Below, piece after piece: positions 1 through 64,000 of a stretch of 64,000 nucleotides of DNA. A program made the translations under genes and the position numbers. How positions within the stretch are numbered: the first letter of the stretch is position 1; every line of letters starts with the position of its first letter. The notes beneath the pieces were generated by a model. That model saw only the letters and a program-made list of their open reading frames with translations. It ran no database searches and had not been told where the DNA came from. This DNA comes from Bacteroidales bacterium. Lineage in GTDB: Bacteria; Bacteroidota; Bacteroidia; Bacteroidales; FEN-979. Location: NCBI GenBank assembly GCA_028706295.1, contig JAQWBQ010000010.1, forward strand, positions 1-64,000. Direction: 5' to 3'.

Positions 1-111
1 TTCAATCCTTTGTCAATTGAAACTTATAACCAGCTATTCAAAGAACGAAAATTAAAACATCTTAAAAATCAAGCTTCTATATACGGATTTCAACTAGTAC
101 CTATAAATTAG
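1..111 (+). CDS. C-terminal fragment of an unidentified protein (5' truncated by window edge)
   Basis: Open frame 1 from base 1: FNPLSIETYNQLFKERKLKHLKNQASIYGFQLVPIN then TAG at 109-111; not in the ORF track because it has no start. Confidence 0.45.
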   Translation, partial: FNPLSIETYNQLFKERKLKHLKNQASIYGFQLVPIN

Positions 112-120
112 TTTCTTAAG

Positions 121-358
121 AGTGATTGAGTGATTGAGTGATTGAAAATGTGCTAATGTGCTGATGTGCTAATTTGAAAATTTTGAATTTTGTATTATCG
201 TTTCTCGCTATTCGCTATTCGCTAATATCTAATCCCTTCTTTGAATTTTGTGTTATCGTTTCTCGCTATTCGCTATTCGCTAATATCTAATCCCTTCTTT
301 GAACTTTAAATCATCGTTTCTCGCTATTCGCTATTCGCTGATATCTGATCCCTTAGCC
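121..358. repeat. Intergenic short tandem repeats including three copies of a ~57-bp unit
   Basis: gtgattgag x3 at ~122-145; tgtgctaatgtgctgatgtgctaat at ~150-173; unit atcgtttctcgctattcgctattcgctaatatctaatccctt at ~198, ~255 and ~313. Confidence 0.85.
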
Positions 359-368
359 AATTGAAAAA

Positions 369-734
369 TCAGTGATTAACAGTAATACTGTCGACCAGGT
401 ATTTTGTATCGCCACGCCACCAGAGGACACCGTTTTTCTCCTGATAATGAAGGGTCATAAAATATCCCTGCAGTTGTTCCATTTGTTTGGCAACTTTCTC
501 ATTCGACACGGAGAAGAAGAACTTTTCAGAGGCCAGGGTAACATTTTTATTGCTCTGAACGCTGCTCAAAATAAGTTCACCCTCATAGGTTTTGAAAATA
601 ACGCCCCGGTAGGAGAATTTCTGAAGCAGCCCGGCCCGGTGCCCGACAGAATAGGTGAAATAGAATTTCCAGTATATAAAGATGGCGCCGATTATTACGA
701 CCACCGTAATAAACCAAATCAAAAATTTTCGCAT
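369..734 (-). CDS. Conserved small membrane-anchored hypothetical protein
   Basis: N-terminal TM helix (FLIWFITVVVIIGAIFIYW) and HRAGLLQKFSYRGVIFKTYEGEL motif seen in Bacteroidota hypothetical proteins. Confidence 0.75.
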   Translation of the reverse strand: MRKFLIWFITVVVIIGAIFIYWKFYFTYSVGHRAGLLQKFSYRGVIFKTYEGELILSSVQSNKNVTLASEKFFFSVSNEKVAKQMEQLQGYFMTLHYQEKNGVLWWRGDTKYLVDSITVNH

Positions 735-867
735 TTCAGCATATTTTTAGGTCTATACAAACATACAAACTCGGGTCGGATTTATAAATAATATTGTTCA
801 TTTTTTTCGAAATCATATCGGAAATCAAAATAATTTCTGAACTTCGCATGTTTCAAAATCCTACCGC

Positions 868-2496
868 ATGGATTCACATTCTACGAATCTCACCTCCGTT
901 TTTGAATCAGCCATTCGTAAAAACTGGGAGTTTATGTCGCTTTCGGATTACGGTGGAGAAACGAACACCTACCGGGAAGTAGGGCAAAAGATTGCCGGGA
1001 TACAGGCCGTTTTCAGGGATTACGGGATCCGCAAAGGGGATCACATTGCACTGTTGGGGAAGAATTCTGCATCCTGGGGGATCATCTATATTGCCACAGT
1101 CACTTATGGCGCCGTAATTGTACCGATCCTTCCCGATTTCAAACCGGCCGATATTCACTACATCGTAACCCATTCTGATTCGGTGCTGCTTTTCGTCGAG
1201 GATACCCTTTTCAAGGACCTGGATTTTGGTTCGATGCCTGTGCTCCAGGCATCCCTAAGGATACAGGACCTCACGGTTCTTGCCGAACGCGGAACACCTG
1301 TTGTATGCCGCCGGATAGATACCACACTAATCACACGGGAGCAAATTCTCTTTCCTTCTTCCAACCCGGAAGATATTGCTGTCATTTCTTATACATCAGG
1401 AACTACGGGGTTTTCGAAAGGAGTTGTTCTTCAACACAAGAGTTTGTTGGGAAATATCCTCTATGCCCAAAGGAATATGCCGCTCAATCCGCGCGACAAG
1501 ATCCTCTCCTTCTTACCCCTGGCCCATACCTATGGTTGCGCGTTTGAATTTCTCTTTCCGTTTACCCTGGGCTGCGATATCACCTTCCTGACCAAAACCC
1601 CGTCGCCCAAGATCATCATGCAGGCCTTCCAGGAGATCAGGCCCTCCCTGATCCTGTCGGTTCCGCTGGTCATCGAAAAGATCTACAAGTCGCAACTGAT
1701 CCCGGCCCTGCGAAAACCTGCCATTGCGGTCATGATCCACATTCCGCTTCTCAACAAGATCATTTACAAAAAGATCCGTGAGAAAATGTATGGGGTTTTT
1801 GGAGGCAATTTCAGGGAACTGGTCATTGGTGGAGCTCCTTTTAACCCGGAAGCAGAACGATTTTTCAGAAATATGCGATTTCCGTTCACGGTGGGGTACG
1901 GCATGACTGAATGTGGTCCGCTGATCTCTTACGCTTCCTGGAAAACCACGGAACCGGGAGCTTCAGGCCGTGTAGTCGATGAACTGGAGGTAAAGATCGA
2001 CTCCGACGATCCCTTCCACAAATCGGGAGAGATCATGGTTCGCGGAAACCATGTAATGCTGGGTTATTACAAAAATGAAGAAGCTACTAAAGCAGTAATC
2101 GATGATGCAGGATGGCTTCATACCGGCGACCTGGGGGTTATGGATCACAAAGGCAATATCTTTATTAAAGGGCGCAGCAAAAGCATGATCCTTGGGGCCT
2201 CGGGGAAAAACATCTATCCCGAGGAGATAGAAGCGATGCTGAACAACCGGTTCATGGTGATGGAATCGCTGGTGATCGACCGCGACGAACGGCTCATCGC
2301 CCTGATTTATCCCGATTATGACGCGGTTGAAAAAGCCGGACATAAGCGCGAAGAACTTCCCACTGTATTTAAGGAATATCTGCACGATCTGAACCACCGG
2401 CTTCCGAAATACATCCGTGTGGTCGACTTTGAAATCGTTCCCAATGAGTTTGAAAAGACACCCAAGAAAAGCATCAAGCGGTTTCTCTACAAATAA
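868..2496 (+). CDS. AMP-dependent synthetase/ligase, long-chain acyl-CoA synthetase-like
   Basis: AMP-binding motif YTSGTTGFSKGVVLQHKS; GYGMTECGP; GWLHTGDLG; C-terminal KTPKKSIKR. Confidence 0.93.
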   Translation: MDSHSTNLTSVFESAIRKNWEFMSLSDYGGETNTYREVGQKIAGIQAVFRDYGIRKGDHIALLGKNSASWGIIYIATVTYGAVIVPILPDFKPADIHYIVTHSDSVLLFVEDTLFKDLDFGSMPVLQASLRIQDLTVLAERGTPVVCRRIDTTLITREQILFPSSNPEDIAVISYTSGTTGFSKGVVLQHKSLLGNILYAQRNMPLNPRDKILSFLPLAHTYGCAFEFLFPFTLGCDITFLTKTPSPKIIMQAFQEIRPSLILSVPLVIEKIYKSQLIPALRKPAIAVMIHIPLLNKIIYKKIREKMYGVFGGNFRELVIGGAPFNPEAERFFRNMRFPFTVGYGMTECGPLISYASWKTTEPGASGRVVDELEVKIDSDDPFHKSGEIMVRGNHVMLGYYKNEEATKAVIDDAGWLHTGDLGVMDHKGNIFIKGRSKSMILGASGKNIYPEEIEAMLNNRFMVMESLVIDRDERLIALIYPDYDAVEKAGHKREELPTVFKEYLHDLNHRLPKYIRVVDFEIVPNEFEKTPKKSIKRFLYK

Positions 2497-2499
2497 CAA

Positions 2500-2710
2500 G
2501 CGGACTAGCGGACAAGCAAAAATGCAATAGTACCGTGGTGAAATGGTGCCATGGTGCCATGGTGGCATGGTTAAATGAATTCAAAATCAGGCATTAGGCA
2601 TTGGCCATTAGCCATTAGGGAAAAAATTCACTCATTCAGTCATTCAGTCAATCGATAAATCAATCATTCAGTCATTCAGTCAATCAATCATTCAATCAAT
2701 AAAGTTTCAG
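2500..2710. repeat. Intergenic low-complexity repeats
   Basis: atggtgccatggtgccatggtggcatgg; gcattaggcattggccattagccattagg; multiple (c)attcagtcattcagtcaatca units. Confidence 0.8.
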
Positions 2711-2746
2711 TTTTTCTGTTTCAATATTCAAAAAATTAAGTAACCT

Positions 2747-5569
2747 ATGAAGAACTCTGTTTTGCGTTGTTTTTGCCTGATTGTCCTATTCCTGCTGCCT
2801 GTTGCGGCCACCCTGGCTCAGGAGTTCAAGATGAACGAGATGCCTCCGTTTGATCCGAAAGTAAGAACGGGTGTGCTGGATAACGGAATGCGTTATTTTA
2901 TCCGGGCCAATAAACTGCCTGCCAACCGGGGTGAATTCTACATTGCGCACAATGTAGGCGCCATTCAGGAGGAGGATGACCAGAACGGGTTGGCTCATTT
3001 TACCGAACATATGGCCTTCAACGGTACGGCCAATTTCCCCGGCAAAGGACTTCTCGATTACCTGGCCACCATCGGTGTGAAATTTGGCACGAATGTCAAC
3101 GCAGGCACCGGACTGGAACGAACCGTTTACAACCTGTCGAATGTTCCCCTGACACGTGAAGGAATCATCGACACAGCCCTGCTGATTTTGCATGACTGGT
3201 CGAATTATATCTCCTTTGAATCCGCCGAGATTGAACTGGAACGCGGTGTGATCCGGGAAGAATGGCGGATGTATGGTTCAGCGGGTGAACGCATGAACAA
3301 TGAACTTGCCCCGATCATCTACCAGGGATCGAAATATGCAAAGCGGAACGTCATTGGCGATACGGCCGTCATCAACCATTTCAAACATGAAACCATCAGG
3401 AACTTTTACAAGAAGTGGTACCGGACCGATCTGCAGGCAATTGTTGTAGTCGGCGATTTCGATGTGGATGCGGTGGAAGCCAAGGTAAAAAAACTGTTCA
3501 GTGCGATTCAGAAAGTAGAAAATCCTGCGCCCAAGGAGGAATACGATGTTCCTGACAACACAGATCCTTTGATCGGCGTGGCTTCCGACAAAGAAGCAAC
3601 CGCGACAATCGTGAACGTAAGCTTCAAGCACAAGGCCATTCCCGAAAATGACAAAAATCTGGGATACATGCGGCTACAATTGATCCGGTCGCTGATCAAT
3701 TCCATGTTTGGACAGCGCATGACCGAACTTGCCAACAAGGAAAATCCGCCGTTCCTGTTTGCCCGGAGTTATTACGGATCCTTTACCCAGACCAGGGATG
3801 CCTTTACCGCAACCGCTCAGGCATCAAACAACCAGTCGCTTACGGCGCTAACGGCTTTGCTGACCGAGATGAACAGGGCCGGAGTTTACGGCTTTACGCC
3901 CGGTGAGTTCGACCGCGCCAAGGCAGATATGAACCGGCAGTATGAGTCGCGGTACATGGATCGCGACAAGCGAAAAAACCGGGAGCTGGTTTATCCCAAT
4001 ATAGCCTGGTTTATGAATCGAACACCCAATCCGGGTCTTGAGTTCGAGTACAATTTTGCCATGGCCGAACTACCCGCGATCACCCTGGAAGAGACCAACG
4101 CGGAGGTTAGAAAATACCTGCGTAAAGACAACCAGATCATTACGGTGACTGGCCCCGACAAGCCCGGGGTGACCCTTCCCTCCAGGGATGAGATCCTGAA
4201 CGTAATCCAGACCTGCAGTATGATGAAAATCGATCCTTATGTGGATGCGCTTTCATCAAAAAAACTGATTGAGCGGCAACCGACACCCGGCACGGTTGTC
4301 AAATCGACCGATAACGAGGCCTTTGGCACCACCGAATGGGTTTTATCGAATGGCATCCGGGTGATTTTCAAACCTACTGATAACAAAGAAGATGAATTGA
4401 TCATCCGCGGATTTTCACCCGGTGGGATCAGCCTGCTCCGTGATGACCTGGTCCATCCGGCCGAACTCTTTTCCAGCGCGGTAAACCAGATGGGACTCGG
4501 ACCCTTTTCAAGGACCGACCTGATCAAGCTTCTTGCCGGTAAACGAGCCAGCCTCCAGCCCGGACTTTCGAGCGAACAGGAAATGATCAATGCACGAACC
4601 TCCCCAAAAGACCTGGAAACTGCGCTCCAATTGATCTATGTCTTTTTCACCAATCCCCGCTGGGATGAAACCGATTTTAAGACCTGGCTTGACCGGTTGA
4701 AATCGAATTATATCAATGCCGCAGCTGAACCCCGTTCGGCTTTCAGCGATACCATCGCGGTGATGATGAGCAACCACCACCCGCGTGCTGTTCCCATCTC
4801 CTATAAAACCCTTGACGATATCACCCTGGACAAACTGAAAACGGTTTACAAGAAATCCTTTGCCGACGCGGGATCCTTCACCTTCCTTTTTGTCGGGAAG
4901 ATCGATCCGGCCGGCCAGAAATCCCTGGTCGAAAAATACCTTGGATCACTGCCTACCGAGAACACGAACAAAAAATGGAAGGATGACGGTGTAAGGCCCC
5001 CGGCCGGCAAGGTTGTCAATGATTTTAACCGGGAAAACAAAACACCGCGCACTTCTATCTTCGTGAACTTCAACGGCCCGGTCGAATATACACCGGCTAA
5101 TAAATTACTCGGAGCAGCCCTCCGTCACATCCTGGAACTTCGGTATGTACAGTCGATACGCGAAGATGAAGGGGGAACTTACAGTGTCAGGGCATCCTGG
5201 AGTCTCGAAAGATATCCGGAACCGGGGTTCCTGCTGAATGTCAGCTTCGACACCGATCCGGCAAAAGCCGACAAACTCCTCGGAATCGTCCACCGTGAAA
5301 TCAACAAAATCATTGAAAAAGGCCCGACCGACGTGGATCTGCAAAAAGCACGTGAATACCTGTTAAAGCAACGGCCTGAGGATATGAAAGAAAACAGCTG
5401 GTGGTCCAATATCCTGTTCGATCAATATTTCTACGGATTAAATTATCTTACAGGCTATGAGAAAATGGTACTGGGACTGAACCTGAAATCGATTCAGGAA
5501 TTTGCATCAAAAACACTGAGCAAAGGCAATGAAGTACAGGTGGTCATGAGACCAGTTGTAAAGGAATGA
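2747..5569 (+). CDS. M16 family zinc metallopeptidase (pitrilysin/insulinase), two-domain, secreted
   Basis: Signal peptide; inverted zinc motif HFTEHMAFNG (HxxEH) with downstream ELERGVIREE; C-terminal inactive M16 half. Confidence 0.93.
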   Translation: MKNSVLRCFCLIVLFLLPVAATLAQEFKMNEMPPFDPKVRTGVLDNGMRYFIRANKLPANRGEFYIAHNVGAIQEEDDQNGLAHFTEHMAFNGTANFPGKGLLDYLATIGVKFGTNVNAGTGLERTVYNLSNVPLTREGIIDTALLILHDWSNYISFESAEIELERGVIREEWRMYGSAGERMNNELAPIIYQGSKYAKRNVIGDTAVINHFKHETIRNFYKKWYRTDLQAIVVVGDFDVDAVEAKVKKLFSAIQKVENPAPKEEYDVPDNTDPLIGVASDKEATATIVNVSFKHKAIPENDKNLGYMRLQLIRSLINSMFGQRMTELANKENPPFLFARSYYGSFTQTRDAFTATAQASNNQSLTALTALLTEMNRAGVYGFTPGEFDRAKADMNRQYESRYMDRDKRKNRELVYPNIAWFMNRTPNPGLEFEYNFAMAELPAITLEETNAEVRKYLRKDNQIITVTGPDKPGVTLPSRDEILNVIQTCSMMKIDPYVDALSSKKLIERQPTPGTVVKSTDNEAFGTTEWVLSNGIRVIFKPTDNKEDELIIRGFSPGGISLLRDDLVHPAELFSSAVNQMGLGPFSRTDLIKLLAGKRASLQPGLSSEQEMINARTSPKDLETALQLIYVFFTNPRWDETDFKTWLDRLKSNYINAAAEPRSAFSDTIAVMMSNHHPRAVPISYKTLDDITLDKLKTVYKKSFADAGSFTFLFVGKIDPAGQKSLVEKYLGSLPTENTNKKWKDDGVRPPAGKVVNDFNRENKTPRTSIFVNFNGPVEYTPANKLLGAALRHILELRYVQSIREDEGGTYSVRASWSLERYPEPGFLLNVSFDTDPAKADKLLGIVHREINKIIEKGPTDVDLQKAREYLLKQRPEDMKENSWWSNILFDQYFYGLNYLTGYEKMVLGLNLKSIQEFASKTLSKGNEVQVVMRPVVKE

Positions 5570-5646
5570 GGGTATGAGGGTATGAGGGTTTGAGGGAATA
5601 AGGAATTTCCATTCTTTTTATTACTTTTACCTGAAAAATAGATTTT

Positions 5647-6219
5647 ATGGAAACAAAAGGATTTAAGAACTGGTGGTTCCTGGCTCTGAACGGACTGGTG
5701 CTGCTGATTTTCGGGTTGCTGATACTGTTCTTCGACCAGGAACAGATCAAACAACTAATCCATTACTTCGGAATCATCGTATTGGTTATCGGTGCGATTT
5801 TGTTATTGTTCGGCATCAACAACATCAGGCGGGATAAATCGGGGACCGTAATTCTCATCGAGTCGATCGCCGCAATCGCGATCGGGCTGGCATTTATATT
5901 TTACCCGCAGGCATCGCTTGCCCTGTTCCTGATCATGACCGGTATCTGGATCATCATCGTCGGGATCATTCAACTGGTAATCCTGGTTAACATCAAGCGC
6001 ATGCTCAACAATAAGAATATCCTTCTTATTAACGGGTTGTTGACGGTCGGACTGGGTGTTGCCCTGCTTTTTAATCCCTTTTTATGGGGGGTATTCCTGA
6101 TCAAACTAATCGCGGTGATGGCAGCCTTATTCGGTTTGGTTCTGATCTATTTTTCATTTATCCTGCGTACCGTTAAAAAGATTGAGGAGACCGAAAAAAC
6201 AGTTACCCCGAACAACTGA
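5647..6219 (+). CDS. HdeD/DUF308-like multi-pass membrane protein
   Basis: 190 aa, about six hydrophobic segments, HdeD-like pattern. Confidence 0.7.
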   Translation: METKGFKNWWFLALNGLVLLIFGLLILFFDQEQIKQLIHYFGIIVLVIGAILLLFGINNIRRDKSGTVILIESIAAIAIGLAFIFYPQASLALFLIMTGIWIIIVGIIQLVILVNIKRMLNNKNILLINGLLTVGLGVALLFNPFLWGVFLIKLIAVMAALFGLVLIYFSFILRTVKKIEETEKTVTPNN

Positions 6220-6221
6220 AC

Positions 6222-9200
6222 ATGAAGCGGATAACAGGCCTGATATTGATATTTTATCTGGTGGCAGGATGGGTTCAGGCACAACACTATTTCACCCGGA
6301 CTTACACCGTTGCCGACGGACTCCCGGCTACTCCGGTATTCAGCCTCACGCAGGATACTTCAGGGGCTATGTGGTTTGCCACGAGATCGGGAATATCAAG
6401 TTATGACGGAACAGAATGGAACAACTACACCCGTAAGGAAGGGCTAAGCTCCTTCGGGTATGCCTGGGTTTATTGTGATGAAAAAGGGATGATCTGGGCC
6501 TTCCCGAATAACGGCGATCTGATTGCGGATTACTTTGACGATAAGGGCTGGCACAGGTACCCGGCCACCGGATCACCTGCCTGGGCCAATTCCTATTGTG
6601 ATTTCGGGATATACTATGAGGACGGGGCTCCCGTGTTGGTTGCAGCATCCTATGATTCCGGAATATTTATTTGCCGGAACCGGAACTGGCGCCACCTGAG
6701 ACCCGGAATAGAAATTCCCTGCAGGAACTTCTTCGGGTTGAGCATCCATAACAATCAGATCTATTGTGCCACGAACCAGGGTGTTTATGTCATCAAAAAG
6801 GATAAATGGTATCCTTTTGCACCGAAAGCCAAACTACCTTCAATGGATATTGTCGCCGTCCTGGCTGTCAAAAATCCGGCTCCTTCAGATCCAAGGGTGC
6901 GGGTATGGCTTATGGGTGAAAACTGGATTGGGTATATCGAGGAAAACCGGTTTACGCAGATTGTCCCGGATTACAAATTCAGCCTCCGGCAACAACGCGA
7001 ATACTCCTTTATCACTGCTGATAAGGTTGGGAATATCTTTTTCGGAAGTCCATATTATGTCTATTATTATCGAATTTCCTTTGACAAATTATTGATTTTT
7101 AATCACAAAAACAGTCTTATCTCCGAAGGGGCTACTGCTGTTTTAATGGACCGGGAGCAAAACACCTGGTTTACCGGATACCGGGGAATCACCTGTATTC
7201 CGGCGCCCCGGTTCGTGCACTATACCATAAATGAAGGACTTTACGACAACGAGGTTTCGGCTGCGTTAGAACTCAGTCCCGGAGTCTTTGTATTCGGGCA
7301 CAACGGGGTACTCTCCTTTCTGAAGAATGACAAATTCGATTACCTCAATCTCGATTACAAAGGATCCAGCGGAATCCATGAAACCAGGATCATGGATCTG
7401 GATTTGGACCGGTCCGGGAATCTCTGGGTCGCTGCTTCTTCATTAGGCATTGCAAGGATTGATAAAAACAGAAAGATCACCTGGTATAAGCCCGATTATT
7501 CCAATCGGCAGACCTATGGTTCGGTGCTGGTTGCCGGCGATGGAACCCTTTATGCCGCTTCTCTCGACCGGGTATACAGGTTTCAAAATGATCATTTTGA
7601 GCGGATGAACATTCCGATCGACACACTTTTTAAAATACGAAAACTGTTCAGGGGCAAAGGAAAAAGTATCTTTATAGGCTCTTTAATTTCGGGGCTGATC
7701 GAACTGAAACCAGATGGCGCCCTGAAATCTTACCTGGCTCATGAAAAAAACGGCAACAGCATTTTTTCATTTTACCTTGATTCACAAGACCGTTATTGGG
7801 TCGGAACCGCGGATGGTTTATACCGGATTGAGGGCTCAGGTCTGGTAAAATATCTAAAGGGAGATTTTCGCATCGATGATCCGGTGTACCTGATCCTTGA
7901 AGATGATCTGGGTCGTCTCTGGTTCGGGACCAACGCTGGCATTTATCGCTGGGATGGCGGCCGGCTGGATCATTTCATGATTAAAGACGGACTCACCGGG
8001 CTCGAAGTGAACCGGGATGCCGGTTTCATCGATACCAAAAACAACATCTGGTTCGGAACCATCAACGGGGTGACCATTTTCCAGCCCGAATATGATTACG
8101 ACCTGCGCCAGGTACCACCTCCCAGGATAACCCTAAAATCCATGCTGATCAGGTCTGATACGATATTGCCATTTGATAATGTGACCCTTTCCTCAGATCA
8201 GAATACACTCAATTTCAATTTCAGAGCGGTATCGTTCATTGATGAAGGACAGGTTTTCTACAAATGTTTTTTAGAGAGGTATGATCAGGACTGGTCGGCC
8301 GAGTTCCACCACGTCGACAATGTTTACCGGTATAATAACCTGCCACCCGGAACTTATCGTTTTCACGTGAAAGCTCGGAATGCACTTGGTATCTGGAGTG
8401 AACCCGTCAGTTCCGGAACCATCCGGATCCGGCAGCCTTTCTATTTTCAAATCTGGTTTTTAGGTATGTGCCTGTTAGGTCTCGGTTTGATCATCTATGC
8501 CATTGTGAGATATTTTCTGATGACACGCTATAACCTGCGGTTGGAGCAAACTGTGGCGGAACGAACCAACGAACTAAGGCTGTCAGAACAGAAGTTGCTG
8601 CAAAGCAACCAGGCTAAAGACCGGTTTTTCTCAATCATCGCCCACGATCTGAAGAATCCCTTCAACGCCATCCTGGGGTTTCTGGATGTACTGACCGATA
8701 AAAGTTATCTCCTTACGAAACAGGATCAGGAACGGATCATCGGGAACATAAAAAATGCTGCCAACCATACAGCTGATTTGCTGGAGAATCTGTTGGCATG
8801 GTCGCGTACCCAAAGAAAGGAGATAACCCTGAACCGCGAAACTTTTGACCTGACCGTGTTGGTCAAGGAAAACCTGAGGTTGATGGAACCTTCAGCAAAA
8901 AACAAAAACATCACACTCGACCTGACTAACGGAGGATCATTCACTGTTTTTGCCGACCGTAATATGATTAACACCGTGGTGCGTAACCTCCTCACCAATG
9001 CAATAAAGTTCACCTTTCCCGGGGGGCATATCCGGGTCACCATCCGGCAAAATCACGAGGAGATCCTTACCACCGTTACTGATAATGGGTGTGGAATGTC
9101 GGAACAGATTGCCGGAAAACTATTTAAGCTCGATGAACAGGTCTCTTCCCCGGGTACGAACAATGAAACCGGAACAGGTCTGGGGCTGATCCTTTGTCAT

Positions 9201-9290
9201 GATTTCATCTCCCTTCATCAGGGCCGGATGTGGGTCGAGAGTGAACTGGGTTTAGGTAGTTCTTTTCACTTTGCCCTGCCGTTATCGTGA
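6222..9290 (+). CDS. Two-component sensor histidine kinase with N-terminal two-component-regulator propeller repeats and Y_Y_Y-like domain
   Basis: Signal peptide; propeller strands (TWFTGYRGITCI, LWFGTNAGIYRW, IWFGTINGVTIF); TM; HisKA SIIAHDLKNPFNAILGF; HATPase (VRNLLTNAIKF, DNGCGM, GTGLGL). Confidence 0.92.
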   Translation: MKRITGLILIFYLVAGWVQAQHYFTRTYTVADGLPATPVFSLTQDTSGAMWFATRSGISSYDGTEWNNYTRKEGLSSFGYAWVYCDEKGMIWAFPNNGDLIADYFDDKGWHRYPATGSPAWANSYCDFGIYYEDGAPVLVAASYDSGIFICRNRNWRHLRPGIEIPCRNFFGLSIHNNQIYCATNQGVYVIKKDKWYPFAPKAKLPSMDIVAVLAVKNPAPSDPRVRVWLMGENWIGYIEENRFTQIVPDYKFSLRQQREYSFITADKVGNIFFGSPYYVYYYRISFDKLLIFNHKNSLISEGATAVLMDREQNTWFTGYRGITCIPAPRFVHYTINEGLYDNEVSAALELSPGVFVFGHNGVLSFLKNDKFDYLNLDYKGSSGIHETRIMDLDLDRSGNLWVAASSLGIARIDKNRKITWYKPDYSNRQTYGSVLVAGDGTLYAASLDRVYRFQNDHFERMNIPIDTLFKIRKLFRGKGKSIFIGSLISGLIELKPDGALKSYLAHEKNGNSIFSFYLDSQDRYWVGTADGLYRIEGSGLVKYLKGDFRIDDPVYLILEDDLGRLWFGTNAGIYRWDGGRLDHFMIKDGLTGLEVNRDAGFIDTKNNIWFGTINGVTIFQPEYDYDLRQVPPPRITLKSMLIRSDTILPFDNVTLSSDQNTLNFNFRAVSFIDEGQVFYKCFLERYDQDWSAEFHHVDNVYRYNNLPPGTYRFHVKARNALGIWSEPVSSGTIRIRQPFYFQIWFLGMCLLGLGLIIYAIVRYFLMTRYNLRLEQTVAERTNELRLSEQKLLQSNQAKDRFFSIIAHDLKNPFNAILGFLDVLTDKSYLLTKQDQERIIGNIKNAANHTADLLENLLAWSRTQRKEITLNRETFDLTVLVKENLRLMEPSAKNKNITLDLTNGGSFTVFADRNMINTVVRNLLTNAIKFTFPGGHIRVTIRQNHEEILTTVTDNGCGMSEQIAGKLFKLDEQVSSPGTNNETGTGLGLILCHDFISLHQGRMWVESELGLGSSFHFALPLS

Positions 9291-9312
9291 ACCCGAACCT
9301 TCCGGTTCAGGC
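9291..9312. terminator. Hairpin between convergent genes, possible bidirectional terminator
   Basis: CCCGAACC-TTCC-GGTTCAGG stem with one mismatch; no strong U tract. Confidence 0.35.
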
Positions 9313-9322
9313 AGCATACTGT

Positions 9323-12250
9323 TTATTGAAAGACCACCTTTACCCGTTCTGTGGCCTCCGCTGAACTGAATTTCAAGATACAAACGGCCTCTGTTCCAAG
9401 GTTACGGAAAATCTGATTACGGTCGACGGTCATGGTATGAGTCCCCGGTTTCTTATCTTCCAGTATTCTTGAATAAAGCACTTTTCCCGTGATGTCGGTA
9501 AATTCAATGGTAACCGATGACGCCTGCTGCAGCCGGTATGCGATATTCAACTTATCGGAGCAGGGATTCGGAAAGACTTTTATCTTTTGAAGTAATCCGG
9601 CTACGCCTGGTTTTACCGAAATGATGGTCGAATCGTATCCCCCGGAGAGGCAATAGACAGCTCCGTTGCGGCCGCCGATCACAGCCTCCATGGTGCTGTC
9701 ACCCACAATATCCGGGATGGCATCAAGGGCATCGATGGGGGTGCTGCTCCCCGTTTCCTCCAGGATCTCACCATTGGGGCCATTTAAAAAATAGACTCTG
9801 TTATCCTGGTAAAGGGTTCCGATACAGGCATCATTGTAACCATCGAAAGTGATGTCGCCCATATTGGTCACATTCCACGATTTATCCGACAGGGGCTGTT
9901 GCCAAATCAGGGTGTTGGTGTATCCGTCGACAATGACTCCTTTGGCGCCGCTGAAACCAACAATGAAATCAGGATGGGTATCCTTGTTGACATCGCCCAT
10001 ATCTTCAAACCGAAGCAGCAGGGTATTGCTCTGGACCACGCAGGTACTGACCTGATTACCCGAAACGGCATTGTGAAAATGCACCAATCCTTCAAAGTTG
10101 CCTGAGGCCACATCGCGGATCCCGTCGCCCGTTACATCATCGATCTGAATTAAGGCCCAAACGGATGTTCCCTGCGGGTATGAGGTCCAGAGAATGGAAC
10201 CGGTAGCCCCGTTGATGCCGTAGACTTTCGATTGGGTTTCGTTAGCATTGGAGGCACCGGCGACCACATCGGGTTTCCCGTCGTTGGTGAAATCATCGAC
10301 CCCGATCACCGAAAAAACAGGTCCACCGGTCGGGCAAATCCAAAGCGGTAACCCGGTAAGGCCGTTCAGACAAAATACACAACGGGGGCCGGTATCGTTT
10401 CCGTCGTCACCTGCGCAGGCAAGTACATCATTAACGCCGTCGTTGTTATAATCGTACTTGTTATCGACCTGGTAAACCCAACCACCGTCACCGATTGTAT
10501 GGGTGTCGTACTGCCACAGCGGCGTTCCGGTTTTCCCCGACAGGACCCGGATGGAACGATCGCCCCCGGTGGTTCCGATTACCACATCTTCATAACCGTC
10601 GTTGTTGATATCCTGGATGACAGAAAGCGTATTTTGGCTGTAAACATTTCCCGAATAGATCTCGGTTTCCCACATTAAATCCGCTTCCCCGGAAGAATTT
10701 CCGTTCAAACATCTGACATAATTATCTTCGGAGCATATAATGACATCGTCGACGCCATCACCTGTAATGTCACCGATCGGATGGATGGCTTTTGGACTGT
10801 TATCAAATCCTGCTGTGATCAGATAGCTCCATAACGGCGTACCGAGCGGGTATTGCGTATCAACGCCCGAACCCGTCAGGTCGACCGGGAAGGGATTCTG
10901 GGTGGGGTCATTCGACCCGATATTCAGAATACCCGAGTAAAGATCACCGGCTTCCGGGTGAAACCAGATGCCGATCAGGGATGTTTGCAGGGGTGTAAGC
11001 GAGATCGGCAGAACAAGATCCTGGTCGATAATGAAATGGGGATCATCTATCGACAGGGATGAGATTACCAGGTTCTGGTTGCCGTCGTTGGTGACGGGCA
11101 GGTACCACCGGCTGTAGGATCCCATCCGGCGCTGTCCCCAGTCGTGCGAGGTTTGCTGAATATTCAGGTGTGGTCCCGTAAAGACAGCATTTCCCGTCAA
11201 TGTCACCGTAACTGACGGATGTATGGGGTCGTTCGAATTGATGTTGACCGAGGTGTTCAGGGGACCTGCGGTAACCGGTTGGTAAATCAACGGAACATTG
11301 ATTGAGCCTCCGGGCGTTATGGTAGCAGGCAGGGAGAGGGTTGTGGAGATAGGATCTCCGGTGAGAATATCGATACTGGTAATGCTCAGATTAGCGGTTC
11401 CGGTATTCTGCACCTGGCAGTTCCATGATGCCGAACTGCCTATTGCCACCGTCCCGTAATCGTGTGAAGTAACCGGGACATTGATCGCCGGGGTTCCGGA
11501 GCCCAACAGGTCAACCTTGTAAAGGATACTTCCACCTCCCAACGGACCGTCGCAGTACCACAAATAGGTTCCGTCGTACACGATGCCCGATGGCTTTGAG
11601 CCTTGTGAGGCATGACTCTCCAGCACAGTTCCGGTTGACGATACTTTGTAGAGCATATTGGCATTGTAATCGGCAATCCAGAGGTTGCTGCCATGCATGC
11701 AAATATCCCAGGGTTGGTTTGCCGGCGGGGTGAATTGTGACAATACCGTTCCGGAGGAATTGATGTGATACACCGTTCCCGGATCAGGATAATAGGTACA
11801 CACCCAATAACTTCCGTTATCATATGCGATTCCCGACATATAATGGTTCGGAAGGGTGAGGTTTGACACCAACGCCCCCGCCATGGTGAATTCCAGCGCT
11901 GTTGAGGGTTGCGAAGAACTTGAGGGTTGGTTGATCGTCACCAGGTTGGGAGTTTTGTAAGTTAATCCATAAGCATCGCCAAAAGGCCCGGAACAGAGCA
12001 GGGTGTTCGTCCCCGACGATGGGCTGAAACGGTAAATTTTATCCCCGTCGGAACCGTAGATCCCGAAGTAAATGTACGTACCGTCCCAGGCCAGTCCCGA
12101 TGCTTTTCCCGGGATCGAATAGGAGGCCACAATGGACCAGGATGCGGGGCTGCCAGGGAAGTCGGGCGTCTGGGCCTTCAGGCTGCCGGCAGAAAGCAAA
12201 CATCCTGTGACACAATAAAATACAACTTGTAGAAGCGTTTTTAATTTCAT
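9323..12250 (-). CDS. Secreted protein with FG-GAP/VCBS-like repeats, HYDIN/ASPM-like Ig domains and T9SS type A sorting domain
   Basis: Signal peptide; SHDYGTVAIGSSASWNCQVQNTGTANLSI; DITGDGVDDVIICSEDN, DINNDGYEDVVIG; C-terminal KVFPNPCSDKLNI. Confidence 0.87.
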   Translation of the reverse strand: MKLKTLLQVVFYCVTGCLLSAGSLKAQTPDFPGSPASWSIVASYSIPGKASGLAWDGTYIYFGIYGSDGDKIYRFSPSSGTNTLLCSGPFGDAYGLTYKTPNLVTINQPSSSSQPSTALEFTMAGALVSNLTLPNHYMSGIAYDNGSYWVCTYYPDPGTVYHINSSGTVLSQFTPPANQPWDICMHGSNLWIADYNANMLYKVSSTGTVLESHASQGSKPSGIVYDGTYLWYCDGPLGGGSILYKVDLLGSGTPAINVPVTSHDYGTVAIGSSASWNCQVQNTGTANLSITSIDILTGDPISTTLSLPATITPGGSINVPLIYQPVTAGPLNTSVNINSNDPIHPSVTVTLTGNAVFTGPHLNIQQTSHDWGQRRMGSYSRWYLPVTNDGNQNLVISSLSIDDPHFIIDQDLVLPISLTPLQTSLIGIWFHPEAGDLYSGILNIGSNDPTQNPFPVDLTGSGVDTQYPLGTPLWSYLITAGFDNSPKAIHPIGDITGDGVDDVIICSEDNYVRCLNGNSSGEADLMWETEIYSGNVYSQNTLSVIQDINNDGYEDVVIGTTGGDRSIRVLSGKTGTPLWQYDTHTIGDGGWVYQVDNKYDYNNDGVNDVLACAGDDGNDTGPRCVFCLNGLTGLPLWICPTGGPVFSVIGVDDFTNDGKPDVVAGASNANETQSKVYGINGATGSILWTSYPQGTSVWALIQIDDVTGDGIRDVASGNFEGLVHFHNAVSGNQVSTCVVQSNTLLLRFEDMGDVNKDTHPDFIVGFSGAKGVIVDGYTNTLIWQQPLSDKSWNVTNMGDITFDGYNDACIGTLYQDNRVYFLNGPNGEILEETGSSTPIDALDAIPDIVGDSTMEAVIGGRNGAVYCLSGGYDSTIISVKPGVAGLLQKIKVFPNPCSDKLNIAYRLQQASSVTIEFTDITGKVLYSRILEDKKPGTHTMTVDRNQIFRNLGTEAVCILKFSSAEATERVKVVFQ

Positions 12251-12424
12251 AAAGGTGTTTGTTAATGAACTGACCGCATTTTGAGGCTAAAGATAAGCAA
12301 TTATTTTTTCCAGAAAAATTTAGCCACCTTAAATCTTGATACCTGACTCTGATTTTAGGGTTTATCCAAAAAATTTCTATTTTCGCAATAGTGTCATGCA
12401 TGTGCAGGCCAAAACAAAACAACC

Positions 12425-13693
12425 ATGATTTTTTCGGTAAAAAGATCTTTTCATGAAGACTGGATGGCGGTATTTGCAGGATTCATGATCATTGCACTCA
12501 CGGTCCTGATCTATGAATATGTGCCGTCGCTACCCATGTTGTTTAATCCCAAGGAAAAATGGAGTGGAACGGAATTCCTCACAGGATTTTTATCCCGTCC
12601 GAACCTGCTGCGGATCGTTTACATTTTTCTGGCATTCGCGATTCTGGCCTGGGTCGGGTTGAAACTTGCCGGGAAACCGACCAACCGTTTTTTCGGTTCA
12701 TTCGCCATCATCACTTTGCTCGCCGTGATTGCCCAGGTGGTTTCGACCCACACATCGGTCAAGGCGCTGAGCCTCGAAACGGTGTTTTTTTCGATCCTGA
12801 TCGGATTGCTGATAAGCAATACCATGAAACTTCCCGGTTGGATCAAACAGGCTGTTCAAAGCGAATTCTATATTAAAACCGGGCTGGTACTCCTGGGGAC
12901 TACGGTTCTGTTCAGCAATATCATGAAAGCCGGGGCGCTTGGACTTGTTCAGGCCCTGGTCGTGGTTATTTCAGTATGGTACCTGGCCTTCTGGATTGCA
13001 CGCAAAATGAAGGTTGATCCGGAGATGTCGACGATGCTGGCCTCTGCGGTATCAATCTGCGGAGTTTCGGCTGCCATCGCTACCTGCGGAGCGATCAAAG
13101 GAGACAATAAAAAGCTTTCATACGTGATCTCCCTGGTATTGATTGTCGCCATTCCGATGATGATCCTCATGCCTTACCTTGCCAAGTGGATGGGGCTCAC
13201 GCAGGAGGTCGCCGGGGCCTGGATCGGGGGCACCATTGATACGACCGGTGCGGTAGTGGCTTCGGGAACTGTCATCGGCGAAACGGCTCAGAAATATGCC
13301 GTAATTATCAAATCGGCTCAGAATGTTCTTTTAGGTCTTGCCGCATTCGCGATCTCTATCTACTGGTCCTATTCCGGGCAGGGCGCCACGGTTGAAAAGC
13401 CAACGGCCCGGATAATCTGGGACCGGTTTCCCAAGTTTGTCATTGGTTTTATACTGGCTTCGGTACTGTTCTCTTTTTTTCTGAATCCTGAAACCGTGAA
13501 ACAGGCAGGCGATACCATCAAGGGATATCAGAACATCTGGTTCAGTATTGCATTTGTCTGTATCGGCCTGGAGACCCGTTTCAGTGATATTTTCAGCGCC
13601 AAAAACAGGAAACCGATGTATGCTTTCCTGCTGGCTCAATTGTTTAACATCGTGATCACCTTCGTGGTGGCCTGGCTTCTTTTCAATTTCTGA
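12425..13693 (+). CDS. YeiH-family putative sulfate exporter (UPF0324-like membrane protein)
   Basis: About ten TM helices; VSICGVSAAIATCGAIKGDNKKLSYVISL; AWIGGTIDTTGAVVASG. Confidence 0.88.
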   Translation: MIFSVKRSFHEDWMAVFAGFMIIALTVLIYEYVPSLPMLFNPKEKWSGTEFLTGFLSRPNLLRIVYIFLAFAILAWVGLKLAGKPTNRFFGSFAIITLLAVIAQVVSTHTSVKALSLETVFFSILIGLLISNTMKLPGWIKQAVQSEFYIKTGLVLLGTTVLFSNIMKAGALGLVQALVVVISVWYLAFWIARKMKVDPEMSTMLASAVSICGVSAAIATCGAIKGDNKKLSYVISLVLIVAIPMMILMPYLAKWMGLTQEVAGAWIGGTIDTTGAVVASGTVIGETAQKYAVIIKSAQNVLLGLAAFAISIYWSYSGQGATVEKPTARIIWDRFPKFVIGFILASVLFSFFLNPETVKQAGDTIKGYQNIWFSIAFVCIGLETRFSDIFSAKNRKPMYAFLLAQLFNIVITFVVAWLLFNF

Positions 13694-13718
13694 TCTATGA
13701 ATGAAAGGCGGATTTGAC

Positions 13719-15161
13719 CTACGGTTCAATCCATATTACGGAGTTTCCGGTGCCATATTCATTGTCTTCCCACAGCTCGTTCGCCGGATCCATGATCCAT
13801 TTACCGTCGACCACGAATTTATAGGAATATTTTCCCGGTTGAAGGTAGATGGAAAAGTCCCAAACACCATTCTTATGATTCATCCGGTATCCGGTTTGAC
13901 TCCACCCGTTAAAATTTCCGGAAAGACAGATTTCGCGGGCACCTGAAAAGCCCTTCAGGGTGAATGTATAATTCGGTTTCACGGCGATGAATGAATTGGT
14001 GAATTCCCCAGCGCCCGTGGTATTGGGATTGGCAGGATCGATCATCCATTTTCCGTCGACGATATATTTATACTCGTAGTTGCCCGGGCCGAGCACATAA
14101 GGAAGTTCCCAGCCATTCCGGATTCGGGTCATGAACAATTCTCCCTGATTCCATCCATTGAAATTCCCGGCAAGGACGATGTTTTGGGCATCCTGATAAC
14201 CATTCAGCCTGAAGATCATGGTATCACCGATACTGAAAAAGGAATTCAGGTTACCCATTCCGTCGGGACGGTTTACTTTACATGCCGGATCATTGATCCA
14301 GTTGCCGTCGACAATGAATTTATAGGCATGGGTCCCTTCCCGGATATAGGCCGATAGCACCCAGGAGCCGCGATAGGGAATCATTTTTAATTCATTTGTC
14401 CTCCAGTTATTAAAACTGCCGGCAACCACCAGCGATTTCGCTGATTGGTAACCCTTTAATATGAACCTGTAATTGTAACAGAAGAACACGGAATTAAAAC
14501 CACCATGGGTATCATTTTCACGGAGTTTGTTATAGGGATCGGAGCTCCATTTCCCGTCGACAATGAATTTGTAGGTGTACTTGCCGGGTGCCAGCCGTAG
14601 GGTAACTGTCCAGCCCGAATCGGTTTTCAGCATCGGGGTCTGCATGGTACTCCAGTTGTTGAATGATCCTGAAAGATAGATGGTCCGTGCATTTTGTCGT
14701 CCCGGAAGAAAAAACCGGATCCGGTTATTCCCGGCCTGTATGACTGTATTAAAAGTAAGGCGGTTTACACCATAGGGCTCTGATTCGCGCAGTGCAGAAG
14801 CCGCGATCCGCAGTTCCTTATCGTCGACCAGGATGATCTCATTACGGTTATAGCGCTGGTCTGTTGCCCCGGTCGATTTTTCCAGATCGAAACGGGTTGC
14901 GTCGACTTTTCGGATGGTCCAGGCGCTCCCTTTGATGACCAGGCTTGTTTTTCCGGAGAATGCTCCGGCAATCAAAGCGCTGTCAAGGTCGAAAATAGTC
15001 GAAACTTCCTTGATCTGAGCCGCATTCCACCGCCTGTCGATGGTAAAGACCATCTTGCCGTCATCGAGGCGGCAAACCTTAGCCGGATCGTACTGAGCCC
15101 GGGCCCCGGGTACGAATACCGCCGTCAGAAACAGGAATATCAACACGTGCAGGTTTCTCAT
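13719..15161 (-). CDS. Secreted protein with four tandem glycogen-binding (CBM48/AMPK1-like E-set) domains
   Basis: Four copies of the pattern (V/I)xLxGxFNxW...PGxYxYKFIVDGKWxxDPxN; signal peptide. Confidence 0.87.
   Translation of the reverse strand: MRNLHVLIFLFLTAVFVPGARAQYDPAKVCRLDDGKMVFTIDRRWNAAQIKEVSTIFDLDSALIAGAFSGKTSLVIKGSAWTIRKVDATRFDLEKSTGATDQRYNRNEIILVDDKELRIAASALRESEPYGVNRLTFNTVIQAGNNRIRFFLPGRQNARTIYLSGSFNNWSTMQTPMLKTDSGWTVTLRLAPGKYTYKFIVDGKWSSDPYNKLRENDTHGGFNSVFFCYNYRFILKGYQSAKSLVVAGSFNNWRTNELKMIPYRGSWVLSAYIREGTHAYKFIVDGNWINDPACKVNRPDGMGNLNSFFSIGDTMIFRLNGYQDAQNIVLAGNFNGWNQGELFMTRIRNGWELPYVLGPGNYEYKYIVDGKWMIDPANPNTTGAGEFTNSFIAVKPNYTFTLKGFSGAREICLSGNFNGWSQTGYRMNHKNGVWDFSIYLQPGKYSYKFVVDGKWIMDPANELWEDNEYGTGNSVIWIEP
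13722..14725 (-). repeat. Four tandem ~250-bp CBM48-like units
   Basis: The shared 8-mer ccgtcgac (VDG codons) lies at 13804, 14053, 14305 and 14554: spacing 249, 252, 249 bp. Confidence 0.88.
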
Positions 15162-16171
15162 CAGGGTTGCTCCTTGTTAAAACAAATTCCGATTTCCCGC
15201 TTTACCAGATTAAAGGAAAACTTCCCTTTTCTGAAAAAATCGAATCCCAGCATGCCGTCAATCCGGGTTCCGTAATAATCCGACATGGAAGTAAGGTCGG
15301 TCAGAATGGTCTCCATCGGACCGATTTTCCGGCTGCCTACCATGAAGTCGTTCAGAATTCCGTAAAGAACCTCTTTTTCTCCGGAACCCACACCACGCAA
15401 GGTCGACCTGCGTGTGATGGTTACTGTGCTCAATACTTTTTTCGGGGCTCCGAGGTTAATTACATTGGATTCAGCGCCTGTGTCAAGACAAAAGTAAAGT
15501 GGCCGTCCTGCAATATTGGCGGTCATGAACATGATATTGCGATGCCGTTCCAGTTTCTGAATCTGATCAAACTTCATCGCCGGCCGGGTAGTCGTCAGGC
15601 GATTTCCATTCCTGTCGGTCCGGTAAATCTGAAGTTCATTTCCTTCAACGTCGAGCACCATTTCGTACTCTTTCAGGATGGCCATCCCAAGAAGTCCGAG
15701 GATCTTTACACCCCTCCTGTTTTCAAGATGACCCAGGGGCGCCAGATCGGTCATGACGCCATTGACTGTGATTTCCGAAAACCGGAGTGTGCTTATTCTG
15801 GTCTTTTCAACCGTCCCCGCGGTTCCGGTGATGCCCCCGGCCTCCCTGGAAACGGTAGTGGAATAATTACGGAAATAGGTCTTGTTCAGAACCAGCTCTT
15901 CGGCGCCCGTATCGAGGATCAGATTCCCTGCGATATTATCAATGATCCCTTCAACCAGAATCAGCCTTCCCGCCCGTTTAAGCGGAATGGTAACACCGAG
16001 AAAAGTTCCCGATGGATCATAAACAGGGCTTCCGGTCACTTTCAACATCCCGATCTTCAGGCAGGATGGCGCTTTCGCTCCGGGGAGGGCGATACTGCAT
16101 GGCTGTAAGCCCAGGTTCAGTGTCAGCAGAACGAACAATACCAAAAATCCAAAACGAAGTTTCCTGACCAT
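15161..16171 (-). CDS. Single-chain retropepsin-like aspartyl protease
   Basis: Two DTG motifs, LILDTGAEELVLN and YFCLDTGAESNVIN; signal peptide; stop and next start overlap as TGATG at 15159-15163. Confidence 0.85.
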   Translation of the reverse strand: MVRKLRFGFLVLFVLLTLNLGLQPCSIALPGAKAPSCLKIGMLKVTGSPVYDPSGTFLGVTIPLKRAGRLILVEGIIDNIAGNLILDTGAEELVLNKTYFRNYSTTVSREAGGITGTAGTVEKTRISTLRFSEITVNGVMTDLAPLGHLENRRGVKILGLLGMAILKEYEMVLDVEGNELQIYRTDRNGNRLTTTRPAMKFDQIQKLERHRNIMFMTANIAGRPLYFCLDTGAESNVINLGAPKKVLSTVTITRRSTLRGVGSGEKEVLYGILNDFMVGSRKIGPMETILTDLTSMSDYYGTRIDGMLGFDFFRKGKFSFNLVKREIGICFNKEQP

Positions 16172-16194
16172 GAGTCTGTTTCAAAAAGACACTG

Positions 16195-19100
16195 TTATTC
16201 CTGGTTCAGAATAATCAGTTTTTTTATGATCCGGGTTTGATCCCATTGCAGGATCAACTGGTACAACCCTGCAGGAGGATTTCCCAACTCAACATTCAGT
16301 TTTGTATCTCCCTGTACTTCAAATTGTTTGGCAACCAGTCGTTTATTACCCAGATTATCAACCAGCCAAATGTCGAGCGAAGCTCCGCGACGGGCTCCTG
16401 CCAATTCAAGGGTAATATTGTTATCGGCGGGATTGGGATAAACCTGACAGCGGATCGCCTCCTGTGTTCCCACCCCGACCGGATAAACCCCGATGACATT
16501 GGAAGGGTCGGAAGCGCATCCGTACGGACTGGCGATCACGAAGTACTGTCCGGGCACATAGGCTACATACTGTTGTGCCGTGGCTCCGGGTATGGGTTGA
16601 TTGTCGCGGTACCATTGGTTCCCCGCAGGTGCGCTCGACACCAGGGTATCGGGTTCAATCACAGTCACGACGGGTGCATCGGGATAGGGATGCACCGAAA
16701 CGTGCAGAACTGGTGAATAGGGTCCGTTACCGCATGTGTTGATCCCGAATACGGAGATATTTCCCGATTGGGCATTTTCGCCGTAACTTACTGTAATGAT
16801 ATTGGTGTTGGCTCCGCCGGTAATGGTCGCGCCGGCCGGTACTGCCCAGTCATAACCCGTGGCTTCCGGGATCGGATTAACCGAATAGACTACTCCTGTA
16901 AGGGGTTTACAAATCAGCGTATCGCCCGCGATCGGTCCGGGTGTTCCGGGTATGGAACGCACCAGGACTGCCAGCGATGAAAGCAGTGAGTTACAGCCGG
17001 CAGGAGTGGTATAGGTTACTGTCACGGTTTGTGCGCCGGGAGCCGTCCAGTAGATCTGAACATTGCGGGTTCCCTGTCCACCGACAATGATCCCACCCGA
17101 AGTGACGGTCCACTGGTAGTTCAGCATACCCTGTTCAGTCAGGTAGGAATAATTTCCCGATGTCATGCATGGATTCGTATTGCCGGTGATTGTGGGAACC
17201 GGTACGGCATTTACTGCCACCGGCAGATTCGTGGGTATGGCAGCGGTACATCCGTGGGCGTCGGTATAATTAACCGAGATCCCTTGAACTCCGGCAATAG
17301 TCCAGTTCACCGTGATCATGTTGGTTCCGGTCCCCGAAGTGATCAGGCCGCCTGCCGTCACACTCCACAGATAATTGATCATGCCCCCTTCGGTCGAATA
17401 AACCACACCCGTGGCGCCCGAGCACAGCGAAGTGGCGCCCAAGATGGTTGGCACCGGTTGGGAGTACACCGTAACGGTGCGTGTGGAAGGAGTGGCAGCC
17501 ATGCATCCGTTGACATTTGTATAATTCACCGTGACCGTCTTTGGTCCGGCAGTAGTCCATTGCACCTGGATCGAATTGCTGCTACTACCCGAAAGGATAG
17601 TCCCTCCGGCTGAAACAGTCCATTGATAACCCGTCATCCCCGCTTCGGTGGTATGGGTGGTGGTACCTCCAAGGCATGACAGACTGCTTCCCGTTATCGT
17701 GGGAACGGGCAACGCATGAACCGTAACGGTTTTCATGGTCGGTTGACCGGCAGAACAACCGTTGCTGTTTGTATAATTCACCGTAACGCTCTGTGTCCCG
17801 GCTGTAATCCAGGTCACTGTGATGATATTGGTCCCCGTACCGGCCGTTATGGATCCACCGGGCGAGATGCTCCACAGGTAATTTACAAATCCGGGATCGG
17901 TGCTGTAGGCAACACCCGTCGTTCCTGCACATGCGGAGGAGATCCCCACGATAACAGGATTCGGTGACGATTGAACGACAACCGACTTCAGGGTAGGTGC
18001 AGCCGCGGTACAACCATTTGCATTGGTATAATTCACGCTGACCCACTGGGATCCGGCCGTGTTCCAGGCAACAGTAATGCTGCTTGTATTGGTGGTGGTT
18101 GAAGTGAGAATGGTTCCCCCCGGGGATACATTCCAGATATAATTGGTCATTCCCGGATCGGTGACGTAAACATTATTGATTGATCCGGCACAAGCCGTGG
18201 CGTTCCCGGTTAGTACCGGCACCGGAAGCGGATTGATGGTGACTCCGAACTGTGTCGGCGCCGATGCCGTGCAACCTGCCGGATTGGTATAATTTACCGA
18301 AACCACCTGTGGGGTCAAGGTGTTCCAGGTTACTGTGATGGTCTGGGTTCCTGCCCCTGAAGTTATGGTTCCACCCGATGTAACGGTCCAGAGGTAATTG
18401 CTCATTCCAGGTTCCGTTGAATATACGTTCCCTGCCGATCCCAGACAGGCTGTGCCGTTTCCGATAATGGAAGGAACCGGCAAAGCGGAAACAGAGATGG
18501 TCTTGAGGGTGACTTGTTGCGGATAACATCCATTGGGGTCCATGTAACTTACTGTAATGGTTTTGGTTCCGGCCGTTGTCCACGACACGACAATGGAGCG
18601 GGTACCGGCTCCCGCGATGATGGTCCCTCCGGTACTGACCGTCCACTGATAAGAATTCATTCCCGGTTCGGTGATAAAAGTCGTAATCCCGTTGACACAG
18701 GCAACAGGATCATTCGTGATGGTCGGTACCGGTAATGGATGAACTGTCACCGTTTTTTGCGAAGGCGTCAGGGCGGTGCATCCGTTGAAGTCGGTGTACA
18801 AAACCGTGATCGACTGGGTTCCGGCCGAAATCCAGTCAACAGTTATGGCATTGGTACCGGCTCCGGATGTGATGATCCCGCCGGGGGTAATGGTCCAGGA
18901 ATATGCGCTCATTCCCGCTTCGCAGTAATAAACCGCCGTGGTTCCGTTGCAGAGTTGCGACAATCCGGTAATCACGGGAACCGGGGCCGCTGCTACAACC
19001 ACGTTTTTAACTGTGGCCGATGCGGCATGACATCCGGCGGGATCGGTATAGTTCACTGAAATCCATTGATTCCCTGGTACCGACCAGGTTACGGTAACTG

Positions 19101-22100
19101 TTGCAGTTCCTGATCCCGAAGTAATGGTTCCTCCCGCAGAGATCGTCCAAAGATAATTCTGCATTCCGGGATCGGTTGTGTAAACTACGCCGGTCGTTTG
19201 TTGGCAGCTCTGAACGGGTCCGTCAATCCAGGGAACCGGAGCGGTTGTAATGGTGACATTTTTGATGGTCGGAGTAGCTGCAGTGCATCCTTTCTGGTTC
19301 ACATAATTTACGTCAACGGTATGAGATCCGGCACTGTACCAGATCACGGTAATTGAATGGGTCCCGGCGCCTGCAGTGATCACACCGGATGTCGAAACAT
19401 TCCAGGCATATGCAGTCATTCCGGTTTCGGTGGTATAATTCACCGGTATTGATGTACAACCCTGAACGGGTCCCGTAATGGTCGGGGTAACCAGTTCGTT
19501 GACGGTGACCGTTTTGGTCGATGGTACCGCTGTACACCCGTTGGAATTGGTATAGGAAACGTAGACTGTCTGCTGACCGGTGGCTGTCCAGTTGATCGTC
19601 ACCGTCGGTGAGTTGACACCCGAAATAATAGTTCCGCCCGGGGTCACGCTCCACAGATAGTTCGACATTCCGGTTTCTGTGCTGTAAGATGCATCAAAGG
19701 TCACACATCCGCTTGATCCACCTGTGATCAGCGGTACAGGCAGCGGATTTACCACAATGGTTTTCACTGTGGCTGATGAGGCTGAACAACCATTGACGTC
19801 GTTGTAATTTACCGTGATGCTTTGGGTTCCCGACGACAGCCAGTTGACTGATATGGCCGAAGTACCCTGCCCTGCTGCGATGACACCGCCGGTTGATACG
19901 GTCCAGATATAATTGCTCATGCCGGCTTCGGTCGTGTAAATGTTTCCCGTGGTGGCCGGACAACCGGTAGCCGGACCTGTAATCACCGGAACCGGAAGTT
20001 CCCGAACGGTCACCGTCAGTGTGGAAGGCTGGGAAGCGGTACAGAGATCGGAATTAACATAGTTGACTTTCACTGTTTTAATCCCAGATGAGGTCCAGGT
20101 AATCTGTACGGAGTCGCTTGTGGCGGTTCCACCGGCTGTTATGATCCCTCCCGGAGAAAGGGTCCAGGAATAGTTGGTTTTGCCGGCTTCCGTGCGATAT
20201 ATATTCCCGGTTGAATTCAGACAAACATCGGAGGGTCCGGTAACCGTAGGAACAGGTAACGGATGAACAGTACAGAAGAAGGTGGCAGGAGTGACCGCGT
20301 TGCATCCTGACAAATTAATATAATTAACTTTTACCCATTGATTTCCTGTGGAACTCCAGGCGACGACAATCGAGCTCGCGTGGCCAGACGGATTGGTGAG
20401 AATGGTGCCACCGGCTGAAACAGTCCATTCATATTGCATCATACCGGTTTGGGTGGTGTAGGTATTCCCGGTGGAGCCAACGCAAGCTGATGCGGTTCCG
20501 GTAAGTGTCGGAACCGGACGTTCATTGACGGATACATCAAAAATCGTCGGTACGACCGATAAACACCCGTGCTGATCGGTGTAACTGACTGTAACGTGCT
20601 GCAGGCCGGAAGCATTCCATGAAACCGTGATGCTGTGTGTTCCTGATCCGCCGGTGATGGTACCTCCTGACGAGACCGACCAGGTATATCCGGTCATCCC
20701 CGGATCGGTGGAATACTCAAACCCTGTTCCGCCGACACAGGCATAGTTTAAACCGGTAATGACGGGAACAGGGGCCGGATAGACCAGAATAGTTTTTGTT
20801 GCCGGAACCGGCGCCGAACAATTGCTGGTATTGGTGTAATTAACCGAAACCGTCCGGTTGCCCGCCTGTGTCCACTTGACAGAGATACTGCTGGTCCCCG
20901 AACCCGAGGTGATAATTCCACCCGGACCGACGGACCACTGATACAGCGCCATACCCGTTTCAGTCGTAAAGACGACGGTTCCATCGATACAAACGGTATC
21001 GGCACCGGTTATTGTAGGTTCAGGCGAAGGATAGACCGTGATTTGTTTTGATCCCGGAACCTGGGTAGGACAGCCGGAAGATCCGTTAATATAAGTGACG
21101 GAGATGGTATGGATGCCGGTAGTATTCCATCTTACGCTGATGGAATTCGTTGAAGCGCCCGAAATGATAGTGCCTCCGGAAGAGAGGGTCCATTCATAAT
21201 TGATCATACCCGACGTGGTAGAATATACCGATATTGCTCCGTTACACATGATTTCCGGACCGGTGATTATAGGAAGGGGTAAGGGCAGGACATTGATCGT
21301 TTTACTGGTTGCGACAGAGGCGTTGCATCCTGCCGGATTTGTATAATTGACCGTAATAGTTTGCGTTCCTGAGCCTGTCCAGTTCACGCTGATGGCATTG
21401 GTCCCCTGACCCGCCGTCAGGACACCTCCGGAAGTTACAGTCCAGGTATAATTCGACATTCCCGGTTCGGTAAAATAAACGACGCCGGCACTGGTCTGAC
21501 AGATCTGGCTTGTCCCGGTTATAGTCGGGGCAGGCGATCCGGATACTGTAACTTGTTTTACTGTCGGATTGGCCTGTGTACAACCGATCGGATCGGTATA
21601 AATCACGCTTACACTCCCGGTTCCGGCACTGTTCCAGGTAATGGTAACGGTGCGTGTATTGGAAGCTCCGACAATGGTTCCGCCTGAGGATACAGACCAG
21701 ATATAATTCTGCATTCCTGCCTCAGTGGTATAATTCTCACTATGACCGGTACAGGACTGCCCTGGTCCTGTAATCGTTGCCACAACATTGTTCTGGACTG
21801 TGACCGATTTGGTCGATGGAATAAGTGGAACACACCCGTTGGTGGTAGTGTAGACCACCGAAACATCCTGTTGACCGGGTGCCGACCATGCAATGGTGGC
21901 TGCAGCAGTGTTTGAACCGGAAATGATGGTTCCACCGGCTGTTACACTCCATTGATATCCGCTCATTCCCGTTGAGGTCTGATAAACTGTCTGGCTGCCA
22001 TTGCACACTGCTGCAGGGCCCAGGATCACGGGAACAGGCGCCGCAAGTACATTTACGGCCCTGGTGGCAGGGGTTGCCGGTTGGCATCCTTTCTGATTGG

Positions 22101-25100
22101 TATAGATTACAGAGATTGTTTTAGTCCCGGGCGTTACCCAGGTCACCGAGATCGATTCGGTTCCCTGACCCGAATCGATGGTTCCGCCCGGGGAAACGGA
22201 CCACAAATATCCGGTCATACCCGATTCCGTAGCATAGCTGTAACCAGGTATGCCCTGGCAAGGGGATGCAGGGCCAGAGATGACAGGTATCGGGAGCGGA
22301 TGAACCGTGACGGTTACCACTGCCGGGGCGGCGGCCAAACATCCCGATTCATTGGCGTAATTGACGGATACCTGCTTTGTTCCCGGGCCGGTCCAGGTAA
22401 CTGTGACGGAATTGCTGGAGGTGGTACCTCCGGAAGTGATGGTTCCTCCCGGTGAAACGATCCAGGTATAATTGCTTTTCCCGCTTTCGGTCATATAAAC
22501 ATTGCCGGCCGCATTCTGACAAACCGAGTCGGGGCCGCTCAATGTCGGCACAGGCCGGTTTGTGACCGTCACTGGAAATACTGCCGGCGTCAGGGCCTGA
22601 CAACCGGCGATACTGGTATAATTTACCCCTACCGATTGCGCACCAAGGGTATTCCATTGAACTGTTATTGTGCTTTCATGGATTGAAGGATTTGTCAGGA
22701 TCACACCGCCGGAAGAGACGGTCCAGCTGTAAGTACCCATCCCGGCCTGAGTATTGTAAGTGTTGTCCACAGAGCCGACGCAACTGGGTGTCGTTCCTGT
22801 GATCACAGGATTTGCCGGTCTTTCATTGACCGAAATATTATACTGGCTGGGTGTTGATGAGGTACATCCATATTGATCCGTGTAACTGACCCGCACATAT
22901 TGCAACCCGGTCGCCGTCCAGTCGACGGTAATGGTCGATGTTCCAAGGCCTGTTGATATCGTCCCTCCGGAAGATACTGACCAATTGTAACCGGTCATTC
23001 CCGGAGCCGTCGAAAACACACTCCCCTGCCCGCCTGAACAGGCAAAGGAAGGACCTGATATGACTGGGACAGGCGGTGCAAGTACCCTGATGATCTTATC
23101 AGCGTAGGAAGGACAAACATAGGTGGTAGTATAACTTACTGTCACCTTGCCGTTGCCTGCCTGGGTCCATTTTACCGAAATACTGCTGGTTCCCTGTCCC
23201 GAGGTGATGACGCCGCCGGTGACAGTCCATTGATACAAGGCCATTCCCGATTCTGTCGAAAAAATCAGGGTGCCATCCAGGCAAATGGTATCGCTTCCGG
23301 TAATGGTAGCCAGGGGCGTCGTATTCACGGTGACGTTTTTCACGGAAGGGATCAGAGTAGGACAACCGAAGGTATTCAGATAACTCACGCTGACGGTCTT
23401 GGCGCCGGAAGTGTTCCAGATCACTGAAATGGAATTGCTTCCTGATCCCGAGACAATAGTTCCACCGGTTGATACCGACCAGATATAATTGGTCATTCCC
23501 GTTTCGGTACTGTAATAAACCGTATTACCGGTACAGGCGACGGAAGATCCGGTGATTACCGGTTGTGGTGCTGGATATACGGTGATGGTCTTGGATGTAG
23601 GTGAAGCTGCATTACATCCGGAACCATTTTTGTAATTCACGGTGATGGTCTGTGTACCCGAACTGATCCAATCCACGCTGATAAAATGGCTCCCCTGCCC
23701 GGAAGTGATGATCCCGCCGGAGGTGATGGTCCAAACATAATCCGTCATCCCCTGTTCTGTAAAATAGATAACACCGGAACTTGAAGGGCAGATGGAAGTG
23801 GTTCCGGTGATGGTTGGTGAAGGAGCCGCGTAAACCTGTACAGTTTTTTGTGTTGGCGTCGTGGTGCTGCAACCGCCCGGATCGCTATACCTTACGGTGA
23901 CATATTGGCTTCCCGCGGAATTCCACCTGACGGTCACAGCATTGGTATTGGCAGATCCGATCAGGGTACCTCCGGATGAAACGGTCCAAACGTACCCCGA
24001 CATTCCGGTTTCGGTACTGTAAACTGCGGTATATCCGGTACAGGATGGATCGGGACCGATGATGGTGGGGATGACCGTTGACTGCACCGTAACGGCTTTT
24101 GAGGCAGGGGTCGATGCGGTACAACCATTCGTATTGGTATAATTGACGGTAATAAATTGATTGCCTGTCGAGGTCCAGGTAACGGAGATGGAGTTTCCTG
24201 TGGCCGCACCGTCGATAGTCCCTCCGCTTACCGACCAGGTGTACCCGTTCATCCCGGCTTCGGTGGTATAAACATTACCTGAAGTACTGACGCATGCCGT
24301 CGCAGCGCCTGAAATGGTGGGTACGGGTAAGGAGTTGACGGTGATCTTAACCGCATTGGTATTGAGGGTTCCGCAGGATCCCGAACTGGTCTGGGCCTGA
24401 CGAAACCAGGTTGAAACACTCATCGATCCGGGTTGATAAGTCATGTTGGTAGCCCCCGCGATCGGAAAGAAATTCAGGTTGTCGGTCGATTGTTCCCACT
24501 GGAACGAGTACGGTGTCAATCCTCCGGTAGGTACCGTTGCTGTAAGCGGCAGAGGTATCTGATTATAACAGACAGATTGGTTCGATACTGCGGTTCCGGC
24601 GACAAACTGCGGATAGATGGTGATGTTATAGGTCGAAACCGGACCGGTGCACCCATTGGCCGAGGGGGTGATGGAAATTACGGCAGAGATCGGGACTGCC
24701 GAACTGTTAGCTGCAGTGAACGAAGGGATGGAAGATCCGGTTCCCGAAGCAGCAAGTCCGATCGCCGTATTGCTGTTCGTCCATGAGAAGGTGGTACCCG
24801 TCACCGGACTGGTCAGTGGGGTTGCGGGGGCGATTACTCCGCTGCAAAAAATCTGATCGGTTACAAGGTTTGCTGTTGGCGTGGGTTTCAGGGTCACGAT
24901 GACGCCGGTCGAACCCGAACAACCGGATATGGCATATTCTGTGACGGTCAGCGTGGCCGTCTGATCCACCGAAGTGTTGTTGGTCCACACCACATTCACG
25001 GGCGAGCCGGTGGATCCGCCGGTGAACGCTCCATACCAGGATCCGGAGACCGGTAGCAATGACCAGGAGAAGGTTGAGCCGGTCGAGCCGGTGACAGAAT

Positions 25101-26043
25101 AGGGTGTGGTTATTCCGGGACAGATCAGCAACGATCCACTGATAGATGGTGTGGGTGAAGCGATTACTGTGATGTTCCGGATGGCGCTGGTCGCGGTGCA
25201 TGATCCATCCTGAACATTTGAATAACTTACGGTAACGGAAGCTGTGCCCGCAACTGTACCTCCCAGCAGTGTTATGGAAGAGGTTCCCTGACCTGTAAAA
25301 GAGATGACATTGGGTGCAGACCCCGTCACCGTCCATACAAAATTGTAATAGGTAATTCCCGACGGAGGTGCCGGTGCGTTCAGAACAGTGGAGGCGCCTG
25401 CACATAACCGATCCGTACCTCCGGTGATGGCGCTTCCGTTGGCCGGAGGTGCCAAAACCGAAACATTTTGAAAAACAGGATTCGAATAACAAACCGTGGA
25501 TCCTTCACCGGGCCTTGAGGCCTGAAGTGCAATCGTATAGGTTCCCGGTGTCGTTGGCCAGGTAACGATTCCCATTGTCCCAGACCAAACCGGGGGCGAC
25601 CCTCCGGCCACCACCCAATCGTAATCTTCACCCGCAACAGGATATGCTACAGAATAGGGATAACTTGACCCGGTACAAACCTGGAAGACCCCTAAGATCG
25701 CCGGTGTGGCTACACCTATCAGGACAGTTTTTGAGGCAGGACCGGAACCGGTTACGACATTTATTGTTCCGGTACCGGGTAACGATCCCCAGTCAACCGT
25801 TATTACGGGAGTATTCCCTATGACCGTCACCGGAGTGGCCCCGGTCGAGGTGATGGTCCAGGAATAGGGAAAAGTTCCGCCAACAGCGGTATAAACATTG
25901 ACACCCGCGTCGACACAAACACTTTCAGGCCCGCTGATGGTGACCTGTGCAGCAACCCGCTGCGATAATCCTACTCCTAAAACCCAGAATGCAATAATCA
26001 TTACCAGGTTATATGCATTCATTTTACCCGTATATGTTTTCAT
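16195..26043 (-). CDS. Giant secreted PKD-like/Ig-like repeat protein (3282 aa) with T9SS type A sorting domain
   Basis: ~30 units of consensus xITGPxxxCxGxxGxxYxTExGMxxYxWTVSxGGTIxSGxGTxxIxVxWxxxGxxxVxVNYTxxxGCxAxxPxxKxVTV; signal peptide; C-terminal VYPNPADNNITLEL...LIILNQE. Confidence 0.93.
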   Translation of the reverse strand: MKTYTGKMNAYNLVMIIAFWVLGVGLSQRVAAQVTISGPESVCVDAGVNVYTAVGGTFPYSWTITSTGATPVTVIGNTPVITVDWGSLPGTGTINVVTGSGPASKTVLIGVATPAILGVFQVCTGSSYPYSVAYPVAGEDYDWVVAGGSPPVWSGTMGIVTWPTTPGTYTIALQASRPGEGSTVCYSNPVFQNVSVLAPPANGSAITGGTDRLCAGASTVLNAPAPPSGITYYNFVWTVTGSAPNVISFTGQGTSSITLLGGTVAGTASVTVSYSNVQDGSCTATSAIRNITVIASPTPSISGSLLICPGITTPYSVTGSTGSTFSWSLLPVSGSWYGAFTGGSTGSPVNVVWTNNTSVDQTATLTVTEYAISGCSGSTGVIVTLKPTPTANLVTDQIFCSGVIAPATPLTSPVTGTTFSWTNSNTAIGLAASGTGSSIPSFTAANSSAVPISAVISITPSANGCTGPVSTYNITIYPQFVAGTAVSNQSVCYNQIPLPLTATVPTGGLTPYSFQWEQSTDNLNFFPIAGATNMTYQPGSMSVSTWFRQAQTSSGSCGTLNTNAVKITVNSLPVPTISGAATACVSTSGNVYTTEAGMNGYTWSVSGGTIDGAATGNSISVTWTSTGNQFITVNYTNTNGCTASTPASKAVTVQSTVIPTIIGPDPSCTGYTAVYSTETGMSGYVWTVSSGGTLIGSANTNAVTVRWNSAGSQYVTVRYSDPGGCSTTTPTQKTVQVYAAPSPTITGTTSICPSSSGVIYFTEQGMTDYVWTITSGGIITSGQGSHFISVDWISSGTQTITVNYKNGSGCNAASPTSKTITVYPAPQPVITGSSVACTGNTVYYSTETGMTNYIWSVSTGGTIVSGSGSNSISVIWNTSGAKTVSVSYLNTFGCPTLIPSVKNVTVNTTPLATITGSDTICLDGTLIFSTESGMALYQWTVTGGVITSGQGTSSISVKWTQAGNGKVTVSYTTTYVCPSYADKIIRVLAPPVPVISGPSFACSGGQGSVFSTAPGMTGYNWSVSSGGTISTGLGTSTITVDWTATGLQYVRVSYTDQYGCTSSTPSQYNISVNERPANPVITGTTPSCVGSVDNTYNTQAGMGTYSWTVSSGGVILTNPSIHESTITVQWNTLGAQSVGVNYTSIAGCQALTPAVFPVTVTNRPVPTLSGPDSVCQNAAGNVYMTESGKSNYTWIVSPGGTITSGGTTSSNSVTVTWTGPGTKQVSVNYANESGCLAAAPAVVTVTVHPLPIPVISGPASPCQGIPGYSYATESGMTGYLWSVSPGGTIDSGQGTESISVTWVTPGTKTISVIYTNQKGCQPATPATRAVNVLAAPVPVILGPAAVCNGSQTVYQTSTGMSGYQWSVTAGGTIISGSNTAAATIAWSAPGQQDVSVVYTTTNGCVPLIPSTKSVTVQNNVVATITGPGQSCTGHSENYTTEAGMQNYIWSVSSGGTIVGASNTRTVTITWNSAGTGSVSVIYTDPIGCTQANPTVKQVTVSGSPAPTITGTSQICQTSAGVVYFTEPGMSNYTWTVTSGGVLTAGQGTNAISVNWTGSGTQTITVNYTNPAGCNASVATSKTINVLPLPLPIITGPEIMCNGAISVYSTTSGMINYEWTLSSGGTIISGASTNSISVRWNTTGIHTISVTYINGSSGCPTQVPGSKQITVYPSPEPTITGADTVCIDGTVVFTTETGMALYQWSVGPGGIITSGSGTSSISVKWTQAGNRTVSVNYTNTSNCSAPVPATKTILVYPAPVPVITGLNYACVGGTGFEYSTDPGMTGYTWSVSSGGTITGGSGTHSITVSWNASGLQHVTVSYTDQHGCLSVVPTIFDVSVNERPVPTLTGTASACVGSTGNTYTTQTGMMQYEWTVSAGGTILTNPSGHASSIVVAWSSTGNQWVKVNYINLSGCNAVTPATFFCTVHPLPVPTVTGPSDVCLNSTGNIYRTEAGKTNYSWTLSPGGIITAGGTATSDSVQITWTSSGIKTVKVNYVNSDLCTASQPSTLTVTVRELPVPVITGPATGCPATTGNIYTTEAGMSNYIWTVSTGGVIAAGQGTSAISVNWLSSGTQSITVNYNDVNGCSASSATVKTIVVNPLPVPLITGGSSGCVTFDASYSTETGMSNYLWSVTPGGTIISGVNSPTVTINWTATGQQTVYVSYTNSNGCTAVPSTKTVTVNELVTPTITGPVQGCTSIPVNYTTETGMTAYAWNVSTSGVITAGAGTHSITVIWYSAGSHTVDVNYVNQKGCTAATPTIKNVTITTAPVPWIDGPVQSCQQTTGVVYTTDPGMQNYLWTISAGGTITSGSGTATVTVTWSVPGNQWISVNYTDPAGCHAASATVKNVVVAAAPVPVITGLSQLCNGTTAVYYCEAGMSAYSWTITPGGIITSGAGTNAITVDWISAGTQSITVLYTDFNGCTALTPSQKTVTVHPLPVPTITNDPVACVNGITTFITEPGMNSYQWTVSTGGTIIAGAGTRSIVVSWTTAGTKTITVSYMDPNGCYPQQVTLKTISVSALPVPSIIGNGTACLGSAGNVYSTEPGMSNYLWTVTSGGTITSGAGTQTITVTWNTLTPQVVSVNYTNPAGCTASAPTQFGVTINPLPVPVLTGNATACAGSINNVYVTDPGMTNYIWNVSPGGTILTSTTTNTSSITVAWNTAGSQWVSVNYTNANGCTAAAPTLKSVVVQSSPNPVIVGISSACAGTTGVAYSTDPGFVNYLWSISPGGSITAGTGTNIITVTWITAGTQSVTVNYTNSNGCSAGQPTMKTVTVHALPVPTITGSSLSCLGGTTTHTTEAGMTGYQWTVSAGGTILSGSSSNSIQVQWTTAGPKTVTVNYTNVNGCMAATPSTRTVTVYSQPVPTILGATSLCSGATGVVYSTEGGMINYLWSVTAGGLITSGTGTNMITVNWTIAGVQGISVNYTDAHGCTAAIPTNLPVAVNAVPVPTITGNTNPCMTSGNYSYLTEQGMLNYQWTVTSGGIIVGGQGTRNVQIYWTAPGAQTVTVTYTTPAGCNSLLSSLAVLVRSIPGTPGPIAGDTLICKPLTGVVYSVNPIPEATGYDWAVPAGATITGGANTNIITVSYGENAQSGNISVFGINTCGNGPYSPVLHVSVHPYPDAPVVTVIEPDTLVSSAPAGNQWYRDNQPIPGATAQQYVAYVPGQYFVIASPYGCASDPSNVIGVYPVGVGTQEAIRCQVYPNPADNNITLELAGARRGASLDIWLVDNLGNKRLVAKQFEVQGDTKLNVELGNPPAGLYQLILQWDQTRIIKKLIILNQE
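17200..24075 (-). repeat. Higher-order repeat: three tandem copies of a 9-unit block (~2.29 kb each)
   Basis: Approximate copy borders 24075-21784, 21783-19490, 19489-17200; diagnostic TILT unit at ~22690, ~20392 and ~18100, spacing ~2298 and ~2292 bp. Confidence 0.85.
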
Positions 26044-26321
26044 CGGTAAATGGTTTGATATTTTTAGGTCAATTCCTGTTTCCTGAAGCTAAATTAACAC
26101 AATTTTCCCTGCCAGTTGGTCATTCATCAATATTATTCCTGCCGGCCCAGATTGTATGATCCTCCCACCTGACCGGGTTCCCGGAAATAATTAATCCTTC
26201 CGTGATTATTGAAATCCGGAATTCAGGATGCAAATAACTGTCAGAAAAGGCTTAAATAATCCCGGACCCTGAAGTTTTTTCTAACATGATCCTGTTAATT
26301 GCTGAATTTCAGGATCTGATC

Positions 26322-29300
26322 TCATTGCTTCACAATCCTGAATGTCTGTACCTGGTCCCCGCTTATGATCCTGAGAATATAGATCCCGGTCGGGCGACCC
26401 TCTATCGATACTTTATGGGTACCGCCTTCCCGAAGTTCACCTGTGAAGATCCGCTCGCCCTTCATGGAGTAAATATCAATCCGTGAATCAATGTTTACGC
26501 GCTCTCCGGGACATTCAACATTGAAAATACCAGTGTTAGGATTTGGATAAACTTTAAATCCGCTCACCGGGATTTCAGTTACCGGCGTCTCGATTGAAGT
26601 CGGAACGGTAACAATTGATGGCATGTTCATTCCACAATACATGCCATTTGTCGTAATGTATCCATGCAGGTATCCACCGGGTTGTACGCTTGTACCCGGT
26701 AACATCAGAATGTTCTGGCCGGCAATGAAAGTAGCAGATCCACCGGACTGAACAATAAAATGGGTACCGCTGCCGGCGACCACAATGGTTTGGACGGCAT
26801 CGTAACACGCGCTTTGCCCGGCGCCGATCGTGATATTCTGAACCATCACAAGGGAGGGTGGTAATACCTTGACCGGAAACACCGTAGGTGAAACAGAATG
26901 ACACCCCGAAGCATTGATGACATCAAGATTGACAGTCTGGTTGCCGGTAGTATTCCAGCTCACCTGGATCGAATAGGTTCCTGCGCCTCCCACGATGGTG
27001 CCACCTGCAGAGACGGACCATTGATAACCGATCATTCCGGCATCCGTTGTATAGGTGGTGGTGGTACCAACCGTGGTTTCTGAAAGCCCTGAGATTACGG
27101 GAACAGGCGTCGGGAGAACCGTGATCGTCTTGGCAGTCGGAAATTCTGCGCGACAACCTCCCGGCGTTGTATAATTGACGGTCATCCCTGAGAAACCGGG
27201 AGTTTGCCATACAACAGTGACAGCATAAGTGCCCTGTCCGCCTGTGATGACACCCCCGGGTAAAACAGTCCACTGATAATTGGTCATCCCGGGTTCTGTA
27301 ACATAGACTTCTACCGAAGAAGCGCATGGCAATGAATTTCCCGTTATGGAAGGTACCGGAGGAGAAAGCACCGATATCGGCTTGATCGTGGGAACCGGAT
27401 TGGAACATCCCTGAGCATCTATGTAGTTCACTTCCATTGACTGGGGTCCGGTGGTATTCCACTGTACAAAAACCGAATAGCTATGTTCGCCTGAAAGGAT
27501 GGTTCCACCCGGGGAGACCGACCAATTGTACTGACTCATACCGGTTTCGGTAGTGTAATTGAAAACGCCTGCCGTACAAGGCTGCGACGGACCCTGGATG
27601 GAAGGCACCGGGTAAGGTGATACCCATACATTTTTCACGGTTTGGCTGGAGGTCTGGCAACCCAGTGTATTGGTGTAATTCACGGTAAGGGTTTGTGTTC
27701 CCGGGGTGATCCACGATACGGTAATGCTACGGGTTCCATTACCTGCTGTGATTATTCCTCCGGGAGAAACGACCCAGGCATAGTTTGACATACCGGGATC
27801 GGTAAAGTAAACAACTCCGGTCGAACCTTCACAAACCGTTGATGGTCCTGTGATTACGGGCGCCGGTAATGGATTCACGGTAACCGGAAAGACTACGGGC
27901 GTAAGCGCCTGGCAACCGGTTTGCGGATTGGCGTAATTCACCGTCACGGTTCTGAACCCGGATTGCGTCCACCGGACCAGGATCACGGCAGTACCGATCC
28001 CGGAGGTAATGATGCCGCCGCTTCCGACACTCCAGTTGTAAAGCGACATGCCTGTTTCGGTCGAATAGGCCACGGTCTGGTTCAGGCACACCTGCCAGGG
28101 TCCCGAAATGGTCGGAACCACCGGTTGATTAACATATACAGTTTTAACCGAAGGAGTGGCTGGCACACACCCATGCTGATCGATGTACGAAACGGTCACC
28201 GTCTGAACTCCCGCGTTATTCCAGGTAACATTAATGGAACCTGTATGTTGGCCACTGGTGATCGTCCCGCCGGCTGAAACAGTCCAGGTATATCCCGTCA
28301 TACCGGGATCGGTGTTATAAATCATTCCTCCGACACCGGGACAAACGTTAACCGGACCGGTCAGAAGCGGTACCGGCAATGGATATACCACCATAGCAAC
28401 GGGGCCTGATGTTGCAGGATTTCCGGAGAGACAGGGAGAAGGCAGGCTCGAAGTAAGCACACAGGTCACCACATCGTTTACCGCCGGAACGTAACTGAAA
28501 ACAGGATTGTTACTTCCTGCGTTCACGCCGTTGACTTTCCATTGATACACCGGATTCTGGCCGCCATTGACAGGATAAGCCGTAAAGGTAACGGAAGTTC
28601 CCGCACAGACCGGATTTACCGATGGAATTACAGTGACGCGGATAGGCGGATAGGCGGAACACGTATCTTTCAGACATCTTACCGATAATCCCAATGATTT
28701 ATTGTTTGGATTCCGTCCCACAGCGTTCAAACTGCTGGTCAGGTAACGGGTCCAGGCGTTGGTTGAACTATTCTGGGTTGATGAGTAGTTATATCCGAAT
28801 TCTTTCAGGGATCCGAACATTCCGTCGGCGAAACGCAATCCACCGCCTAAGCAGGTGAATCCGCTGGTATTGACGGCCCCGGTATTGGGCGATAACCAAT
28901 GCGATGTGCCGACCTCTTTCATTTTCCCGCCGGCAACACTTTCTCCGCTCAGATAGGTAGTCAGTACCGACCATTCGTCGTCGGCAGGGATATGCCATCC
29001 CTGAGGACATATCCCCTGAACTCCGGGAATGATAAGATATTGCATCATTTCGTTCCATTGGTACAATCCACCGTAAACGGAACAGTTTGATTCCAGATCC
29101 TGATAACAGTATTTTTCAAGTATACCATTTTGCGATTGTTCCTGATTTCCGTTGATGCGGGTTCCGGCATCCAGATTCTCTTTGAACCAGCATTGGGTCC
29201 CGATTTGTACCGTATGATAGGTCTTACCCATATAGGTCACGGTAGGAATACCCGGACAGGACACCCCGTAAAGGATCCCCATGATAATCGTATTCGAAGT

Positions 29301-32300
29301 TACCTGAGGATTGATCACGCAAAAATGGTTTGAGGTAACCGTGCAAACAACCGAATCCCCTTCCGAAGGGACATAGGTGAAGGTCGGACTGTTGGTTCCG
29401 GCAATGATTCCATTCACCCGCCATTGGTAAACAGGATTGGTGCCCCCGTTCACCGTAGATGCGGTAAATGTTACAGCACTTCCGGTCAACACCGGATTTT
29501 GGGATACCACGATCGACGCCCCGACCACAACGGGCTGGGTTATGTTGACCGTTTTCAAGGGGCTGGCGGCGCTGCAACCGTAACCGTTTGTCACGCTAAC
29601 CCGGATGGTTCCTGTGGTTGGCCCGGGACCTCCCCAGTAAAGATTACAGGTTGACTGTGAGCCGCCGGAAAGGATTTGTGTTCCGGCAGGACCCGAAACC
29701 GTCCAGGCATACGATGACATGCCGGGTTCCGTAAAATATATATGCCCGCCGGTATTCTGACATACCAGATCGGTTGGATCAGAAAAACTTGTGATCGACG
29801 GTGTGGGCGCCGGGTGTACTGCCACCATAAGTGGTGTCGCAACCGATGCCTGACAGCCGTTGCTGTTCAGATAATTTACCGTGATAATCGGGCTCCCTGA
29901 ATTTAACCATGTAATGGTAACTGTTCGGGTTCCCTGGCCCGAGGTAATAACTCCTTCAGAAGTCACAGTCCAGAAATAAGAGGTCATTCCCGGTTCGGTA
30001 AAATAAACATTTCCTGTCGTATTCTGACATCCTGTCGAGGCGCCGGTAATAACCGGAACAGGTAATGCGTTGACGGTCACAGTGTAAGTAGTAGCTTTTG
30101 CAGCAGTGCATCCCTCAGGGGTCGTATAATTAACTCCAACTTGTTTTATGCCCGTCGAATTCCAGGTTACTGTAACAAAATCATTTACCGGCGTACCTCC
30201 TGCTGTTATGGTGCCATCGGGCGATACTGTCCAATTGTATCCGGTTTGTCCGGCCAGCGTGGTGAAGGTATTGCCCGTAGCCCCGTTACAGGTCGATGCA
30301 GGTCCGGTAAGGACAGGGACAGGTAACGGATTCACGGTCACCGAAAAGGTCCCCGGGAGTGCGGCGAAACATCCGGCAGTGTTCTGGTACGTTACCATTA
30401 CGGACTGTGGTCCGGAGGTGTGCCACAATACGTCGATGGTACTGGAATGGTCAGAGGGAGCTGTAATGATGGTGCCTCCGTTTGAAACGGTCCACTGATA
30501 GAGGGTCATTCCCTGCTGGGTGCTGTATGTTGCCTGTGTTCCGATGCAGACTGCCGGCGGGCCGGCGATGACCGGATCAGCAGGTCGGGCATTGATGGCA
30601 AGATTGAACTGTGATGGCGTTTGGGCAGTGCATCCGTGTTGATCGGTATAGACAACATAAACCGATTGTAGTCCGGCAGTGTTCCAAAGCACGGTTACGC
30701 TGTTGGTTCCCGATCCTGCTGATATCACACCATCCGGAGTGGCGGTCCAGGTATACCCGGACATTCCCGCGGCAGTGTAAAAATCGGCTCCCGGACCTCC
30801 GGTACAACTGTACTGCGGTCCACTGATCACCGGTACCGGCGGGGCATACACTGTAATATTCTTTACCGTGGGCGTCACCGCCTGACATCCTCCGGCCGGA
30901 TTGACATAATTCACCGAAACAGTACCCGGGCCCGATTGAATCCATTTTACCGAGATCATGTTGGTTCCCTGTCCCGAGGTGATCAAACCACCGGTACTTA
31001 CGCTCCAGGTATACATCGCCATTCCGGGATCCGTCGAAAAAACAAGGGTACCATCCAGGCATATCGTATCTGCTCCGGTAATTACCGGAAGCGGTGACTG
31101 GTTGACCTGGACCGCTTTAATCCCGGGGACCAGGGTCGGACAACCCTGGGCGTTGAGATAGGCGACAGATATGTTAAAGGTACCGATCGAGGACCAGCGT
31201 ATTCCAATCGTGTTGGTGCCTGATCCGGAAACAATAGTTCCTCCTGCATCCAGATTCCAGGTATAATTTGACATTCCTGATGCGGTGGTGTAGTAGGTAG
31301 TGGTTCCCGTACAAACCGGGGTCTGACCTGAAATTAGTGGTGTGGCGGCAGGTTGTACCGTAACCGGCAGAAGGGTAGGCTGGGGAGCCGTACACCCCGC
31401 CAGATTGCTGTAATTCACCGTCACACTTTGTGTCCCGGCCGTCGTCCAGTTTACAGAAATGACACTGGTACCGCCGCCGCCGGTGATCGTTCCGCCCGTC
31501 ACACTCCAGGTATATCCTGCCATGCCGGATTCGGTAAAATAGACCACTCCGGCGCTTCCCTGGCAAATCGATACCAAACCTGTAATAGTTGGCGCCGGCG
31601 AAGCATTGACGGTAACCGGTTTAACGGTTGGTATGGTCACCGTGCATCCCAGGGCATCGTTGTAAATCACTCCCACATTCCTGTTACCGGCCGTGTTCCA
31701 CAACACCGTGATCTGGCCGGAACCCTGACCCGATACGATAGTTCCGCCTCCCAGAGGCAAGGTCCACACGTAATTGAGCATTCCGCTTTCGGTCAAATAG
31801 GTGCATGGAATCGATGTACACGCAGGATCAGGTCCGGTGATCGAAGGCACAATGGTGCTTTGTACCGAGACGGTTTTTGTTCCGGGCGTCGCAGCAACAC
31901 AATTATTCAGGTCGGTATAGCTAACCGATACGGTCTGTATCCCGGCAGTATTCCAGGTGATATTGACAGAACTGTTATTAACAGGACCTGCGATCACACC
32001 TCCGGTCACCGACCAGTTATAACCACTCATGCCCTGCTGGGTCGAATAGATATTGTTCGTGGAGTTGATACACGCCGCCCCTGCTCCGGTAATTGCAGGC
32101 ACAGGCAACGGATGGATACTTATTTTCACCGCGTTGGTGTAAACCGTTCCGCATCCATCAGATGATATTTGCTTTTGCCGGTACCAGGTTGTTACCGTCA
32201 GGGAACCGGGTTGATAGGTCATCCCGGTTGCCCCGGTAATATCTTCGAAACTGATGTTGTCAGATGAACGCTGCCAGAGATAACTGTAAAAGGATGTTCC

Positions 32301-35300
32301 GCCCGTCGGAGGAGTTGCCGTAAGCGCAACCGGCGCGGTGTTGTAGCAAACCGACTGGCTCGCGGTAGCCGCTCCGGCCAATATCTGCGGATAGACCATG
32401 TAGCTGAACAAGATGGGCTGCCCCGTACAGGTCAATCCCGTCGCCGGTGTGATGTAAGGCGTCACCGTGATGGTTGCTGTTGCCGCAATGGTACCCGTGT
32501 TGATGGCTGTGAACGACGGGATATTGCCGTTGCCGCTCCCAGCCAGCCCGATCGTCGGATTGCTGTTGGTCCATGAATAGGTCGTTCCGGTCCCGGTAAA
32601 GATTACCGCCTGTGTCATTCCGCCATGGCATACAGTCTGGTTGCCCACCGGATTGACTATCGGGGTTGGATAGACGGTAAATTCAAAGATTTTTGATGAT
32701 CCGGTACAAATCAGCCCGGGCGCAGGCGAAATTGAAGGTGTCACCGTAATTGTAGCAGTCTGTGGTGAAGTCCCGGTATTTGTCGCTGTAAAGGTCCCAA
32801 TATTACCGGTACCGCTTCCCGGAATTCCGATGCTTTGATTGCTGTTGGTCCATGTGAACAAAGTACCGGTAACATCACCGTTGAAGGGCGTCGGTGTTGT
32901 TATAGAACCATTGCAAGCCGATTGATTTTGGATATCCGATACATTCGGACTTGGATTAATAGTAAGGGTAAAAGTCATGGTCGATCCTGAACACGTAACT
33001 CCACTGAAAACTGAAACCGGCGTTACGCTTATAGTCGCCGTCAGGGTTGCACTTCCCATATTGGTTGCCGTAAAGGTTCCGATGTTTCCCGTGCCGCTTG
33101 CCGGTAAACCGATCGAAGGCTGGTTGTTGGTCCAACTGTAGGATGTTCCGGTGCCGCTGAATGTTACTGCTGCCGTCAGCGATCCGTTGCACACCATCTG
33201 GTTCTCCACTGCATTGACAACGGGCAACTGGTAAACCGTCGTGGTTAAAGTTCCCGGGGTCAAAGCATCACATCCGGAGATGTTGGTATAGTTTACCCCA
33301 ACGGTCTGTTCTCCCGGTGTATTCCACTGAACCTGGATCGTGCTGGCATGGTTCGAAGGGTTGGTCAGGATCGTTCCTCCGGAAGAGACACTCCAGCTGT
33401 AGGTCGTCATTCCTGCAATGGTGCTGTATACGACAACTGATCCTGCACACGCACCGGCCGGACCACTGATCACCGGGTTTACCGGCCGGGCATTTATGGT
33501 GATGTTATAAGAGGATGGCGTTGATGAACTACATCCGTGTAAATCGGTGTAGCCCACGAAAATTGTCTGTAATCCCGCGGCGCTCCAGCTTGCCGTTACC
33601 GTGTTCGTCCCGGTGGTTGGCGATACGGTGCCCCCTGTCGAAACACTCCATACATAATTTGTCATTCCCGGTTCTGTCGAAAATGTATTTCCGCTTCCCA
33701 GGGCACATCCAAAGTTTGGTCCGCTGATCATCGGAACCGGCAGCGAATAAACGGTTATATTCTTTACCGTGGCGCTCACTGCCTGGCATCCTCCGGCCGG
33801 ATTCGTGTAATTTACCGTAACTGCCTTGGCTCCGGCTTGTGTCCATTTCACGGTGATACTGCTGGTTCCGGCTCCCGAGGTAATGATTCCCCCTGCTCCG
33901 ACTGTCCAGACGTACAACGCCATCCCGGGTTCCGTCGTGTAAGTAACCGTTCCGTTAAGGCACACGGTATCGGCCCCCGAAATCATGGGTTGCGGAGATT
34001 GGTTTATAGTCACTCCGAAGACGCCGGGTATAAGCGTCGGACAACCCAGAGCGTTCAGATAAGTTACGGTGACCGTATGGGTTCCGGTCGACGCCCACGT
34101 GACCCCGATGGAATAGGTTCCGGCCCCCGAACTGATCGTTCCGCCCGAAGTTAAACTCCAGTTATAAAGGGTCATCCCTGGTTGCGTAGTGTAATAGGTT
34201 GTGGTCCCGGTACACGCTGTGGTGGGTCCGGCAATGGTCGGCGTTGCGGCCGACTGCACAGTAACCCGGGTAAAGGTTGCAGCAGGTGCCTGACATCCTA
34301 CCGAATTGGTATAGTTTACTGTGACGGTCTGTGTTCCGGCTATATTCCAGGTAACGGAAATCGCACTGGTGTTGCCTCCTCCTGTGATTGTTCCCCCTGT
34401 AACACTCCAGGTGTATCCGCTCATCCCCTCCTCTGTAAAATAAACAACCCCGGCACTTCCCTGACAGATCGGCGTTGTGCCCCTGATGGTCGGGGCCGGA
34501 GAGGTATTTACCGTGACCGGTATCACCGTCGGAGTAAGGGTTGTACACCCGAGTGCATCGTTATAGATCACGCTCACACTCCGGTTTCCCGGCGTGCTCC
34601 AGATTACGTTTATCCGGCTTGTTCCCTGTCCGGAAAAAATGGTACCGCCTCCCAGCGGCAAAGCCCAGGTATAATTGAGCATGCCGCTCTCGGTCGTGTA
34701 TTCCGATTGCCCCAATGTACACGCCGGATTGGGACCATCGATGGTTGGTATGATCGTATTTTGTACAGTCACCGTTTTGGTGGCAGGGGTTAGTGCATTA
34801 CATCCGTCAGGGGTGGTATAATTCAAACTCACCTGTTGTGATCCCAGCGTATTCCAGGTCACCGTGACGGTGGTGCTTGTGGATGTTCCTCCTGCCGTAA
34901 TGATTCCTCCGACAACGCCCCATTGATAATTGGTCATGCCGCCGGCCGTGCTGTAAACGTTGTTGGTAGCGTTCATGCAGGCAGCAGCCGGACCTTCGAT
35001 GCCAATGACCGGCAGCGCGCTTACCGATATCTTTGCCTGATTGGTGTATACCGATCCGCAACCACTCGAAGAAGATTGTCTGACCCGGTACCACCGGTTA
35101 GCAGTCACCGGCCCCGGCTGATACGTCATGGATGATGCGCCGGCGATCGCGGTGAATTCAGTCCCATTAGTTGATATTTCCCAATCGTACAGGTACGGCG
35201 GAACCCCGCCGCTCAACGCGGTCGTGGTCAGCAATTCCGGCTCCAACCCGTAACAAACCGTCTGGCTTGCCGTTAACGATCCGGCCTTCAGCTGCGGCGT

Positions 35301-37505
35301 TACGGTAATGGTAAATGTCATGGGGTCTCCGCTGCAAGGGATACCCCCATTCGAATAGACCGGCGTCACCGTGATTACAGCCGAAACCGTAACCGTACCG
35401 GTATTTACGGCGGCAAAAGAGGGTATGGAATCAACGCCCTCCTCTCCGATTCCGATCGAAGGTTGACTGTTTCTCCAATGATAAACCGTTCCGGTTACAG
35501 TTCCCGAAAACACGACGGCAGTTGTCGGATACCCGTGACAGACTGCCTGATTTTCTTCAGGGTCCACATCAGGCGTCGGATTAACCGTCACCGTATAGGT
35601 TCTCGTTGACCCCGGACATCCGTTGGCCACCGTAGTGATCGTCACAATGCCTTTAACCGGCGCCGTCGTGGTGTTGCTCGCGGTAAAGGGCAGGATATCG
35701 CCTGTACCGCTTCCCGCCAGCCCGATCAATGGATTGTCGTTGGACCATTCAAAGGTGGTTCCGGTAACCGGCCCGCTTACCGGTGTGACAGGTACCTCTG
35801 CATTATGACAATGTACCTGGTCGCTGATCGGAGTTACCGACGGAGAAGGTTTCACGGTTATGGTAAATGTCATTGGAGTTCCGCTGCAACTGACGCCTCC
35901 GTTCGAATAAACCGGCGTCACCGTGATTACAGCCGAAACCGTCACCGTGCCGGTATTTACGGCGGCGAAAGAGGGTATGGAATCAACACCCTCCGGGTCC
36001 AGCCCGATCGAAGGTCGACTATTTCTCCATTGATAAACCGTTCCGGTTACAGTTCCTGAAAATACGACGGCATCAGTCATAGAACCATTACAGACCACCT
36101 GACTTACTTCAGGGTCTACTTCAGGTTTCGGATTCACCGTTATCGTGAAAGTCCTCGTTGATCCCGTGCAACCGTTTGCCACCGGCTCGATTGTAACGGT
36201 GCCCATGACCGGAAGGGTGGTCGTGTTACTTGCCGTAAAAGCCGAAATATTTCCGGTTCCGCTTTCCGGCAGTCCGATCGAAGGGTAGGAATTCCACCAG
36301 TAAAAGGTAGTACCCGGCACCGGACCTGTTACGGGAATAAACGGCGCCTGGTAAGCATGACAATAGGTCCGATTGCTGATTGTATCCACAGAGGGGGATT
36401 GAATGACTTTTACATTTTTCGTCGCGGCATTTAATCCTTGACAACCACTTGAGGGGTCCGTATAGTTGACCGATACGGTAGTGTTACCGGCCTGTGTGAA
36501 CCTTACGGTTACGGTACTGGTTCCGCCTCCCGACAGGATGGTGGCTCCTGCCCCGGGAGTCCAGGTGTACAGCGATTTTCCCGGATATGTCCAGTAGGTA
36601 TAGGTACCATTCGAGCATACCGTATCGGCGCCGAAAACAACGGGAACCGGTGATTCGCTTACCAACACGGATTTCACGCCGGGAGAGAGGGCCCAGCAAT
36701 TGGTTCCCGGTTCCGTATAAGTGACCGTGATGGTATGTGTTCCGATGGCAAACCAGTTCACTAAAATGGAATTGGTGCCGGTTCCCGAAACGATGGTGCC
36801 TCCCGATGACACCGACCAGATGTAGTTGTTTTTTGAAGCCGCTGTCGCGTATGCTACGGTCGTTCCAGTACATGCGGTTCCGGGGCCCGATGTGACGGCC
36901 GGCGCCGCTGCCTGATTTACGGTGATGACCTTGGAAGCTGCCGGAGAAGCCTGACAACCCGATGCATTGGTATAGTTGGCCGTGATCGTAAAGGTGCCCG
37001 CAACCGGCCAGTCAACAGTGATCGCGTTGACTACCGGCCCTGTGGTAAACGGGGTGGAAGGTGTGATGCTCCAGGTATAACCGGTCATTCCCGGTTCCGT
37101 GAAATAAACAATGCCGGTGGTACTCTGACAGATCGGCTCCGTACCATTGATCATCGGCGAAGGTCTTGCATTCACCGTTACCGTTTTCGATGCGGTACCG
37201 ACGACGCTCCCGCCCGTGGCAACCACGCTGAGAATCACCGTTTGCGTAGTACCGCCCCAGTTTACGGTGATCACGCTGGTACCCTGCCCCGTGGCGATGG
37301 TTCCACCCGATGAGATGGTCCAGGTATAGGTGGATGTTCCGGGAGTTGCGGTATAGACCACGCCTGTTTCATTGGTGCATACGTTGTTTGGGCCTGTTAT
37401 GGAAATTTGTGCGGTTGCACTGAATCCAACCAGGATTAGAAAAGTAAAAGTCAGCACTGCACCTGAAATGAATCTGGGATTCAATCGCCGGGTATATGTT
37501 TTCAT
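26322..37505 (-). CDS. Giant secreted PKD-like/Ig-like repeat protein (3727 aa) with embedded FISUMP-like domain and T9SS type A sorting domain
   Basis: Same unit consensus as the neighbouring 3282-aa protein, plus a second unit type (NQxVCxGxxTxAVxFSGTVTGTxYxWxNxxPSIGL); signal peptide; C-terminal VYPNPNTGIFNV...FRIVKQ. Confidence 0.93.
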   Translation of the reverse strand: MKTYTRRLNPRFISGAVLTFTFLILVGFSATAQISITGPNNVCTNETGVVYTATPGTSTYTWTISSGGTIATGQGTSVITVNWGGTTQTVILSVVATGGSVVGTASKTVTVNARPSPMINGTEPICQSTTGIVYFTEPGMTGYTWSITPSTPFTTGPVVNAITVDWPVAGTFTITANYTNASGCQASPAASKVITVNQAAAPAVTSGPGTACTGTTVAYATAASKNNYIWSVSSGGTIVSGTGTNSILVNWFAIGTHTITVTYTEPGTNCWALSPGVKSVLVSESPVPVVFGADTVCSNGTYTYWTYPGKSLYTWTPGAGATILSGGGTSTVTVRFTQAGNTTVSVNYTDPSSGCQGLNAATKNVKVIQSPSVDTISNRTYCHAYQAPFIPVTGPVPGTTFYWWNSYPSIGLPESGTGNISAFTASNTTTLPVMGTVTIEPVANGCTGSTRTFTITVNPKPEVDPEVSQVVCNGSMTDAVVFSGTVTGTVYQWRNSRPSIGLDPEGVDSIPSFAAVNTGTVTVSAVITVTPVYSNGGVSCSGTPMTFTITVKPSPSVTPISDQVHCHNAEVPVTPVSGPVTGTTFEWSNDNPLIGLAGSGTGDILPFTASNTTTAPVKGIVTITTVANGCPGSTRTYTVTVNPTPDVDPEENQAVCHGYPTTAVVFSGTVTGTVYHWRNSQPSIGIGEEGVDSIPSFAAVNTGTVTVSAVITVTPVYSNGGIPCSGDPMTFTITVTPQLKAGSLTASQTVCYGLEPELLTTTALSGGVPPYLYDWEISTNGTEFTAIAGASSMTYQPGPVTANRWYRVRQSSSSGCGSVYTNQAKISVSALPVIGIEGPAAACMNATNNVYSTAGGMTNYQWGVVGGIITAGGTSTSTTVTVTWNTLGSQQVSLNYTTPDGCNALTPATKTVTVQNTIIPTIDGPNPACTLGQSEYTTESGMLNYTWALPLGGGTIFSGQGTSRINVIWSTPGNRSVSVIYNDALGCTTLTPTVIPVTVNTSPAPTIRGTTPICQGSAGVVYFTEEGMSGYTWSVTGGTITGGGNTSAISVTWNIAGTQTVTVNYTNSVGCQAPAATFTRVTVQSAATPTIAGPTTACTGTTTYYTTQPGMTLYNWSLTSGGTISSGAGTYSIGVTWASTGTHTVTVTYLNALGCPTLIPGVFGVTINQSPQPMISGADTVCLNGTVTYTTEPGMALYVWTVGAGGIITSGAGTSSITVKWTQAGAKAVTVNYTNPAGGCQAVSATVKNITVYSLPVPMISGPNFGCALGSGNTFSTEPGMTNYVWSVSTGGTVSPTTGTNTVTASWSAAGLQTIFVGYTDLHGCSSSTPSSYNITINARPVNPVISGPAGACAGSVVVYSTIAGMTTYSWSVSSGGTILTNPSNHASTIQVQWNTPGEQTVGVNYTNISGCDALTPGTLTTTVYQLPVVNAVENQMVCNGSLTAAVTFSGTGTSYSWTNNQPSIGLPASGTGNIGTFTATNMGSATLTATISVTPVSVFSGVTCSGSTMTFTLTINPSPNVSDIQNQSACNGSITTPTPFNGDVTGTLFTWTNSNQSIGIPGSGTGNIGTFTATNTGTSPQTATITVTPSISPAPGLICTGSSKIFEFTVYPTPIVNPVGNQTVCHGGMTQAVIFTGTGTTYSWTNSNPTIGLAGSGNGNIPSFTAINTGTIAATATITVTPYITPATGLTCTGQPILFSYMVYPQILAGAATASQSVCYNTAPVALTATPPTGGTSFYSYLWQRSSDNISFEDITGATGMTYQPGSLTVTTWYRQKQISSDGCGTVYTNAVKISIHPLPVPAITGAGAACINSTNNIYSTQQGMSGYNWSVTGGVIAGPVNNSSVNITWNTAGIQTVSVSYTDLNNCVAATPGTKTVSVQSTIVPSITGPDPACTSIPCTYLTESGMLNYVWTLPLGGGTIVSGQGSGQITVLWNTAGNRNVGVIYNDALGCTVTIPTVKPVTVNASPAPTITGLVSICQGSAGVVYFTESGMAGYTWSVTGGTITGGGGTSVISVNWTTAGTQSVTVNYSNLAGCTAPQPTLLPVTVQPAATPLISGQTPVCTGTTTYYTTASGMSNYTWNLDAGGTIVSGSGTNTIGIRWSSIGTFNISVAYLNAQGCPTLVPGIKAVQVNQSPLPVITGADTICLDGTLVFSTDPGMAMYTWSVSTGGLITSGQGTNMISVKWIQSGPGTVSVNYVNPAGGCQAVTPTVKNITVYAPPVPVISGPQYSCTGGPGADFYTAAGMSGYTWTATPDGVISAGSGTNSVTVLWNTAGLQSVYVVYTDQHGCTAQTPSQFNLAINARPADPVIAGPPAVCIGTQATYSTQQGMTLYQWTVSNGGTIITAPSDHSSTIDVLWHTSGPQSVMVTYQNTAGCFAALPGTFSVTVNPLPVPVLTGPASTCNGATGNTFTTLAGQTGYNWTVSPDGTITAGGTPVNDFVTVTWNSTGIKQVGVNYTTPEGCTAAKATTYTVTVNALPVPVITGASTGCQNTTGNVYFTEPGMTSYFWTVTSEGVITSGQGTRTVTITWLNSGSPIITVNYLNSNGCQASVATPLMVAVHPAPTPSITSFSDPTDLVCQNTGGHIYFTEPGMSSYAWTVSGPAGTQILSGGSQSTCNLYWGGPGPTTGTIRVSVTNGYGCSAASPLKTVNITQPVVVGASIVVSQNPVLTGSAVTFTASTVNGGTNPVYQWRVNGIIAGTNSPTFTYVPSEGDSVVCTVTSNHFCVINPQVTSNTIIMGILYGVSCPGIPTVTYMGKTYHTVQIGTQCWFKENLDAGTRINGNQEQSQNGILEKYCYQDLESNCSVYGGLYQWNEMMQYLIIPGVQGICPQGWHIPADDEWSVLTTYLSGESVAGGKMKEVGTSHWLSPNTGAVNTSGFTCLGGGLRFADGMFGSLKEFGYNYSSTQNSSTNAWTRYLTSSLNAVGRNPNNKSLGLSVRCLKDTCSAYPPIRVTVIPSVNPVCAGTSVTFTAYPVNGGQNPVYQWKVNGVNAGSNNPVFSYVPAVNDVVTCVLTSSLPSPCLSGNPATSGPVAMVVYPLPVPLLTGPVNVCPGVGGMIYNTDPGMTGYTWTVSAGGTITSGQHTGSINVTWNNAGVQTVTVSYIDQHGCVPATPSVKTVYVNQPVVPTISGPWQVCLNQTVAYSTETGMSLYNWSVGSGGIITSGIGTAVILVRWTQSGFRTVTVNYANPQTGCQALTPVVFPVTVNPLPAPVITGPSTVCEGSTGVVYFTDPGMSNYAWVVSPGGIITAGNGTRSITVSWITPGTQTLTVNYTNTLGCQTSSQTVKNVWVSPYPVPSIQGPSQPCTAGVFNYTTETGMSQYNWSVSPGGTILSGEHSYSVFVQWNTTGPQSMEVNYIDAQGCSNPVPTIKPISVLSPPVPSITGNSLPCASSVEVYVTEPGMTNYQWTVLPGGVITGGQGTYAVTVVWQTPGFSGMTVNYTTPGGCRAEFPTAKTITVLPTPVPVISGLSETTVGTTTTYTTDAGMIGYQWSVSAGGTIVGGAGTYSIQVSWNTTGNQTVNLDVINASGCHSVSPTVFPVKVLPPSLVMVQNITIGAGQSACYDAVQTIVVAGSGTHFIVQSGGSATFIAGQNILMLPGTSVQPGGYLHGYITTNGMYCGMNMPSIVTVPTSIETPVTEIPVSGFKVYPNPNTGIFNVECPGERVNIDSRIDIYSMKGERIFTGELREGGTHKVSIEGRPTGIYILRIISGDQVQTFRIVKQ
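28660..29270 (-). other. FISUMP-like (Fibrobacter succinogenes major paralogous) domain embedded in the 3727-aa repeat protein
   Basis: TVTYMGKTYHTVQIGTQCWFKENLDAGTRI...CPQGWHIPADDEWSVL...TSGFTCLGGGLRFADGMFGSLKEFGYNYSSTQ...LGLSVRCLKD. Confidence 0.85.
29540..35300 (-). repeat. Higher-order repeat in the 3727-aa gene, two 11-unit blocks with a conserved 8-unit core, period ~2.90 kb
   Basis: MTYQPG landmark at ~35119 and ~32212 (2907 bp apart); TILT/TIIT landmark at ~33376 and ~30475 (2901 bp apart). Confidence 0.82.
35310..36245 (-). repeat. Recent tandem duplication, period 552 bp
   Basis: gagggtatggaatcaac at 35419 and 35971; flanking ~80 bp differ at about 4 positions; extended similarity 35310-35690 vs 35862-36242. 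Confidence 0.85.
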
Positions 37506-37834
37506 ATAGAAGATTTTTCGACAGTCAAAAAGATTGATATTCTGTATTTTATATAATAATTACCAATACAATTATAGTAATAAAAATGTTATACGAAATC
37601 TTTCTCATGAAGTTACCTGAATGCAAAAAAATTTCCGAACGAAGGGATCGGTTCCGGACACGCAAATCCCTTTTCTCCTCAAAGATAGCTAAAAAATAAC
37701 CGACCGGCATAGGTTGGGAAATACATATTCGCGGGAGTACCATACATTACCCCGGAATCGAAGGGTTGCAGATTATCCTGTAGAGTCAACCGACGATGGG
37801 TTCGTCAGGCGGAAGTTGCCGGGTGTTCAGTTTA

Positions 37835-38647
37835 TCAGGGCAGGGAACTCTTAAACTCGAGATATTCATCAACAAACAATTGCCCGTGGACGCCGCCCAG
37901 CGACTGGAAGGTTTCGTTGATCTTGGCCAGCCGGTCGGATGGTGATGGATGGGTACTTAAAAAAACCGGCACGTTGGATTGACTTTCAAGTTTGGTAAAG
38001 AAATCACCGAGTGAAGCGGCATCATATTTTGTGGGATAGAGATATTTCACGGCATAAGCGTCGGCCTCGTACTCATTGGAGCGGCTGTAGGCCAGATTTC
38101 CCAAACCCTGCGCCCAATCGGCTAAGATATTTGCGAGTTGTGACGGATTGCTTCCCAGGATCAGGTTCAGCAGAAATGTCTCTCCGTAAATCAGGGTCAG
38201 TTGTTCCGATGTATGCCGTTGATCGGCGTGGGCCATCTCGTGCGCAATGACCCCGGCAAACTGGGCTGAATTGTCAAGCAGCTTGATCAGGCCGGTATAA
38301 ACATAAATATTTCCTCCGGGAACACAGAAGGCGTTGACCACATTGTCGTCTTTAATAATCCTGAATCTCCATCCGAACCGGGTGGCATATTTTACCTTAC
38401 CCGAAGCCAGGATGGTATTGCGAACAGCATACAGGTAGTTGTAAGCAGCCGCATGGGTGGCTGAATCGAGCACCGGATATTCACCCGGCGTGCCCATGAT
38501 CTGGGCATCCATCTCAGCGCCCAGCGCGATGTCATCGCTGACCGAAAAGATGGTGATCGGAATGGATTCATCTCCTTTGGAACAGGAAGCCATCAGTGCA
38601 ATTCCAAGGATGAATACAACTTTACGGAGGCTGAATATTCTTTTCAT
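37835..38647 (-). CDS. M48 family zinc metalloprotease lipoprotein
   Basis: HEMAHADQRH (HExxH), SNEYEADAYAVKYL; lipobox-like ALMASCSKG. Confidence 0.92.
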   Translation of the reverse strand: MKRIFSLRKVVFILGIALMASCSKGDESIPITIFSVSDDIALGAEMDAQIMGTPGEYPVLDSATHAAAYNYLYAVRNTILASGKVKYATRFGWRFRIIKDDNVVNAFCVPGGNIYVYTGLIKLLDNSAQFAGVIAHEMAHADQRHTSEQLTLIYGETFLLNLILGSNPSQLANILADWAQGLGNLAYSRSNEYEADAYAVKYLYPTKYDAASLGDFFTKLESQSNVPVFLSTHPSPSDRLAKINETFQSLGGVHGQLFVDEYLEFKSSLP

Positions 38648-38816
38648 GGGGAAGTTTTATTGGTTAAGAGACGGTTTAAAATTTACGATTTAAAATCTAA
38701 GACTCTCTTTACCGGTATTATCAAAAGTTTCCTATATTCTATGTCTTCCAGGAAAAAGGAAACGGGGTACTGCCGCAACTGCGACTCATACCCCGTATTC
38801 CCTGTAAGCTGAAATC

Positions 38817-39716
38817 TTATTTCTGAACCTTGACCGATATGGTTATGGATCCGTCGTTCGTTCCGCTGATGGATTCCACTTTCATGATGCCCTTCTTTCC
38901 TCCGGCAGTTATGAAAGCCAGCAGTTTCCCTGCCTGCAGCGTAGTGCAACGGCTCTGGTCAACACCGGTTGCGGTCTGGGCAACAATTATTGCATCATTT
39001 GTAATGGCGTCAAAATCGATTGCATCGGTAATGACTTTGAATTTTGTGGCATTTCTTACTGCCCAGGTCAGAAGTCCGTTTGTGGCATTATTATAAACTT
39101 CGGCGGCATGGGCATCATTCGGGGCGGCAATCGATGCAAGATCACTGGCGCCATAGTAATAAAGCCAATCAACCTTGTTGGCATTTGCCTTGGCATCGGC
39201 CAGTTTGTAAACGGTTCCGTCGATCGATGCAAAAGAACTGCCTGTATTGCTTCCCTGGGCGCCGAGGATCTTCATGGTAAATGCATTGATCTCCCCGCTG
39301 ATTGCCGTGGTGGTGATGATGATGGTCACCGCGCTCATCTGACCGTTTTTATCCTTGATGGTAAAAATAAAGGTTTCATTTCCAACCTGTGCGTTGGCAT
39401 TCGTCATCAGGTCAACATTAAAGGTGGAGGCGCTGAAGGTCGAATCGAAGGTTTGGGTATTGCCGTTAAAGGTACGGGTAAAGGTAAAATCAACCAATTT
39501 TGAACCGGAACTCGTGTTGGCAATGGCCCGGATCCCGATCTTCATGGGAGTGCCCACTGTGACAGTGGTGTTCTGGTAAACATAATCCGTCCCAACCTGT
39601 AAGGTTATGGTCGGTTTTTGATCAACGATGGGATCCTCTGAATCTTTCGTACACGAGGTTGCAAAAAACACTGCAATCATCATCATAAGGGATAGAACCC
39701 AATTCATCTTTTTCAT
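38817..39716 (-). CDS. Hypothetical lipoprotein
   Basis: ORF track extends to 39812; likely start at the internal Met (MKKMNWVLSLMMMIAVFFATSCTKD) with lipobox. Confidence 0.7.
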   Translation of the reverse strand: MKKMNWVLSLMMMIAVFFATSCTKDSEDPIVDQKPTITLQVGTDYVYQNTTVTVGTPMKIGIRAIANTSSGSKLVDFTFTRTFNGNTQTFDSTFSASTFNVDLMTNANAQVGNETFIFTIKDKNGQMSAVTIIITTTAISGEINAFTMKILGAQGSNTGSSFASIDGTVYKLADAKANANKVDWLYYYGASDLASIAAPNDAHAAEVYNNATNGLLTWAVRNATKFKVITDAIDFDAITNDAIIVAQTATGVDQSRCTTLQAGKLLAFITAGGKKGIMKVESISGTNDGSITISVKVQK

Positions 39717-39757
39717 AATGTTTAATTTTAGTAAGGTTTTAAATATGTTACGTCTTG

Positions 39758-39765
39758 CAAAGATA
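39758..39765 (-). promoter_or_regulatory. Candidate Bacteroidota -7 box (TATCTTTG) for the lipoprotein gene
   Basis: Exact match to TAnnTTTG about 40 nt upstream of the 39716 start; -33 element not clear. Confidence 0.5.
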
Positions 39766-39897
39766 CAATAATTTTGCTTGAATGCCACATGAAAAATCAT
39801 TATCCTGAACATTCGGGGTGCAACGTCACCAACCGAACAAGTTTGTAAAAAAAGAAATGCTGTTCCTGTTGTTAAAACAAACAGACTTTCTTTTTAT

Positions 39898-39905
39898 TAT
39901 CTTTG
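39898..39905 (+). promoter_or_regulatory. Candidate Bacteroidota -7 box (TATCTTTG)
   Basis: Exact match to TAnnTTTG about 20 nt upstream of the 39926 ATG. Confidence 0.5.
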
Positions 39906-39925
39906 GATGATTCAAAATTGAAAAC

Positions 39926-40663
39926 ATGAAAAAGCGGACAACTCTCCTTCTACTTCTGTTAATTCCTGTTTCATTTTTATTTTCTCAGGAATATGAATTC
40001 TATGAAAATCAGTCGGGAAATTGGGTAAAGATCGAAAATGGATCAATGCTAACCCGCTCTTGTACTGTAAATTCCGACGGTATTGATGAGTTTTTCGGGG
40101 TTAAAAACATATCGACGGGTTCCCGCATGGTCTGGGCCAGAAAGCAGCGACGTTATATGGCCCCTGAGGTCAATGACAGTTATTGCTGGAATGGGTGCAT
40201 GCAATCGTACGATTCATTGTCGTATAAATATTTGCTCATGGAACCGGGAAAGCTTATTGTTAACCAGTTTGACGTTCATTTCAGGCCCGGATCCAAAACA
40301 GGCAACACCCTGATTTCTTACAGTTTCTTTGACCGTTCACACCTGGCCGACAGCGGCTTTATACAAATTCTTTACGTGATTAATCCTGTTGGAATTGATG
40401 AAACCGAATGGTTGACCAGGGCAGTCTCTGCCACACCCAATCCTGCTTCCGGCATGATCAGGTTCTCCGGCATCTCCAACCGGTTCATCGGATTCCTTAC
40501 TCTGGTAAATTTGGTCGGACAGGAAATTATCAGCTTACCGGTAAGCGCCGGTCATACTGAAGTGACATTCAACAGTTCAGGACTTCCATCGGGAATCTAT
40601 TTTTATTTTCTCCAGAAAAACGGCTCCAAAGGGCCTGTGAGAAAATTGATGATCTCCCGGTGA
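39926..40663 (+). CDS. Secreted hypothetical protein with T9SS type A sorting domain
   Basis: Signal peptide; C-terminal SATPNPASGMIRFSG...GIYFYFLQKNGSKGPVRKLMISR. Confidence 0.8.
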   Translation: MKKRTTLLLLLLIPVSFLFSQEYEFYENQSGNWVKIENGSMLTRSCTVNSDGIDEFFGVKNISTGSRMVWARKQRRYMAPEVNDSYCWNGCMQSYDSLSYKYLLMEPGKLIVNQFDVHFRPGSKTGNTLISYSFFDRSHLADSGFIQILYVINPVGIDETEWLTRAVSATPNPASGMIRFSGISNRFIGFLTLVNLVGQEIISLPVSAGHTEVTFNSSGLPSGIYFYFLQKNGSKGPVRKLMISR

Positions 40664-40666
40664 ACC

Positions 40667-41743
40667 CTATCGATTATTCAGGATGGTCAGGGGTTTCTGG
40701 TAGCTTTTTCCTTCAAAAACCGATCTAAGAATATACTGTCCCGAAGGCAGGGAGGAAGTGTTGACCGACAGCGAATAGATGCCAGGCATCCAGTACTGTG
40801 ATCCAGCATCAAGCACAGCTTTTCCCTGCATATCGAGCAAGGTAAAAATTCCGAAACCCTTCTCGGTTACCCTGAAATTAATATGGACTTCGCCATTGGC
40901 AGGATTGGGAAAAAGTTTTACGATCTCGAGCTGCTGAGAACCACCTTCGCGGTCGCCGAGGGGCCCTGAAACCGATTGGATCACTGCTTGCTGTACCTCT
41001 GCATTCACGAGCGATTCAGCCTGCCGGTAAACATAAACGACTACAAAACAATTCTGAGGATCATAGTTACTTTCGAGCGTAAAACTGAAATTCTGAGTAA
41101 CCTCCTCTCCAACCGGCCATGAATTTTCTTTTATTTTCTGACCGAACTGATTGGCCATGTCTCTGACCACATCATGATGATAACACGGACGTCGGCCGGA
41201 ATAATTATAACAATTCGAATCCATACTTTGATCAACAAGTATATTGTTCTCGAGCAATACCGCATTGATCATAAAAGTGCCCGTGAGCGACTCCTGATAG
41301 GGTTGCATTTTCAGCGTAACCGATACCGTCCGGATTTCCGAATTGTAAGTCTTTGATTCCACAACCATCCTCACCGGGGCATCCGTATGACGTTCGATAT
41401 TTGCCTTCACCGAGTCACAATACCGGTGATAATCACCCCACGTGTATTCTACATATTTTTGTCCGTCGCGGTTGGTACGGATCTCCGAATGATCCTTGAA
41501 AACATTTCGCGCTATGGTATCGCACTGGGCACACTTCAGCGCTGAAAAATTGGTGTGGTAAATCAAAACAATCGAATTTGGATAGGCAGGCTGAACGCAA
41601 TGTTGCATCAACGAGTCGATGCAAATACATTCATCGCACCAGGTTGATGAACCCCGCTCAATCAACGTATTCCGGGGATTCTGACTCCATACTGACAATC
41701 CTGAGATCAGAAACAAGAGCAGAAAATAATTCCTTGTTTTCAT
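40667..41743 (-). CDS. Omp28-like secreted protein with thioredoxin-like N-terminus and T9SS sorting domain
   Basis: NTLIERGSSTWCDECICIDSLMQH (CxxC in Omp28-type context); C-terminal KLFPNPANGEVHINF. Confidence 0.72.
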   Translation of the reverse strand: MKTRNYFLLLFLISGLSVWSQNPRNTLIERGSSTWCDECICIDSLMQHCVQPAYPNSIVLIYHTNFSALKCAQCDTIARNVFKDHSEIRTNRDGQKYVEYTWGDYHRYCDSVKANIERHTDAPVRMVVESKTYNSEIRTVSVTLKMQPYQESLTGTFMINAVLLENNILVDQSMDSNCYNYSGRRPCYHHDVVRDMANQFGQKIKENSWPVGEEVTQNFSFTLESNYDPQNCFVVVYVYRQAESLVNAEVQQAVIQSVSGPLGDREGGSQQLEIVKLFPNPANGEVHINFRVTEKGFGIFTLLDMQGKAVLDAGSQYWMPGIYSLSVNTSSLPSGQYILRSVFEGKSYQKPLTILNNR

Positions 41744-42142
41744 AGCTGTTCTGTTTTATAAGGTATCTTTTTGACTTCCGAAATCCTTTGCGAAAGGATT
41801 TTTAAAAATACAAAAAAAATCCCCGGAAGAATAAAAACCGGAAAAAAACAGCGAATAATAATTCAACCACAGGCAAGGGTACCCGGAGTTATAAAGGAGA
41901 TTAAACCAGGCTTTATCAGGAATTCAGGTTCATTTTTTGAATTTTATATTTGTCTGATTTATATTTATTTAGATCTTATTGGTATAATGAATATTAATCC
42001 TGTGTTTATTTTTTCAACATGTGTATAATAATTCATCATTTACTTTAGTGATTGATTATATGTTGCTTATGCAATTTTACATATCTTACTGTTTATTTAT
42101 TCAACACTCTTCATCGTTTACATTTTAAACATAGTATAGCTA

Positions 42143-42150
42143 TATCTTTG
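42143..42150 (+). promoter_or_regulatory. TATCTTTG: possible housekeeping-type -7 box
   Basis: Exact TAnnTTTG in the AT-rich region upstream of 42269. Confidence 0.3.
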
Positions 42151-42182
42151 ATTTACTGATTTTTATGTTAACTTTTTATGAT

Positions 42183-42198
42183 TGGCATCCTATTTGAG
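42183..42198 (+). promoter_or_regulatory. Candidate sigma-54 (-24/-12) promoter
   Basis: TGGCATCctatTTGA: GG at 42184-42185, exactly 10 nt, then GA at 42196-42197; consensus is TGGCACG-N4-TTGC, so the -12 C is replaced by A. Confidence 0.45.
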
Positions 42199-42268
42199 AA
42201 GGAGAAATAGAAACAGAAATAACATCATCAAATAACCGGAGTCGCCATTTCTATTAAATCACAATATC

Positions 42269-43966
42269 ATGAAAGCCACCATTCACTTGTTATTCAGTAT
42301 GTTCCTGTTACTTCTCCCGGGCAGGCTTATCAGCAATAATCAGGATCCTACGGCCAACACGCCGCTTCAGGGGTCGATGAAGATATACAGCGTAGCTGAG
42401 TTATCTCAACTCACAACCATTTGGGCCGCAGAATTCAGCAGACTGCACCCGGGAATTGAAATCCGGGTTGTCGGCTCAGGCGATGAAACCACTGCAGAAA
42501 CACCGGAATCGGGCAACCGGATAACCTTCATTACCGGGAATCATCCGTTAAAGATCAGTGCAGACCAGAACTGGCGCATTGTCGTTGGCCGGGATATCAT
42601 TGTTCCTGTCATAAACAGTAAGAATCCGCTCCTGGACCAAATCATCGCTTCCGGAGTAGCACCGGGCAATCTGATCAGGGCTTTCAAAGAACCGTCAGCA
42701 CAACACTGGTCCTCCCTGATCACTCAGGGTAGTTCCGCCCCGGTTACGCTGTATGTAGTAAATGACCCGGAGGTGACATCAAATCTTGCAGGCTTTATCC
42801 ATGAAGCTGCACTTGACGGTACGGCCGCAAAAATGGTGACAGCCGACCAATTGAAAACCGCATTGCAGCATGATATCTATGCTGTGGGATTTTGCCGCCT
42901 GAACCAGATTGTAAATGTCGGGGATCAAAAATTTTCCGAACCTTTTCGTCTGCTTCCTTTGGATAAAAACGGAAATGGTAAAATGGATTTCATGGAGGAC
43001 ATTTATGACAATCCCGCCGATTTTACAAGAGGGGTCTGGATCGGAAAATATCCAAAAAATCTGTGTAACGAAATTTTTGCCGTCTCAGCCTCGCGACCGA
43101 CTGATGGTATCGGTATTGCCTTCCTGAACTATGTGCTCGATAAAGGGCAGGATCTGCTTGGTGCACGGGGATATTCCGAACTGGTCAGCAATGAAAAGCA
43201 AACCCAACTTGAACAGGTAAATGTAGCAAAGGCCCTTGAGCCCCAAACAACAGCCGGGATTTCATCATGGATTCAATGGATACTCATTTTGGTTGTCGGA
43301 TTGATTGTTATTTCCTTGATCTTAAACTATTTCTTTAACAGGGAAGGTCATCGTAAGGCATCTAAAACGGAGGCATCTTCCAGTGTTGTTCCCCATTTTG
43401 ATGAACAATCTGTCATCCTTCCGGGCGGACTCTATTTTGATAAGACCCATACCTGGACCTTTCTGGAACAAGATGGTTCGGTTAAGATCGGGATCGATGA
43501 TTTTTTGCAGCACGTGACAGGCCGCGTTACCCGCGTCGACCTGAAAAATCCCGGTGATACCATTTTGAAGGGAGAAAAGTTGTTATCGGTCATCCAAAAC
43601 GGAAAACAGTTAGATATCTATGCACCGGTCTCCGGAAAAGTTATGGACAGGAACAATGAACTTATCATACAGGCTTCACTATTAAACAGTTCGCCATACC
43701 AGCGCGGATGGGTTTATCGCATTGAACCTGTCAATTGGTTGCGCGACGTCCAGTTCCTGAATATGGCCGAAAAGTACCGGAACTGGCTTTCGGGAGAGTT
43801 TACGCGGCTCAAGGACTTTCTTGCAGAAGCCTTTAAAATCCACGCTCCCGAACTCGCCCACATTTCTCTTCAGGATGGAGGTCAGTTGCAGGATCACGTT
43901 TTGTCGGAGCTCGGTCCGGAGATCTGGGAAGAATTCCAGGTTAAATTCCTTGATAAAAGCCGTTAA
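42269..43966 (+). CDS. Periplasmic substrate-binding (PstS-like) domain, TM helix, C-terminal GcvH-like (biotinyl/lipoyl-fold) domain fusion
   Basis: Signal peptide; VGRDIIVPVINSKNPLLDQI and DPEVTSNLAGFIHEA resemble PBP type II; TM WIQWILILVVGLIVISLILNYFF; H-protein-like YFDKTHTWTFLEQDGSVKIGIDDFLQHVTGRVTRVDLKNPGDTILKGEKLLSVIQNGKQLDIYAPVSGKV. Confidence 0.75.
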   Translation: MKATIHLLFSMFLLLLPGRLISNNQDPTANTPLQGSMKIYSVAELSQLTTIWAAEFSRLHPGIEIRVVGSGDETTAETPESGNRITFITGNHPLKISADQNWRIVVGRDIIVPVINSKNPLLDQIIASGVAPGNLIRAFKEPSAQHWSSLITQGSSAPVTLYVVNDPEVTSNLAGFIHEAALDGTAAKMVTADQLKTALQHDIYAVGFCRLNQIVNVGDQKFSEPFRLLPLDKNGNGKMDFMEDIYDNPADFTRGVWIGKYPKNLCNEIFAVSASRPTDGIGIAFLNYVLDKGQDLLGARGYSELVSNEKQTQLEQVNVAKALEPQTTAGISSWIQWILILVVGLIVISLILNYFFNREGHRKASKTEASSSVVPHFDEQSVILPGGLYFDKTHTWTFLEQDGSVKIGIDDFLQHVTGRVTRVDLKNPGDTILKGEKLLSVIQNGKQLDIYAPVSGKVMDRNNELIIQASLLNSSPYQRGWVYRIEPVNWLRDVQFLNMAEKYRNWLSGEFTRLKDFLAEAFKIHAPELAHISLQDGGQLQDHVLSELGPEIWEEFQVKFLDKSR

Positions 43967-44098
43967 TTCCCTTCCGGATGTCCTTGAGTGGAATTTTTTA
44001 CCCCGGGAAAATATACCAGGTCGAATGAACGAAATTCGATTACCCGGATGGACCCGGAAAACCATTCTGTTGTTATTCCTGATTAAAGAATTTTATGA

Positions 44099-44129
44099 AA
44101 GCCGGTGAAACATCACCGGTTTGTTTTTA
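44099..44129 (+). terminator. Rho-independent terminator
   Basis: CCGGTGA-aaca-TCACCGG stem followed by TTTGTTTTT. Confidence 0.75.
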
Positions 44130-44218
44130 AATTGCAATACAAAAGTAACGGATGGAATCCTCCGGATTTTAAAATGCAATTTTATTAACCGGACGGAACC
44201 CTGTTAAAGCGTTTTACC

Positions 44219-45892
44219 ATGGGATTATTCAAACGATCAGGGAAGGAAAATGGTTTTGAAAAACCTGAAAGCCGGAAGTTTCTGAAATTCGGTTCCTCCA
44301 TTTATGGAAGGGTCATATTCATTATCGTTATCTCCTCGTTAATTCTCTTTCTCTCTTTCAGTTTGATTTTCAGATCGGTCAACGAACGGTATCTCAATAC
44401 TGTTATTCGTCAGAACGGGAATAATGTCGGAAGTATCGTACAGGGTTCGTTGTATCATTCCATGCTCGAAAACGACAAAAGCACGCTTCAGAACACGCTC
44501 GATATCATCAACACCATGCCGGGCATCGGGGAGGTGAACATGTACGACAGTCGCGACAACCTGGTTTATTCATCGATTTCTTCAGAACCCGGAAAGGATC
44601 ACAGCGATCCGGATTGCAAGAAATGTCACGCTAACCTGAAATCGATGTTTCCATCAGGAAGTAAACAGTACCAGATTATCAGCAGCGCCAATGACTGCAA
44701 AATGAGCAATAAGGATCATGGTACCCGTCATCTGCTGATCCATGCTCCCATACTCAATGAGCGGAGCTGTTACGACAATCCCTGTCATGCCCATGAACCC
44801 ACGGAGAAGGTACTTGGATCGCTGATCATAAAGTTACCGTTGGGTGACCTTGACAGGGCTGTTGAAAAATCATCAGCCCAGTTTTTCATTTTGGCCACCC
44901 TGACGACCCTTTTGCTAGTTATTTTTCTGATCCTTTTTACCCGCCGCAAAATCAAGGATCCCCTGAACGGCTTACTCAGGGCCAGCACTGCCGTGGCAAA
45001 TGGTGACCGGAGCACCCGGGTAGAGATCAACCGGGATCAGTTGGACGACATGCGGGTGGTTTCACATGCCTTCAACGCCATGCTCGACAACCTCCAGGCC
45101 GCTACCAATGAGCTGGAGAACTGGTCCCAGCAGCTCGAATACAAAGTTCAGCGGAAAACGGAGGAGCTTGGGGCGGCGCAGAACGAGTTGATGCATGTGG
45201 AACGACTGGCCTCGCTGGGAAAGCTCTCATCGTCGGTCGCCCATGAGATCAACAATCCTTTATCGGGAATTCTGGTTTATGCCAAGCTGATCCAGAAACA
45301 ACTGGGCACACCGGATCAGTTCTTATCGAAAAGGGATTCGGTACTGAGGCATCTGAAACTAATTGAAAATGAAGCTAAAAGATGTGGCGATATCGTGAAG
45401 GGGTTGCTTGATTTTTCAAAGCGGGATCAGGAAAATTTTGAACCGAAGCACCTCCATGATATTCTTCAGGAGACCAACGAACTGGTGATCCATTCGATCA
45501 GGATTGCAAATATTAGCTTTAGTACCGCTTTTGAAGCCACCGATGACCTCGTGTTTTGCAGTCCGAACCAGATCAAGCAAGCCTGTATCGCGATGATTGT
45601 AAACGCCTCGGAAGCGGTTACCGAAAATGGCGAGATCCTGGTCAGGACTTCGAATCCCGATGCAGAGACGATCCAGCTTGACATTGTGGATAACGGGATC
45701 GGGATCTCTGCGGAGGATCAGCCGCACATTTTTGAGCCATTCTTTTCGACCAAGCAAAATACCAGTGGAATCGGACTCGGGCTGCCGATTGTTCATGGTA
45801 TTATCCAGAGTCATAACGGGCGGATACAGGTAAAATCGGAGTCCGGTCGCGGGACCACCATGTCCATCTTTTTACCCCTTAAAAAGAATTAA
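44219..45892 (+). CDS. Membrane sensor histidine kinase with heme-type Cys motifs in the extracytoplasmic loop
   Basis: TM-loop-TM-HAMP-HisKA (SSVAHEINNPLSGIL)-HATPase (DNGIGIS, GIGLGLPIV); CKKCH at 44615-44629 and CYDNPCH at 44768-44788. Confidence 0.88.
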   Translation: MGLFKRSGKENGFEKPESRKFLKFGSSIYGRVIFIIVISSLILFLSFSLIFRSVNERYLNTVIRQNGNNVGSIVQGSLYHSMLENDKSTLQNTLDIINTMPGIGEVNMYDSRDNLVYSSISSEPGKDHSDPDCKKCHANLKSMFPSGSKQYQIISSANDCKMSNKDHGTRHLLIHAPILNERSCYDNPCHAHEPTEKVLGSLIIKLPLGDLDRAVEKSSAQFFILATLTTLLLVIFLILFTRRKIKDPLNGLLRASTAVANGDRSTRVEINRDQLDDMRVVSHAFNAMLDNLQAATNELENWSQQLEYKVQRKTEELGAAQNELMHVERLASLGKLSSSVAHEINNPLSGILVYAKLIQKQLGTPDQFLSKRDSVLRHLKLIENEAKRCGDIVKGLLDFSKRDQENFEPKHLHDILQETNELVIHSIRIANISFSTAFEATDDLVFCSPNQIKQACIAMIVNASEAVTENGEILVRTSNPDAETIQLDIVDNGIGISAEDQPHIFEPFFSTKQNTSGIGLGLPIVHGIIQSHNGRIQVKSESGRGTTMSIFLPLKKN

Positions 45893-45903
45893 CTCGATTC
45901 AGC

Positions 45904-47253
45904 ATGGCAAAGCAAATCTCCATTCTTATCGTTGACGATGAAGAGACGGTGAGGGATTCGTTGTACAACTGGTTCCTTGAGGACGGGTATCATGTCGAAT
46001 GTGCCGAAAATGCCAAACAGGCCCTGGCCATGATGGAATCCGGTCATTTCGACATTGTTCTGGCCGACATCAAGATGCCTGGCATGGATGGGCTCGAGAT
46101 GCTCCGGCGCATCAAATCGTTGAAAAGAGACACCATGGTCATCGTCATGACGGCCTTCGCCACAGTCAACACGGCTGTGAAGGCGCTCAAAGACGGCGCT
46201 TTCGATTATGTTACGAAGCCTTTTGATCCCGACGATCTGTCGCATCTCATCCGGAATGCTTCAAAACAGATCGTGTTACAGGAGGAGAATGAAACACTGA
46301 AAGACCACATCAGTTCGCTGGAACGCGTTGAAGATCTGGTCGGCCGGAGTGAGGCCATGCAGAAGGTATTCAGGGAGATCGAGAATGTAGCTCCAACCAA
46401 CTCGTCGGTGATCATCACGGGTGAAAGCGGGACCGGGAAGGAGCTTGTAGCACGGGCAATTCATGCGAATTCTCCAAGGAAGTTCTATCCCCTCGTCAGC
46501 GTTCACTGCGGGGCGTTGAGCGAGAGTCTGCTCGAGAGCGAGTTATTCGGGCATGAAAAAGGCGCCTTCACCGGAGCCATGTACAACCGTAAGGGACGTT
46601 TTGAAATGGCCGACAGCGGAACCATCTTTCTGGATGAAATCGCGACCATTTCGACCAAGATGCAAATCGAATTGTTGCGGGTAATAGAGACCAAAACTTT
46701 TGTCAGAGTCGGTGGAAACAAGGAGATCACCTCTGATTTCCGTGTTGTTTGCGCGACCAACAAGGATCTGAAAACCCTGGTCGACCAGGGCGCCTTCCGT
46801 GAAGATCTCTATTACCGGCTGAATGTCGTGAATATTCATATACCCCCCTTGCGTGAGCGGATTGAGGATATACCCCTGCTGGCCGACTATTTCATCAATA
46901 AATATTGTACAACGATGAACCGGCCCCTGCTTACCATCGACCAGGCAGTCCTCGACAGGCTGGCATTGTACCCGTTTCCTGGGAACATCAGGGAGCTCGA
47001 GAATATGATCGAACGGGCCATTGTTGTTGGTAACGGAAAGAAAATAATGCTCCGCGACCTGCCTTTCGGGAAGGAGATCCTCGACAACGACATCGAAAGT
47101 CTTGATGAGTTTGAGAAAGCCTTTATCCAACAAATCCTGAATAAATACTCATGGAATATTTCCCGAACTGCAAAAGCCCTGAAAGTGGACCGGGTCACCC
47201 TGTACAATAAGATAAAGAAATACGATTTAAAACCATCGGATCAGCAGATATAA
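45904..47253 (+). CDS. NtrC-family sigma-54-dependent response regulator
   Basis: Receiver (IVDDEETVRDSL, ADIKMPGMDG); Walker A GESGTGKE; GAFTGA intact; Fis-type HTH NISRTAKALKVDRVTLYNKIKKY. Confidence 0.94.
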   Translation: MAKQISILIVDDEETVRDSLYNWFLEDGYHVECAENAKQALAMMESGHFDIVLADIKMPGMDGLEMLRRIKSLKRDTMVIVMTAFATVNTAVKALKDGAFDYVTKPFDPDDLSHLIRNASKQIVLQEENETLKDHISSLERVEDLVGRSEAMQKVFREIENVAPTNSSVIITGESGTGKELVARAIHANSPRKFYPLVSVHCGALSESLLESELFGHEKGAFTGAMYNRKGRFEMADSGTIFLDEIATISTKMQIELLRVIETKTFVRVGGNKEITSDFRVVCATNKDLKTLVDQGAFREDLYYRLNVVNIHIPPLRERIEDIPLLADYFINKYCTTMNRPLLTIDQAVLDRLALYPFPGNIRELENMIERAIVVGNGKKIMLRDLPFGKEILDNDIESLDEFEKAFIQQILNKYSWNISRTAKALKVDRVTLYNKIKKYDLKPSDQQI

Positions 47254-47308
47254 CGGCAGAAGCAAGATTACTGCCGGAACCATCCATGTTAATCCAGATC
47301 TTCTCTGA

Positions 47309-47851
47309 ATGGATCAGCCAGACCAGAAACATATTACCATACTTTCATTCGGGTATTTCGACAAAGATTTTCTGGATAAACTGGCTCATCCTGTCAGGTT
47401 TGAGTTGAAAACCGATGTTAGTATCAGGGAGGCCCATTTGGATCTGAGCGAATATTTTGATCCTTCAAGGAGGCAGTACAATGGCAACCGGTTATTGAAA
47501 ACAGTCGATGAGATGGCCCCACCCGATTCGCTGAAGACCATCGGGCTTTTTCAGGTCGATCTTTTCATCCCGATCCTTACTTACATTTTCGGGCAGGCTT
47601 ACCTGAACGGCCGGTCGGGAATCGTCTCGCTATACCGGTTGCTTAATGAGCGTTACGGGATGGCGCATGATGAGAACCTTTTATTCGAAAGGACCATCAA
47701 GGAAGTCATCCATGAACTCGGTCACACCTTCGGATTGATCCATTGCCATGATCCTTCCTGTGTGATGCGTTCGGGCACCTATGTGGAGGACATTGACCAG
47801 AAAGATGCGCATCTTTGCAGCGTATGCCGCGAAAAAGCCGGTCTTAAATAA
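47309..47851 (+). CDS. Archaemetzincin family metalloprotease
   Basis: HELGHTFGLIHCHDPSCVM...LCSVC matches HExxHxxGxxHC-x4-CxM...CxxC. Confidence 0.9.
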   Translation: MDQPDQKHITILSFGYFDKDFLDKLAHPVRFELKTDVSIREAHLDLSEYFDPSRRQYNGNRLLKTVDEMAPPDSLKTIGLFQVDLFIPILTYIFGQAYLNGRSGIVSLYRLLNERYGMAHDENLLFERTIKEVIHELGHTFGLIHCHDPSCVMRSGTYVEDIDQKDAHLCSVCREKAGLK

Positions 47852-47934
47852 ATCCGGGGCCGATCTTCCCAAAAATATGTCACCCTTGTAACCTTTCAGT
47901 ATTTTTACAGTCCTTTTAACTAAACGATCCAAAC

Positions 47935-50900
47935 ATGAGACACGTACTACTTACCCTTACGCTGCTGTTCGTGGCGGCACTGCAATCAATTGCCCAGGAA
48001 AACCCTCTCTGGCTGCGATATCCATCCATTTCGCCTGATGGAAAGACCATTCTCTTTTGTTATAAAGGCGATATCTGGTCGGTCCCCTCATCCGGGGGAA
48101 CGGCTAATCCCATAACGCTGACCGATTCGTACGAGTACCTGCCGGTTTGGAGCCACGACGGGAAATCAATTGCCTTCGCATCGGACCGTACCGGTAATTT
48201 CGATGTATTCGTAATGCCGGCCCGGGGTGGCGAGGCAAAGCGGCTCACTTTTAATTCGAACCGGGAGCTACCCTGGAATTTCACTGCCGACAACAAGGAG
48301 GTAATCTTTTCGGCCTACCGGCAGGATGTGGTCACCAATGCCCAATTTCCGATGTCGCTGATGAGTGAACTATACACGGCGCCGGTTGGCGGAGGTAAAA
48401 TATCGCAATTACTTCCGAGCCCGGCGCTGAATGTCTCCCCCACTTCAACCGGCGACAAAATCCTTTACGAGGACATTAAAGGTTATGAAGATGAGTGGCG
48501 TAAGCATCACACCTCTGCCATTGCCCGCGACATCTGGATGTATGACTTCAACACACAAAAACATACCAAACTCACCGGTTTCAGTGGTGAGGACCGTGAT
48601 CCGGTGTTTGATTCAAACGATCGTGATTTTTATTACCTGAGCGAACGGAACGGGTCATTCAATGTTTTCAAAAGCTCTTTGGATGATCCCTCCAAGTCGA
48701 CGGCTTTAACCCGGTTTGAAAAGCATCCCGTCAGGTTCCTGAGCCGGAGCAACAACAACTTACTCTGCTTCGGTTATGATGGCGAAATCTACACCATGGT
48801 TCCGGGCGGGACGCCGAAAAAAATCCAGATATCGGTCTTTGCTGACGGCCGTTCCGGGCAGGATCGCATTGTTCCGGTCAATGAAGGGTTCACCGAAGCA
48901 CGCTTATCTTCCAATGGAAAAGAATATGCCTATGTTTTCAGGGGTGAAATTTTCGTGAGCAGCGTGGATGGCGGATTCACCAAGCGGATCACCAATACAC
49001 CTTACCAGGAGCGCAGTGTGAGTTTCAGTCCCGACGGCCGTTCGCTGCTTTATGCTGCCGAGGTGAACAACAGCTGGAATGTTTACACCGTCTCCATCAT
49101 CCGGAAGGAGGAGCCCTATTTTTATGCCAGTACGGTGTTGAAAACCGAACCCGTAATCGCCACCGAAGCCGAGGAGTTCCAGCCGGAGTATGCGCCCGAC
49201 GGGAAGGAAGTAGCCTATCTTGAGAACAGGGTGGTGCTAAAGGTCATCAACCTGGAGAGCCGGAAGACCCGTACGATAATGCCCGCCCAGGTTAACTACT
49301 CCTATTCCGATGGTGATCAATATTATCAATGGTCGCCCGACGGAAAATGGTTCCTGGTGAACTTCGCCTTTCCTGACCGCATTTTTAGTCCCGAAGTAGG
49401 TCTTGTCTCATCGGATGGTACCGGTCAGATCATTAATCTCACCCTGAGCGGGTACGACGATTTTGGAGGGAAATGGTCATCCGATGCGAAATCGATGATC
49501 TGGGGCTGCAACCGGAACGGCGATCACGCCCAGGGCGGTTATATTCCGACGGCTGATGTATATGAAATGTTTTTCAGCAAAGAGGCTTACGACCGGTTCA
49601 TGCTTACCAAGGAGGAACTTGCGCTTGTGAAAGATCAGGAAGAACAGGCCAAGAAAGAGAAAGAGAAGGAGGAAAAGAAGGGAAAACCAGAGAAGGAGGG
49701 AAAGAAGGGAGATAAAGCGGAGGAGACTACCGGTGAAAAGGGAGGGTCGGTCACGGATAAAAAGGATTCGCTGAAGGTTAAAATTGAATGGGAAAACCTG
49801 ACCGATCGCAAGGTCAAGCTTACCACGCATACTTCGAAGGTGCGGGATTGGCTGCTTTCGAAAGATGGTGAAAAGCTTTTTTACCTTACCAGTTTTGAAA
49901 AGGACAATGATCTGTGGGTTACAGAGTTGCGGACAAAAGAGACAAAAATGCTGGCCAAACTGGGGGTAAAAAGTCCCTCGATGGAGCTGTCGTCGGATGG
50001 CAAATTCATCCTGGTACTTGCCGATGGCAAACCCATGAAAGTAGAGGTTGAAGGTGGTAAGTCGGAGCCCCTGAAGACCTCGGGTGAGATGATGTTAAAA
50101 CCGGCCGGGGAGCGGGATTACATATTCGACCATGCCTGGAGGCAGTTCAAGGAAAAATTCTATGTGGAAGATCTGCACGGCGTTGATTGGGATTTTTATA
50201 AGCAGGCTTATAAAAAATTCCTTCCCTTCATCAATAACAATTATGATTTTGCCGAGATGCTCAGCGAAATGCTGGGTGAGATGAATGCTTCGCATACCGG
50301 CTGCGGTTACCGGGCCGGGAGAGCCAATGCTGATCAGACTGCTGACCTGGGTTTGTTTTTCGACTATGAATTCAAAGGGTCCGGGCTGAAGATTGCGGGC
50401 ATTGTTGAGGGAGGACCGCTTGACAAGGCTTCCTCACGTGTAAATACGGGTTGTATTCTCGAAAAGATCGATGGGGAGGCAATATCTGACACCATTGATT
50501 TTTATTCCTTGCTGAACCGGAAAACCGGAAAGATCACCTTGCTTACCATTTCCAATCCCGTCACCGGGGAGCTTTGGGATGAAAGTGTGAAGCCTGTTTC
50601 AGGAGGATCTGCCAGTGAATTGCTTTACCGCCGGTGGGTGAAGAACCGCCGGAATGAGGTGGAACGGTTGTCGGGCGGAACCATCGGGTACATTCATGTA
50701 AGGTCGATGGACGATGCGAGCATGCGAACCGTTTTCGAAGAGGCGTTGGGGCGGAACTTTGAAAAGAAGGCCCTGATCATCGACACACGGTTCAACGGCG
50801 GCGGCAACATCCACGAACAGCTATCCGATTTCCTGAGCGGGAAAAAGTACATCGATATTGTTCCGCACGGGCAATATATTGGCTCGGAACCTTTAGACAA

Positions 50901-51222
50901 GTGGATCAAGCCTTCCATCGTGCTGATCGGCGAATGCAATTATTCTGACGCACACCTTTTCCCCGTTGCCTATAAGCTCAAAAACACCGGAAAAACGCTT
51001 GGAATGCCGGTTCCCGGAACAGGAACTTTTGTCTGGTGGGAATCCCAGATCGATCCGACGCTTGTCTTCGGCATTCCGATGGGGGGCTGGCGGACACCTG
51101 ACGGAAAATTCTGTGAGAACAACCAGATGGAGCCCGACATCCGGGTTGCCAACGATCCCGGTATTATGGCCTCAGGCAGGGATCAACAGATCGAGGAGGC
51201 GGTAAAGGAGTTGATGAAGTGA
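47935..51222 (+). CDS. Tricorn-like S41 family protease (TolB-like propeller, PDZ, peptidase core)
   Basis: WD/TolB-like repeats (SPDGKTILF, SHDGKSIAFASDRTGNFDVF), PDZ, GECNYSDAHLFP resembling the tricorn Ser region. Confidence 0.9.
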   Translation: MRHVLLTLTLLFVAALQSIAQENPLWLRYPSISPDGKTILFCYKGDIWSVPSSGGTANPITLTDSYEYLPVWSHDGKSIAFASDRTGNFDVFVMPARGGEAKRLTFNSNRELPWNFTADNKEVIFSAYRQDVVTNAQFPMSLMSELYTAPVGGGKISQLLPSPALNVSPTSTGDKILYEDIKGYEDEWRKHHTSAIARDIWMYDFNTQKHTKLTGFSGEDRDPVFDSNDRDFYYLSERNGSFNVFKSSLDDPSKSTALTRFEKHPVRFLSRSNNNLLCFGYDGEIYTMVPGGTPKKIQISVFADGRSGQDRIVPVNEGFTEARLSSNGKEYAYVFRGEIFVSSVDGGFTKRITNTPYQERSVSFSPDGRSLLYAAEVNNSWNVYTVSIIRKEEPYFYASTVLKTEPVIATEAEEFQPEYAPDGKEVAYLENRVVLKVINLESRKTRTIMPAQVNYSYSDGDQYYQWSPDGKWFLVNFAFPDRIFSPEVGLVSSDGTGQIINLTLSGYDDFGGKWSSDAKSMIWGCNRNGDHAQGGYIPTADVYEMFFSKEAYDRFMLTKEELALVKDQEEQAKKEKEKEEKKGKPEKEGKKGDKAEETTGEKGGSVTDKKDSLKVKIEWENLTDRKVKLTTHTSKVRDWLLSKDGEKLFYLTSFEKDNDLWVTELRTKETKMLAKLGVKSPSMELSSDGKFILVLADGKPMKVEVEGGKSEPLKTSGEMMLKPAGERDYIFDHAWRQFKEKFYVEDLHGVDWDFYKQAYKKFLPFINNNYDFAEMLSEMLGEMNASHTGCGYRAGRANADQTADLGLFFDYEFKGSGLKIAGIVEGGPLDKASSRVNTGCILEKIDGEAISDTIDFYSLLNRKTGKITLLTISNPVTGELWDESVKPVSGGSASELLYRRWVKNRRNEVERLSGGTIGYIHVRSMDDASMRTVFEEALGRNFEKKALIIDTRFNGGGNIHEQLSDFLSGKKYIDIVPHGQYIGSEPLDKWIKPSIVLIGECNYSDAHLFPVAYKLKNTGKTLGMPVPGTGTFVWWESQIDPTLVFGIPMGGWRTPDGKFCENNQMEPDIRVANDPGIMASGRDQQIEEAVKELMK

Positions 51223-51316
51223 TCGATCAAAGCAACGTAAATTCCCGAACAGGATAAGGAATTTTTTCGAAAGATTCGGATCAGGTAGTTTGGTTTAATC
51301 CTGTAAGCTGACCCTT

Positions 51317-51958
51317 TTATTTGGCACCGGGGATCAGCTTGGCCGAAATGATGTAATCCAGTTCCGGGAAGTGTTTTCGAACAAAGGCGTTGCCCTGCTG
51401 CATGATCGAATCCTGGTGGTTGGCCGGCTCGAAACCATAGGCTCCATAGAAGGAATCGACCACTTCAAATCCCTCAACAATCCGGGCTACCGGCGGAAAT
51501 CCTTTCAGTCCGTTGTAGGTAACTGTATCGAGTTTGAAGTTGTCTTTTTTATTAATGAACAATTGACTGGTGCGTGAATTGGCTCCGTCGCGGGCATACG
51601 AAAGGGTTCCCTTCAGGTTGTGCTCAATGACCGGTTCATCCGGGATGGGACGCTTATCCCAAAACCTGTTAACCTCCGGGAGATCGGAGATGCCGAACTG
51701 AACCACATAGGCGGACTGGACCCTGAAAAGGCTGTTGTTGTCGTAGAAACCTGATTGAATTAGCTGATAAAGCCGGTCGACCCCTTCGGGCGACCAGGAG
51801 CGGAATGCTTCGATGGTAAAGGAACCTTTGGTGGTGGTGAACTTTGCCAAAAAGGTTGAAGGCGCTTTGACCTTCAGGATGGCGCTGTCGGGCACTTTCT
51901 GTGCTGTGAGCGCAACCGGGATGAGGAACATCATCCACAGATACAGTGTACGTTTCAT
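51317..51958 (-). CDS. Cyclophilin-type peptidyl-prolyl cis-trans isomerase, exported
   Basis: ORF track extends to 52018; internal Met begins a signal peptide (MKRTLYLWMMFLIPVALTAQ); FTIEAFRSWSPEGVDRLYQLIQSGFYDNNSLFRV, NSRTSQLFINKKDN. Confidence 0.85.
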   Translation of the reverse strand: MKRTLYLWMMFLIPVALTAQKVPDSAILKVKAPSTFLAKFTTTKGSFTIEAFRSWSPEGVDRLYQLIQSGFYDNNSLFRVQSAYVVQFGISDLPEVNRFWDKRPIPDEPVIEHNLKGTLSYARDGANSRTSQLFINKKDNFKLDTVTYNGLKGFPPVARIVEGFEVVDSFYGAYGFEPANHQDSIMQQGNAFVRKHFPELDYIISAKLIPGAK

Positions 51959-52033
51959 AAAGGTTGACTGGTCAGGATTTCTTCCCTGACAAATATAGAA
52001 CATCGGAAGATGCGGCAATACAGGTCTGACAGA

Positions 52034-53467
52034 TCAATTCCTTATGAGTTTACCCGACATGATATTCCCGGATTCCTTCACGATCCGATAAAGGTACATT
52101 CCGGGTGTCAGGTCATTGGTGGTCACTGTTTGCCAACCTCCGGTCACAACTTGCCGGAGTACTTCCTTTCCGGAACTGTTGTAGAGGATAAGGGTTGCTG
52201 GTCCGGTGAGTCCGGGCAGGGTCAGTTGATCCGAGAACGGATTCGGGAATGGTCTGATCGTCCGGGCGGGTTCTCTGTTGACTGTTATTCCTGTATAAAG
52301 TGATGATTTGATATCGATCACGGCGCTTTCGATGATGGTCAGGTTATATGGAATACTCTCAGGCGGGAGGGTATACCATCCGTTTGCCGATCCTCCCCAT
52401 CCGAAATTGAAATGATAGAATTCATCGGTGTTATAGCCATCAACCACTACGTTGTGGCCTCCTGACCCGGTTGATACCAGCAATCCGAGTTGGACGGGCA
52501 GGGCAAGTTTTACATTTTCGGCAATGAGGGTATTCAGGGTAGTATCGTCGGGATAGACAATCCGTGATTCTTCAAATCCGAACCGTTGCCAAGCCATCAG
52601 GGCCTGTTCGAGTCCGAAAGTTCCCGAGACCGAGGCGGTATAAACCTGGTGGGCCGCGACTCCACAGGCAAAACAGAGTGCCGCTTTCATGGATTTTGTA
52701 AGAGCCCCCCCGAACGCGTAAGTCGATTCGAGGGTGTCGAGGTGCAGGTTCAGGGTATCGAAGCAGGGGAATCCCCGGGACAGGTAATCGTTGTCGATCC
52801 AATATTGGTTACCCGATCCATAGTTGTGGTAATAATCATCACTGTCGGAAAACCGGGTCTGGTTGATCTCTTTGTGGTGGTTGATAATCTGTGCCATCGC
52901 AATGGCAGGGCATCCGGCCACGCTGCGTGAACCGGCATTCAGATCGAGCGGGCACATATTGTTGTACGGGGCGTTCTGGGTCCAGTTGGTTTCGAGCCAT
53001 CCGCCGGTGGTTGTTGTACCTTCGGGAGGCCATTGTTCAAAGCCGGGCGATTTCAGCCCACCTGCCAGAAATGCCTGCCATTTCCCAGCGATGATGGCCC
53101 TTTCATCTGCAGATTGCCTCCACGATTGATCCAGGCGGACCTGTAAATCACGGGTTATGATCTGTTTGATCCGGCCCGCTTCCTCCAGGGGCAGATCAAA
53201 CCGGTCGAGTGCCGACCAGGCATAGACTGGGGCAATCCGATCGGAATTTGCGATGATGACAAATCCGGTCGGTTCGAAGTGGAAGAGTGTAGCCAGTGCG
53301 GTGCCTGTTGCATCGGTCAGCTTTTCCTGCCGGATCAGGCGGTAATCGGGATGTTCTTTTGTGATAAAAGCAGTAGCTGCTCCAGGTAACAAGGATTCAT
53401 GCAACGATTGGCTGCCGGCGGGGAATCCGCATCGGAGCAGGAACAAAAAAAGGAATATTTTTCGCAT
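52034..53467 (-). CDS. C10 (streptopain-like) cysteine peptidase with T9SS sorting domain
   Basis: WTQNAPYNNMCPLD...SVAGCPAIAMAQIINHH; GGHNVVVDGYN...FHFNFGWGGSANGWY; C-terminal PFPNPFSDQLTLPG; start moved from 53608 to the Met of MRKIFLFLFLLRCGFPAGSQ. Confidence 0.88.
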   Translation of the reverse strand: MRKIFLFLFLLRCGFPAGSQSLHESLLPGAATAFITKEHPDYRLIRQEKLTDATGTALATLFHFEPTGFVIIANSDRIAPVYAWSALDRFDLPLEEAGRIKQIITRDLQVRLDQSWRQSADERAIIAGKWQAFLAGGLKSPGFEQWPPEGTTTTGGWLETNWTQNAPYNNMCPLDLNAGSRSVAGCPAIAMAQIINHHKEINQTRFSDSDDYYHNYGSGNQYWIDNDYLSRGFPCFDTLNLHLDTLESTYAFGGALTKSMKAALCFACGVAAHQVYTASVSGTFGLEQALMAWQRFGFEESRIVYPDDTTLNTLIAENVKLALPVQLGLLVSTGSGGHNVVVDGYNTDEFYHFNFGWGGSANGWYTLPPESIPYNLTIIESAVIDIKSSLYTGITVNREPARTIRPFPNPFSDQLTLPGLTGPATLILYNSSGKEVLRQVVTGGWQTVTTNDLTPGMYLYRIVKESGNIMSGKLIRN

Positions 53468-53763
53468 GGTATGTGAATATGTTGGTTTGTAACCGGTTAC
53501 TCTTATTCCCCTGCCCGAAACCCGGAACTTCCGGAAGGGTATGCAACCGTACTGTAAAGATGAAAACAAATTAAATATGATGTATATTTTTTCGATTATC
53601 TGAAACAATAAACCGATGAAAGTCCTGAATTTTCAGATGTAACAGATCTCAGGTATCTGCTTCATGGCGACTTTTATACAGCCGGCACAGTTGGAGGAAT
53701 GTTTGCAGGCAGGTTTCAGGTCGTGTCACAATCCTCCGAAATCAGGCTATCATAAAAAGATCC

Positions 53764-55341
53764 CTATAAATCCCGGCCCGGGGTCATTGATTCGACCACC
53801 CTTAGCAGTTGGTCTTTGCTATATGGTTTTGCAAGATAATGTGAGCACCCGTGTGCAAGGAGTCTGGAGCGGTCTCCGTATTGGGTATAACCGGTAATGG
53901 CAAGTACCGGGATCGATTCATAGCCCGGGATCCGGCGGATGAGTTTCACGGCCTCAATTCCGCTCATTGCCAATCCCAGGTTGATATCCATCATGATCAT
54001 ATCGAAACGGGTTGATTCACACAGCGACAGGGCTTCCTGGCCGGAGGAAGCAATGGTAACCTGGTACCTGGCACGGAGGAAAAGCCGGACCAGTTCGGCA
54101 TTGGTCTCGTTGTCCTCAACCACAAGAACATGCAGCATCGGTTGATTTTTTTCCGTAACCGGGATCTCTTTTTTCCCCGTGGGGGTAGCGGATCTGACCT
54201 CCGGGACGGGGATCCTGGTATGAACCGGAAATTCCAGTGAAAACGAAGAGCCTTTGTCCGGTGTACTTTCAACATAAACATTCCCGCCAATCAGTTGCAT
54301 GATTTTTCGTGCGATGGTCAATCCGAGTCCGATCCCTTCATAATGTCTTGAAAATCCCTCGCTTACCTGCTTAAATGCATCAAAGATAACGGTCAGATCA
54401 GTACTGTTGATCCCGATCCCGGTATCCGACACGGTAATTCTCAGCAAATCTGAGCCATTGACTTTTTTGACAACTGAAGTGATGGTGATGCCACCCTGAT
54501 GGGTATATTTAATCGCATTGTCGAGAATGGCTGAGAAGGCACGGGCTATGAGTTCTTCATCTGACTCCACGATCACGCCGGGTTCATCGGACGGGATCCG
54601 GCAATACAGTTTTTTATAGGTCAGGAATTCCTGATGTTTCATGACCACTTGTGAGATCATCTGGTTCAGTTGAAACTCTTTTAAGGTGGGTTTAATTCCT
54701 GATTCCAGTTGGGAAAGCCACACGATCGAGTCGAGGGTTTTCATGAGCCTCATTCCGCTTTTGTGTATCCGGAGGGCGCTTTGCCGGATGTCGGGGTCAT
54801 CGGTTGAGTTTTGGATGACCTGGGCGAAGCCCAGGATTCCGGTGAGCGGTGTGCGGAATTCATGGCTCATGTTGGAGAGCAGACTTGTTTTCAGATGGTC
54901 GGATTGTTCGGCTTTTTCCTTGGCCTGCTTTAGTTCCTCGAGCGTTTGCCTCCGGTGCAGGCGTATCGCGGCTTCCCGGAGTTCCCGGGTCACGGCCGGA
55001 CCGATTCGCACAATATGATCCTTCATGATGTAATCGTGCGCGCCCGATTTCATCATGCTCACTGCCACCTCCTCCCCGATGGTGCCGGAGACCAGGATAA
55101 AGGGAATGTCGAGACCGGAGGATTTATAAATTTCAAGGGCATGTTCACCGCTGAATTTAGGCAATCTAAAATCGCAAATGATCAGGTCGTATTCCCGTGT
55201 TTTTAAGAATTCCGACATTTCAGCAGCAGTTTCCACCCGGTCGGATTGGATATCGAACCCCTCTTTCTCAAGATGGTGTAACAGCAGGATGGCGTCATCG
55301 TCATGATCTTCGATGAGCAGCAGGCGTAGCTTTTCCTTCAT
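53764..55341 (-). CDS. Hybrid signalling protein: receiver-HisKA-HATPase-receiver
   Basis: LLIEDHDDDAILL; SNMSHEFRTPLTGILGFAQV; DTGIGI; GIGLGLTIA; second receiver VLVVEDNETNAEL...MMDINL. Confidence 0.93.
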   Translation of the reverse strand: MKEKLRLLLIEDHDDDAILLLHHLEKEGFDIQSDRVETAAEMSEFLKTREYDLIICDFRLPKFSGEHALEIYKSSGLDIPFILVSGTIGEEVAVSMMKSGAHDYIMKDHIVRIGPAVTRELREAAIRLHRRQTLEELKQAKEKAEQSDHLKTSLLSNMSHEFRTPLTGILGFAQVIQNSTDDPDIRQSALRIHKSGMRLMKTLDSIVWLSQLESGIKPTLKEFQLNQMISQVVMKHQEFLTYKKLYCRIPSDEPGVIVESDEELIARAFSAILDNAIKYTHQGGITITSVVKKVNGSDLLRITVSDTGIGINSTDLTVIFDAFKQVSEGFSRHYEGIGLGLTIARKIMQLIGGNVYVESTPDKGSSFSLEFPVHTRIPVPEVRSATPTGKKEIPVTEKNQPMLHVLVVEDNETNAELVRLFLRARYQVTIASSGQEALSLCESTRFDMIMMDINLGLAMSGIEAVKLIRRIPGYESIPVLAITGYTQYGDRSRLLAHGCSHYLAKPYSKDQLLRVVESMTPGRDL

Positions 55342-55784
55342 GATTCAGGATTTGGTGGCAATTCATTCAGTAATAACCAATACATACCCAGTTGCTGGAC
55401 GGCCTGGGTGAATTTGTTAAAATCGACCGGTTTGCGGATATAGCTGTTTGCTCCGTTGAGGTAACAGTTGATGAGGTCCTGCTCCTCCAGGGAGGAGGTC
55501 AGTATGATGACCGGGGTGAGCTGTGTCGGCTGAAAATTCCGGATCTCCTTCAGCACCTCCAGCCCGTCGACTTTAGGCAATTTCAAATCCAGGAGGATGA
55601 TGGCAGGGAGTCTGTGTTGGTCATTTTGACCAAATTCTCCTAAGCCTTTAATGTAATCAATGGCCTTTGCCCCGTCGTTCACCACGGTCATAGGGTTGGT
55701 CAGATTTGCCTTCTCGAATGCGCGCCGGGTCAATTCCACATCATCGGGATTGTCCTCCACCAGCAGGATTATCTTTCGATCCAT
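55338..55784 (-). CDS. Single-domain response regulator (Rcp1/CheY-like)
   Basis: ILLVEDNPDDVELTRRAFEKA; ILLDLKLPKVDGLEVL; ILTSS; YIRKPVDF; 4-nt overlap with next gene. Confidence 0.93.
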   Translation of the reverse strand: MDRKIILLVEDNPDDVELTRRAFEKANLTNPMTVVNDGAKAIDYIKGLGEFGQNDQHRLPAIILLDLKLPKVDGLEVLKEIRNFQPTQLTPVIILTSSLEEQDLINCYLNGANSYIRKPVDFNKFTQAVQQLGMYWLLLNELPPNPES

Positions 55785-55823
55785 TTTTACTTTTATTTGT
55801 TATGACATGTCCTTTCTGAATTT

Positions 55824-58337
55824 TCAGGGCAATCTGAAATAAAAAGTTGCTCCCTTCCCGGGTTCAGCTTCGGCGGAGATCGATCCCCCGTGTCGCTGGA
55901 TAATCCGGTTTACAATGGTCAGGCCGATTCCGGTGCCTGCAAATTCCTGGGGTGTATGGAGCCGCTGGAACACCCCGAACAGCTTTCCGGCATACCGCAT
56001 GTCGAAACCGGCCCCGTTATCCCGGATCATGATTTCGCGAACCCCGCTACGGATAACCGAATCGACGATGATGGCAGGGTCGGCGACTCCCGTGCTGAAT
56101 TTAAATGCATTCTGGAGCAGGTTGTAAAGGGCAATCTTCATCAATCCGGGATCAGCAGTCACCAGGATCCCTTCGCCAATCGTTACAGTATGTTTTGAAT
56201 ATTCGGCGGTCTCTGCCAACTCGGCGCAAATTTGCTTTGCCATCTGGGAGATGTTGACCTCCTGGAGCGACATTGACTGTCGTGTGATCCGCGACAACCG
56301 CAGGAGGTCATCAATCAACTGTGCCATGCGTTGACTGGCATTCCGGATCCGGCGGAGGTAATCCCTCCCTTTCTCATCGATTTTTTCAGCCTGATCCTCG
56401 AGCAATGCCAGGCTGAAACCGTCGATGCTTCTCAACGGAGCCCGGAGGTCGTGAGAAACGGAATAGCTGAAACTTTCCAGGTCTTTATTTGCGATTTCGA
56501 GTTGTTCGGTGCGAACCTGAACGCGTTCTTCCAACTCCTGGTTCAGCCGTTCCAGTTCCCGTTCCTTGGCGCGAAGCACCGTTACATCCTCCCCCGAGCT
56601 GATGGTTCCGATCACCTTCCCATTCTCGTCTCTGATCAAAGCGTTGTGCCAATGCAGAATCAGTTGTTCACCGGTAGCGGTAAGCGCGGAATTTTCGAAG
56701 AACTCCGGCCCTTCGATGTTCCCGCTCATAAGCTGCGTGAAAACCTCCCGGACAGTTGTTCTGACATCGGCAGGAATGAAATGATCGAACCAACTTTTAC
56801 CGATAATTTCATCCTGCGGGTAACCGAAAAGTTCCGATCCTTTTTTATTGATCAATTCGATATTGCCTTCATGGTCTAAAACGATGATTACCGACCCCGC
56901 GATGTTCAGGTAATTCTGGGCGCGGTTGCGCTCCTGAATCAGCATCTGCTGGTATTTCGCCCGTTCCGAAAAATCACGGACAATCCCGTTATAATATTTT
57001 TTTCCCTGGAAATAAATAACCCGTGAACTGACCTCGACCGGAAATCTGGTTCCGTCTTTTTTCACATGGATGGAATCGTAAAGGAATCCTTCTTCGGGAG
57101 GTTCAGTAGTCAGGCGTTGCCGGTAAGGGGGTTGTGCTTCCGGGGCAATTATTTTGGAAGCATTGAAACCAACCAGTTCTTCGCGTGAATAGCCATAAAC
57201 GCCCATTGCTCTTTCATTACAATCGGTAATGGTACCTTTTTCATCGAGCAGCAGGATGACATCATTGGCACGTTGCATCACCATTTCATAATGCTGGGTA
57301 AGAATCAGGCGTTGGGATTCGAGTTTGTAAAGGTTCCTGAAATGGTCTTTTTTCCGTTGCAGAAATATCAAATACAACACCAGAAGTCCCAGTAAAATCA
57401 TGACCAAAACGCCCGGCAGCGTCCTGCCCCACCAATAAGAAAGGGGTTCCAGCGCTTCATCCTGGTCTGTTTTACTGACCATATACCAGGGGGTACCCGA
57501 TACGTGCCGGGTATAAAAAAACACCCTGACACCCCGGTAATCGATTCCCTCACTGAATCCCGTGTATCCTTTGGCAGCCATTGCAGCCGGAAGGAGCTCA
57601 TTGTGAAGCGGTAGTTTCAATCGCAGGGTACTCCCTGGTCTGTGTTTCAATTCACTCAGGTAACCCACACTGTCATCTTTTACTTCCACCAATAAAGTTT
57701 CGGAAGTGCGGCTACTAACCGGCCAGGACTGGATCAGGGGGTAGATGAACCTTGAAGGGTCAACCCGGAGAAGCAACATTGCCCGGAGGGTCGTCGAATC
57801 GTTCATTCCAATGTAAACAGGGGAATAAAAATCGATGTGGATCTTATTATGGTATTTGCAATAGTAAAAGCTGCTGAACTTTGCGTTCCTGAATTTAATT
57901 GAATTAAGGAGGATCATTTGTGCGTCGGAACTTAAAGAGTCACCGAGTGGAGTCAAACTGATATAAATTTTCCCGGTCGAGTCGACAATCAGGATATCCT
58001 CATACCCGTAATTATCCTTCATTGGCATTATATGGTCGAGAATGTAGCGACGAAGATCTTCACGCTCCGGATGGTCAATAAACCGGTTTACATACTCATG
58101 CATATTGCCGGCCCGGTTCACATAGTTGGCATCGCTTCTACGCTCCCTGATCCAATTGCTGATCTCTTCAGCCTTGTACTTTGAGATGCTTTCCAGTCGT
58201 TCCGACGTCAGCCGGACCAGGGTTGCGCGTTGAATTTTTAGATTTATGAATCCCAGGAGGATGATCATCAGGGAAAAAAAAACAAAAGCAGCAATATATT
58301 TCCACCCGGGAAAATATTCTGGAATTTTGAATTTCAT
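55824..58337 (-). CDS. PAS-domain sensor histidine kinase with extracytoplasmic sensor region
   Basis: Two TMs flanking a ~280-aa loop; two PAS domains; HisKA SYSVSHDLRAPLRSIDGF; HATPase DNGAGFD, GTGIGLTIV. Confidence 0.92.
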   Translation of the reverse strand: MKFKIPEYFPGWKYIAAFVFFSLMIILLGFINLKIQRATLVRLTSERLESISKYKAEEISNWIRERRSDANYVNRAGNMHEYVNRFIDHPEREDLRRYILDHIMPMKDNYGYEDILIVDSTGKIYISLTPLGDSLSSDAQMILLNSIKFRNAKFSSFYYCKYHNKIHIDFYSPVYIGMNDSTTLRAMLLLRVDPSRFIYPLIQSWPVSSRTSETLLVEVKDDSVGYLSELKHRPGSTLRLKLPLHNELLPAAMAAKGYTGFSEGIDYRGVRVFFYTRHVSGTPWYMVSKTDQDEALEPLSYWWGRTLPGVLVMILLGLLVLYLIFLQRKKDHFRNLYKLESQRLILTQHYEMVMQRANDVILLLDEKGTITDCNERAMGVYGYSREELVGFNASKIIAPEAQPPYRQRLTTEPPEEGFLYDSIHVKKDGTRFPVEVSSRVIYFQGKKYYNGIVRDFSERAKYQQMLIQERNRAQNYLNIAGSVIIVLDHEGNIELINKKGSELFGYPQDEIIGKSWFDHFIPADVRTTVREVFTQLMSGNIEGPEFFENSALTATGEQLILHWHNALIRDENGKVIGTISSGEDVTVLRAKERELERLNQELEERVQVRTEQLEIANKDLESFSYSVSHDLRAPLRSIDGFSLALLEDQAEKIDEKGRDYLRRIRNASQRMAQLIDDLLRLSRITRQSMSLQEVNISQMAKQICAELAETAEYSKHTVTIGEGILVTADPGLMKIALYNLLQNAFKFSTGVADPAIIVDSVIRSGVREIMIRDNGAGFDMRYAGKLFGVFQRLHTPQEFAGTGIGLTIVNRIIQRHGGSISAEAEPGKGATFYFRLP

Positions 58338-58479
58338 AGATCAAACGGGTCGATGCAGTAAATATACAACAAGACAGGAAGAAAATCAAATCTGTGAAAA
58401 AGGTTTAATTAAAAAATATTCAATCGTGCCGGAACAGGTTTGAAAAGAAGAAATCCTGACCGGGAATCCGGGTGAAGGG

Positions 58480-61400
58480 TCACTGTCCGTTTACCAGCAG
58501 GGGTTTCACAAACCAATCCTGACCGGTCCGGATCCTGACGAAATAGCATCCCGGAGAAGCTCCTGTGATATCGATCAAAAGGTCGGTTTCCGGAGTGGAT
58601 GGTTTATAACTCTTTTTGAAGACCGAAATTCCCCTGACATCGCAGACCTCTATTTCACAGTCGGCATCCGGCCGGCCGGACAGCGACACGGTGAAGATTC
58701 CACTTGTCGGAACCGGGTAGATCCGGATCCTTTGATCGGTTGGTTCATCCATTCCGGGCAAGGTTATGTAAATGTTGTTGGAGGTATCGGAGCTGCAACC
58801 ATTCAGGTTGACCACATCCCAATACCAGCCGATGGCGGTGACGGTATAATTCTGCCCGGTGGCTCCCGGGATCAGTGATCCGTTGAAAAACCACTGATTT
58901 CCGTCGGTTGCATTGCTTGAAAGCACCGGTCCTGCCAAGGTGATAACCGGAGCAGGAGGAACCGGGTTCAGTGATACGGGAAGGGTCGACACGGAGCCGT
59001 TGCCGCAGCTGTTGCTTCCATAGACTGTAATATTTCCCGAAACGGCAACCGGACCGAAGTCGACGGTTATGGCATTGGTATTGGCTCCGTTCACGATGAA
59101 GGCCCCGGATGGAACGGTCCAGTGGTAGTCGATCACCGCGGTGATGGGAGCAATCGAATAGACGATCCCCGAAGCGTTTTCGCAAACCTGGTCCGGTCCT
59201 TCGATGGTACCGGGGTCGGAAGGCAACGGGGTGACGGTAACCTGGAAAGGCGGGGATGCCGGACCCGATCCGCAAAGGTTGTTCCCCTGCACGGTGATGG
59301 GTCCTGAAGAGGCATTTGCGGCAAAGCTTACGGTAATGGCGTTGGTATTATAGCCGGCGGTAACGGAGGCTCCCAAAGGCAGGGTCCAGATGTAGGAAAC
59401 AGCATTGGTGACGGGCGCTACCGAATAACTCACGCCGGTGGCTCCGCCGCATACCGCGGCAGTTCCGGTGATGCTTCCGGCTGTTGACGGGAGGGGGTCG
59501 ACCGTGACGCTGAAGGTCGACGGGGTTGTTGCCGCGCATCCCGCGGTGCTGGTATAGTTTACCGACACCCACTGCGGGCCGGATGCATTCCACGAAACCT
59601 GGATCTGGTTAGTACCTAGGCCTATCACGATAGAGCCTCCCGACGACACGCTCCAGGTATAGGCAGTCATGCCCGATTCGGTCGTGTAAGTGGTATTTGC
59701 ACCGCCCTGGCAGGCTGTGGCTGATCCTGTAATCGAAGGAACCGGTGGCGGGCTCACGGTAACCGGCAGATTGGACGGGGTTCCGCTGGAACAGAAATTC
59801 GTTCCGTATACCGAAACGTTGCCGCTGGTTGAACCGAAGTTGACCACGATGCTGGTGGTATTCTGACCGCTTGTGATGGTTGCCCCGGCAGGAACCGACC
59901 AGGTATAACCGGTAGCATTGGTGATCGGGGCAATGGAATAGGTTTTACCGGTGGCATTGACACATACGCTTGCCGGGCCCGTGATCGCTCCGGCTGCCGC
60001 GATAGTCGGACAACCGGGCGTAAAGGTCTGATCGGCCCCGTAAAAGGTCCCAGCCGTACTGACACCAACACAACGGTAGTGATAGGTAACATTGGAGGTA
60101 AGTCCGGATAGGTTGGCAGAGACGGCAACAGGCGCGTATCCGGTAACTGTGGGAGGAGTTGCCGCCAGGGAGTTTCCGTAACTCGTGTTCAGCCCCCAGT
60201 CGAAGGTTACCGTGGTCGGATAGAGGTTGGCAGTAACCGATCCGTTAAGGGTAGCGCTGGTCAGCAATATATTGGAGGCGGCATTGGTCACCACGACCGG
60301 ATTCACAATGATTTGTCCGCTGATGGTGATTAAAAGCGAATCCTTCACAGTCACATCCTGCACAGCCACTGCTTTGGCATACACGGTTCCGTTGCCGGTT
60401 GCGGTGACCAGTCCGGCAGTACTGATCGCAGCGTTCCCCGTTACCGGGACGATGCTCCAGGTGACATTTTGGTTGGCGGTCAGCGGAAACACGGTCGCAA
60501 CCATCTGCAGGGTGCCTCCGCTCGTGGTGATGGTTGGAGGGACACTACCCTGGGTAGCAACGACCAGGCCGACCAGGCCCCCGACCGAAATGCCCTGGGC
60601 ATAACCCATGTATGAGCCGGTGCGGTTTTCGGTCCAGATTCCTGCGCAACGGTTGGGGCCGTCGGGGGTGAAACCGTACCGCATCTTTGGAGTTCCTGTC
60701 GATGCCGTGGTAGAACTGATCTCTACCTGATTTCCCGCCCAGGCAAAATTACCGTTGGCATCGAGTCGGGTCACATAGATCTTATCATTCACATCCGCAA
60801 ACATAAACATGGGATTGTCGTTCACCAGGGCCAGATTACCCTCAGGCCGATTGCTGTTTGGACCGATGGCATAGACTACCTTGGCATTATCGGTAAACTG
60901 CCGGGCGCCGGTCGTTTTCAGAAATTTCTGCACATAGATTCCGTACTGATTCTGGTTGTAGTCGCTGAAGTTACATACAGACCAGACATAGTTTGATGCT
61001 CCGGAGAGGTTGATCATGGTATACATCTGGTAATCGTCGTAGGTATTCACATTGGTGTTGAAGGCTGAGCCGTTCATTCCCCAGGGGATGGTTCCGCCCG
61101 GGTCGATCCGCTGGAGAAAGGAGTTGAACCTGAAGCCGTTGGAGCTGTAATATCCGAAGTAGGTCACATCGCCATCGGCAACGATCGAATAGTACCGGGC
61201 GGCGCTGGTAGTCTGGTTGCAGATCTGAAGCGGGGCATAGACGGCGGTTCCGTTCGGATTGAACATTTGCGCATAGAGTGTGGTCGACACGCCGTAACCC
61301 ATCTTCTGATACACCATGGTAAATTTACCTGCCAGATTACCGATCAACTGACCGCGGGTTGTGGTGGAGGTTCCTACGGTGACCACAACGGGGGCGGTCC

Positions 61401-61956
61401 ATGCCAGTGATCCGCTGTTGGTTATCTTTTGGATATTCAGGGTGTTTCCGTTATCGGAATTCCAGGTCACAACAATCTCGCCTGTTGAAAGCAAGGCGGG
61501 ATAGGGAACCATACCGCCGCCGAGGATGATGCCTCCCGCGCCCCAGAGTTGCGCTCCGGTTTGGGAGATTTTATGAACCACGGCGCTCATGATTCCGGTT
61601 CCTTCATGTTGAAATCCGATGACCAGGTTGTTGGAGGCGTCGACACAGACATTAAAAACAAAAGTCGCAGATCCCGATGCCAGGTTACTCACCAGTACGC
61701 CATCGGCTCCAAGGAGTTTATAGCCGTCGGCATCAATGAGCTGGGCCCGCATGTCGTAATTGCCGGAATTCTCGTGATAATAGGCGATCCATGTCTTTCC
61801 GTCGGATGTGGGAACCGACTGCAAATCGGCGGTTGGCAATCCCGAAATCAGCATGTTCACACTGGTATTGGTATTCCACTGAGCTGACGCCAGGCCTGAG
61901 CAGAGCAACATCAGGAGTCCTGCAAAACTCCTTAAAAATGTCAATTTTGTTTTCAT
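58480..61956 (-). CDS. Secreted protein with BIG2-like, Fn3-like and PKD-like repeats and T9SS sorting domain
   Basis: ORF track extends to 62040; start at MKTKLTFLRSFAGLLMLLCSGLASAQ; LYPTTVTFDWGLNTSYGN; ITGSATACQGGANTTYTTESGMTAYTWSVSSGGSI; C-terminal RIYPVPTSGIFTVSL. Confidence 0.88.
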   Translation of the reverse strand: MKTKLTFLRSFAGLLMLLCSGLASAQWNTNTSVNMLISGLPTADLQSVPTSDGKTWIAYYHENSGNYDMRAQLIDADGYKLLGADGVLVSNLASGSATFVFNVCVDASNNLVIGFQHEGTGIMSAVVHKISQTGAQLWGAGGIILGGGMVPYPALLSTGEIVVTWNSDNGNTLNIQKITNSGSLAWTAPVVVTVGTSTTTRGQLIGNLAGKFTMVYQKMGYGVSTTLYAQMFNPNGTAVYAPLQICNQTTSAARYYSIVADGDVTYFGYYSSNGFRFNSFLQRIDPGGTIPWGMNGSAFNTNVNTYDDYQMYTMINLSGASNYVWSVCNFSDYNQNQYGIYVQKFLKTTGARQFTDNAKVVYAIGPNSNRPEGNLALVNDNPMFMFADVNDKIYVTRLDANGNFAWAGNQVEISSTTASTGTPKMRYGFTPDGPNRCAGIWTENRTGSYMGYAQGISVGGLVGLVVATQGSVPPTITTSGGTLQMVATVFPLTANQNVTWSIVPVTGNAAISTAGLVTATGNGTVYAKAVAVQDVTVKDSLLITISGQIIVNPVVVTNAASNILLTSATLNGSVTANLYPTTVTFDWGLNTSYGNSLAATPPTVTGYAPVAVSANLSGLTSNVTYHYRCVGVSTAGTFYGADQTFTPGCPTIAAAGAITGPASVCVNATGKTYSIAPITNATGYTWSVPAGATITSGQNTTSIVVNFGSTSGNVSVYGTNFCSSGTPSNLPVTVSPPPVPSITGSATACQGGANTTYTTESGMTAYTWSVSSGGSIVIGLGTNQIQVSWNASGPQWVSVNYTSTAGCAATTPSTFSVTVDPLPSTAGSITGTAAVCGGATGVSYSVAPVTNAVSYIWTLPLGASVTAGYNTNAITVSFAANASSGPITVQGNNLCGSGPASPPFQVTVTPLPSDPGTIEGPDQVCENASGIVYSIAPITAVIDYHWTVPSGAFIVNGANTNAITVDFGPVAVSGNITVYGSNSCGNGSVSTLPVSLNPVPPAPVITLAGPVLSSNATDGNQWFFNGSLIPGATGQNYTVTAIGWYWDVVNLNGCSSDTSNNIYITLPGMDEPTDQRIRIYPVPTSGIFTVSLSGRPDADCEIEVCDVRGISVFKKSYKPSTPETDLLIDITGASPGCYFVRIRTGQDWFVKPLLVNGQ

Positions 61957-62020
61957 TGTTTTGGGTTTTGGGATTACAAAATATTTACCGGCCCGGTCAC
62001 GTGTCAGCAAATCCCCCGGG

Positions 62021-63274
62021 TCAACGGGTCGTAGTTTCAATGTGTTCAGTCAGCTTTCCCAGGCACCGTACATAGCTTCCGAATTCGTTGTCGTACCATC
62101 CGAAGATCTTGGCATGGGTTACCGGAAGGTTCACGTCGCGGTCTTCTTTAATTCCCAGGGAGTGAAGCAATGCGGCAGGCAACGGAAGAAATCCGGTCCG
62201 GGTATGGGTTTCGTGTCCTTCGATGACCACGGCGGCGGGAAATCCCATCAGGTCGGACGATACATTCTGTTTTTCGCTGAAGTGAAGCAATCCCTGTTGG
62301 GATCCCCGGGTAGCCCGGCGATAGAGGTCGTTGATGTATGCGCCGCTGATTATCGGTTCACCGCGCTCATCCACCCGCGAATCGAAGGTAATATTGAGGG
62401 AAATCAGGGAAACGGTATTGGTCGGGATGCGCACCGAATCGGCCATGAATCCGATGTTTGCTATTTGCGGCAGCACCATTTCCAGCGCTTTTCCCGCTCC
62501 TGTGGAAGATAAAATGATGTTGTTGAATACCGACCTGTTTTTCCTCAGATCGGAAGTTCCCGTTGAGGGAACCGCATCAAGCACACTCTGGGTGTTGGTT
62601 GCAGCATGAACCGTCGACATGGATGCGGTGAGGATTCGCTTGGTTTCCACGTCTTCGAGCAGGGGTTTCATCATATGGGCCAGCCCTGTGGTGGTACAGC
62701 TTGCCGCTGAAACCACATGGTGCAGGTGCGGCCGGAAGTCGAGGTGGTTAATGCCATAAATCAGGGTTGGATATTCGCCGGAATCCTTGTAGGATTTATC
62801 TTTAATCTTAAACGGGGCGCTGGCGATCACATTTCGCGCGCCGGCTTCGAGGTGGCCCCGGAGGCTTCCTTTTGGATCATCGGCCGGTATGGTCGGATCC
62901 AGAAATTTTCCCGTGCAATCGACTACCGTTTGAACGCCTTCGCGGGCCCATCCGATATTGCGGGGCAACCGTTCTTTCCTTAAAATTTTTACCGGGAATC
63001 CATCCACATCCAGCATACCATCAGAGGCATCAATCACTGTAATCGGGCATTTCTTTCCGGAAAATCCGTGAAGGAAATGATCGAGTGTGCCATAGGTTGA
63101 GTCTGTACTGATGGTATGAATCACATCATCGAGGCTTTTACCGACTTCCCGGCCTACGTTGATCACGATACCTTCGAAGCAGCGCGACTGCAGATGGTAC
63201 CATAATGTCAGTTTTCCGATGCGACCCAAACCGTTGATGCCCAACAGTTTTTTCTCTTTAAGTGAAATTTCCAT
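62021..63274 (-). CDS. gap: Glyceraldehyde-3-phosphate dehydrogenase (divergent ~417-aa form)
   Basis: GINGLGRIGKLTLW; catalytic SAASCTTTGLAHMMKPL; STVHAATNTQSVLDAV; WYDNEFGSYVRCLGKL. Confidence 0.85.
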   Translation of the reverse strand: MEISLKEKKLLGINGLGRIGKLTLWYHLQSRCFEGIVINVGREVGKSLDDVIHTISTDSTYGTLDHFLHGFSGKKCPITVIDASDGMLDVDGFPVKILRKERLPRNIGWAREGVQTVVDCTGKFLDPTIPADDPKGSLRGHLEAGARNVIASAPFKIKDKSYKDSGEYPTLIYGINHLDFRPHLHHVVSAASCTTTGLAHMMKPLLEDVETKRILTASMSTVHAATNTQSVLDAVPSTGTSDLRKNRSVFNNIILSSTGAGKALEMVLPQIANIGFMADSVRIPTNTVSLISLNITFDSRVDERGEPIISGAYINDLYRRATRGSQQGLLHFSEKQNVSSDLMGFPAAVVIEGHETHTRTGFLPLPAALLHSLGIKEDRDVNLPVTHAKIFGWYDNEFGSYVRCLGKLTEHIETTTR

Positions 63275-63297
63275 GATATCGATAGTTTTGGTTAGGT

Positions 63298-64000
63298 TCA
63301 GAATTCCTGTTTCCGGATCGGATAATTACCCTGGTAAATGATGCCAAGCGGCCCGTCCAGCGCGATTTTGTCGAATGCCCTGAACACGGTATCGTTGATG
63401 CGGCATGTCTTTTCTTTTTCGTTCACCCTGAGTTCCGTGCAATTGACCACGCAAACTTTACCCAGGCTTGAGGCGGTAACCGCGGCATGAGAGGTGGCCC
63501 CGCCTTTGCCGGTCAGCAGTCCGTCGCATTCAAAGATCATCTCAATATCGTCGGGAACCGTGTCGGGACGGGCAAGGATGCATTGACCGTCTTCAAATTT
63601 AGCTTTTATTGCCCGGATATCTTCCAGGTCGAAAGCAAGAAATCCATTCACGACCCGGTTGCCGATCCCGATACCGGTGCCAACCTGTTTCATTTTTTGA
63701 GGAGGAACGGCGAACACCACCTTCTGTTCGGGCTTGGTCACCGACTGGTCTCTCACCTGTAAAATGTAAAGGTCTTCGGGTTTCGCGGTTTCGAATGTGA
63801 ATTCGATCTCCTGATGGCCGAAATCGTGTTTTTCGAGCAGTTCGTGGGCAAAGTTATTCAGTTTCTCAAAGATCTTCGGAAAGGCGCTTTCAAGGGAGAA
63901 GGGGCTTTTCTGGTAGTATTTATTCCGCTGGGCTTCACTTACGGGAAGGGTATTAACCAGTCCTGCAACAATATCTTCACCCTGGCTCAGAAATGAAAAA
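63298..64000 (-). CDS. PEP-utilising enzyme (pyruvate phosphate dikinase/PEP synthase-like), C-terminal part; 5' end beyond window
   Basis: Swivelling-domain motif GKGGATSHAAVTASSLGKVCVV; frame stays open upstream of the ORF-track GTG through SQGEDIVAGLVNTLPVSEAQRNKYY...ETAKPEDLYILQVRDQS to the window edge. Confidence 0.85.
   Translation of the reverse strand, partial: FSFLSQGEDIVAGLVNTLPVSEAQRNKYYQKSPFSLESAFPKIFEKLNNFAHELLEKHDFGHQEIEFTFETAKPEDLYILQVRDQSVTKPEQKVVFAVPPQKMKQVGTGIGIGNRVVNGFLAFDLEDIRAIKAKFEDGQCILARPDTVPDDIEMIFECDGLLTGKGGATSHAAVTASSLGKVCVVNCTELRVNEKEKTCRINDTVFRAFDKIALDGPLGIIYQGNYPIRKQEF

Follow-up and report, generated by a model that had tools for sequence, protein, structure and literature searches.

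An ordered nine-domain PKD_6 block in two neighbouring giant genes of a Bacteroidales bacterium

Overall, our analysis suggests that two neighbouring genes of the window (the whole stretch of DNA that was analysed, 64,000 nucleotides) are paralogues that probably encode giant proteins, each of them a rod-like chain of PKD-like (Ig-fold) domains equipped with a type IX sorting domain, and that an ancestral block of nine domains, T1-T9, was copied as a unit within each gene after the two had separated; we give this reading a probability of about 0.8. Gene A contains two firm copies of the block and one eroded copy. The mechanism, duplication of a multi-domain block, is already known from titin and nebulin; here it is bacterial, shared by two neighbouring genes and old. 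One ordered nine-domain block can be traced through two paralogues, a pair of orthologues and one eroding copy, and a related genus has a young eight-domain block. These stages of differing age within one bacterial family make the block-duplication model for Ig-like rods, including the grappling-hook relatives discussed below, testable outside vertebrate muscle.

The nine-unit period of gene A

Cutting of gene A with an iterated HMM gave 29 contiguous PKD_6 units of 81-87 aa (a01-a29, from 24321 to 16942 of the window), beside four weaker units on the N-terminal side and one on the C-terminal side, which bears out the unit length of about 85 aa given by the initial annotation. The PKD_6 profile (PF19408, cut-off 25 bits) scored 840.7 bits in gene A and 547.9 bits in gene B. 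The sorting domain of the type IX secretion system (T9SS; PF18962/TIGR04183) exceeded its cut-offs in both proteins (36.9/25.0 bits in A, 35.2/38.6 bits in B), and the start of protein A, read by eye, resembles a signal peptide. From this type A sorting domain we infer that A and B are T9SS cargo that would be exported and attached to the cell surface. The Pfam and NCBIfam scans of the two proteins reported no SprB family.

The units had been proposed to recur in a fixed subtype order with a nine-unit period, in three tandem copies. Offset 9 was the sole short offset with a clear excess of identity between units: the mean amino acid identity was 0.509, against 0.435-0.465 at the other offsets from 1 to 17 (about 0.445 at the neighbouring ones), and this value was never attained when the unit order was shuffled 20,000 times (p<=5e-5). 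Identity at offset 1 equalled the null value (p=0.51). In independent pairwise global alignments, 14 of the 29 units had their nearest relative at +/-9 (null 1.4, p=0.0002) and one at +/-1 (null 2.0, p=0.80). Thus, the comparison that the annotation had suggested came out in favour of its period, as unit n was nearer to n+9 than to n+1 in blocks 1 and 2, and the opposite pattern, in which adjacent units are nearest neighbours, was not found. Tandem Repeats Finder, whose longest period is 500, returned nothing in gene A, where the copies are too diverged.

The proposed order and period were clear for A1 and A2, which matched in order with an excess of 0.105 (z=5.4), but the third copy was only weakly in register and lacked unit-by-unit support from the tree. 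In-order matching of A3 with A2 and with A1 gave an excess of about 0.024 (z=2.0, p~0.03), and the A2-A3 match lost significance once the first unit was left out. Against the nine subtype profiles, A3 fitted best at register 0 (p=0.006), and its unit lengths agreed in register (p=0.03-0.04). In the unit tree, a19 alone of the third block clustered with its subtype (84.7/96), and no unit among a20-a29 had its nearest neighbour at +/-9. The pairs a22-a26 and a24-a28 suggested a four-unit period within a19-a29, but it fell short of significance (p=0.15). The idea that gene A grew when a whole segment of about 2.29 kb was duplicated and the copies then diverged is therefore well founded for A1 and A2, whereas for A3 it is likely, the copy being eroded.

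The distances given earlier between units of the same subtype, 2298 and 2292 bp, were exact, since the loop motifs of T7 lie 766 and 764 aa apart; the motif itself had been misread, as the first copy is VILTNPSIHESTI, not TILTNPS. Units of the GPxxxCT type were indeed located close to the expected positions (~24073, ~21783 and ~19490; actual starts 24069, 21780 and 19485), but they do not open the blocks. In gene B, T1 follows a lead domain as the first unit of both blocks, and A1 is also preceded by a lead module, so the natural start of the block is T1 (24321), one unit upstream of the boundary first drawn.

Subtypes, block tree and age of the duplications

The block had been regarded as a feature of gene A; however, gene B repeats these subtypes in an identical order, and the block tree points to separate amplification in each gene (Table 1). 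Block A1 and each gene B block are preceded by a lead module of PKD_5-like and 'SQSVCYN' domains. Leave-one-out subtype profiles built from A1, A2, B1 and B2 placed 29 of 34 units correctly, and for 31 of the 34 the nearest unit among the 54 others belonged to the same subtype; the nearest unit of a 32nd, a10, was a19, which occupies the T1 position of A3. T2, T4, T5, T6, T7 and T8 were each grouped across genes A and B in the unit tree. Among other diagnostic residues, T5 is marked by VKWTQ, T6 by DxxGC and an Asn-rich linker, T7 by ILTxPSxH, and T8 by GK or GQ replacing GM, and position-specific residues are kept across the four blocks although the DNA is saturated. All typed units share two cysteines, at positions 10 and 70 in the numbering of unit a07, which may form one disulfide per domain.

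Table 1. Features of genes A and B in the window
Feature	Position	Strand	Evidence
Gene A, 3282-aa giant protein, PKD_6 array and C-terminal T9SS sorting domain	16195..26043	-	ORF; PKD_6 840.7 bits over 29 stretches; Por_Secre_tail 36.9 bits; same-length orthologue in G006
Gene A N-terminal region, four diverged PKD_6-like units	24889..25941	-	Unit HMM, 25-36 bits per unit
Gene A lead module, PKD_5-like and 'SNQSVCYN' domains; also precedes each gene B block	24322..24888	-	Direct sequence comparison
Block A1, a01-a09 = T1-T9	22033..24321	-	HMM-cut units; T1-T9 profiles, tree
Block A2, a10-a18 = T1-T9	19735..22032	-	57% aa identity to A1 over T1-T7; in-order match z=5.4
Block A3, a19-a27, eroded third copy, only a19 (T1) clear	17452..19734	-	Best at register 0 (p=0.006); unit lengths agree (p=0.03-0.04); a19 alone grouped with its subtype in the tree
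Units a28-a29, not part of any of the three blocks	16942..17451	-	Subtype profiles
Por_Secre_tail of gene A, type IX secretion C-terminal sorting domain	16210..16443	-	PF18962, residues 3201-3278; TIGR04183 above cut-off
Gene B, paralogue of gene A, 3727 aa, with PKD_6, PKD_5-like, Fib_succ_major (FISUMP) and Por_Secre_tail domains	26322..37505	-	Domain profile scans
Partial block of gene B, units b02-b04 ordered T3-T4-T5	36390..37157	-	Best type profiles T3, T4, T5, margin 16-33 bits
Lead module of block B1, with a two-domain 184-aa duplication (71% aa identity)	35013..36389	-	Sequence comparison
Block B1, b06-b12 = T1-T7	33219..35012	-	Leave-one-out profiles, 7/7 correct
Lead module of block B2, three PKD_5-like domains and 'SQSVCYN' domain	32100..33218	-	Sequence comparison
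Block B2, b13-b21 = T1-T9	29787..32099	-	Leave-one-out profiles, 8/9 correct (T9 scored as T3)
Fib_succ_major (FISUMP) domain of gene B	28668..29210	-	PF09603, residues 2766-2946, 115.7 bits

The tree of concatenated T1-T7 was ((A1,A2),(B1,B2)) (SH-aLRT 99.9, bootstrap 100), and the AU test rejected the pairing of A1 with B1 (p=0.0002) and with B2 (p=0.006). When A3 was added, it was placed beside A2 (94.7/94). Because the blocks group by gene, a single nine-domain block in the ancestor was probably amplified in A and in B separately. The simplest reading of these sequences would be a single ancestral block, duplication of the gene, and then separate block amplification in A and B; the block trees are unrooted, and duplication of the block after divergence of the genes is their simplest interpretation rather than a proof. 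A1 and A2 are 57% identical in amino acids over T1-T7 and about 59% at the DNA level, and their identity at fourfold-degenerate sites (0.278) is close to that expected by chance (0.264). With synonymous sites thus saturated, the block duplications must be ancient.

In the sister species (G006), both genes are present and colinear unit for unit. Gene A and its orthologue share 96.8% amino acid identity (dN 0.015, dS 0.134, dN/dS 0.11) and align without a gap over 3282 aa, the alignment of gene B has two one-residue gaps, and 14 of the 29 units again have their nearest neighbour at +/-9. Since the split of the two species (dS 0.13), no unit has been gained, lost or homogenised. This unit-for-unit correspondence argues against recent turnover and against an assembly artefact.

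After analyzing these data, we propose the following putative history. In the ancestral gene, the lead module would have stood ahead of nine diverged PKD_6 domains (T1-T9). In gene A, T1-T9 would have been copied as a direct tandem, giving the clear A1 and A2 and a faster-evolving or eroded A3; in gene B, the lead module would have been copied together with T1-T7 or T1-T9. Unequal recombination or replication slippage between similar domains may have driven the copying, from which the saturated DNA leaves no breakpoints, and the reading frame would have been kept since the units are whole codons. The copies would then have diverged under purifying selection to 57% identity while their order froze.

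Predicted structure and known systems

An AlphaFold2 model of T6-T7-T8, built from a 111-row alignment, had a pLDDT of 95.3 and consisted of all-beta modules. When it was compared with the PDB by Foldseek, good superposition of all three domains was obtained only with shaft fragments of GhpA (TMq 0.51-0.68), the other listed matches having TMq <=0.36. The best GhpA matches had a TM of 0.64-0.68 with an rmsd of about 4.8 A and 20-24% identity (19-24% across structural matches). The sequence search, too, left GhpA as the sole significant relative of gene A with a solved structure (E=6.6e-57; E=8.1e-32 for gene B), a relationship at the level of the domain family only; other arrays of the family would probably match GhpA as well. 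GhpA is exported by the T9SS and forms heptameric grappling hooks (PMC11205867, PMC13319060). The protein from Aureispira sp. CCB-QB1 (PDB 9FLP and related) resembles A and B as a giant T9SS-exported chain of Ig-like domains; however, the heptamer, the hook and predation belong to GhpA, whereas A and B are known from sequence and a predicted model. From homology and this model, A and B are likely exported extracellular rods or spacers, and the rod would most likely extend from the cell surface and bear an adhesive or binding function.

Our search of the literature for PKD domains, type IX secretion and giant repeats found no paper. In the A-band of titin, the C-zone and D-zone super-repeats are built from Ig and FnIII domains, two domain families, with 11 copies of the long C-zone block (PMC10665226). 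As in gene A, ordered blocks of Ig-like domains are repeated as blocks, equivalent positions are nearest relatives, and the pattern is weak in the terminal copies. In contrast to the eukaryotic, intracellular titin, gene A is bacterial, has nine PKD_6 domains per block in two clear copies, and shares the block with a neighbouring paralogue. Nebulin shows a seven-domain expansion; multi-domain duplication was found to be commoner than single-domain duplication, and repeats to be mainly eukaryotic (Bjorklund et al. 2006, PMC1553488). The autocorrelation signature of block size is the same as ours, but most arrays of this bacterial family that we examined show growth by single units, and growth by nine is exceptional. 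The Olduvai triplets of NBPF are likewise a protein-coding higher-order repeat produced by amplification of multi-unit blocks; they are young, with about 50 triplet copies in humans (PMC9584774, PMC10475015), whereas the blocks of gene A are ancient, number two or three and have saturated synonymous sites. The likeness to satellite higher-order repeats drawn in the initial annotation is loose. Satellites are marked by ongoing homogenisation and copy-number turnover, but the blocks of gene A are 57% identical and colinear with those of the sister species. The super-repeats of titin and nebulin are closer counterparts.

Alternative histories and the wider family

The alternative that survives best, although we still consider it unlikely, is that the nine-domain register is a functional super-repeat, selected because each position contacts a partner or sister chain at fixed spacing, as proposed for the titin C-zone. 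The residues conserved at each position in four blocks despite saturated DNA would fit this analogy, as would purifying selection on the array and a copy number that is invariant between the two species. However, A3 has lost its register and gene A has not been lost, the blocks of gene B are interrupted by other domains, and most homologous arrays lack such a register; simple descent and fold constraint account for the conservation.

Slightly less probably, the block was duplicated before A and B separated, and later gene conversion inside each gene produced the similarity within genes. T6-T7 alone leave the block tree undecided (AU 0.51 vs 0.58) and slightly favour A1-B1, T7 being 0.65 identical between A1 and B1, against 0.57 for A1-A2 and 0.56 for B1-B2. 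In contrast, T1-T5 strongly support grouping within genes (AU p<=0.005 for the alternatives), and the blocks show no homogenisation since the split from the sister species. Given the indecision of T6-T7, some exchange between A1 and B1 may have occurred.

At longer odds still, both proteins might be stiff, possibly co-assembled, grappling-hook-like filaments in which the nine-domain order is functional and each position has its own contact. If so, titin's super-repeat would have a counterpart in bacteria, in which selection kept the register while all synonymous sites were randomised.

It is very improbable that gene A is an ordinary array grown by single-domain duplications, with a period of 9 arising from chance or composition. 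In the other large PKD_6 arrays of the family, single-unit growth does dominate and offset 1 is the strongest in most, and a20-a29 lack period-9 neighbours; for these units alone the explanation stands. For blocks 1 and 2, permutation of unit order rejects it (p<=2e-4), and gene B and the sister species both have that subtype order. Misassembly of the metagenome bin has a negligible chance of explaining the blocks: draft assemblies may collapse or duplicate repeats, but copies about 59% identical in DNA are far too different for this, and another species' assembly has this gene at the same length, 3282 aa, and free of gaps.

Only the source genome and the sister species yielded ordered T1-T9 runs, the other long arrays that were read being unordered. 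Among the 43 family genomes searched, no match outside these two species approached the A/B blocks. Candidate orthologues in G029:C98 and G035:C75 (46-48% over ~600 aa) were rejected, as they lack the T1-T9 order. Marginal counts of ordered pairs in arrays L046 (p=0.023) and L051 (p=0.020), uncorrected over about 33 arrays, were not counted as evidence. In seven other members of the genus, a flanking aspartyl-protease gene and its neighbour with CBM48 repeats are conserved, and a PKD_6 gene is absent from the stretch read around them, with the contig ending nearby in some. Of the genomes read, only G000 and G006 were seen to have the M48 gene of the other flank. The A/B pair is restricted in distribution yet internally ancient, which may reflect either its loss in other species or its arrival already built.

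In another genus, the array L046 (G021:C282) is also a higher-order repeat with an eight-domain block, which consists of one domain of ~170 aa and seven PKD_6 units in about four copies. Its period is exactly 770 aa, with 75% amino acid identity at one period and tracts of 94-100%. Its other subtypes and other period indicate an origin independent of A and B, and it is far younger. Arrays with a period of 3 are present in G008 and G020. Together with the 184-aa pair of gene B, the period-3 arrays and the G021 block look like younger stages of the same process.

Repeat architecture in related giant genes

Outside the genus, a giant PKD_6 protein gene (L046) from another genus of the same family also carries a higher-order repeat, with a period of 2310 bp and about four copies, each composed of one ~170-aa domain and seven PKD_6 units. 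Its middle copies share 94-100% amino acid identity in tracts, and the gene is incomplete, extending past the contig end. Within gene B, the 3727-aa paralogue neighbouring gene A, a two-domain segment of 184 aa (552 bp) is duplicated in tandem, and the copies are 71% identical in amino acids and 74% in nucleotides. Both the window's species and its sister species G006 have this duplication, without homogenisation. The third PKD_6/T9SS gene contains four strong PKD_6 domains, and its best unit is the top-scoring of the genome's 117 PKD_6 matches.

Features discussed, with positions in the window unless another contig is named
Feature	Position	Detail
Octanucleotide tandem repeat	120-145	GAGTGATT
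58-bp unit	182-354	3 tandem copies
Octanucleotide tandem repeat	2543-2571	ATGGTGCC
Octanucleotide tandem repeat	2626-2700	ATTCAATC
Octanucleotide tandem repeat	5566-5596	ATGAGGGT
Aspartyl-protease gene and CBM48-like repeat protein gene	13719-16171	
PKD_5-like two-domain tandem duplication	35286-36389	gene B, ~aa 373-740
M48 peptidase gene	37835-38647	adjoins gene B
Third PKD_6/T9SS gene	58480-62040	1186 aa
L046, giant gene with higher-order repeat	G021:C282:1-9210	

Flanking genes and the sister-species record

The aspartyl protease has two domains (Asp_protease_2/gag-asp) and its partner four AMPK1_CBM/CBM48-like repeats; the gene pair is conserved in at least seven other genus members. Among the 19 genus members searched, the M48 peptidase gene was found only in the window's species and G006, and it may belong with gene B to one lineage-restricted stretch. 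The contig matching G006 (SACF01000004.1) was deposited as 'Alphaproteobacteria bacterium isolate INTA.CYC.164', a name that looks wrong, since the contig contains giant PKD_6 genes of T9SS type and its genome is assigned to the window's genus.

Short tandem repeats

At the window start, four separate octanucleotide arrays lie inside 5.6 kb, in intergenic positions or at gene ends.

Follow-up and report, generated by a model that had tools for sequence, protein, structure and literature searches.

The window, by which we mean the whole stretch of 64,000 nucleotides of Bacteroidales DNA analysed here, holds two giant genes, A and B, as adjacent open reading frames (Table 1). The PKD_6 units that make up most of both products are Ig-like. 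Pfam family PKD_6 (PF19408) scored above its cut-off in each protein, with 840.7 bits over 29 stretches in A and 547.9 bits over 25 stretches in B, and more than half of the 117 PKD_6 matches in the genome (G000) fall inside these two genes. Both proteins end in a type A sorting domain of the type IX secretion system (T9SS). A search of the same genome for the T9SS translocon, represented by SprA_N, found an encoded protein at 551 bits. Export of A and B is predicted from the C-terminal sorting tails together with this SprA_N protein. Our search of the literature on PKD_6 and on FISUMP found nothing relevant.

Table 1. Positions of genes A and B and of their parts in the window
Feature	Position	Strand	Content and basis
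Gene A	16195..26043	-	3282 aa; PKD_6 array and T9SS sorting tail
Gene A, P and Z units	24322..24891	-	P and Z, one unit each, preceding block A1; unit typing
Gene A, block A1	22033..24321	-	Y a b c d e f g h; unit typing
Gene A, block A2	19735..22032	-	Y a b c d e f g h, without Z; unit typing
Gene A, third nine-unit pass, eroded	17452..19734	-	Diagonal test p=0.004 for the best register among 9 cyclic ones; single units match weakly
Gene A, T9SS type A sorting domain	16210..16443	-	TIGR04183 / PF18962 above cut-off
Gene B	26322..37505	-	3727 aa; PKD_6 array, PKD_5-like (P) and Z units, FISUMP, T9SS tail
Gene B, partial block B0	36393..37157	-	b c d; position in common with the G009 relative
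Gene B, P units	35289..36392	-	Four PKD_5-like units; unit typing
Gene B, first Z unit	35007..35288	-	Unit typing
Gene B, block B1	33219..35000	-	Y a b c d e f; unit typing
Gene B, P units and second Z unit	32100..33218	-	Three P units and one Z unit; unit typing
Gene B, block B2	29805..32099	-	Y a b c d e f g h; unit typing
Gene B, FISUMP (Fib_succ_major) domain	28668..29210	-	Residues 2766-2946; domain search
Gene B, further PKD_6 units	26859..28370	-	Six units, one clearly d-like; unit typing
Gene B, T9SS type A sorting domain	26343..26552	-	TIGR04183 / PF18962 above cut-off

Order of units within and between the genes

Units were delimited with an HMM made from the two proteins themselves. 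Gene A reads P-Z-(Y-a-b-c-d-e-f-g-h)-(Y-a-b-c-d-e-f-g-h), followed by about 11 weakly typed units. Gene B begins with a single unit and b-c-d-P-P-P-P-Z-(Y-a-b-c-d-e-f), and continues with P-P-P-Z-(Y-a-b-c-d-e-f-g-h), one weak unit, the FISUMP region and six PKD_6 units. It follows from these strings that the block exceeds eight domains and that its Z-less part is duplicated in gene A too. The original prediction, an eight-domain block ordered Z-Y-a-b-c-d-e-f that occurs once in gene A and twice in gene B, was right about the order and too short in extent, since g and h follow in A1, A2 and B2. Its count for gene A holds for the block with Z, but A2 is a second copy without Z and an eroded third pass lies beyond it; the two blocks in gene B stand, with the partial block B0 as an addition.

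Landmark positions given earlier were correct to about 10 bp. The MTYQPG motif starts at 24444, 35129 and 32222, and the f motif, likewise within about 10 bp of the previous values, at 22701, 33374 and 30473. The distance from Z to f had been described as nearly constant and is so, at 1743, 1755 and 1749 bp against the earlier 1728, 1743 and 1737 bp, a near-constant offset. Periods agree with those claimed, at 764 aa (2,292 bp) in gene A and 967 aa (2,901 bp) in gene B, the latter additionally including three P units and Z. The four P units at 35289–36392 of gene B consist of a pair that has been duplicated again more recently: residues 464–555 and 647–739 share 82% DNA identity, and the other half of the pair, residues 372–463 and 556–646, 66%.

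Mean identity plotted against lag has a sole peak in each gene, at lag 9 in A (50% versus about 43%) and at lag 7 in B (48% versus about 40%). Position-specific subtypes therefore return at a fixed period in both genes, as in a super-repeat. The best four collinear runs between A and B, of 7–11 units, score 86, 67, 65 and 62, compared with a maximum run of 29.8 on average (s.d. 6.2; highest 66.6) in 5,000 shuffles of unit order. Runs within a gene reach 105.7 in A and 118.2 in B, against highest values of 81.6 and 78.1, respectively, in 2,000 shuffles. Subtype HMMs trained on the other gene only, a design that prevents circularity, assigned 28 of 34 units to the expected subtype, and leave-one-block-out HMMs assigned 30 of 34. 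Subtypes hence do cluster across the two genes, strongly for b to f and more weakly for Y, a, g and h, with Y and h being weak subtypes. At the level of sequence comparison, it is shown that genes A and B inherited from a common ancestor a series of distinguishable units in fixed order, with b-c-d as its core and Y-a-b-c-d-e-f-g-h as its form in these species.

Relatives of the genes and history of the block

The full pair was found in one other genome, G006 (contig SACF01000004.1), in the same neighbourhood and with 96.8% identity for gene A and 95.0% for gene B. This assembly is independent and has the same arrangement, which argues against an assembly artefact. The ratio dN/dS between the two genomes is 0.11 for gene A and 0.21 for gene B; both genes are therefore maintained. 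Divergence between G000 and G006 is greatest in the three P units that separate the gene B blocks (32385–33218, reverse strand), where dN is 0.09 and dS 0.27 versus 0.026 and 0.127 for the whole gene; recombination or relaxed constraint may lie behind this. SACF01000004.1 (L025) is titled Alphaproteobacteria bacterium in its record, a title that is probably wrong, and the genome set places G006 in the same genus as G000.

The single-block intermediates that the original prediction envisaged were found as relatives with one b-c-d in G008 and G009, which belong to the same genus and share the neighbourhood. In G008 this is a 1,048-aa protein with b, c and d typed at margins of 27, 28 and 39 bits and with five more typed units beyond them. 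It has the C terminus of gene A (53% identity over 338 aa, E 1e-125); gene B gave no comparable match to that C terminus. Homologues of the window genes NtrC, HK2 and GCV_H-PBP flank it on one side, and homologues of the window's 190-aa ORF, M16 and AMP-ligase on the other. The G009 frame, ended by the contig edge, lies beside GCV_H-PBP, HK2 and NtrC homologues; its N terminus is gene B-like (46.5% over 329 aa) and its order is unit-b-c-d.

A tree of the b-c-d copies divides {A1, A2, G008} from {B0, G009, B1, B2} with support of 99.4/99, and joins B0 to G009 with 94.8/97. The A and B lineages are thus older than these species, and b-c-d is older than the gene split. Together with the N terminus of the G009 frame, the tree identifies B0 as the copy at the position common to G009. 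As judged from this phylogeny, separation of the A and B lineages before G000 and G006 parted from G008 and G009 is shown, and the ancestral gene would, from the G008 and G009 relatives, have possessed b-c-d. Three placements of the G008 protein relative to A1 and A2 gave AU p values of 0.73, 0.40 and 0.054; the duplication in gene A may precede or follow the G008 split, and the protein may be either unexpanded or contracted.

Trees of the larger block included A1, A2, B1, B2 and their G006 orthologues. Concatenated units a–f preferred ((A1,A2),(B1,B2)) with a deltaL of 39.5, and the two alternative topologies were rejected (AU p 3.5e-5 and 5.6e-5). Among single units, a alone and b alone suffice to exclude both alternatives, and d excludes one; c, e, f and Y favour no topology decisively, and in the Z tree the pairing of A and B2 has a slight edge over that of B1 and B2. 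The duplicated segment runs from Y to h in gene A and is P-P-P-Z followed by Y to f in gene B. These differing ends are a second, independent sign of separate events, and amplification in the two genes looks independent. Third codon positions of block copies match at only 34–40%, so the block duplications are old.

The claim of one ancestor whose block was amplified differently in the two genes is supported by the clustering of subtypes, the by-gene grouping of a–f, the differing segment ends and the intermediates. We regard this history, a shared series followed by a separate duplication in each gene, as very probable. Each gene would have been lengthened after the A/B split by its own multi-domain tandem duplication, presumably through unequal recombination between tandem units, and, with purifying selection acting, identity between the block copies would since have fallen to about 60%.

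By-gene grouping would also arise if gene conversion within each gene, rather than duplication after the gene split, had made the copies alike. Tandem copies within a gene lend themselves to conversion, and the unit trees are non-uniform along the block, as conversion might give. We nevertheless consider this unlikely. Copies within a gene are only 60–62% identical over a–f, as opposed to 93–98% for orthologous positions in G006, which speaks against recent homogenisation, and conversion does not account for the differing ends of the segments.

Duplication of the block in the ancestral gene before the A/B split would make orthologues of A1 and B1 and of A2 and B2, or of the crosswise pairs. 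The trees of units e and f permit such a history, and A1–B1 identities for these units lie near or above some within-gene values. The concatenated block rejects it (AU p<1e-4), as do units a and b singly, and the differing segment ends contradict it. Barring a signal overwritten by gene conversion, amplification before the gene split is rejected on concatenated a–f, and we hold it to be highly improbable. Chance order among interchangeable units can practically be dismissed: single matches do mean little at the roughly 41% background identity common to all units, but the permutation and cross-gene classification tests rule it out, and G006 retains the order, as G008 and G009 do for b-c-d. Separate duplications in A and B remain the preferred history.

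Relatives returned by the genome scan come mostly from uncultured Bacteroidales and other Bacteroidota assemblies. Other members of the genus and family carry many PKD_6 giants, and those of the family resemble A and B in unit, tail type and large size. They differ in lacking the ordered block: beyond the full version in G006 and the b-c-d of G008 and G009, we found it in none of the typed genus genomes, family and order relatives or contig loci, a survey that covered those PKD_6 genes that were typed. A b-c-d profile scored 320–418 bits on b-c-d copies, many of them training rows of the profile itself, versus at most 286 bits on the rest. A search of plasmid DNA gave no match. Other giants of the genus (L147, L057, L044 and L046) have long tandem runs of Z-like units (at least 10) followed by PKD_6 units, an architecture that differs from that of A and B while its parts are the same.

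Predicted fold and possible role at the cell surface

A predicted model of the three domains d-e-f has an Ig-like fold with a mean pLDDT of 93.6; for P-Z-Y, AlphaFold gave a poor model (pLDDT 47), which was left out. From their domain content and tails, genes A and B are most likely paralogues encoding long T9SS-exported surface fibres or adhesins made of Ig-like PKD_6 units. The surface-fibre or adhesin role on its own we think likely. For the account as a whole, that of paralogous T9SS fibres or adhesins each lengthened by its own multi-domain duplication, we put the probability at about 0.78. The long array would form a stalk, and the FISUMP domain of gene B or the P and Z units might, as a guess, be a binding part.

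The only strong solved relative by sequence is GhpA, the grappling-hook protein of Aureispira sp. CCB-QB1 (PDB 9flp and related), which the block profile matched with E 3.8e-54. Like A and B, it is a giant Ig-like array, and it is secreted by the T9SS (PMC11205867). Fragments of GhpA also fit the three-domain model best (TMq 0.54–0.66, with the other matches listed at 0.36 or below), so that fold and inter-domain packing are similar, for A and B by predicted model. Grappling hooks are reported in a review to be heptamers of a T9SS-secreted protein (PMC11205867), and this double resemblance could be taken to mean that A and B form a comparable hook that catches other cells. The sequence matches, however, are scattered among generic Ig-like repeats with strong composition bias and show no ordered correspondence, and GhpA has 5,898 aa against 3,282 and 3,727 aa. 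The scattered, biased matches indicate kinship of domain and packing, not membership of a hook system, and we find a GhpA-like hook very unlikely. The comparison links PKD_6 giants of Bacteroidales to the Aureispira protein in domain fold and packing.

SprB and RemA, T9SS gliding adhesins of Flavobacterium johnsoniae, are likewise large T9SS-exported surface proteins. RemA (8gl6_D) was matched weakly by the P/Z/Y profile (E 4.9e-7). The main unit of A and B, in contrast, is PKD_6. A Pfam scan of the two proteins found no SprB repeat above cut-off, the score on a Z unit being 15.5 bits against a cut-off of 28, and no RemA-type lectin domain.

Domain repeats are known to grow several domains at a time, often in mid-array, as in nebulin with its unit of seven (PMC1553488), and titin has super-repeats in the C-zone and D-zone of the A-band (PMC10665226). 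A and B resemble these proteins in distinguishable domains that recur in fixed order and at a fixed period, and in multi-domain growth. They differ in being bacterial, predicted T9SS cargo and without introns, in having only two clear copies per gene, and in that the duplicated segments of the two paralogues end differently. Titin super-repeats have been proposed to set a register along the fibre. By analogy, the fixed order in A and B might be under selection, with the super-repeat setting fibre register and the two proteins joining at corresponding block positions to build a single surface appendage, which might resemble the GhpA hook; we give this idea very little credence. Multi-domain duplication is already described as a mode of growth, of which A and B are a well-documented example. 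They are a clean case from bacteria: the way giant surface genes grow can be followed step by step, from an ordered block in common, through two separately bounded amplifications, to relatives of the same genus that share the neighbourhood and have one partial block.

Neighbouring genes and a third PKD_6 protein

Next to gene A, positions 13719–16171 (reverse strand) encode a protein with two retropepsin-like aspartyl protease domains and then one with four AMPK1_CBM/CBM48 domains. These two genes stay paired in every other genus or family locus fetched for them. The pair occurs without the giants in other genomes, and gene order in G020 is AspProt-CBM48-M48; the neighbourhood has therefore been rearranged rather than simply filled. 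On these arrangements a simple empty site for the giant pair is rejected. Homologues of the M16 peptidase in G014 (C441), G011 (C152) and G005 (C84) are reported to contain a single TAA stop within the region matched.

Protein C, the third PKD_6 protein and likewise provided with a T9SS tail, is encoded at 58480–62040 (reverse strand), and a C-like gene adjoins the gene A relative in G008. The N-terminal part of C is widespread in the genus at 62–73% identity; the proteins concerned often measure about 750 aa and lack PKD_6 units. A second copy is present elsewhere in the same genome as the window (G000:C12).
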